A DNA stretch of 33,101 nt from Tannerella sp. Its GTDB lineage: Bacteria > Bacteroidota > Bacteroidia > Bacteroidales > Tannerellaceae. Location: the NCBI GenBank assembly GCA_031271805.1, contig JAISUX010000132.1:1-33101 (forward strand), written 5' to 3'. The notes beneath the pieces were generated by a model. It had not been told where the DNA came from, did not search any database, and worked only from the letters and a program-made list of their open reading frames with translations. A program made the translations under genes and the position numbers. The stretch's first letter is position 1. Each line of letters begins with the position of its first letter. This document shows, piece by piece, positions 1 through 33,101 of this stretch.

Positions 1-398
1 ACAGCATTATAATTAGTCTTAATATCAAGGATGTCAGTATTAGAGAGCGGGTTAGTAAAAGAACTGACGACCGATTGCGGCACCGTATCCTGTGTCCTCC
101 ACCACTGATACGTCACATATCCCCCATCCGGGCTTGAAGCCTGAATATAAAGCCTAAGCGTAGCATTTTTAGCGAACGTCCCCCCGATGGCCTGTTTGGA
201 AACGAACGCCCCACCGATTTGCCCGTATGTAGTTCCCAGCGATAGTATTGTCATCGCCAATGCTATTAAACCCGACAGGTTTAATAATCCTTTACGACGA
301 CGGACGCGATGTCCGCAATTACGTCTTACACTTTCGGAAATCTCTTTACGCAAATCCGAATAACAATTCAATAATTCAACTTCCATTTCTTTATACAT
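1..398 (-). CDS. Partial surface/exported protein with an Ig-like start, cut by the left edge
   Basis: Reading the minus strand from the ATG at 398-396 gives about 132 codons without a stop up to the window edge, so the C-terminus is missing. The first ~36 residues are charged and very basic near their end (RVRRRK). A hydrophobic segment follows at about residues 38-58 (LSGLIALAMTILSLGTTYG), which looks like a signal peptide with an unusually long n-region. After it comes a Gly/Thr-rich beta-type sequence with YVTYQWWRTQD, which resembles the start of the Ig-like or adhesion repeats of large Bacteroidota surface proteins. An ATG at 386 is an alternative start. A possible promoter element (CAAAGTAA at 486-493, read on the minus strand) lies about 90 bases upstream but is a poor match. 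Function unknown; export is inferred. Confidence 0.6.
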   Translation of the reverse strand, partial: MYKEMEVELLNCYSDLRKEISESVRRNCGHRVRRRKGLLNLSGLIALAMTILSLGTTYGQIGGAFVSKQAIGGTFAKNATLRLYIQASSPDGGYVTYQWWRTQDTVPQSVVSSFTNPLSNTDILDIKTNYNA

Positions 399-437
399 TT
401 TTAGTCATTCTATAATTAAACTATATATTATCTAACT

Positions 438-465
438 CTTAAATCTAAAATCTTAAATCTAAAAT
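438..465. repeat. 14-bp perfect tandem repeat, AT-rich
   Basis: The unit CTTAAATCTAAAAT occurs at 438-451 and again at 452-465 without a gap. A decayed third copy follows up to about 480. A near-identical CCTAAATCTAAAAT sits at 741-754 after two shorter AAATCTAAAAT-like copies from 723. Confidence 0.8.
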
Positions 466-593
466 TTAAACTCTAAATTTCGCTGCAAAGTAACGGCGAT
501 TTCCAAACATATTTGTATCACTTTTTGAATAAATAATGTTAAAATAGAGTTAAATTTTTTCGGATTTTGAAACAGGGTTCATCGGAATATATA

Positions 594-675
594 AAAAACG
601 ATACAAATCCCGGGTTCAATATCGAAAAACGATACAAATTCCCGAAAACAACGATTTTTGTATCGAAAAACGATA
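594..675. repeat. Iteron-like repeats of AAAAACGATA
   Basis: AAAAACGATA is found at 594-603, 625-634 and 666-675. The first two copies continue as CAAAT, and the last two are preceded by ATCG, forming small palindromes ATCG-AAAAA-CGAT. The start-to-start distances of 31 and 41 bases are close to three and four helical turns. An inverted relative (ATTTGTATC) lies at 511-519. Role unknown. Confidence 0.6.
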
Positions 676-769
676 ATTGCAATTTCCCGGTTCAGCGCCA
701 TAATCCGCCTTCCCGCCAAAAAAAATCTAAAATCTAAAATCCTAAATCTAAAATATTAATTATCTCATT

Positions 770-801
770 TTTGCAGTTTTGGAAAAAAAATCTTACCTTT
801 G
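770..801 (+). promoter_or_regulatory. Promoter of the ATPase-methyltransferase unit
   Basis: TTTG at 770-773, a 20-base spacer, and TACCTTTG at 794-801 match the Bacteroidota sigma-ABfr consensus TTTG-N19-20-TAnnTTTG. Transcription should begin near 808, about 40 bases before the ATG at 847. Confidence 0.75.
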
Positions 802-846
802 CAGTCGAAATAATTGCGTATTTACGCAAAAAAATCGAGTGAAGAT

Positions 847-2133
847 ATGGAGATTAGACGAGACATACATTTGAACAGACTGATTGCCCGGAGGCACAAC
901 GGTATGATTAAGGTCGTTACCGGAATACGCCGTTCGGGGAAATCGTACCTGCTGTTCACGCTCTTTTACAACTATCTTAAAAACGAAGGCGTTGACAGCG
1001 AGCATATTATCAGGATTGACTTGGAAGACCGCCGCAACAAAGCGCTTAGAAATCCCGACGAACTGTTGGCGTTCATAGACGCGAAAGTCGTTGACGACCG
1101 GATGTATTACATACTGCTCGACGAGGTGCAATTAGTGAAAGAATTTGAAGACGTACTGAACAGTTTTCTCAAAGTCAGGAATGTAGATATTTATGTAACA
1201 GGCAGTAATGCGCGGTTTCTTTCAAAAGATGTCATCACGGAATTTCGCGGGCGAGGCGACGACGTGAAGATTCAACCGCTGTGTTTCAGGGAGTTCCTGT
1301 CGGCAAAACCGGAGGGAAGCAGCCGCGACCGGATGTTGATGGAATATATGACTTACGGCGGGCTTCCACAGATCGTTACGATGGAATCTTCGGCGCAGAA
1401 GGAGGACTATCTGAAAGACCTGTTTACGCATACCTATCTGCGGGACATCAAAGAGCGCTATAACATCAAGCATGACAATGATTTGGCGGAACTTATCGAC
1501 GTCGTTGCCTCTTCCATTGGCAGTCTTACCAATCCCTTGAAATTGCAGAATACTTTTAAATCAGCTAAAAAAAGTAACATCACATTAGATATGCTCAAGC
1601 GCTATCTTGATTTATTGCAGGATGCTTTCCTGATTGAGAAATCCGTCAGATACGACATCAAGGGGAAAAAGTATATTAATACACCTGCGAAATACTATTT
1701 TGAGGATTTGGGACTGCGCAACGCCCGTTTGAACTTTCGGCAGACCGAGCCTACTCATTTGATGGAGAATCTGATTTACAATGAGTTGCGTTTGAGAGGG
1801 ATGTCTGTTGATGTCGGGCAAGTGGTTGTGAATGTCAAAAACGGGAACGGAGTAAGTCAGCGTAAGCATTTAGAAGTTGATTTTGTGTGCAATAGAGGTT
1901 TCAAACGGCTGTACATACAGTCTGCTTTATCATTGCCTACGCCGGAGAAGGCCGAACAGGAGTTCAAGTCGCTGCTACATATAAACGACAGTTTTCAGAA
2001 GATTGTGATTGTTAGCGGGTTGGCGCCTACCTACCAGAACGATGCCGGCATTATTGTGATGAACATCTTTGATTTCCTGTTGGATGAAAGCAGTTTGTCG
2101 CAAAAAAACGACGCGAATGTAATTGAAATATAA
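847..2133 (+). CDS. AAA-type ATPase with C-terminal DUF4143
   Basis: This 428-residue protein belongs to the AAA_14/DUF4143 family of ATP-binding proteins common in gut Bacteroidota. A Walker A motif (GIRRSGKS, residues 26-33) and a Walker B (YYILLDEVQ, acidic pair near 93-94) are visible, followed by a TGSNA sensor-like segment near residue 119. The C-terminal half carries the DUF4143 nuclease-like fold region and ends with the usual SALSLPTPEKAEQEFKSL stretch. The reading frame can be extended to a TTG at 814, but that lies only a few bases past the predicted transcription start, so the ATG at 847 (MEIRRDIHLN) is preferred. The methyltransferase gene starts 16 bases after its stop, so the two are probably cotranscribed. 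The cellular role of this family is not established. Confidence 0.88.
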   Translation: MEIRRDIHLNRLIARRHNGMIKVVTGIRRSGKSYLLFTLFYNYLKNEGVDSEHIIRIDLEDRRNKALRNPDELLAFIDAKVVDDRMYYILLDEVQLVKEFEDVLNSFLKVRNVDIYVTGSNARFLSKDVITEFRGRGDDVKIQPLCFREFLSAKPEGSSRDRMLMEYMTYGGLPQIVTMESSAQKEDYLKDLFTHTYLRDIKERYNIKHDNDLAELIDVVASSIGSLTNPLKLQNTFKSAKKSNITLDMLKRYLDLLQDAFLIEKSVRYDIKGKKYINTPAKYYFEDLGLRNARLNFRQTEPTHLMENLIYNELRLRGMSVDVGQVVVNVKNGNGVSQRKHLEVDFVCNRGFKRLYIQSALSLPTPEKAEQEFKSLLHINDSFQKIVIVSGLAPTYQNDAGIIVMNIFDFLLDESSLSQKNDANVIEI

Positions 2134-2149
2134 ATATAAAACTATAAAT

Positions 2150-2995
2150 ATGTTATTTTTAAGAAAACTGTATTATGCTTTGACGCCTAAGATGCGCTTC
2201 ATTGCAAGGCGAATCAGGTATTTTCCCGTTGACCTCTACGATTCGTTTACGGGAAAACGAGACGCCATGACGCCTCCTAAAGGATTGATTTTCATAGGAT
2301 CGGGCGATTTTGTAAAACAGGGAGAAATGTTGCTCGACTTGCTGGTCAGGTATGCGGCGTTGAAACCCGATTCGTCGGTGCTCGACATCGGTTGCGGGAT
2401 AGGCCGGCTTGCCGTTCCGCTGGCGAAATATCTGTCGCCCGCCGGCTCATATCACGGTTTTGACATCGTGAAAAACGGAATTGACTGGTGTAATGCCCAT
2501 ATCGCTTCAAAATATCCGAATTTCCGGTTTTTGCACGTTGACCTCAAAAATACACTTTATAATGATTCGACGTCGGCCGAAGCGCGCAATTTCACTTTTC
2601 CTTACGACGACAATTCTTTCGATTGCATAGCGCTGACCTCGGTTTTCACCCACATGATGCCCGAAGATATGGAAAACTATTTGGCCGAAATCTCACGTGT
2701 GATGAAGCCCGAAGGGAAATGTTTCGCCACTTATTTCATTGTAAATGAGGCTATTTCAAAAAAGATGTCGGAAGGAAAAACCAACTTTATGTTCGCACAT
2801 TCTTTCGGTACTTACTATTTGATGGACAAGAACGTGAAAGAAGCGAATGTGGCTTTCGGGGAAGACTATCTGGTGTCATCTTTTAAAAATCACGGACTTG
2901 AATGTCAGGCGATACATTACGGCGAATGGTCGAACAGTCCGGGCAGCTTTTTCTTTCAGGATATTGCCATTTTGAAGAAAAGCGATATTTTTTGA
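2150..2995 (+). CDS. Class I SAM-dependent methyltransferase
   Basis: A 281-residue protein with the SAM-binding motif I VLDIGCGIGRL (about residues 77-87), an acidic motif II end at HGFDIV, and a post-motif region FDCIALTSVFTHMMPEDM typical of methyltransferase fold 11/25 enzymes. There is no signal peptide; the N-terminus is basic. The ATG at 2150 is chosen over an in-frame TTG at 2123, which overlaps the preceding ATPase gene. The substrate cannot be read from the sequence; relatives methylate small molecules or sugars. The gene follows the ATPase gene after 16 bases, probably in one operon by chance of location rather than shared function. Confidence 0.85.
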   Translation: MLFLRKLYYALTPKMRFIARRIRYFPVDLYDSFTGKRDAMTPPKGLIFIGSGDFVKQGEMLLDLLVRYAALKPDSSVLDIGCGIGRLAVPLAKYLSPAGSYHGFDIVKNGIDWCNAHIASKYPNFRFLHVDLKNTLYNDSTSAEARNFTFPYDDNSFDCIALTSVFTHMMPEDMENYLAEISRVMKPEGKCFATYFIVNEAISKKMSEGKTNFMFAHSFGTYYLMDKNVKEANVAFGEDYLVSSFKNHGLECQAIHYGEWSNSPGSFFFQDIAILKKSDIF

Positions 2996-3013
2996 AAAAA
3001 GTCTTGAAAAAAT

Positions 3014-3044
3014 TTTGTGATGTAAAAAAAAGGTCGTACCTTTG
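3014..3044 (+). promoter_or_regulatory. Promoter of tRNA-Arg
   Basis: TTTG at 3014-3017 and TACCTTTG at 3037-3044 with a 19-base spacer. The mature tRNA begins 26 bases after the -7 element. Confidence 0.75.
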
Positions 3045-3069
3045 CACAGCAAAAAACAAAAAATAATAC

Positions 3070-3143
3070 GGCTCCGTGGCTCAACTGAATAGAGCATCTG
3101 ACTACGGATCAGAAGGTTACAGGTTTGAATCCTGTCGGAGTCA
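3070..3143 (+). tRNA. tRNA-Arg (anticodon ACG)
   Basis: A full cloverleaf can be folded by eye. The acceptor stem pairs GGCTCCG (3070-3076) with CGGAGTC (3136-3142), with one G-T pair, and has an A discriminator at 3143. The anticodon stem TCTGA/TCAGA encloses the loop CTACGGA, which puts ACG at 3104-3106. The T arm is ACAGG-TTTGAAT-CCTGT. No CCA is encoded. ACG is normally edited to ICG and reads CGU/CGC/CGA. Confidence 0.95.
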
Positions 3144-3145
3144 CA

Positions 3146-3184
3146 CATCAAGGGCGGAAACACTGAGTGTTTCCGCCCTTGATG
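3146..3184. terminator. 18-bp hairpin, shared terminator between convergent units
   Basis: Perfect 18-bp arms (3146-3163 and 3167-3184) enclose the 3-base loop TGA. On the plus strand it is followed by ATTTTATTT, and it starts three bases after tRNA-Arg. The long minus-strand gene ends only four bases beyond it at 3188, so the same hairpin probably ends transcription from both sides. Confidence 0.8.
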
Positions 3185-3187
3185 ATT

Positions 3188-6100
3188 TTATTTCAATCCC
3201 CTGTTCTTTAGTAGCGGGTCTATGCTTGGTTCTTTGCCTCGGAAGTTTTTGTACATTTGCATTGCGTCGTCGATGCCACCGGGCGTAAGGATATAATCGC
3301 GGAATTTTGCGGCGGTAGTCCGGTCGAATATATCGCCTGTTTCCTTGTAGGCCTCAAAAGCGTCGGCATCGAGCACCTCCGCCCACATATAACTATAATA
3401 GCCCGCTGTGTAACCTCCGCCCATAGTATGGTTGAAATATGTCGTGCGGTAACGTGGCGGAATCTGGCTTAAGGCGGCGCGGCGGTTCATTGAGTTGGCC
3501 TCGAATTTAACGATGTCGAAATCCTCCGGAATAGCTTTCAGCACGTGATAATCCATGTCGAGATACGAGGCTTGGAGATATTCCGCAGTAGCAAACCCCT
3601 GGCCGTACTTGCTGCCGGCAACGATTTTCCCGACCAAAGCCTCCGGAATCACCTCTCCGGTCTGATAATGTTTGGCATATACCTTCAACACTTCCGGCTC
3701 AAGCACCCAATGCTCCATGACCTGCGACGGCAATTCTACGAAATCGCGCGGCACGCCCGACGTCCCATAGTAATGCACGTCCTTAAAGAGGTTGTGCAAG
3801 CCATGGCCGAACTCGTGGAACATCGTCTCCGCCTCGTCGAGGCTCAGCAGTGCCGGCTGCCCCTCGGAGGGCTTAGTGAAATTGCAAACGATAGTCACTA
3901 TCGGCGCTACACGCTTGCCGTTTTTGTCGTAGCTCTGCGAGCGATAAGTGCCGCACCATGCCCCGCCGCGCTTACTCGGCCGCGGGAAGAAATCCATATA
4001 TACAATCCCGCGATGGCTACCGTCCTCGTTCTTGCACTCAAAAGCGTAAGCATCGGGATGAGGCTTAGGGATATCCTTTATTTCAGTGAAAGTCAGGTGA
4101 TAAAGTCTATTGACGACATAGAAAAGCCCCTGCATCACGTTTTCGAGTTTGAAATAGGGGCGTGTCTCGTTTTCGTCGATATCGAACTTCTCTTTCATCA
4201 CTTTCTCGTTGTAATAACGCCAGTCCCAACCCTTGAGTTCGCCGGCGACGCCTTCCTTGTGCATCATCGCCGTCAGGTCGGCGGCTTCCTGCTTAGCTTT
4301 GGCGAGAGCGGGCGCCCACACCTGGTCGAGCAGGTCGTAAACATTCTGTTCATTCTTAGCCATTCGCTCTTCGAGCGCCATGCCCGCATAGTCATCGAAA
4401 CCCATTAACTTCCCTTTCTCAAGGCGCAAAGTCACGAGTTTGCGCACCACATCCTTGTTGTCAGCATCGTTATTGTTATTGCCGCGCATCAGATAGCCGT
4501 TGAAGATTTTCTCACGGAGCGCACGATTGTCGGCAAACTGCAAGAAAGGCATCACACTTGGATTATGAAGCGTAAAAATCCATTTACCTTCCTGACCGGC
4601 GGCCTTAGCTTCCTCCGCCGCAACGCTGATAAGGCTCTGCGGCAGGCCTGCGAGGTCTTCCTTCCTGTCGATCACAAGTTTGAAGGCGTTTGTTTCCTTC
4701 AGCATATTCTGACTGAAAGTGAGTTGCAGCAATGAGATTTGGCTGTTGAGTTCGCGCAACCTCGCCTGTTTTTCGGCCGAGAGGTTAGCGCCGCTACGGA
4801 CGAAATCCTTATAAGTCTCCTCAACGAGTTTTGCCTGCTCCTTATTGAGATTTGCAGGCTGATGCTCATAGACGTATTTTATCTTCTCAAAGAGCTTTGC
4901 GTTAAGCATAATATCGTCGGAATGTTTCGACATCAACGGCGACAGTTCTTTGTTTAATTCCTGCATCTCGTCGTTAGTATTAGCGCTGTTTTGGCCGCTG
5001 AAAACGGTACGCACATCGCGCAACAAACGCCCGCTTTGGTCGAGCGCAACGATAGTGTTTTCAAAATCGGGCGTAGCCGTATTTGCCGTGATTGCATCTA
5101 TTTCCTTTTGATGATCTTCCATACCTTTCAGCATGGCCGGTTTGTAGTCCTCAAACTTGATTTTGTCGAAAGGCGGCACACCAAACGGCGTCGAATAATC
5201 GGCAAAAAACGGATTTGTTTCATTCATATCAGTCTTGTTTTTTCGTAAATAAACAGTAACAGGCCCCAGAAGTCCGGAGGATTGAAGCGGCGAATCTGAT
5301 TTCCAGGGATTTATCTTAACCCATGTCTTACGCTCCTTTTCCGGAAGATTCAGGTCGCCTATCAAACGGTTCATCCAATTGTTTACCACTTCAATTTCGA
5401 GACTGTTTTCGCCTTCTTTCACTAACTTAGTGATATTCAGGCAATAAGGCGATGTCCACACCCCACCGGCATACTCGCCGTTTATCTTAACTTTAGCCAT
5501 GACCATCACCTTTCCGAGGTCGATATATAGCTGTTTGTCAGCAACTTTATCTATCCTAAAGCTATTCCTGTAAACGGCTGTTCCCGAATAATAGCGGATA
5601 CGTTTATCCGTTGACTTCGACCAGTCTTCGAGGCTGTTCATCGTCACGGTTTCGTTTATGCCGCAAATGGCATTGTCGAACGTGACTTTCCAAGGATTAC
5701 CGATTGTAGTAATTATCTCTTTACCAGGGAAATTAACGGCATTTTTCGTGGGTTTCCCGGCTTTGCGGAAGACGATAAAAGAGCTTTCAAAGGCTTCCAG
5801 GCGCAGTGGCACACCGGTCGTTTTTTTGGTGACGGAAAACTGCTTCAAGTCACGTATTTCGTCGGTCAGGGGATTCCATAATTCGGGAATACGACCTGAG
5901 ACACGGAATAAAGGGTTGATATCTACCGGTTTATCCGATTGATTCGAGACGAAATAGATGTCACCTTCGGGAAGGGCGCGGTGTATAAACAGGATTTCGT
6001 CGTTGTCGGGAACGACGTCGGGGGCGATGTTCAACGCCGAGAAGACGTCTTCGAGCGACTGTCCGTCGGCGAAAACACGGCCTTTACCGACAGTACGGAT

Positions 6101-8383
6101 TTTTTCCGTGCCGTCGCCCCATAATTCCGCTGCCATTGTCTCGATTTCCCTGTCTGCTTCGGGATAGTTCTGCAAGCTCGGCGAGCGTTTGGGGGAGGGG
6201 CCTAAAATCACAAGGCCTTCGTTGACGAGTTCCTTGATTTTAGCGAGCACGGCAGGGCGCATCGTCTCAAGTTGCGGCAACACAAGCACGCTATACGACA
6301 TCCCGTCGGGCAGGGTCAGCCGTCCGTTCTTGATCGTCGCGCGGGTCAGCAGAACTTCGGCGTTCATATAATCGAAAGCATAACCGCGAGGCAGTTCCGG
6401 CGTGCGTACTCCCGTCATTTTGGGCGCATCTTCGCCGATGAAATAAGCGACGTCGGCGACAAAAAGCCCCTGCTGCAACATCAGATTGCAACGTTTGAGG
6501 TATTTGGCGAATACGTCCATCTGGTCGAACCATGTATTCTTGCGGTTGAACTCGTTGCCGAACCATGCGTCAACGCCGGGCGTTAATTCTTCGGCCGGCT
6601 GATGAATATAAACATGCAAAAGCGTAGAGTTGATGCCTTCGGTAAAAAAGCGGTCAATTCGTTGCTTCATTATGTTGGGATAGCGACTGAATACCGGCCC
6701 GCCGCTCGTGCACGATTCTGCCCAGACCTTGCGTTTGCCGTAAGTGTGGGCGCATGAAGCGGCGGCGTGGTTCTCGATATCGCCGAGCGAACCTTCCGAC
6801 CAAAACTCGCCGCCTATCTCGTCCGACTGCCCGCCGTACATCAGAAATTCGCTCGGGAAACCCCAATGGCCGTAGTTTTCAAGCCAGGTAGTCAATCCGT
6901 TGCTGTTGCTTATCTCGCGAAGCCCGCCGACATAATCATAGGCGACACGGTCGGCTATCAATCGACGCAAATCCCAGAGAAAGCGGTCGGACTGGTCTTG
7001 ACTGCCGACGACAACTCCCTGTAACACAGGAAGATACGGCACAGGACTATATCCATAAGCGGATTCAAACTTTTCGATCATGCCATCCGTCCAGTTCAGG
7101 CCTCCCGTTTCGTAGCTGTCTTCGACTATGACCTTGAACGATTTGCGATCGTCGGCAGGTATGCGGCGCAGGATTTCACCGATGAATGCATCAAAATGCG
7201 CGCTGATATGGTCTTTATTTATCTTGTCTATTTCCAGGCCGCTACCCTCTTTCGAGGCGGGTGCGTTGGTAACTTTTGTCGTGCGCATCGCCGTTCGTAC
7301 GACCGTCCAGTCGCCTTCGGGGATGTCCCACGTCAGTACGCCGTCCTTGACTTTATCCGTCAAATCAATGACTTTTGCGGGATCAACGCATAAGTCGGCC
7401 GGCAATTCGGGTTGCTTGTCCCACATATAGTCGTGCCAAAGCGGAAGCGGGGTCTGGAACATCTTGGCAAGCGTTTTTTCGGGATAACGCTCGACTTGCG
7501 GCGCGGTCGAAAACGTCACCTCGGCGGCGCCTTCGCTATTTTTTGTCGTCATCACGAAACGCAAATCCGTTGCTTTCGTTTCCGGCAGGGATATCACAAC
7601 CGGCGCGTAGGGATCAAAACCGACATGAAGCTCAGGATTGCTGCGGTCGATCTCAAATTTCTTCAGCAACCGGTATTGGCCGTTTTCTTTAACGTGTATC
7701 TCGGCATTGGACTTGATGGGGGCGGCGGTCTTAAAGATAAAACTGCGAATAGGCATTTCGCCGACCGGCACGTCCAAAGTCAATATCTCTTCTTTTTTCT
7801 TGGATATTTTCCTGCTAATCAAATAGTTAATATTACGAGATAAAGGATAAGCTATTACCTTTACATCTTCCATGGCATCTTTGGCGACTAAGGGAAGGGC
7901 GATGATTGCGTTCGCGCGAGGACCTTTCAAGGTAATATTCGAGGAAGCGAGGTAACGCATTGATTCTTCGGGCTTTACCCATGGGCCGCCGGACTGGCTC
8001 CAGCCGGGACTGTTGAACATTCCGATTTCAATGCCCAACTCACCGGCCGTTTTCAGCGCCGTATGAGTTATATCCCACCATTCGGGCGAAAAAAGTTTAT
8101 GCTTCTTTATCGGCAAGACGTCCTCGTCAAGGCCGATATTCCCAATGAAGGCGCGGTTGATACCGACCCTCTTCATCGCTTCGAGGTCTTTAACAACCCC
8201 TTCTTTCGAGATATTGTCGGAAATCCAATACCAATACACCCCCAACTGCATACTGTCGGGATTCAAAAAACCTGTTTCAATGCTGTTGAAACGGCTACTT
8301 CCGGCCGAATTGCTTCCCGAATTACAAGAATCGGTCAAAAGCAACGCCGCCGCGATACAAGATAAAAAATAAAATCTTTTCAT
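3188..8383 (-). CDS. GH106-like alpha-L-rhamnosidase fused to M3 peptidyl-dipeptidase Dcp
   Basis: One uninterrupted frame of 1731 codons holds two complete enzymes. Residues 1-20 form a lipoprotein signal (lipobox LTDSC, Cys20). Residues ~35-1046 resemble GH106 rhamnosidases (PF17132): LGVYWYWISDNISKEGV near the start, candidate catalytic Glu425 (DSYETGG) and Glu556 (WAESCTSGG), and a C-terminal beta-sandwich ending SSGLLGPVTVYL. The Glu spacing of 131 is close to that I recall for the GH106 enzyme BT0986. Residues 1053-1731 (679 residues) match cytosolic Dcp in length. They carry the M3 zinc site HEFGH at 1523-1527, a third ligand Glu near 1550 (DFVELPSQ) and the substrate-binding GYTAGYYSY segment. 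I know of no standard protein with this order. The junction contains A_AAA_AAC (5243 down to 5237), and the ATG at 5227-5225 could start Dcp by itself. It may be two genes joined by a one-base change. Confidence 0.85.
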   Translation of the reverse strand: MKRFYFLSCIAAALLLTDSCNSGSNSAGSSRFNSIETGFLNPDSMQLGVYWYWISDNISKEGVVKDLEAMKRVGINRAFIGNIGLDEDVLPIKKHKLFSPEWWDITHTALKTAGELGIEIGMFNSPGWSQSGGPWVKPEESMRYLASSNITLKGPRANAIIALPLVAKDAMEDVKVIAYPLSRNINYLISRKISKKKEEILTLDVPVGEMPIRSFIFKTAAPIKSNAEIHVKENGQYRLLKKFEIDRSNPELHVGFDPYAPVVISLPETKATDLRFVMTTKNSEGAAEVTFSTAPQVERYPEKTLAKMFQTPLPLWHDYMWDKQPELPADLCVDPAKVIDLTDKVKDGVLTWDIPEGDWTVVRTAMRTTKVTNAPASKEGSGLEIDKINKDHISAHFDAFIGEILRRIPADDRKSFKVIVEDSYETGGLNWTDGMIEKFESAYGYSPVPYLPVLQGVVVGSQDQSDRFLWDLRRLIADRVAYDYVGGLREISNSNGLTTWLENYGHWGFPSEFLMYGGQSDEIGGEFWSEGSLGDIENHAAASCAHTYGKRKVWAESCTSGGPVFSRYPNIMKQRIDRFFTEGINSTLLHVYIHQPAEELTPGVDAWFGNEFNRKNTWFDQMDVFAKYLKRCNLMLQQGLFVADVAYFIGEDAPKMTGVRTPELPRGYAFDYMNAEVLLTRATIKNGRLTLPDGMSYSVLVLPQLETMRPAVLAKIKELVNEGLVILGPSPKRSPSLQNYPEADREIETMAAELWGDGTEKIRTVGKGRVFADGQSLEDVFSALNIAPDVVPDNDEILFIHRALPEGDIYFVSNQSDKPVDINPLFRVSGRIPELWNPLTDEIRDLKQFSVTKKTTGVPLRLEAFESSFIVFRKAGKPTKNAVNFPGKEIITTIGNPWKVTFDNAICGINETVTMNSLEDWSKSTDKRIRYYSGTAVYRNSFRIDKVADKQLYIDLGKVMVMAKVKINGEYAGGVWTSPYCLNITKLVKEGENSLEIEVVNNWMNRLIGDLNLPEKERKTWVKINPWKSDSPLQSSGLLGPVTVYLRKNKTDMNETNPFFADYSTPFGVPPFDKIKFEDYKPAMLKGMEDHQKEIDAITANTATPDFENTIVALDQSGRLLRDVRTVFSGQNSANTNDEMQELNKELSPLMSKHSDDIMLNAKLFEKIKYVYEHQPANLNKEQAKLVEETYKDFVRSGANLSAEKQARLRELNSQISLLQLTFSQNMLKETNAFKLVIDRKEDLAGLPQSLISVAAEEAKAAGQEGKWIFTLHNPSVMPFLQFADNRALREKIFNGYLMRGNNNNDADNKDVVRKLVTLRLEKGKLMGFDDYAGMALEERMAKNEQNVYDLLDQVWAPALAKAKQEAADLTAMMHKEGVAGELKGWDWRYYNEKVMKEKFDIDENETRPYFKLENVMQGLFYVVNRLYHLTFTEIKDIPKPHPDAYAFECKNEDGSHRGIVYMDFFPRPSKRGGAWCGTYRSQSYDKNGKRVAPIVTIVCNFTKPSEGQPALLSLDEAETMFHEFGHGLHNLFKDVHYYGTSGVPRDFVELPSQVMEHWVLEPEVLKVYAKHYQTGEVIPEALVGKIVAGSKYGQGFATAEYLQASYLDMDYHVLKAIPEDFDIVKFEANSMNRRAALSQIPPRYRTTYFNHTMGGGYTAGYYSYMWAEVLDADAFEAYKETGDIFDRTTAAKFRDYILTPGGIDDAMQMYKNFRGKEPSIDPLLKNRGLK
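5237..5243 (-). promoter_or_regulatory. Slippery heptamer A_AAA_AAC at the GH106/Dcp junction
   Basis: In the zero frame the codons are CGA AAA AAC (residues 1047-1049), which is an exact X_XXY_YYZ heptamer for -1 slippage. A -1 shift reads CAA GAC and then stops at TGA (5231-5229), one base before the ATG at 5227-5225. Loss of one A instead gives a stop TGA (5226-5224) overlapping that ATG as ATGA. A dedicated downstream stimulator was not identified. Confidence 0.55.
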
Positions 8384-8422
8384 ATATTGTCCAATAATTT
8401 AAAGGTTTCTATTCAACATGAT

Positions 8423-8439
8423 AGTCGATAAAATCGACT
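8423..8439. promoter_or_regulatory. Palindrome at the transcription start of the fusion gene
   Basis: AGTCGAT (8423-8429) and ATCGACT (8433-8439) are perfect inverted arms around a 3-base centre. On the minus strand this begins right after the -7 element, so it spans the expected start site. It could be an operator or a 5'-end hairpin of the mRNA. Confidence 0.5.
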
Positions 8440-8440
8440 G

Positions 8441-8448
8441 CAAAGATA
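8441..8448 (-). promoter_or_regulatory. -7 element upstream of the GH106-Dcp gene
   Basis: The minus strand reads TATCTTTG here, a full match to TAnnTTTG. No clear TTTG element is found 19-20 bases further upstream, so the promoter may depend on an activator. The start codon lies about 58 bases downstream. Confidence 0.6.
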
Positions 8449-8502
8449 ATAAAATGTTTTTATTTTGAGCCATATTTTAACCAAAAACGTTTCAATACAG
8501 GC

Positions 8503-11500
8503 TCAATTCAGCGTCCTGACAGTCTCGTTTTGCACCTCTTTCAGAGTGCGGCAAGCGGTTTGGACATCGGGTATATTCTTGATTATGAGGCCACGACGTC
8601 CGGATTGATCGCGGAGAATACAATTTTTAGGATGACGCTGGATATAGGATATGAGGCGGCTAAAGGCTTTGCTTTGGTAATAAGGGCGGTCGTCATCCTT
8701 AGTCAGGTGCAGGTTCATCACGCCTTGTTTCAGGATGATTTTCTCGAAGCCGAGTTGCTTGCCGAGGCGACGCAGTTGGACTACGCGGATCAGTTCGACG
8801 CCTTCGGGGGGAATTTCGCCGAAACGGTCTTTCAACCGAGCCACGAAAGCATCGAGTTTATCGTCGGTCTCAATCTGGTCGAGTTCGCGATAGATACTGA
8901 CGCGCTCGGAATCATTCGGGATATAAGTGGGCGGGAAAAGCAATTCGAGGTCGCTCTCTATGTATGTTTCCCTCACTAATTCACGCTCGTCGTCGTGCGC
9001 CGCAGCATCCTGTTCGGAGGCATAGAGTTCGGCAAACTCTTCGTTTTTGAGTTCAAAGACGGCTTCGTCGAGGATTTTTTGATATGCCTCGTAGCCAAGA
9101 TCGGCGATGAAACCGCTCTGTTCGGCACCGAGCATGTTGCCGGCGCCGCGGATGTCAAGGTCTTGCATCGCGATGTACATTCCACTGCCGAGGTCGGCGA
9201 AATTGCCTATTGCCTGCAGGCGGCGGCGCGATTCGGGAGTGAGGGTCGAGAGGGGCGGAGCAAGCAGGTAACAGAAGGCCTTGCGATTGCTGCGACCCAC
9301 GCGGCCGCGCAGCTGGTGCAGCTCCGAAAGGCCGAACTGATGCGCATTGTTGATAATTATCGTGTTAGCGTTGGGCACGTCGATGCCGTTCTCAATGATT
9401 GTTGTCGCAATCAGGACGTCATACTCGTAATTCACAAAGTCGATAACCGTTTTCTCGAGTTTTTCCGGATCCATCTGCCCGTGGCCGACGGCAACGCGGG
9501 CGCCGGAAACTTCGCGGCGAATAAGCGCCTCTATCTCATAAATATTCTGGATACGATTGTTGATGATGAAAACCTGCCCGTTGCGGCTCATCTCAAATTC
9601 TATGGCTTCGCGGATAATGTCGGCATTGAAACGCTCAATCTCGGTCTGTATAGGATAGCGGTTGGGCGGCGGAGTATGGATATTACTCAGGTCGCGAGCG
9701 CCCATAAGCGAGAATTGAAGCGTACGCGGGATAGGCGTGGCGGTCATCGTCAAGGTATCGACATTAGTCTTAAGTTGTCGTAATTTTTCCTTTACCGAGA
9801 CGCCGAATTTCTGTTCTTCATCAATGACCAACAGACCTAAGTCTTTGAATACCACATCTTTACTCACTATACGATGAGTGCCTATGAGGATATTTAGCTC
9901 GCCTGTTTTAAGGCGTCCGAGGATATCTTTTATCTCCGAGGTCGTGCGTGCGCGGCTTATATAATCTATCGTACAAGGGAAATCTTTCAGTCGGTCGGTA
10001 AACGTGCGGTAGTGCTGGAAAGCGAGAACGGTTGTCGGAACAAGTACGGCGACCTGCTTATTGTCGGTCACGGCCTTGAAAGCCGCGCGAATCGAAACTT
10101 CGGTCTTGCCGAAACCCACATCACCGCAGATAAGGCGATCCATAGGCCGCTCGCTTTCCATATCGGCCTTGACCTCGTTGGTAGCCCTGAGCTGGTCGGG
10201 CGTATCTTCATAGATGAAGCTCGCCTCAAGCTCGTCCTGCAGGAAACTGTCGGGGCTGTAGGCGAAGCCTTTTTCGTTCTTACGCTGCGAATAGAGCTTG
10301 ATAAGGTCACGCGCGATGTCCTTGACCTTTTTTTTCGTGCGGTCTTTCATCCGTTCCCATGCGCCGGTGCCGAGCTTGCTCAAAGCGGGCATCTCGCCGT
10401 CTTTGCCTTTGTATTTCGAGAGTTTGTGAAGCGAATGGATGCTGACGTAAACTATGTCGTTGTTCTTATAAATGAGTTTGACGGATTCCTGGAGATGGTC
10501 TCCGACCTGGGTGCGCACGAGGCCGCCGAACTGCCCGATGCCATGGTCGATATGGACGATGTAATCGCCTGTGGTAAACTGGTTTAACTCTTTCAGCGTG
10601 AGAGTGATCTTGCCGCTTCGCGCCTTGTCGCTCTTGAGGTTGTATTTGTGGAAACGTCCGAAAATCTGGTGGTCGGTAAAAAGGCACAATTTCAACGATT
10701 TATCCGAAAAACCTTCGTGCAGGGCATGATTGATAGGGGTAAAAACGATGTCGTCGCCGCGGTCGGCGAAGATATCGCGGATACGCTCGGCCTGTTTCGC
10801 GCTGTCGGTCAATAAATATATCTTGTAGCCGTCAACGATAAACTGCTTGAATGATTCGGCGACAAGGTCGAAATTCTTGTTATACAACGGTTGCGGCAAT
10901 GTGTCGAAGGTGATCACTGCGTCATCGCAATGACGTATAGGACTGAATGTCAACGTCTTAAATCCTGCAGCAACCGCCGAAAAATCCTCCGTTTTAACAA
11001 GTTTTTTCTGCATAGCGGCAACATCCTTAAACCCCTCATCGTCCTTATTTACGGGCGATTCTTGCCACAATCCCTCTATGCGCTCGCGACACCATACGAG
11101 GTCGTCGGCTATCAAAAGCGAGTACGCCGGCAGCAGTTCCAACAGCGACGAATCGGACTCGTTATGCCGGCTGATCTCCGGAATCACGTGTATTTCGTCG
11201 AGTTTGTCTTTCGACAGTTGCGTCTCGACGTCGAAACTTCTGATCGTTTCCACCTCGTTGCCGAAAAAATCGACGCGAAACGGGTATTCGCTCGAAAACG
11301 AAAAAATATCGACTATGCTTCCACGCATCGCGTACTGCCCCGGCTCATAGACATAATCGGTCAATTCAAAGCCATAGCTGTCGAGCACGTCAGAGACAAA
11401 CATCGGGTCGAGCTTCTCGCCCTTGTGAATAGTTAAAGTGTTCTCCGACAGCACTTCGCGCGAGAGCACTTTTTCGGCAAGCGCATCGGGATAGGTCACA

Positions 11501-11856
11501 ATGATACACGACGGCGCCTCTTCCTGCAGCAAACCGAGTATCTCGGTGCGCAAAATCTCATTCGCCGGGTCGATGTGTCCGTATTTGATATGTCGATGAT
11601 AAGATGACGGAAAGAAATAAACTCCCTTACCGTCAGCGAGTTGCATAAGGTCGTTATAGAAATATCCCGCATCCTCAAGGTCGTTGAGCAGACACAGGAA
11701 CAGCCCTCCGCGCATATCGAAAAGCGTCGCCGTAGCAACCGCTTTCGCAGAGCCTGTAAGCCCCGACAAAAGGATATTCGTCGTCGCCGGCTCTTCGAGC
11801 AAGGCCGCCGCAGCGCGGATTTTAGTGTGGGTAGTATATAAAGACGGAATTTCCAA
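8503..11856 (-). CDS. mfd: Transcription-repair coupling factor Mfd
   Basis: Mfd pushes stalled RNA polymerase off damaged DNA and recruits UvrA for nucleotide excision repair. The 1117-residue protein is complete. It has an N-terminal UvrB-like region, a CarD-like RNA-polymerase-interacting domain starting near GDYIVHIDHGIGQF (residue 430), and a Walker A GDVGFGKTE at 578-586. A DEEQ box follows at 679-682, then TATPIPRTLQ, a helicase C motif LRGRVGRSNRKAFCYLL, and the C-terminal TRCF domain from about ESDLELLFPPTYIPNDSERV. The start is a TTG at 11856-11854; the next Met is near residue 48, well inside the conserved N-terminus. The TTG follows the stop of the UDP-glucuronate decarboxylase gene by two bases, which suggests translational coupling. 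Confidence 0.96.
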   Translation of the reverse strand: MEIPSLYTTHTKIRAAAALLEEPATTNILLSGLTGSAKAVATATLFDMRGGLFLCLLNDLEDAGYFYNDLMQLADGKGVYFFPSSYHRHIKYGHIDPANEILRTEILGLLQEEAPSCIIVTYPDALAEKVLSREVLSENTLTIHKGEKLDPMFVSDVLDSYGFELTDYVYEPGQYAMRGSIVDIFSFSSEYPFRVDFFGNEVETIRSFDVETQLSKDKLDEIHVIPEISRHNESDSSLLELLPAYSLLIADDLVWCRERIEGLWQESPVNKDDEGFKDVAAMQKKLVKTEDFSAVAAGFKTLTFSPIRHCDDAVITFDTLPQPLYNKNFDLVAESFKQFIVDGYKIYLLTDSAKQAERIRDIFADRGDDIVFTPINHALHEGFSDKSLKLCLFTDHQIFGRFHKYNLKSDKARSGKITLTLKELNQFTTGDYIVHIDHGIGQFGGLVRTQVGDHLQESVKLIYKNNDIVYVSIHSLHKLSKYKGKDGEMPALSKLGTGAWERMKDRTKKKVKDIARDLIKLYSQRKNEKGFAYSPDSFLQDELEASFIYEDTPDQLRATNEVKADMESERPMDRLICGDVGFGKTEVSIRAAFKAVTDNKQVAVLVPTTVLAFQHYRTFTDRLKDFPCTIDYISRARTTSEIKDILGRLKTGELNILIGTHRIVSKDVVFKDLGLLVIDEEQKFGVSVKEKLRQLKTNVDTLTMTATPIPRTLQFSLMGARDLSNIHTPPPNRYPIQTEIERFNADIIREAIEFEMSRNGQVFIINNRIQNIYEIEALIRREVSGARVAVGHGQMDPEKLEKTVIDFVNYEYDVLIATTIIENGIDVPNANTIIINNAHQFGLSELHQLRGRVGRSNRKAFCYLLAPPLSTLTPESRRRLQAIGNFADLGSGMYIAMQDLDIRGAGNMLGAEQSGFIADLGYEAYQKILDEAVFELKNEEFAELYASEQDAAAHDDERELVRETYIESDLELLFPPTYIPNDSERVSIYRELDQIETDDKLDAFVARLKDRFGEIPPEGVELIRVVQLRRLGKQLGFEKIILKQGVMNLHLTKDDDRPYYQSKAFSRLISYIQRHPKNCILRDQSGRRGLIIKNIPDVQTACRTLKEVQNETVRTLN

Positions 11857-11858
11857 TG

Positions 11859-12806
11859 TTAGCCGATTGCAGATAGTTTTTCTTCAAAATAAGAAATCGT
11901 TTTCTTAAGTCCTTCTTCGAGTTTGACGACAGGCTGCCATCCGTCGAGTTTCTCGAAAGCGAGCGAAATGTCGGGTTTGCGCTGCTTAGGGTCGTCCTGC
12001 GGCAAAGGCCGGAAAATGATTTTTGAGCGCGAGCCGGTCAAGCGTATGACCTCATTTGCTAATTCGAGCATCGAAAATTCGCCCGGATTGCCGATATTGA
12101 CCGGCCCCGTGAAGTCATCGCCGGTCTTCATCATACGCACCATTCCCTCGATGAGATCGTCGATAAACTGGAAACTGCGCGTCTGCAGACCGTTGCCGTA
12201 AATCGTTATATCCTTGCCTGTCAGCGCCTGTACGATGAAATTGGATACGACCCTGCCGTCATTCCTGTCCATTCGCGGCCCGTAAGTATTAAAAATCCTG
12301 ATAATCTTGATATTAATCCCATGCTGCCGGTGATAATCCATACAAAGCGTCTCGGCGGCGCGTTTTCCTTCATCGTAACACGAGCGGATACCGATAGGAT
12401 TGACGTTGCCCCAATACGATTCGACCTGCGGATGAATTGTCGGGTCGCCGTAAACCTCACTCGTCGATGCGTGCAGTATCGTCGCCCCTACCCTCTTCGC
12501 CATTCCAAGCATGTTCAACGCGCCGTAGATCGACGTCTTGAGCGTCTTAATCGGGTTATACTGATAATTTACGGGCGATGCAGGACAGGCCAGATTGTAA
12601 ATCCTGTCCACCTCGGCATAAAAAGGCGTCGTCACATCGTGCCTGACAAGCTCGAAACGGTCGTTGCCAAGCAGATGACGTACATTGTCCTTACTGCCGG
12701 TGAAATAATTGTCGAGGCAGATGACATCACATCCGTCTCCTATAAGTCTGTCGCACAGGTGCGACCCGATAAATCCGGCGCCGCCGGTTACCAATACTCT
12801 TTCCAT
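11859..12806 (-). CDS. UDP-glucuronate decarboxylase (UDP-xylose synthase)
   Basis: A cytosolic short-chain dehydrogenase/reductase-fold enzyme that converts UDP-glucuronate to UDP-xylose, a precursor for surface glycans. The 315-residue length fits the bacterial family. Visible features are the NAD-binding motif [10 protein letters not shown] (residues 7-16), [13 protein letters not shown], the [11 protein letters not shown] segment, the catalytic YxxxK within [11 protein letters not shown], and [10 protein letters not shown]. The frame is open to 12902, but the conserved N-terminus MERVLVTGG begins at the ATG at 12806-12804, just downstream of a promoter element. Its stop is two bases before the mfd start, so it forms an operon with mfd. 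UDP-4-keto-pentose synthase or a dTDP-glucose dehydratase are less likely given the [11 protein letters not shown] motif. Confidence 0.92.
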
Positions 12807-12837
12807 ATCCGATATGTCGATAATTCTTTTGACGATG

Positions 12838-12845
12838 CAAAAGTA
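12838..12845 (-). promoter_or_regulatory. -7 element of the decarboxylase-mfd operon
   Basis: The minus strand reads TACTTTTG, matching TAnnTTTG, about 31 bases before the ATG at 12806. The -33 region is poor, but a perfect small palindrome CCGAT-A-ATCGG (12857-12867) lies in the upstream part and could bind a regulator. Confidence 0.6.
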
Positions 12846-12952
12846 ATAAAATTTATCCGATAATCGGCATATTCTTAAAACGGCAATCCACCTCGTTAGC
12901 ATTATTTATGCTTTTTTATAAAAAAAAAAAAACAGGCCTGCAAAATTATATT

Positions 12953-12960
12953 TACTTTTG
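12953..12960 (+). promoter_or_regulatory. -7 element of the HTH gene
   Basis: TACTTTTG matches TAnnTTTG and lies about 40 bases before the ATG at 13001. No good -33 element is seen; an A-tract of more than ten bases lies just upstream (12920-12932). Confidence 0.55.
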
Positions 12961-13000
12961 ACGCCGAAAATATATACGATATAAGATAAATTGCAAGGCC

Positions 13001-13447
13001 ATGCAAATCAAAGAGATACACATAGGGCAGATAATTAAGCGGAAATTTCTGGAAAGCGGGCTTACCAAAGCTGAGTTCGCTAAGCGAATCGACTGCGTAA
13101 GAACAAACGTGTACCATATATTTAACCAGAAAAGCCTTGATATTGAGAAACTTATTAAGATATCCAAGGCCTTGGATTACGATTTCATCCATCAAATATA
13201 TTTCCACAAAAGCCAGACTCACAGCGCTGCAGACACGGAAAGCCGAGCGGCCAAGAAAAAGGCGCCTCTTAAAATCTCTATCGAACTTGAGATAGACGAA
13301 ACCCTGTTGCAACAACCGGCAATCGTCGAAAATCTGAAAAGCCTGATAGAAGCAGCCAAGCCGCACGCAAGGAAAATTGACTTTATGAAGCAGCTGTTTT
13401 TGATTTTTTCGGTGTTTATCAGTACATTCCTCTGTTGCCCATCATGA
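13001..13447 (+). CDS. XRE-like helix-turn-helix protein with hydrophobic C-terminal tail
   Basis: A 148-residue small regulator of a type common in Bacteroidales (MQIKEIHIGQIIKRKFLESG). The helix-turn-helix is LTKAEFAKRIDCVRTNVYHI, about residues 21-40, followed by LDIEKLIKISKALDYDF. The middle (residues ~70-95) is charged and likely flexible. The last 20 residues (MKQLFLIFSVFISTFLCCPS, from residue 129) are strongly hydrophobic and read like a signal peptide or a single membrane helix, which is odd for a DNA-binding protein. It is divergent from the decarboxylase-mfd operon and convergent with the DUF2442 gene. Its target is unknown. DNA binding is inferred from the motif. Confidence 0.8.
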   Translation: MQIKEIHIGQIIKRKFLESGLTKAEFAKRIDCVRTNVYHIFNQKSLDIEKLIKISKALDYDFIHQIYFHKSQTHSAADTESRAAKKKAPLKISIELEIDETLLQQPAIVENLKSLIEAAKPHARKIDFMKQLFLIFSVFISTFLCCPS

Positions 13448-13513
13448 TGACGGTTTTTTTTCGCCACCCACCTGATATTTTTCGCTTGCGCCGATTGCCG
13501 AACATGACAGATG

Positions 13514-13930
13514 TCAACCGACCAATTCCAAACCTATTTGCCTGACGGTATTCATAATTTCGTTTTCACGCTCTGCGGACGGTTTTTTCAGCCCGCGCAC
13601 GTATGCAGCCAGCAGGCTTTGTTTCATTCCCATACGTCGCGCAACAGCGGAGACATTTAATTCCGGATGCGTAAGGAAAAATCGCGAAACGCCGACGGGT
13701 TCCGGATTTTCATACAGGAAGCTCTCAAACGAAACGTCTTCGTCAATATCTTCCCAGTGGATACCCGAATACGACAGTCTGTAATTATTACGTTGCTCGT
13801 CGGTTGCTTCATACAGTCTTCTATAATACAGCAAGGACTGCCATAATTCCTTTCCGTCAATGGTTCGAATGAATAATTTTTCTTCATCAAACCATACTTT
13901 TTCAACTGATTCGTTAGTTATCGTTTCCAT
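13514..13930 (-). CDS. DUF2442 protein with C-terminal HTH, likely antitoxin/regulator
   Basis: A 138-residue protein. Residues 1-55 fit DUF2442 (VEKVWFDEEKLFIRTIDGKE, LYYRRLYEATDEQRNNY), which in longer proteins is followed by a DNA-binding helix-turn-helix. Here the HTH is about NVSAVARRMGMKQSLLAAYV near residues 93-112, then RGLKKPSAERE. The frame extends to 13981, but METITNESVEKVWF from the ATG at 13930 matches the usual family start. That start overlaps the end of the DUF4160 gene by 17 bases, so the two are translationally linked. The pairing with DUF4160 and the palindrome in their promoter point to an autoregulated toxin-antitoxin-like unit, with this protein as the DNA-binding partner. 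The activity has not been shown. Confidence 0.82.
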   Translation of the reverse strand: METITNESVEKVWFDEEKLFIRTIDGKELWQSLLYYRRLYEATDEQRNNYRLSYSGIHWEDIDEDVSFESFLYENPEPVGVSRFFLTHPELNVSAVARRMGMKQSLLAAYVRGLKKPSAERENEIMNTVRQIGLELVG

Positions 13931-14162
13931 TTTCAAATAATCTTTTCCACTCGGACATGAAATTTTCCTTGTTTTCTTCAATAATGCTTTCCGCCAATTT
14001 CAAATCTTTTGGCTTCAATCCGTGATTGTAAATAAGTTTTACATCGTTTACTATCTCAAATTTTGCTTCGCCATCGCCTTTTTCTACATGAATGTGGATA
14101 GGCTCATGGTCGTTAAGGTAAAAATAAAACCTTAATCCAAATAAAATCAATAATGTCGGCAT
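13914..14162 (-). CDS. DUF4160 protein, partner of DUF2442 (possible toxin)
   Basis: An 82-residue protein that fits DUF4160 (PF13711) across its length: MPTLLILFGLRFYFYLNDH, then the family signature HEPIHIHVEKGDGEAKF with several His residues, and a C-terminal helix pair LKLAESIIEENKENFMSEW. It starts at the ATG at 14162-14160, 34 bases after a well-formed -7 element. Its stop lies inside the DUF2442 gene. DUF4160 and DUF2442 genes are often found side by side; I know of no firm biochemical role for either. The His-rich signature could bind metal or nucleic acid, which is inference. Confidence 0.82.
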   Translation of the reverse strand: MPTLLILFGLRFYFYLNDHEPIHIHVEKGDGEAKFEIVNDVKLIYNHGLKPKDLKLAESIIEENKENFMSEWKRLFENGNDN

Positions 14163-14196
14163 AATTCTTTGTTTTATTATTATGATTATTATGCGG

Positions 14197-14227
14197 CAAA
14201 GATAGGTTATATTTTTATAACCCGCAA
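14197..14227 (-). promoter_or_regulatory. Promoter of the DUF4160-DUF2442 operon
   Basis: On the minus strand TTG (14227-14225), a 20-base spacer and TATCTTTG (14204-14197) match the Bacteroidota consensus. The spacer is almost filled by the palindrome at 14205-14222. Confidence 0.75.
14205..14222. promoter_or_regulatory. 18-bp palindromic operator candidate
   Basis: GGTTATA (14205-14211) and TATAACC (14216-14222) are perfect inverted arms around TTTT. The site sits exactly between the -33 and -7 elements of the DUF4160 promoter, so a bound repressor would block RNA polymerase. The HTH of the DUF2442 protein is the obvious candidate. Confidence 0.65.
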
Positions 14228-14382
14228 TATTTTGCCGATTATTTTTGCCATTTTTACATTCTGTTAACAGCCATTGGTTATCATTATTTTTAGGCGGTAT
14301 ATCCCAAAACCATCCCTTATGAAAATATATCGCTAATTATCGAAGAACGGAAAAACCCCCTATAGAAGCGCGAAATAAGTAG

Positions 14383-14418
14383 GTGTCAAATATTTTGACG
14401 CAAAGTGTCACACATTTT
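14383..14418 (+). promoter_or_regulatory. Direct repeats upstream of the PUL promoter
   Basis: GTGTCAnAnATTTT occurs at 14383-14396 and at 14405-14418, 22 bases apart start to start, or two helical turns. A palindrome GTCAAA-TAT-TTTGAC (14385-14399) overlaps the first copy. The pair lies about 37-72 bases upstream of the -7 element, the right place for an activator such as a hybrid two-component regulator. Confidence 0.5.
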
Positions 14419-14454
14419 TACGGAGAAAAATCTTCGCAATAAATTAATTATTTC

Positions 14455-14462
14455 TACATTTG
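14455..14462 (+). promoter_or_regulatory. -7 element of the PUL import operon
   Basis: TACATTTG matches TAnnTTTG. The -33 region is weak (TTCG near 14433-14436), as expected for an activator-dependent susC promoter. The ATG of the first SusC lies about 123 bases downstream, leaving a long leader. Confidence 0.6.
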
Positions 14463-14585
14463 GCTCGTTCAATTATGGATTTTTAGTGAGAGCTATGAAG
14501 TACACACTAATACCAAGTCCGTAATTATGAAGGATTTAGAGGCTTTTATTGTTTTTTTTAACTAATCATTTTATTAAAATTGCTT

Positions 14586-17500
14586 ATGAAAAATGAACTT
14601 TTTCGTATTCTGAGGATTTCCGCATTCTGTTTATTCGTATGGATAAGCGCTGTAAGTGCGGAAAGACCTTATTCAAGGTCGTCCGGAAGGACGGATCAGG
14701 TCGCAGAACTTCAGCAGCAAAAGCAAAGGGTGACGGGTACCGTGTTCGATGAGACCGGAGAGCCGTTGCCCGGAGCAAACATTGTTGAAGTCGGTACTAC
14801 TAACGGAACGCTTACCGACATGGACGGTAAGTTTACGCTTGAGGTGGGTGAAAAAGCCACATTGCGTATTTCCTATGTAGGCTACAACACGCAGGAGGTT
14901 ACGATCAAGGGCAGCGCGCCTTTGGTAATCAACCTTGAAGAAAGTGCGGTTCAGACGGAGGAAGTAGTCGTTGTAGGCTACGGTATCCAGAAGAAAGAGA
15001 GTGTTGTGGCATCTATTGTTCAGGCAGGTGAAAAAGAATTGCGTCGCACGGGTAACTCAGGCAACCTGACGGAAGCATTGGCAGGACAGTTGCCCGGTCT
15101 TGTAACGCTGACTTCTTCGGGCGAGCCGGGCGGTACTACCGTCGGTAACAGTTCGACCTCGCTGTATATTCGCGGTCAGAACACCTGGAACGGCGGTTCG
15201 CCGCTTATCTTGGTTGACGGAGTGGAGCGCAGCATGAACAACATCGACGTAAACGAGGTTGCCAACATCTCTATCCTTAAGGATGCTTCGGCAACCGCCG
15301 TGTTCGGCGTCAAGGGCGCTAACGGCGTCGTCCTTATTACTACCAAACGAGGCGAATCGGGAAAAACCAAGCTCAATTTCAACTACACCTCGACAGGTAC
15401 AATGATCTCGAAGCTGCCGGAAATAATGGATTCTTACGAATCGTTAGTCAGGCTCAACGAAAGTATTGAGCGCGAAGTAGCGCAGAACTCACCGTCGTGG
15501 AACGACATCTATCCTTATGAGATAGTATCGCGCTACCGCAAGCCGCAGTCTAAGGAATATTCTATGATATATCCTAATATCGACTGGACTAACGAGCTAT
15601 TCACTACTATGGGATTCTCGCAACGCGCTACGATGAGCGCACAGGGAGGCAGCAACAACGTCAAATATTACGGTATGGTCGCCTATCTGCATGAAGGAGA
15701 CCAGTTTCGGAAGATGGACAACGGCAAGGGCTACGACCCTAACTACAACTACGACCGTTTCAATTTCCGAAGCAACATCGACTTCGACCTGACGAGCACA
15801 ACCAAACTGTCGGTTGACCTCTCCGGTTTCTATTCGCTCAAGAATACAAACTATAACAATGAAGGCTCTACCGGACGCGCTGACTGGTGGATGTGGTCGG
15901 CTGCCTATCAGTTGGCTCCCGACTTGATGTATCCCTATTTCGAGGACGAAGGTCTCTGGGGTGCATACCAGGAGGGCGGCAATAACACCGTCAATCCGTT
16001 AGCCGTAGTCTATAACATCGGTTTGCGCCAGCAACGCCAGACACAGTTGAACTCGAATTTCACCCTCAGCCAGAAACTCGACTTCATTACTCCCGGTTTG
16101 GCGGCAAGCGTATCGCTATTCTACGACAACGTGGTACGTTCCGAAGGCGGTATTTACGATGTCAACAACCACGTAAGGCCTAACGAAGAAGCCAACAACG
16201 TGGCATACAAGCAAATATATCCCCTATTATATGAAGGCCCCGACCAGGATCCGTCGGAATACACCGTTTACCTGCCGCAAAGTACCGGCGAGTACGACTG
16301 GATTGTACGTCCCTGGACCACACGTGCGGAAACCATCGGCGCTTACAACTTCGATTCGTCGATACCCGTGCGCCGCCGGTTGATGTATCAGTTCCAGCTG
16401 AACTACGCCCGCCGCTTCGGGTTGCACAACGTAGGAGTTATGGGCGTTATGAAACGCGAGACGCAGGCTTACGGCAATATGTTCCCCAACTATCGCGAAG
16501 ACTGGGTAGGGCGTCTTACTTACGACTTCGATTCACGTTACCTGCTCGAAGTGAACGCCGCATACAACGGATCCGAAAAGTTCGGTCCCGACTATCGTTT
16601 CGAACTCTTCCCCTCGCTTGCTTTGGGCTATTATATATCTAATGAAAAGTTCTGGAAGGTGCCGTTTATCGACCGTCTGAAACTGCGTTACAGCAAGGGA
16701 TGGGTCGGTGATGATACCGGCGGCACGCGCTGGTCGTATATCTCACAGATGGCATACGGCGGACGTACACGCTTAGCGACCGCAACCGACGGTTACAGCC
16801 CTTACTACTGGTACCGCGAGACCGTAGTCGGCAACCCCGACCTGAGATGGGAATCGGCCGTTAAAGACAACTACGGCTTAGAAATAGGATTCTTCAAGAG
16901 CCAGTTGGGAATTAATTTCGACTATTTCACCGAAGACCGTACCGACATCATCATCGCAGGCGGCAGCCGCGCTATCCCGACTTTCTACGGGACAACGCCG
17001 CCGGACGCCAACCTGGGACATGTCAAATCAAAAGGTTTCGAGATTGAAGTCAATGTCAATAAACGCCTTACGAGAGACTTGGATTTATGGTCGAAATTGG
17101 CTATCACGCATAACCAAAACACGGTTATTTTCCGCGACGACCCGCCTCTGCAGTATCCTAACCTGAAAGCCGCAGGCTTCCAGATCGGACAGACCAAGAG
17201 CCTGAAAGCTACTGGGTTCTACAACAGTTGGGACGATGTCTATGCTTCCGTTCCGACCGAAAGCAACGACCTTACGAAAATACCGGGTTACTACAACCTG
17301 CTCGACTATACGGCCGACGGTATGATTAAGAGTAGTGAAGACGTCGTGCCGATAGGCTATTCCGAGGTGCCGCAGAATACGGCCGCATTTACGCTTGGCC
17401 TCAATTACAAGAGTTTCAGCTTTATGGCGCAGCTTTATGGAGTGAACAATGCAACCCGCGTTATCAGTTTTAACAACTTTATAAACACCACTCATACGGT

Positions 17501-17840
17501 TTACGGACATGCCGCCGATTACTGGACAAAAGATAATCAGGACGCAACCTCGTTCCTGCCGCGATGGAGAACTTCGGGCGAGAACATCGGCGATTACTTC
17601 GTTTATGACGCATCATACCTGCGTCTGAGAATGGTCGAATTAGGTTATTCTTTGGATAAAGTGCCATGGATCAGGAAGATCGGCATCGAAAATATGCGTA
17701 TCTTCCTTAACGGCAACAACCTGTTTTTCTGGTCTGATCTTCCCGACGACCGCGAAACAACCTACGACGGCGGCTCGGCGGCACAAGGAACATATCCTAC
17801 TATGAAACGTTTTAATATAGGAATAGACATAACTTTTTAA
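14586..17840 (+). CDS. SusC/RagA-family TonB-dependent glycan transporter 1
   Basis: An outer-membrane beta-barrel that imports oligosaccharides using TonB energy, with the lipoprotein encoded next as its lid. The 1084-residue protein has a signal peptide (MKNELFRILRISAFCLFVWISAVSA) and a carboxypeptidase-D-like domain from about residue 49 (VTGTVFDETGEPLPGANI). A TonB-box-type segment EEVVVVGYG follows near residues 125-133, then a plug domain with LYIRGQNTW, LILVDGVERSMNNI and ILKDASATAVFGVKGANGVV. The rest is barrel strands ending in an aromatic residue (NIGIDITF). The ATG at 14586 is preferred over a TTG two codons upstream. SusD1 follows after 12 bases. Substrate inferred from the locus: an acidic glycan. 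Confidence 0.95.
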   Translation: MKNELFRILRISAFCLFVWISAVSAERPYSRSSGRTDQVAELQQQKQRVTGTVFDETGEPLPGANIVEVGTTNGTLTDMDGKFTLEVGEKATLRISYVGYNTQEVTIKGSAPLVINLEESAVQTEEVVVVGYGIQKKESVVASIVQAGEKELRRTGNSGNLTEALAGQLPGLVTLTSSGEPGGTTVGNSSTSLYIRGQNTWNGGSPLILVDGVERSMNNIDVNEVANISILKDASATAVFGVKGANGVVLITTKRGESGKTKLNFNYTSTGTMISKLPEIMDSYESLVRLNESIEREVAQNSPSWNDIYPYEIVSRYRKPQSKEYSMIYPNIDWTNELFTTMGFSQRATMSAQGGSNNVKYYGMVAYLHEGDQFRKMDNGKGYDPNYNYDRFNFRSNIDFDLTSTTKLSVDLSGFYSLKNTNYNNEGSTGRADWWMWSAAYQLAPDLMYPYFEDEGLWGAYQEGGNNTVNPLAVVYNIGLRQQRQTQLNSNFTLSQKLDFITPGLAASVSLFYDNVVRSEGGIYDVNNHVRPNEEANNVAYKQIYPLLYEGPDQDPSEYTVYLPQSTGEYDWIVRPWTTRAETIGAYNFDSSIPVRRRLMYQFQLNYARRFGLHNVGVMGVMKRETQAYGNMFPNYREDWVGRLTYDFDSRYLLEVNAAYNGSEKFGPDYRFELFPSLALGYYISNEKFWKVPFIDRLKLRYSKGWVGDDTGGTRWSYISQMAYGGRTRLATATDGYSPYYWYRETVVGNPDLRWESAVKDNYGLEIGFFKSQLGINFDYFTEDRTDIIIAGGSRAIPTFYGTTPPDANLGHVKSKGFEIEVNVNKRLTRDLDLWSKLAITHNQNTVIFRDDPPLQYPNLKAAGFQIGQTKSLKATGFYNSWDDVYASVPTESNDLTKIPGYYNLLDYTADGMIKSSEDVVPIGYSEVPQNTAAFTLGLNYKSFSFMAQLYGVNNATRVISFNNFINTTHTVYGHAADYWTKDNQDATSFLPRWRTSGENIGDYFVYDASYLRLRMVELGYSLDKVPWIRKIGIENMRIFLNGNNLFFWSDLPDDRETTYDGGSAAQGTYPTMKRFNIGIDITF

Positions 17841-17852
17841 ACAGTAATCAAT

Positions 17853-19649
17853 ATGAAGACAATCAAATATTTATTAAGCATATACCTGATAGCAGTATTA
17901 GGGATAAGTATGACTTCCTGTGAAGATTACTTGGAAAAAACTCCGGCATCGGATATCAGCGATAAAGACGCTTTCGGCAACTTTACCAGTTTCCAGGGTT
18001 TTATAGAATTGCTGTACAACTGTATCGTTGACCCCGACAAGGGCGGCGCCTGGAACAATCACCTCTTTGCGGATGAAAATGTCGGACCTTCGCCCTATCC
18101 TTTTGACCAGGGTAATTATTGGAGTAATTCGGGTTATCTGTTCGGCTCGTTGAATCCTACCAGCACAAACAGCCGCGACAAGCGTCTGTGGGAAAATGCG
18201 TGGTGGGCAATACGCGAAGCCAACCTTGCACTTGAAAAATTAGAAGAAGAAGGGCTGTTCAACGGTACCGACGAAGAGCGTAATCTTATTAAGGGACAGG
18301 CGTTGTTCCTCCGCGGATGGTTCTATTTCGATATCTGCCGCTACTGGGGCGGTATGCCATACGTGGACAAAGTGATAGGGCCTGCAGACGATATGTTCAC
18401 CGAAGAATTTAATCGCCTGAACTTCCGCGAGACGGCTCTGCGCATGGTGGAAGATTTCCGCGCGGCAGCCAACCTTTTGCCCGACCATTGGGATAAGTGC
18501 GGACCTGGGCAAACCACCTTGGGCAACAACAGTGACCGCATCAATAAGTTCCATTGCTTGGCGTATATGGGTAAGGCCTATCTTTTTGCCGCCAGCCCCA
18601 TGATAAACGAAGAGGCCACAGGCAACAACTCTTTCGACCCCGAACTGTGCGCCAAGGCGGCACAGGCGTTCGGCGAACTGCTGACACTGCGCGACAATAC
18701 GAATATCTATTCTTTGCAGACATGGGACACATGGACGGATATCTTCTGGCGTTACAGCTACCTGCGCCCGGGAGGTACGGAATGTATCATGGTGCCTATT
18801 ATATTCGACCGCGGACGTGTTCGCTGGTCAACGACAGCCGCTATGGTGCCTTCATCGCTCGGATTGAACTCCGGCTCGTCGGCCGACGTAGCTACGCACA
18901 ATTTCGTCAAGAATTATGCTATGGCTAACGGTCTGCCTATCGACGACCCCGAATCGGGTTATAACGACCAGGATCCCTGGACGAATCGCGAACCGCGTTT
19001 CTATAAGGATATCCTGTATGACGGATGCCAGATCTGGCAGGCTGCGGATATAAACCAGTATGCACAGCTATACAACGGCGGTTACCATCGCAACACCATC
19101 AATCCTGCCAGCGCAAGCGGTTATTACTACAAACGCTATGCACCCATGGGACCAGGTTTCTCGGCATCTATGGCCAACCAGTTGCAGGCTTACATCCCCT
19201 ATATGCGTCTGTCGGATGTCTATCTTATGTACGCCGAGGCAGTGAACTTCATGACGGGTGGCGGTCCGACCGCCAAAGCATCGAACTACTCGATGACCGC
19301 CGTCGATGCGCTCAACATGATACGTACACGCGGACAGATACCCGAACTGACGCCTAAATATTATGCCAACAAGGACGTCTTCTTTGAAGAGATCGTGCGC
19401 GAACGCGCCGTTGAGATGGCTTTCGAGGGTCAGCGCTTCGACGACCTGCGTCGCTGGAACCGCAACTACGACCCGCGTTACATCTATAAGACCGCCGTCG
19501 ATTTCGACCGTGGTCCGGACGGCAAACCCGAAAACGTCAGAGAACGTGTCATTCTTACACGGGCGGTCGATAAAAAACACAATTGGCTGCCTATAATGAC
19601 CAAATATACAACGCAGTTTGCAGGATTCCCGCAAAATCCGGGTTGGTAA
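17853..19649 (+). CDS. SusD/RagB-family glycan-binding lipoprotein 1
   Basis: A 598-residue surface lipoprotein that captures oligosaccharides and covers the SusC barrel. The signal peptide ends in the lipobox MTSC with Cys23. The SusD N-terminal region runs EDYLEKTPASDISDKDAFGN. TPR-like stretches follow (LRGWFYFDICRYWGGMPYVD), then the C-terminal RagB signature LSDVYLMYAEAVNF, IRERAVEMAFEGQRFDDLRRW (as VRERAVEMAFEG here) and a terminal NPGW. All are usual for this family, as is the length. It follows SusC1 by 12 bases. Ligand unknown. Confidence 0.95.
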   Translation: MKTIKYLLSIYLIAVLGISMTSCEDYLEKTPASDISDKDAFGNFTSFQGFIELLYNCIVDPDKGGAWNNHLFADENVGPSPYPFDQGNYWSNSGYLFGSLNPTSTNSRDKRLWENAWWAIREANLALEKLEEEGLFNGTDEERNLIKGQALFLRGWFYFDICRYWGGMPYVDKVIGPADDMFTEEFNRLNFRETALRMVEDFRAAANLLPDHWDKCGPGQTTLGNNSDRINKFHCLAYMGKAYLFAASPMINEEATGNNSFDPELCAKAAQAFGELLTLRDNTNIYSLQTWDTWTDIFWRYSYLRPGGTECIMVPIIFDRGRVRWSTTAAMVPSSLGLNSGSSADVATHNFVKNYAMANGLPIDDPESGYNDQDPWTNREPRFYKDILYDGCQIWQAADINQYAQLYNGGYHRNTINPASASGYYYKRYAPMGPGFSASMANQLQAYIPYMRLSDVYLMYAEAVNFMTGGGPTAKASNYSMTAVDALNMIRTRGQIPELTPKYYANKDVFFEEIVRERAVEMAFEGQRFDDLRRWNRNYDPRYIYKTAVDFDRGPDGKPENVRERVILTRAVDKKHNWLPIMTKYTTQFAGFPQNPGW

Positions 19650-19677
19650 TTATTTAATAATCTGAAATTTTTGATAT

Positions 19678-22600
19678 ATGAAGAAAAATATAATATTCCT
19701 CATCACAGCGTTAGTTTTTTCGGTCATTCTGCCCGGAGAACTGACAGCTCAGAGTAGAAACCGGGGTCAGAGTAGTAACCAGGCGCAGAGTAGAAACCAG
19801 GCGCAGACTGTAACGATAACATCAAAGGTTCTTGATGAAGCGGGACAGCCTGTAGCAGACGCAGAGTTATTCAGCGATAATGCATACGCTCGTACCGATG
19901 CGGATGGTAATTTCACCCTGAAGATAAGTCCCAACGCTAAGATATTAGTCGAAGCGGTGGGATATGAAAAGATGACTTTGACCGGCAGCGAGATTGCCGA
20001 ACCGGTTAAACTCGGCGCTTCGCCACTGTTGTACGGCGACAAAGATCTCGTAGAGCTTCCCTTCCGCGAAGTGAAAGCGGGCGATGTTGTCGGCGCCGCC
20101 AACGGCTACAGCGTGAAAGACATCAGCGCATACGACAACACCATAATGCTTAGCGGCATCATGAGCGGTCGCGGCATAGGTATGCTCGGCGGCTCCAATA
20201 TCCGCGGTCTGGGCGTCAGCCTCGACGTAGGCGCTATCACAGGCACCAACACCGGTACGGCAATGGTTGTGGTTGACGGTATGCCTCGCGACATCAACGG
20301 CATCCGACTCTCCGACATCGAAAGCATAACCATCCTGCGCGACGTCAATTCATCAATACTCTACGGCAGCGCAGCGCTCAACGGCGTTATCATGGTTAAG
20401 ACCAAACGCGGACAGGCGCTTAAGAAAACTTCAAATTTCACCGTAAATTACGGAGTTTCAATACCGCGCGAAACATCTATCCCCGAATATCTCGGCTCGG
20501 CCGAATACATGGAATGGTTCAACAAAGCCCGCGCCATGGAAGGCCTGACGCCTACTTACAGCGAGACGCAGATAAATAATTTCCGCACGGGTAACAAATA
20601 TCATTATCCCGATGTCGATTATTATTCAAGCGAATACCTGAAGTCGATGAAGAACAGTTTCGACCTCGACGCCGAATTTTCAGGAGGTAATGAAAACGCT
20701 CGTTACTATGCCAATATGGGATGGAATTCAGCTAACAGCATCTTGAACTTCGGTAACGGCAAAGACGCCCGCGCCAACAACTTCAATGTACGCGGCAATA
20801 TTGACCTGAAAATCAATAGCTGGATTAGAACCGCCGTTGACGTTACCGGTCTGTTTTACGACTCCAAAGGCCAGAGAGGCAGCTTCTGGAGCCAGTCAGC
20901 TACGGTACGCCCGTTCGAGTTTACGCCGCTGATACCTATCTCCATGGTTAAGCCCGGCAGCAATGCCGAGACAATGGCAAACGCCCGCAAAAGAGATGTT
21001 GACGGCCTGTACCTGCTCGGCGGTACAACCGCTTATGCAACAAGCGGTATCAACGACGTCTATGCCGCAGGTACGGATAATTCTATCTGGCGCGTGTTCT
21101 CGTTCAATAACCGTATTGATGTTGACCTCGACTTCATTACTCCGGGTCTTTCGTTCAATACCAATCTCAGTTTCGACTACTATCTGGCTTATAACCAGCA
21201 GACTCCCGAAGGCTACTCTACCTACGAACCAACAGCATGGGACGGCGATATGATTACGAACTTCACACAACGCGGTATGGATACCTCCCCGGCTTCGCAA
21301 AATGTCGAAAGCCGTTATTTCCGCCGCCGCATGGGATTCTATGGAATGTTCAGCTACGACCGCACTTTCGACGACATTCACCATGTTACCGGAACGTTCC
21401 TCGGTTACGGCACGACTTTCAAGGACAACGACGGCTCGTACTCGGATTATCAGGGCGTAAAAAACTCGCATCTCGGACTTCAGTTAGGATATATCTATAA
21501 CAGGAAGTATATGGTCGATTTCAGCAGCGCCTTGGTGAACTCGGTGAAACTGCCTACAAACACCAAAATAGGATTCGCTCCTTCCGTAGCCCTCGCATGG
21601 GTGGCAAGTAACGAAGAAGGCTTCAACGCTCCGGATTTCCTCAATTACCTGAAGTTCAAAGCATCGGCAGGCATCCTGAAATCGGATATCGCTGTCGGCG
21701 ACTACTTCTACTACGACAACCGCTGGACTACTTCTGGCAGTTACAACTGGAACGAAGCCGGCAGAAGCCGTTCGGGAGTGATCTCAAGCTGGTTGCAGAA
21801 TCCAAATCTCGGTTATCCCTCGCGCAAAGAAATAAGCGCCGGTTTCCAATCCTTGCTGTTCAACAACACCATTGGGTTTGAAGCCAACTATTTCTATGAT
21901 ATCTACGACGGCCTCGTGGTTCGTCCGAGTATTGAATATCCGAGTTACTATACCGACTTTGTGCCCTACGAAAACTATGAGAAGGATTCTTACAACGGAT
22001 TTGAAGCCGGACTTAATATCGATAAAAAAGTCGGCGACTGGGGCTTCTATGCCGGTCTGAACGTGCTTTATTCCGTATCTAAGAGATTGAAAGTCAGCGA
22101 ATACTATGCCGATGCCTATCAGTATCGCAAAGGTTACGGCAAGGATGCTACTTTCGGCCTCGAAGCTATCGGATTTTTCAAGGACGAAGCCGATATAGCC
22201 TCCAGTCCAAGCCAGACTTACGGCACCGTGCTTCCGGGCGACATCAAGTATAAAGACCAGAACAACGACGGCGTGATCAACGCCCAGGACGAGGTCTTTC
22301 TGCGTCGCTGGCAGGCTCCGTGGTCGCAAGGTGTCGAACTGCGCCTTTCGTACAAAGACTTCACCCTGTTCGTGATCGGCAACGGAGAGCAGGGCGCCAA
22401 GTATTTCCGCGAAAGCACATATTACTGGATGGATGCAAACGACAAATATTCCGTTCTGGCACGCGAATCGTGGACGCCCGAAACGGCTTCCACAGCCAAG
22501 TACCCGCGTATATCATCGGTAGCTAACAGCAACAACCTCCGGCGCTCGTCGTTCTGGCTCTACAGCAACGACTTCTTCAATATCCGCCGCGTTCAGCTGA

Positions 22601-22773
22601 ACTACAGCGTACCGAAATATATATGCAATTACATGTTTATGAAAGGCTTGGATATATGCCTCAACGCTACCGACTTAGTACAGTTCGCAGCTAACCTGCG
22701 CGATCGCGACCTCGTAGTCGGAGCCGAGCCTTACTATCGCACTTATACAGTTACTCTAAAAGCTAAATTTTAA
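19678..22773 (+). CDS. SusC/RagA-family TonB-dependent glycan transporter 2
   Basis: A 1031-residue outer-membrane transporter, the second of two in the operon. It has a signal peptide ending near LTA (residue ~25) followed by an unusual Gln/Asn/Ser-rich tail of six-residue repeats (QSRNRG, QSSNQA, QSRNQA). Then comes a carboxypeptidase-D-like domain (SKVLDEAGQPVADAELFSDN). The plug follows, with VVDGMPRDINGI, IESITILRDVNSSILYGSAA and LNGVIMVKTKRG. There is no EEVVVVGYG box as in SusC1; instead the linker reads LVELPFREVKAGDVVGA, a variant seen in one SusC subgroup. The barrel ends TVTLKAKF. It starts 28 bases after SusD1 and is followed by SusD2 after four bases. Confidence 0.94.
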   Translation: MKKNIIFLITALVFSVILPGELTAQSRNRGQSSNQAQSRNQAQTVTITSKVLDEAGQPVADAELFSDNAYARTDADGNFTLKISPNAKILVEAVGYEKMTLTGSEIAEPVKLGASPLLYGDKDLVELPFREVKAGDVVGAANGYSVKDISAYDNTIMLSGIMSGRGIGMLGGSNIRGLGVSLDVGAITGTNTGTAMVVVDGMPRDINGIRLSDIESITILRDVNSSILYGSAALNGVIMVKTKRGQALKKTSNFTVNYGVSIPRETSIPEYLGSAEYMEWFNKARAMEGLTPTYSETQINNFRTGNKYHYPDVDYYSSEYLKSMKNSFDLDAEFSGGNENARYYANMGWNSANSILNFGNGKDARANNFNVRGNIDLKINSWIRTAVDVTGLFYDSKGQRGSFWSQSATVRPFEFTPLIPISMVKPGSNAETMANARKRDVDGLYLLGGTTAYATSGINDVYAAGTDNSIWRVFSFNNRIDVDLDFITPGLSFNTNLSFDYYLAYNQQTPEGYSTYEPTAWDGDMITNFTQRGMDTSPASQNVESRYFRRRMGFYGMFSYDRTFDDIHHVTGTFLGYGTTFKDNDGSYSDYQGVKNSHLGLQLGYIYNRKYMVDFSSALVNSVKLPTNTKIGFAPSVALAWVASNEEGFNAPDFLNYLKFKASAGILKSDIAVGDYFYYDNRWTTSGSYNWNEAGRSRSGVISSWLQNPNLGYPSRKEISAGFQSLLFNNTIGFEANYFYDIYDGLVVRPSIEYPSYYTDFVPYENYEKDSYNGFEAGLNIDKKVGDWGFYAGLNVLYSVSKRLKVSEYYADAYQYRKGYGKDATFGLEAIGFFKDEADIASSPSQTYGTVLPGDIKYKDQNNDGVINAQDEVFLRRWQAPWSQGVELRLSYKDFTLFVIGNGEQGAKYFRESTYYWMDANDKYSVLARESWTPETASTAKYPRISSVANSNNLRRSSFWLYSNDFFNIRRVQLNYSVPKYICNYMFMKGLDICLNATDLVQFAANLRDRDLVVGAEPYYRTYTVTLKAKF
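19750..19803 (+). repeat. 18-bp tandem repeat, three copies, inside SusC2
   Basis: Units at 19750-19767, 19768-19785 and 19786-19803 all begin CAGAGTAG and encode QSRNRG, QSSNQA and QSRNQA. The unit length is a multiple of three, so copy-number change would keep the frame. The repeat lies right after the signal peptide. Confidence 0.85.
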
Positions 22774-22777
22774 ATGT

Positions 22778-24538
22778 ATGAAAGGACTTAGAATATTTTT
22801 AACATCTTTGATATCCGTCGCTTTACTGGGCGGATGCGAATGGAGTTTGGAACCGAATGACGATAATCACAGCACGTTCGAGCGCGTTTACGACGACCCG
22901 TCTTTCGCCGAAGGGCTGCTGATAACGGCTTATACGCTGATTCCTACCAACGATTATCGTTTCGACGAGCCGGCGACCGACGACGCCGTTACCAACGACT
23001 TCGCCAGTTCATATCTCAACATGGCTACAGGACAGTGGGCTTCGAACTACGACCCGCAGAACATGTGGACTAACTGTAACCGCGGCATCCTGTATATCAA
23101 CCACTTCCTTACCATCGTCAACGATGTGCCCTGGAAGCCGAGCGATCTTGAAATACAGAATCTCTATATCCGCAGGCTTACCGGCGAGGCTTATGCTATG
23201 CGTGGAATACTGAGGTATTTCCTGCTTCGTAACCATGCCGGGCCGGGCGCTTCTTCAGGTCAGATGCTGGGTATCCAGATTTTTGACGATGTGATTACGG
23301 AAGATGAGATGAACGCCCCGCGTAAAAGTTTCACCGAATCGGTGCAGGCTATAAACAGCGATTTCGACAAGGCGCTCACCTATCTGCCAGCCGCTTTCGG
23401 AGACCAGTCTTCGGTGCCGAGCGGCTTCAGCGAAGTGACGAAAGTCTATTCCTACAACTACGTTATGGGTAATATCAACCGCCAGCGCGTTGACGGCAAT
23501 GTGGTGAGAGCGTTCAAAGGACGTCTTGCATTGCTTGCCGCAAGCCCGGCGTTCAATACCAATAATGACGCTTCACTGTGGGAAACAGCGGCAAGAAGCA
23601 ACGCCGAACTGATAGACTTGAGCAAACTCGAATCAACAGGCTATCTGTTCTACCTTGGCGCCCAGATTTCGTCGGGTATCATCACCTCCGGCGACAACCA
23701 GGACAATTACGAGATCGTATGGCGCCGTCCGTATGTTACCAACAACACCTGGGAAACCAGCCATTTCCCTCCGGGACTGTACGGCAGCGGACGCATCAAC
23801 CCGACACAGAACCTCGTTGACGCTTTCCCGATGAAGAACGGCTATCCTATCAGCGATTCGAAATCGGACTACGACCCCTCGAATCCATACGCCGACCGCG
23901 ACCCACGTCTTAGCGCCTATATCATCTACGATGGCATGACCTACAAAAGCAGGGTTATCAAAACCGGACAGGGCACAGGCGCTACCAACGACGGGCTTGA
24001 GGCTACCACAACATCCACAAGGACAGGATATTACATGAAGAAGCTGTTGCGCGAAGAAGCTAATCCGAACCCCTCGGCGCAATCTACACAGCAGCATATT
24101 CCTATACATATCCGTCGCACGGAGTTGTTCCTCAACTATGCCGAGGCTGCCAATGAGGTATGGGGACCGACGACTTCACCGATAGGTTTCACTGCCAAGG
24201 ATGTCATCGCCGCTCTTCGCAAACGCGGCGGTATAGCTCAACCTGACGAATATCTCGAATCCGTTACTACTAAGGAAGCCATGCGCGAACTTATACGTAA
24301 CGAGAGGAGAATAGAACTGTGCTTCGAGAGCCACCGTTTCTGGGACATACGTCGCTGGAAAGCCGATATAGCGCAACCTGCACGCGGCGTCGTCATCACG
24401 TATGGAGCCGACAACACCCCGTCATATACATACCGAGATGTTGAAGGACGAGCTTATCAGAACTATATGTACTACGGACCGGTACCCTATACCGAAATCC
24501 TTAAGTTCGACGGTCTTGAACAAAATGCCGGTTGGTAA
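22778..24538 (+). CDS. SusD/RagB-family glycan-binding lipoprotein 2
   Basis: A 586-residue surface lipoprotein partnering SusC2. The signal peptide has the lipobox LGGC with Cys20. SusD features include FAEGLLITAYTLIPT near the N-terminus, YAMRGILRYFLLRNHAG, the SusD C-terminal signature RRTELFLNYAEAANEVWGP, RNERRIELCFESHRFWDIRRW and the terminal NAGW. The ATG at 22778 is used; an ATG four bases earlier is out of frame and stops after five codons. It follows SusC2 by four bases, indicating tight coupling. Sequence resemblance to SusD1 is low by eye, so the two pairs probably do not arise from a recent duplication. Confidence 0.94.
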   Translation: MKGLRIFLTSLISVALLGGCEWSLEPNDDNHSTFERVYDDPSFAEGLLITAYTLIPTNDYRFDEPATDDAVTNDFASSYLNMATGQWASNYDPQNMWTNCNRGILYINHFLTIVNDVPWKPSDLEIQNLYIRRLTGEAYAMRGILRYFLLRNHAGPGASSGQMLGIQIFDDVITEDEMNAPRKSFTESVQAINSDFDKALTYLPAAFGDQSSVPSGFSEVTKVYSYNYVMGNINRQRVDGNVVRAFKGRLALLAASPAFNTNNDASLWETAARSNAELIDLSKLESTGYLFYLGAQISSGIITSGDNQDNYEIVWRRPYVTNNTWETSHFPPGLYGSGRINPTQNLVDAFPMKNGYPISDSKSDYDPSNPYADRDPRLSAYIIYDGMTYKSRVIKTGQGTGATNDGLEATTTSTRTGYYMKKLLREEANPNPSAQSTQQHIPIHIRRTELFLNYAEAANEVWGPTTSPIGFTAKDVIAALRKRGGIAQPDEYLESVTTKEAMRELIRNERRIELCFESHRFWDIRRWKADIAQPARGVVITYGADNTPSYTYRDVEGRAYQNYMYYGPVPYTEILKFDGLEQNAGW

Positions 24539-24569
24539 TTTAGTATTAATTTAAAATTCATAACAGATT

Positions 24570-25547
24570 ATGAAAAGAATATTTAAGATATCATTAATAA
24601 CAAGCGCTGTATTCGCTTTTGGGGCATGCAGTAATTTCAATCGGGAATTTGAGGACTATGAATATACCTCCGGGTATTTCCCCTATCAGTATCCCGTGAG
24701 AACGCTTATACTCGGCGATGACTGGACCGACAACTCTAACGACAACGCCCATAAATTTGTCATCTCGGCAGCCATGGGCGGCGTTTACGAGAACACGAAA
24801 GAGAGGGCGTTCAGTGTCACTGTTGACGAGAGCCTGTGCCGCAACCTGCTGTTTACAAGCGATGGCGACGAAGTGAAACCGCTTCCCTCAAGTTACTACA
24901 ACCTCTCGTCGTCCGACAGGATCGTTATTGCCAAAGGAGAGTATAACGGAGGCGTGGAAGTACAGCTTACCGACGCTTTCTTTAACGACCCGCTCGCAAT
25001 AAAGAACACCTACGTAGTCCCGATGCGGATAACCGGCTCGTCGGATGTGGATACTATCCTGCTGTCGAAGAACTTTACCCTGTTTGCAATCAAGTATATT
25101 AACGAGTATCACGGTAATTACTTGCTCTTCGGCTCAAGCAGCGTAAAAGACCCTTCGGGCGCGACAGTCGAAACGACAACATACACACCCAAGTATGTTG
25201 AAAACAGCATGAATACGAAGCTGACTACCACAGCTCGTAATCAGGTGTCGGCGTCGATTAACTTCCAGTCCAACATCTTTTCCGGCGTGCTGTCGCTACT
25301 GTTCACTTTCAGCGGCAACAGTTGCACGGTGTCGGCTCCGGCCGGCGTGGACTACACAGTGTCCGGTTCGGGCGAGTTCAAACAGTTCAAAATCGGCGAG
25401 TATGAAGCATGGAGCAACAAAGATCGCAACGGTATAGTCGTTAATTACACCGTTACGAACAGCAACGGCTCATACACCGCCAACGAGACGTTTGTCATCC
25501 GCGACCGCGCTGTTGTCATGGAAGTCTTTTCTCCCGTAGAAAAATAA
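24570..25547 (+). CDS. DUF1735/DUF4361-type surface glycan-binding lipoprotein
   Basis: A 325-residue lipoprotein (lipobox FGAC, Cys20). Residues ~40-165 resemble DUF1735 (YFPYQYPVRTLILGDDW, then AFSVTVDESLCRNLL and YYNLSSSDRIVIAKGEYNGGVEVQLTD-type text). The C-terminal part (~170-325) is the beta-rich domain that often accompanies it (DUF4361-like), starting near FAIKYINEYHGNYLLFGS. Such proteins are usually the third gene after susC/susD and serve as extra surface glycan-binding proteins. It starts 31 bases after SusD2 and is the last gene before a clear terminator, so it closes the import operon. Direct ligand binding is inferred from its place. Confidence 0.85.
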   Translation: MKRIFKISLITSAVFAFGACSNFNREFEDYEYTSGYFPYQYPVRTLILGDDWTDNSNDNAHKFVISAAMGGVYENTKERAFSVTVDESLCRNLLFTSDGDEVKPLPSSYYNLSSSDRIVIAKGEYNGGVEVQLTDAFFNDPLAIKNTYVVPMRITGSSDVDTILLSKNFTLFAIKYINEYHGNYLLFGSSSVKDPSGATVETTTYTPKYVENSMNTKLTTTARNQVSASINFQSNIFSGVLSLLFTFSGNSCTVSAPAGVDYTVSGSGEFKQFKIGEYEAWSNKDRNGIVVNYTVTNSNGSYTANETFVIRDRAVVMEVFSPVEK

Positions 25548-25566
25548 ACAGCATCGTCTTATTTTT

Positions 25567-25602
25567 AAAGATAGTCTCTCCCCGCGAGAGGCTATCTTTT
25601 TT
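25567..25602 (+). terminator. Intrinsic terminator closing the import operon
   Basis: AAAGATAG (25567-25574) pairs with CTATCTTT (25592-25599). After one T-G pair, CTCTC (25576-25580) pairs with GAGAG (25586-25590), leaving the loop CCCGC. A T-run continues to 25602. It begins 20 bases after the DUF1735 gene. Confidence 0.88.
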
Positions 25603-25671
25603 CATCAACTTTTTATGATTATGAAATAGTTAGTGATTTTTCTATAAGTTTGTAATTTTTAAGGTATTTCG

Positions 25672-25702
25672 TTGCTAAAGTACCGCTTTTTTATTATCTT
25701 TG
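25672..25702 (+). promoter_or_regulatory. Promoter of the lyase operon
   Basis: TTG at 25672-25674, a 20-base spacer and TATCTTTG at 25695-25702 form a good consensus promoter just after the terminator. The ATG of the first lyase follows 36 bases later. The better -33 element compared with the susC promoter suggests less need for an activator. Confidence 0.75.
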
Positions 25703-25738
25703 ACGTGTCGTAGAATATTAATTTAATCATTTTTAATC

Positions 25739-27601
25739 ATGAAACGTACTTTTATTTTATTGCTAATCACCTGTTTATCAGGCAGTTTATTCGCCCAACA
25801 AGAAGAGAACTTTCCGAAACTCGACAACCCTATGTCGGTTTCATATTTGAAGAAAAACCTGCGGAAATCGCATCCCAGGTTAGTGCTTAACTCCTCCATC
25901 GAAAGCGAGGTCAGGAAAAAAATCAAATCCGACCCTGCTATAAAAAACTATTATGAAGCTGTCAAACTCAATGCTGAGAAAATCCTTGACAAGCCTTACC
26001 TCCAACGTATTGTAACGGGACGCAGGCTTCTGTCCGTCTCGCGCGAAGCGCTCTACCGTATCAATATGCTCGGTATGGTTTACCGCATGGACAAAGACCC
26101 GCGGATGTTAGACAGGCTTAACAATGAGGTTATTGCCGTTTGCAAGTTTTCGGATTGGAACCCGTCGCACTACCTTGACGTCGCAGAGATGTCGATGGCC
26201 GTAGCGCTGGCTGTTGATTGGGGCTACGACAAACTGCCTGCTTCCACTATAGACCTGGCTATTAATGCGCTGATAGAGAAAGGCATTAATCCCAGCTGGG
26301 AGGACGAAAAGAATAACGCACACTGGGCTTATGGCGGCAATAACTGGAATCAGGTTTGCAACGGCGGTATGGTCGCGGCCTCGATAGCCGTCGCCGAGAA
26401 AGCTCCCGAATTGGCAGCCAAGACCATCAAACGCGCCCTCGACGGCATCCCAAGCGCTTTGGCTTCGTATCTGCCCGACGGCGTCTATCCCGAAGGAGCG
26501 ACTTACTGGGGCTATGGCACAGGCTTTTCCGTCATCACCTGCGCTATGCTCGAAAGCGCTTTCGGCACAGATTTCGGACACACAAAACACAAAGGATATA
26601 TGGAAAGCGCCATGTTTCGCGTCATGAGCGAAGCGCCTTCCGGAATGTTCTACAACTACGCCGACTGTGGCGACCACCGCGGCGACGAAAACGGATATGC
26701 CGACATCACCCTCGCATGGTTCGGCACAAAAACGGGCAACAAAGCCTTCTTCGAGAAAGAACGGCTTCTGGCGCCACCCGAATCATTCGGCCGACTGCCT
26801 CGCCTCGGCGGCGCCGCACTTGTCTGGTTATCACAGTATAAGGAAAAACCGGGAGTAGAAGTGCCCTCAATATGGTACGGACGAGGCCACAATCCTATTG
26901 CTATCTTCACCGGCGACAACGGATACTATTTCGGCGGCAAAGGCGGCCGCGCCACCACAAGCCACGGAAACATGGACGCAGGCTCATTTATCTTTGAAAT
27001 CAACGGCGTAAGATGGGTTATAGACCCCGGAAACCAGGACTATAACACCTTGGAACAGACCGGATTCGACCTCTGGAGCAGCGCACAGAACAGTCAGCGA
27101 TGGACACTCCTGACTAAAAATAATTACGGACACAGCACTCTGACGGTTAATAATCAACTGCATGTCAATAACGGACAGGCAACACTCGTCGAAGTAATCG
27201 AAGGAGACAAACCGGAAGCTATCTTCGACATTACCGCACCCTACGGAACAACGCTGAAAAAAGCTATCCGCAAATTCAAGAAAGACAGCCCAGTATCACT
27301 GATGATCACCGATGAAATCGAAACCTCTCCCGAAACCGATCTCATAACCTGGCAACTGATGACAACAGCCTGGGTCGAACTTATAAACGACGGCGCAATA
27401 CTTCATCAGGATAACAAAATGTTGGAGATCAAAAATATATCTCATCCTGACTTAGCTCTTTCCGTCGTCTCTCTCGACCCCGCCCCTATGGCTCTCGACA
27501 AGCAAATCAAAGGCCTCAAACGGGTCGAACTGCGTATTCCCGCATGGACGATAAAAGGCGGTAAAAGCACAATAATCATACAACTCCGTTCATTACAATA
27601 A
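25739..27601 (+). CDS. Heparinase II/III-family polysaccharide lyase 1
   Basis: A 620-residue exported enzyme with a signal peptide (MKRTFILLLITCLSGSLFAQ). The N-terminal part is an alpha/alpha toroid with the conserved pair NNWNQVCNGG (Asn201-Gln205) and YPEGATYWGYG (Tyr256). The C-terminal beta-sandwich (heparinase II/III-like, PF07940) begins near residue 400 with SHGNMDAGSF (His409) and WVIDPGNQDYN. Spacing of these three sites is close to that I recall for heparinase II (His202, Tyr257, His406), but the first site is Asn instead of His. Such lyases cut uronate-containing glycans by beta-elimination. The exact PL family and substrate cannot be set by eye. It is the first gene of the lyase operon, followed after 36 bases by a second, distinct lyase. 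Confidence 0.87.
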   Translation: MKRTFILLLITCLSGSLFAQQEENFPKLDNPMSVSYLKKNLRKSHPRLVLNSSIESEVRKKIKSDPAIKNYYEAVKLNAEKILDKPYLQRIVTGRRLLSVSREALYRINMLGMVYRMDKDPRMLDRLNNEVIAVCKFSDWNPSHYLDVAEMSMAVALAVDWGYDKLPASTIDLAINALIEKGINPSWEDEKNNAHWAYGGNNWNQVCNGGMVAASIAVAEKAPELAAKTIKRALDGIPSALASYLPDGVYPEGATYWGYGTGFSVITCAMLESAFGTDFGHTKHKGYMESAMFRVMSEAPSGMFYNYADCGDHRGDENGYADITLAWFGTKTGNKAFFEKERLLAPPESFGRLPRLGGAALVWLSQYKEKPGVEVPSIWYGRGHNPIAIFTGDNGYYFGGKGGRATTSHGNMDAGSFIFEINGVRWVIDPGNQDYNTLEQTGFDLWSSAQNSQRWTLLTKNNYGHSTLTVNNQLHVNNGQATLVEVIEGDKPEAIFDITAPYGTTLKKAIRKFKKDSPVSLMITDEIETSPETDLITWQLMTTAWVELINDGAILHQDNKMLEIKNISHPDLALSVVSLDPAPMALDKQIKGLKRVELRIPAWTIKGGKSTIIIQLRSLQ

Positions 27602-27637
27602 TCTCATATTCAACAATTTAAAATCAAAATTATTCCT

Positions 27638-29581
27638 ATGAAACGCTTATTTCCCTTATCAATCGTATTGTTTTTTGCAAGCCAGTTCCTTACCGCACAA
27701 CCGCCAATCAAGGAACGCAATATTTTAGAAAACGAGGCAAAGGCTATCAACCTCGCCGGAGTGCTGTCCAAGGCTAATGCCTGGAAAGAAATACCGACCT
27801 ACAAAGACCGGGCTTTCTGGGCGACGGTGCCGAAAAACATCGTCAGCTCGTATATCGAGCAGGCCGAAAAATACTTGGACTACGACTGGCCGGTGGTTAA
27901 AGCCACTGATTATCTTGAGTTTATCCGTTCGGGCGAACGCCGCCAGGAGGCTTATGCCGCTTGCAGTAACGCCCTTATTTCTTTAGTTATGGGTGAATTA
28001 GCCGAAGGAAAAGGCCGCTTTATAGACCAGATAATCAATGCAGTATGGTATTACAGCGAACAAACATGGTGGGGTTGGTCGGCTCACCTCAGCCCGCAAA
28101 AAGCCGGTTCGGGACTGCCGGATATCAATGACCCTACTATCGACCTTGGCGTCGGGGAGGTTACAAACAACCTGTCATGGACCCTGTACCTGTTCAAAGA
28201 TGAGTTCGACAAGGTGCACCCGCTTATCGCACAACGGCTGAAACAAGAGTTGTTGAGAAAATCCCTTGAACCGTATTTTATACGTAATGATTTTGGTTAT
28301 CAGGGATTTAAAGGCGGACGCCCAAACAACTGGAACCCATGGGTCAATTTCAATATGCTAACGAGTTACCTGCTTGTTGAAGACGACCAACAACGCCTTA
28401 GCGCACGTGTGGATAAGGTCTTGAGGTCAACCGACAAGTTCCTCAACGGCTATCCCGACGACGGCGGCTGCGACGAAGGACCGTCGTACTGGGGGGCGGC
28501 AGGCGCATACCTCTACGAAATCCTCGAAATAATGAAAAATGCAACATCCGGCAAGTTTGATGTATTTGATAATCAGTTAGTTCAAAACATAGGCAAATAT
28601 TTCTACCAGGTAAATATCCACGCCCCTTATTTCATCAATTTTGCCGATGCCGATGCCAAAACCGGCGGTTCGGGCGCTACGGTTTATCTCTATGGAAAGG
28701 CTATTAACGACCCGGTGATGTGGAAATTCGGCGCATACTTGGCCGACCTCAATAAATGGGGAACACGACCGCTCGGCGGCAAAATAGGCTCACAACTCCG
28801 CGGATTGAAGCTGATAGATGAGATACAAAAGGCCGATAAAGCCGAGGCTCTCGTTGCCGATTTTTGGTTTCCGGAGACCGACATCGCCGGCGGACGCGAC
28901 AAGGGCGGTTCTATCGACGGCTTCTTCTTCGGCGCTAAAGGCGGATTCAACAACGAAAGCCATAATCATAACGACATCGGCACTTGCCTGATGTATTTCG
29001 ACGGCAAACCTTGCCTCGTGGACGCCGGACGCGAAACCTACGTGGCAAAAACCTTCAGCTCCCGACGCTACGAAATATGGACCATGCAATCCGGATATCA
29101 TAACTTGCCTGTTATCAATGGAATAGACCAGATGAACGGGGAAGAATACAAAGCCAATAACTCGTCGTTCAAGGCGAACTCAAGCACTGTGTTCTACTCT
29201 ACCGACATCGCCGCAGCCTATCCCGAAGCGGCAAAAGTCAAAAGCTGGGTACGTAGTTATACCCTCAAACGCGGCAAGAGCTTCACTATCAGCGACAAAT
29301 ATCAGCTGAAAGAAGTCAGCGACAAAACAACGAGTTCCAACTTGCTGACTTACTGCAAAGTAAGCATTGTCAAACCGGGCTTGCTAAAATTCGAAGGCGA
29401 CGGCTTTAATCTTGTCATGACATACGATTCCAAGATCTTAAAGCCTGAAATAGAGCCGATAAAGATCACCGACAATGGCCTGAAACGCTATTGGCCGGAC
29501 GACCTGACCCGCATACGAATGGTCATCATGAATCCTAAAATCTCAGGCTCATATTCATTCACTTTTACGAAAACGAAATAA
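27638..29581 (+). CDS. Heparinase II/III-family polysaccharide lyase 2
   Basis: A 647-residue exported enzyme; signal peptide MKRLFPLSIVLFFASQFLTA. The toroid contains GGRPNNWNPWVNFNM (Asn230-Asn233) and GCDEGPSYWGAAGAYLYE (Tyr284). The beta-sandwich region has ESHNHNDIGTCLMYFDG (His442, His444, Asp446) and CLVDAGRETY, the usual heparinase II/III hallmark. Similar spacing to lyase 1 (Asn to Tyr about 50, Tyr to His about 158) but very little shared sequence, so they likely cut different linkages or glycan sizes. It lies between lyase 1 and the GH88 gene with gaps of 36 and 32 bases. Substrate unknown; a glycosaminoglycan or other uronate polymer is inferred. Confidence 0.87.
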   Translation: MKRLFPLSIVLFFASQFLTAQPPIKERNILENEAKAINLAGVLSKANAWKEIPTYKDRAFWATVPKNIVSSYIEQAEKYLDYDWPVVKATDYLEFIRSGERRQEAYAACSNALISLVMGELAEGKGRFIDQIINAVWYYSEQTWWGWSAHLSPQKAGSGLPDINDPTIDLGVGEVTNNLSWTLYLFKDEFDKVHPLIAQRLKQELLRKSLEPYFIRNDFGYQGFKGGRPNNWNPWVNFNMLTSYLLVEDDQQRLSARVDKVLRSTDKFLNGYPDDGGCDEGPSYWGAAGAYLYEILEIMKNATSGKFDVFDNQLVQNIGKYFYQVNIHAPYFINFADADAKTGGSGATVYLYGKAINDPVMWKFGAYLADLNKWGTRPLGGKIGSQLRGLKLIDEIQKADKAEALVADFWFPETDIAGGRDKGGSIDGFFFGAKGGFNNESHNHNDIGTCLMYFDGKPCLVDAGRETYVAKTFSSRRYEIWTMQSGYHNLPVINGIDQMNGEEYKANNSSFKANSSTVFYSTDIAAAYPEAAKVKSWVRSYTLKRGKSFTISDKYQLKEVSDKTTSSNLLTYCKVSIVKPGLLKFEGDGFNLVMTYDSKILKPEIEPIKITDNGLKRYWPDDLTRIRMVIMNPKISGSYSFTFTKTK

Positions 29582-29613
29582 GAATAATTTTTTACTAATT
29601 AAAATATTTAACT

Positions 29614-30804
29614 ATGAAGTTACAAAAAATCTTTTTTGCAAGTGTTATTGCATTGGTCGCTTGTTCGTGCACCAATGAAAAATCAATTGGTTCATTGATA
29701 GCCGACAGACTTGAGCGCTCGGCCGAGCAGTATCGCCTGATGGCCGAATCTCTAAGGTCGCAGGACGGCAAACTCCCACGCACCATCGACGCCGACGGCA
29801 AACTAATCACAAGCAACTCCGACTGGTGGTGCAGCGGTTTTATGCCTGGCACACTTTGGTATCTCTACGAATACACAGATGACGAAAATTTCAAGAAAGA
29901 TGCGCAATTATTCACCGAACGTATTGATAAAGAGCAGTATAACACGGGAACACACGACCTTGGTTTCATGCTTTATTGCAGTTACGGCAATGGATACCGC
30001 CTGACCGACAACGAAGCCTACAAGTCTGTGTTGCTCAACGGCGCCGAATCGCTGATTACACGCTATAATCCCATGATTGGCTGCATCAAATCATGGAATT
30101 CCAACGCCAAATGGCAGTTCCCCGTCATCATCGACAACATGATGAACTTAGAATTTCTGATGTGGGCGTCGAAAGCATCGGGCGATTCCAAATTCAAAGA
30201 TATCTGCACCTCACACTCCGACGTGACTATCAAAAATCATTTCCGCCCCGATTACAGTTCCTACCACGTCGTTTCGTACGACACTATCACCGGACAGGTC
30301 GAGAAGAAAAATACACATCAGGGCTACAGCGACGCATCGGCATGGGGACGCGGACAGGCATGGGGATTGTACGGATACACAGTGATGTACCGCACGACAA
30401 AGAATCCCGCCTATCTCGAACAGGCCAAAAATATCGCCGGTTTCATCATCAACCACCCACGCTTGCCGGAAGACAAAATCCCGTACTGGGACTTCGACGC
30501 ACCTGAAATACCCAATGCCCTGCGCGACGCATCGGCCGGAGCTATCATCTGCTCGGCGCTCATTGAGTTGAGCCAATATGTTGATAAAGAATTGGCCGAC
30601 AAATATCTCGCCGTCGCCGAAAAACAAATCCGCACCCTTTCTTCACCCGAATATTTCGCAGAAAAAGGTACAAACGGCAATTTTATCCTGAAACATTCGA
30701 TTGGCAGCCTCCCGGGTAAATCGGAAGTTGACGTCCCGCTGACATACGCCGATTATTATTACATCGAAGCATTGTTGAGATATAAAGCGTTGAAAAACCT
30801 GTAA
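29614..30804 (+). CDS. GH88 unsaturated glucuronyl hydrolase lipoprotein
   Basis: This enzyme removes the 4,5-unsaturated uronate that lyases leave at the non-reducing end of oligosaccharides. The 396-residue protein has a lipoprotein signal (LVAC, Cys17). It shows the GH88 signature residues in an alpha6/alpha6 barrel: Asp115 in TGTHDLGFML and Asp174 in VIIDNMMNLEFL, 59 apart, close to the 61 I recall for the Bacillus enzyme (Asp88 and Asp149). Further motifs are THQGYSDASAWGRGQAWGLYG and IPYWDFDAPE, both typical for the family, and ADYYYIEALLRYK at the end. The PL8 gene starts three bases after its stop. This gene ties the neighbouring lyases to one degradation route. Confidence 0.94.
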   Translation: MKLQKIFFASVIALVACSCTNEKSIGSLIADRLERSAEQYRLMAESLRSQDGKLPRTIDADGKLITSNSDWWCSGFMPGTLWYLYEYTDDENFKKDAQLFTERIDKEQYNTGTHDLGFMLYCSYGNGYRLTDNEAYKSVLLNGAESLITRYNPMIGCIKSWNSNAKWQFPVIIDNMMNLEFLMWASKASGDSKFKDICTSHSDVTIKNHFRPDYSSYHVVSYDTITGQVEKKNTHQGYSDASAWGRGQAWGLYGYTVMYRTTKNPAYLEQAKNIAGFIINHPRLPEDKIPYWDFDAPEIPNALRDASAGAIICSALIELSQYVDKELADKYLAVAEKQIRTLSSPEYFAEKGTNGNFILKHSIGSLPGKSEVDVPLTYADYYYIEALLRYKALKNL

Positions 30805-30807
30805 ACC

Positions 30808-32916
30808 ATGAGGTTATCAATTTTTCTATTAATCCTTCCGGTTGTTATTTGCACGGCCGGCACGAAGGACATGCAGACTGTCAAACGCAATATCCTCGAA
30901 CTGAACCACTCGGATCGGTATGATGCTGTGAATGACTTTCGCACCGGCGGGCGCAACAAATCGTCGGACGAAACAGTCCGCCAATACATCGAAACTCAAC
31001 TGCCGGACGGCTCGTGGAACGATTTGAATTACCAGGACACAGGACGTAGCCTTTGGGATCCGGGCGCTCACGCAAGCCGCCTGACAGCCATGGCAACGGC
31101 ATATTGCGACAAGGCTTCGGCGTTTTACCGCAAAAAGACTGTTTCATCGCAGATTCATCGCGGAATGAAATATTTCTTTGACGGTAAATTCGTCTGTACA
31201 AACTGGTGGTACAATCAAATCGGAGTGCCCAAAACCCTCGGAATGCTCTTTCTTCTTATCGAAAACGAATTGAGCAAGTGGGAATACAACGAGGCCATAA
31301 AATACATGTCGAATGCGAAGTTCGGCATGACGGGGCAAAACAGCGCATGGCTCGCCGAAAACGTACTCGTTCGCGCCATTCTGCAAAAGGACGAAAAACT
31401 GTTCCTCGAAGCTCGCGACTATATACTCAAAGAGCTGACTGTCAGCCAAAACGGCGAGGGTATTCGTCCGGACATGAGTTTCCACCAGCACGGACCGCAA
31501 CAACAGTTCGGGAACTACGGCTTGTCATACGCCACTTCACAGTCTTACTGGGCAAGGGTCTTTCGCGGCACGGCGTATGCGTTGTCGCAGGAACAGATCG
31601 ACGTCATCAGGAATTATTTGCTCGGCGGACTGCAATGGACATGCTGGAAAGGCTATATGGATGTCGGTTCATGCGGGCGACAATTCACTCCCAACGCCCA
31701 AAGTTCAAAGGCTAAAGGCTTGGGTACGGCTCTGTCGCACATGATTGTCGCTGATCCCGAAAGAGCCGACGAATACCGTAAAGCGCTCGAACGCAATGTT
31801 TTAGCTTCGACGCCTGATAACGACTTGACCGGTTACCGTTTCTTCAACTATTCCGACTATGGCATATACCGTACTAAAAGTTGGGGCGCCGGATTGAAAA
31901 TGAGTTCCGTCCGTACCATCGGCGCCGAAATCATCAATTATGAGAATCTCCTCGGACGCTATCTCGGCGATGGAAGCCTCTTTATCTATCGCGATGGCGA
32001 CGAATACAGCGACATTTTCCCTGTTTGGGAGTGGTCACTGCTGCCGGGTGTTACTTGCTGCTACACCGATTCGATGTTCCCTGGCGTCATAATGAGCAAA
32101 TATTATCGTAATAACGACGATTTCATCGGAGGTATTTCGGGCGAACGTACAGGCATATCGACCATAATTGCAAATGACACCGGCATTTATGCAAAGAAAT
32201 CGTATTTCTTCACCGAAAAAGCCGTTGTTTGCATTGGGAGCGACATTCGTAGCGACGAAAAATACGAAATAACAACATCCATTGAGCAAAAACGTCGCAA
32301 AGGGGATATCTATACCCGACAAACAGCTGAAGGTCAGGCGATTTATCATGACGGCATGGCATATCACATACTCGGCAAGGCCTTACTCAATACTAAAAGC
32401 GGCAATGCGACAGGCAGCTGGCAGTTAGTTGCGCAAGTGTTAAGCCCTGAGACGGTCGAAAAAGATGTGTTCGGATTGTGGATAAATCACGGCGTAAAGC
32501 CTCAAAACGCCTCCTACGCCTATATGATTTTCCCCGACATCGGCAAAGATAATTGGACTGCCGACATCGAAACGTCCGGAATCAGCATCCTCGAACAGAG
32601 CGAAAAAACTCATGCAATAGCGGCTGAAAACCTCATCCAGGCAGTGTTTTTCGCACCTTCATCGTTGAGAATCTCGACCGACAACGTCCTCGCAGCCGGG
32701 ACTCCGTGCATAATCATGCTCGAAAACCTCGGCTCCAAGCATAAATTGTCGGTCGCCGAACCAACACAGAAACTATCCGGAATAACACTCGAATTAAATG
32801 GCCGGTATAGCGGGAAATACTGCTCATACAACAGTTCAACGATGCAAACAGTAATAGCAATCCCTACCGGCGACGCAAAAGGCGAAACAATATCTTTCGA
32901 AATCTCAAAAGAGTAA
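30808..32916 (+). CDS. PL8-family lyase, chondroitinase AC-like
   Basis: A 702-residue exported polysaccharide lyase with a signal peptide (MRLSIFLLILPVVICTAG). The N-terminal alpha/alpha toroid holds the substrate-binding TNWWYNQIG (Asn132) and the catalytic SFHQHGPQQQFGNYG (His228, Tyr237). Arg291 (SCGRQFTP) and Glu374 (GAEIINYENLLGRYLGDGS) follow. From memory, Pedobacter heparinus chondroitinase AC has His225, Tyr234, Arg288 and Glu371; all four are shifted here by exactly +3, and the length (about 700) agrees. The C-terminal half is beta-sandwich. It would cut chondroitin and/or hyaluronan to unsaturated disaccharides for the GH88 enzyme. It is the last gene of the operon. Hyaluronate versus chondroitin preference cannot be told from sequence. 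Confidence 0.93.
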   Translation: MRLSIFLLILPVVICTAGTKDMQTVKRNILELNHSDRYDAVNDFRTGGRNKSSDETVRQYIETQLPDGSWNDLNYQDTGRSLWDPGAHASRLTAMATAYCDKASAFYRKKTVSSQIHRGMKYFFDGKFVCTNWWYNQIGVPKTLGMLFLLIENELSKWEYNEAIKYMSNAKFGMTGQNSAWLAENVLVRAILQKDEKLFLEARDYILKELTVSQNGEGIRPDMSFHQHGPQQQFGNYGLSYATSQSYWARVFRGTAYALSQEQIDVIRNYLLGGLQWTCWKGYMDVGSCGRQFTPNAQSSKAKGLGTALSHMIVADPERADEYRKALERNVLASTPDNDLTGYRFFNYSDYGIYRTKSWGAGLKMSSVRTIGAEIINYENLLGRYLGDGSLFIYRDGDEYSDIFPVWEWSLLPGVTCCYTDSMFPGVIMSKYYRNNDDFIGGISGERTGISTIIANDTGIYAKKSYFFTEKAVVCIGSDIRSDEKYEITTSIEQKRRKGDIYTRQTAEGQAIYHDGMAYHILGKALLNTKSGNATGSWQLVAQVLSPETVEKDVFGLWINHGVKPQNASYAYMIFPDIGKDNWTADIETSGISILEQSEKTHAIAAENLIQAVFFAPSSLRISTDNVLAAGTPCIIMLENLGSKHKLSVAEPTQKLSGITLELNGRYSGKYCSYNSSTMQTVIAIPTGDAKGETISFEISKE

Positions 32917-33004
32917 CTGACAGAGAATTTTGCCCCCCCTCTAACGTTATTTAATTGAATATAAGTAGATTAAATAATTAATTAAGAAAAAAAACGGCGA
33001 CAAA

Positions 33005-33036
33005 TTTGTTTATTATTTTTTTTATCCATACCTTTG
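33005..33036 (+). promoter_or_regulatory. Promoter of tRNA-Pro
   Basis: TTTG (33005-33008), a 20-base spacer and TACCTTTG (33029-33036). The tRNA begins 15 bases after the -7 element. Confidence 0.75.
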
Positions 33037-33050
33037 CGCCCGCAAAAGTA

Positions 33051-33101
33051 CGGGGTGTAGCGCAGTCCGGTTAGCGCACCTGCTTTGGGAGCAGGGGGTC
33101 G
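33051..33101 (+). tRNA. tRNA-Pro (anticodon TGG), cut by the right edge
   Basis: The 5' half is present: acceptor strand CGGGGTG, D arm GTAGCGCAGTCCGGTTAGCGC, and the anticodon stem CCTGC/GCAGG enclosing TTTGGGA, with TGG at 33086-33088. The T arm and the 3' acceptor strand lie outside the window. Confidence 0.92.

Follow-up and report, generated by a model that had tools for sequence, protein, structure and literature searches.

The minus strand of the contig analysed here (33,101 nucleotides in its full length, below called the window) carries a 1731-residue open reading frame in which a GH106 α-L-rhamnosidase is followed by an M3 peptidyl-dipeptidase (Dcp). We consider it very likely that this is a genuine in-frame gene fusion, generated by a deletion that joined an exported GH106 enzyme to mature Dcp, so that the GH106 signal now exports Dcp. 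This reading is directly supported by the open frame itself, the presence of both domains with their catalytic residues, the signal peptides of the relatives' Dcp, the in-frame similarity at the seam and the occurrence of each gene beside mfd in some relatives. A glycosidase would then replace the signal peptide of its neighbour right where the mature peptidase begins; provided that the chain is stable, a rhamnosidase and a dipeptide-releasing peptidase would be combined in a single periplasmic protein. The fusion is known from one draft genome (86% complete, 138 contigs), which its fragmentation and completeness mark as a probable MAG.

Domain organization of the fused frame

The GH106 part and then the Dcp part read through as one frame from 8383 to 3188 of the minus strand, and no N is present anywhere in the window. 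The frame and its parts are:

3188–8383, minus strand: fusion ORF, 1731 aa, GH106 α-L-rhamnosidase plus M3 peptidyl-dipeptidase (Dcp) (ORF translation, profile matches)
8324–8383, minus strand: GH106 N-terminal signal peptide, MKRFYFLSCIAAALLLTDSC (by eye, hydropathy 2.68)
5846–8260, minus strand: GH106 catalytic part, residues 42–846 (Pfam PF17132, E 5.9e-219)
5252–5701, minus strand: GH106 C-terminal jelly-roll domain, residues 895–1044 (NCBIfam NF045579 at 895–1012)
3191–5227, minus strand: Dcp part, residues 1053–1731 (NF007624 at 1053–1730)
3803–3817, minus strand: HEFGH zinc motif of the M3 domain, residues 1523–1527 (alignment, residues checked)

The signal peptide shows a hydrophobic stretch and a lipobox-like Cys, both recognized by eye and hydropathy without a predictor. 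The product would be a single exported two-enzyme chain with a probable lipid anchor, for which both enzyme activities are predicted from the sequence. PF17132 scores 729.7 bits over the GH106 catalytic part against a cut-off of 29, which assigns it to GH106. In an alignment to 5mqm (positions counted by hand, residues checked), E425 and E556 align with E461 and E593 of BT0986, given as the catalytic acid and the base, respectively, in PMC6828813. The jelly-roll domain is complete, to its customary end GLLGPV. The likeness to the GH106 structures of BT0986 (PDB 5MQM/5MQN/5MWK) and PDB 6Q2F, which we take to be RHA-P, thus covers the catalytic and jelly-roll parts up to residue 1044–1045, including the acid and base of BT0986, whereas the C-terminus of the fusion runs on into the peptidase with no stop.

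The M3 domain (PF01432) comprises residues 1282–1729, with 401.3 bits against a cut-off of 27. As in E. coli Dcp (1Y79) and K-26 dipeptidyl carboxypeptidase (5L43), the whole domain is present from NPFF to the C-terminus, and HEFGH is followed downstream by E1550, the candidate third ligand, which together make up the HEXXH plus downstream Glu of M3 enzymes; we presume that HEFGH and E1550 are the zinc ligands. The NCBIfam Dcp equivalog model (NF007624) yields 627.8 bits, below its cut-off of 944 bits; judged by these profiles, the part is a Dcp-like M3 enzyme, and we make no claim that it belongs with E. coli Dcp in one equivalog. In an AlphaFold model of residues 845–1731 (alignment A1, 49 rows), the pLDDT is mostly >90 over the Dcp part but <50 at model residues 1–120 and 129–210 (jelly roll, linker), perhaps owing to misalignment of the GH106 and Dcp rows in one mixed alignment; we regard the model as uninformative about the seam. 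The same genome, G000, carries a second M3 peptidase gene (G000:C53:20438-21796) with its own signal-peptide-like start and 40% identity to the fused Dcp, and both M3 types are present in several genomes of the genus.

The seam and the separate Dcp of relatives

In the separate Dcp of relatives, the frame extends upstream of the position that corresponds to the seam Met and encodes a signal peptide there, which closely precedes the NPF with which the domain begins in all of them. Among 28 distinct Dcp N-termini at ≥65% identity, a hydropathy rule recognizes a signal peptide in 26, and the two that it misses (L008 and L016) have one by eye. Over all distinct N-termini the rule yields 43 of 51; the six further misses, all at <50% identity, are L101, cut by the contig end, L102, L108 and L110, with ≤8 residues upstream, L103, with no clear signal peptide, and L107, which has a hydrophobic stretch but no Met where the rule requires it. 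By eye, the signals are mostly of the lipoprotein type, with signal-peptidase-I types in G004, G006, G007, G008, G014 and G032, the six closest relatives with full loci, and in G035, which completes the seven closest. Unlike these separate Dcp of the genus, the fused Dcp has no signal peptide of its own, and its N-terminus is joined to GH106.

The initial annotation had called the ATG at the seam the Dcp ATG. This label is wrong, as the Dcp of the closest relatives begins 27–28 codons further upstream, with a signal peptide, and the equivalent of M1053 is an internal Met in all seven of them; most other Dcp of the genus have no Met at that position. In an alignment with six relatives, KNKTD-MNETNPFF of the fusion matches sequences such as AEGNKTETD-MNDRNPFF, located after the signal peptide. 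When the seven residues before the Met were compared with the linkers of the six relatives by a scoring scheme of our own choice, the fused frame reached a mean of 14.7, and the other two frames of the seam DNA 6.2 and 5.7. None of 1579 control heptapeptides taken before internal Mets reached a mean of 14.7, nor did any of the 25 K/N-rich ones among the controls; the best single score was reached by 6 of the 1579, in a control set from which linkers of the relatives themselves had not been cleared. What is left of mature Dcp in the fusion amounts to only ~5 residues. Because the fused frame gives a good match and the two others give poor ones, the present frame, A-tract included, agrees with the Dcp frame of the relatives. 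On the other side of the seam, GH106 relatives end 4 to 7 residues past GLLGPV (GLIGPV in L026) in nine of ten cases, and L024 ends 12 past.

The seam reads CGA AAA AAC AAG ACT GAT ATG AAT on the minus strand, with the ATG at 5227–5225, and holds the following elements:

5228–5251, minus strand: junction, YLR (from the GH106 side or new) plus KNKTD (remnant of the Dcp mature N-terminus) (comparison with relatives)
5237–5243, minus strand: A_AAA_AAC heptamer in −1 phase (sequence)
5229–5231, minus strand: TGA of the −1 frame (sequence)
5224–5226, minus strand: TGA of the +1 frame, as ATGA (sequence)

The initial description of these elements holds. The heptamer at 5243–5237 stands in the exact X_XXY_YYZ phase for −1 slippage, the −1 frame closes at TGA 5231–5229, one base 5' of the ATG, the loss of one A (the +1 frame) leads to TGA 5226–5224 in an ATGA overlap, and the stretch before the ATG is A-rich. 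As a yardstick for both elements, we used 91 ORFs with 56,774 codons in total, taken from the window and from 19 loci, of which 18 belong to related genomes and one to the same genome. In-phase A_AAA_AAC occurs 26 times in 23 of the 91 ORFs, where codon shuffling would give 13.4, and 82 of 1335 internal in-frame ATGs (6%) have a stop in each of the other frames no more than 9 nt away. Because both elements are common in this set, the heptamer and the stops alone are ordinary, while the fusion is not. With about double the number given by codon shuffling, the motif is also not avoided in these ORFs. We therefore favour the view that the slippery stretch is a relic of the joining and not a gene-control switch. 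It also calls for caution, since joining can by itself leave a heptamer flanked by stops where two genes meet.

Gene order and alternative explanations

The genes around the fusion are:

8503–11856, minus strand: mfd (transcription-repair coupling factor), upstream neighbour of the fusion
11859–12902, minus strand: NAD-dependent epimerase, upstream of mfd here and in G004, G006 and G019
3070–3144, plus strand: tRNA-Arg(acg), convergent, downstream of dcp

Epimerase and mfd are followed by GH106 in G004 and G019 and by dcp in G006; in G035, mfd is followed by dcp, and here the order is mfd–GH106::dcp. Out of 30 mfd loci examined (from 36 genomes with a match), GH106 comes next in two (G019 and the present genome) and dcp in two, and the remaining 26 show neither gene within the sequence examined, which is <800 bases in nine of them; the mfd–GH106 order of G004 comes from a separate comparison outside this count. 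GH106 of G004 ends at a TAA of its own, with dcp on another contig; in G019 the contig stops at the end of GH106, and no close dcp was found in that genome. GH106 and dcp as adjacent yet separate genes were not seen in any relative examined. The tRNA-Arg(acg) lies 43 bases from dcp here and 1.3–2 kb downstream of dcp in G004 and G007, that is, in 2 of 11 scanned loci of this dcp type, some with little downstream sequence. In the mfd tree the present genome groups with G024, G031, G038 and G040 (92/93, moderate), apart from the genomes of the same gene order. Two further features of these loci are that the match to mfd of G004 falls into two pieces, as though by an interruption or a faulty assembly, just upstream of its GH106 (L149:1666-4987), and that the mfd-dcp spacer of G035 (L155) contains, by eye, a near-perfect direct repeat of about 45–50 bases ending near the dcp start.

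We propose that an exported GH106 gene and an exported dcp were once adjacent downstream of mfd. With the stop codon of GH106, the intervening spacer and the codons for the Dcp signal peptide lost by deletion, the last GH106 residues would have come to lie in frame with the mature N-terminus of Dcp. The GH106 signal peptide would then send the 1731-residue chain with both enzymes to the periplasm, probably as a lipoprotein. Because each enzyme carries a signal peptide when encoded separately, fusing them would not alter where either one normally resides and may be no more than tolerated; a common substrate for the two enzymes is possible.

The initial annotation had offered, besides a fusion of two formerly separate genes, which our data bear out, a normal gene pair joined by a one-base indel in the A-tract. 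The latter origin is disfavoured by the relatives' signal peptide upstream of the ATG and by the pre-ATG residues, which match mature Dcp in the present frame. The corresponding technical explanation, an A-tract that is off by one base in the assembly, would turn the locus into two overlapping genes, with GH106 closing at the ATGA or at the other TGA and Dcp starting from ATG 1053 without a signal peptide. A single draft genome, a six-base homopolymer and the stops of both other frames at the ATG speak for such an error, yet the agreement of KNKTD with mature Dcp speaks for the frame in the assembly, and the error would produce a signal-less Dcp, unlike the 28 separate N-termini at ≥65% identity described above (26 by the rule, two by eye). 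Moreover, if the assembly is a short-read one, a six-base run is seldom miscalled. We thus regard a sequence error as very unlikely. In the frame as it stands, no in-frame stop separates GH106 and Dcp, as an overlapping gene pair with coupled translation would have. An assembly chimera of two unrelated contigs might be suspected for one draft genome; it is barely credible and was rejected on synteny, since GH106 and dcp each adjoin mfd in one relative or another and the tRNA-Arg beside dcp is found again in two of them. We would also argue that a random join is unlikely to hit the domain end, the domain start and the frame together.

The remaining alternatives concern additional products of the locus. 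The initial annotation had suggested that the locus could make a glycosidase alone and Dcp alone besides the fusion. Programmed −1 frameshifting at A_AAA_AAC would yield GH106 alone in a set ratio. The heptamer phase is exact, the −1 stop follows two codons on, and PMC4066793 considers it very likely that bacterial IS elements make use of the heptamer, citing a proven IS case for which no stimulator is established; the same paper lists it among the low-efficiency heptamers in E. coli, which argues against a switch here, as does the in-phase motif already present in a quarter of the ORF set (23/91). Pseudoknot-free folding gave no stimulatory structure downstream of the heptamer (z = 0.39, equalled by 126 of 200 shuffles). 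With no second fusion of this kind listed, no conservation indicates selection for frameshifting; likewise, the proposed check for a conserved heptamer and phase in relatives found no second fusion among the matches listed in the genomes searched and hence no second heptamer at such a seam. The seam thus shares an in-phase A_AAA_AAN heptamer with dnaX and IS-type −1 frameshift genes, but differs from them in that no stimulator was found and no conservation seen, and in that its zero frame is the relatives' Dcp frame. On conservation, motif strength and structure we rejected programmed frameshifting, which appears most improbable, with the IS cases standing against this rejection.

Internal initiation at ATG 1053, finally, is compatible with the gene fusion and would add a signal-less cytosolic Dcp beside it. 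The start context of M1053 is equalled or beaten by only 3.2% of 1335 internal ATGs and lies above 36% of 90 presumed starts, and the RNA following the A-tract is not unusually structured. Adenines occupy −6, −12 and −13, three of the four upstream positions (−3, −6, −12 and −13) at which adenine is a positive determinant of initiation in F. johnsoniae according to PMC6847099, whereas −3 is a G, and linkers rich in lysine and asparagine are A-rich regardless. The seam-equivalent Met is kept in 7/7 closest relatives, and its context is above half of the presumed starts in three of six relatives tested; yet the signal-peptide start outscores the internal Met in all six, the Met is absent in most other Dcp of the genus, and its invariance is unremarkable because many nearby columns are invariant in these seven sequences. 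Altogether, we judge a second start rather unlikely. It is quite unlikely that in this clade the ATG opening mature Dcp also works as a second start, one that the fusion kept, so that one gene supplies an exported and a cytosolic peptidase; if true, this would give a single gene two locations of the peptidase.

Occurrence of the fusion and further observations

Seam DNA matched in 37 of the 41 genomes of the genus, and none of the matches listed in the other 36 spans the seam. The M3 matches of the genus number 54, in 34/41 genomes; the frame of the fusion has 1736 codons and all others have ≤906. With a 223-aa protein as query (seam at position 141), end-to-end cover among the matches listed was obtained in the family sample (123 genomes, 122 matching) for the present genome alone, with 504.7 bits against 219.7 for the next. 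The next best scores were 180.8 bits in the order (393 genomes, 20 matching) and 160.3 bits in the class (395 genomes, 3 matching). A second GH106–M3 fusion was therefore not found among the matches listed in these overlapping samples of 123, 393 and 395 genomes, where a divergent one could be missed in the latter two because these were searched at E ≤ 1e-40. In the family sample, some GH106 matches extend ≤25 residues beyond the seam, but across stop codons, and some Dcp matches begin ≤32 residues before it, in frames of about 710–730 codons. Since no other is listed in the three samples, the fusion is recent or rare, and it may be neutral or deleterious; the pairing of a rhamnosidase with a dipeptide-releasing peptidase is likewise listed in no other genome of these samples. 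Judged by title, none of the papers listed in the literature deals with a GH106–M3 fusion in Bacteroidetes or with Dcp localisation.

Other in-frame fusions of GH106 came to light. A GH9 cellulase-like::GH106 fusion is shared by two loci of the same genus, L151:2965-8229 (plus strand, 1754 aa) and L152:247-5343 (minus strand, 1698 aa), in which GH106 has no signal peptide of its own, on the same principle as here. Two enzymes are joined and the downstream partner lacks its own signal peptide in either arrangement; the GH9::GH106 fusions differ in that both partners are glycosidases, GH106 lies downstream and two genomes carry them. In another genome of the order, L196:56-5008 (plus strand) is a 1650-aa frame with a GH78-like part (by eye) and a GH106 without its own signal peptide.

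Elsewhere in the window, 14580–32916 holds a polysaccharide utilisation locus with two SusC-like/SusD pairs, a DUF5627/BT_3987-like protein, two weak heparinase II/III-like matches, GH88 and PL8, which suggests an acidic glycan or a glycosaminoglycan-type substrate; the habitat of the relatives is presumably termite guts.
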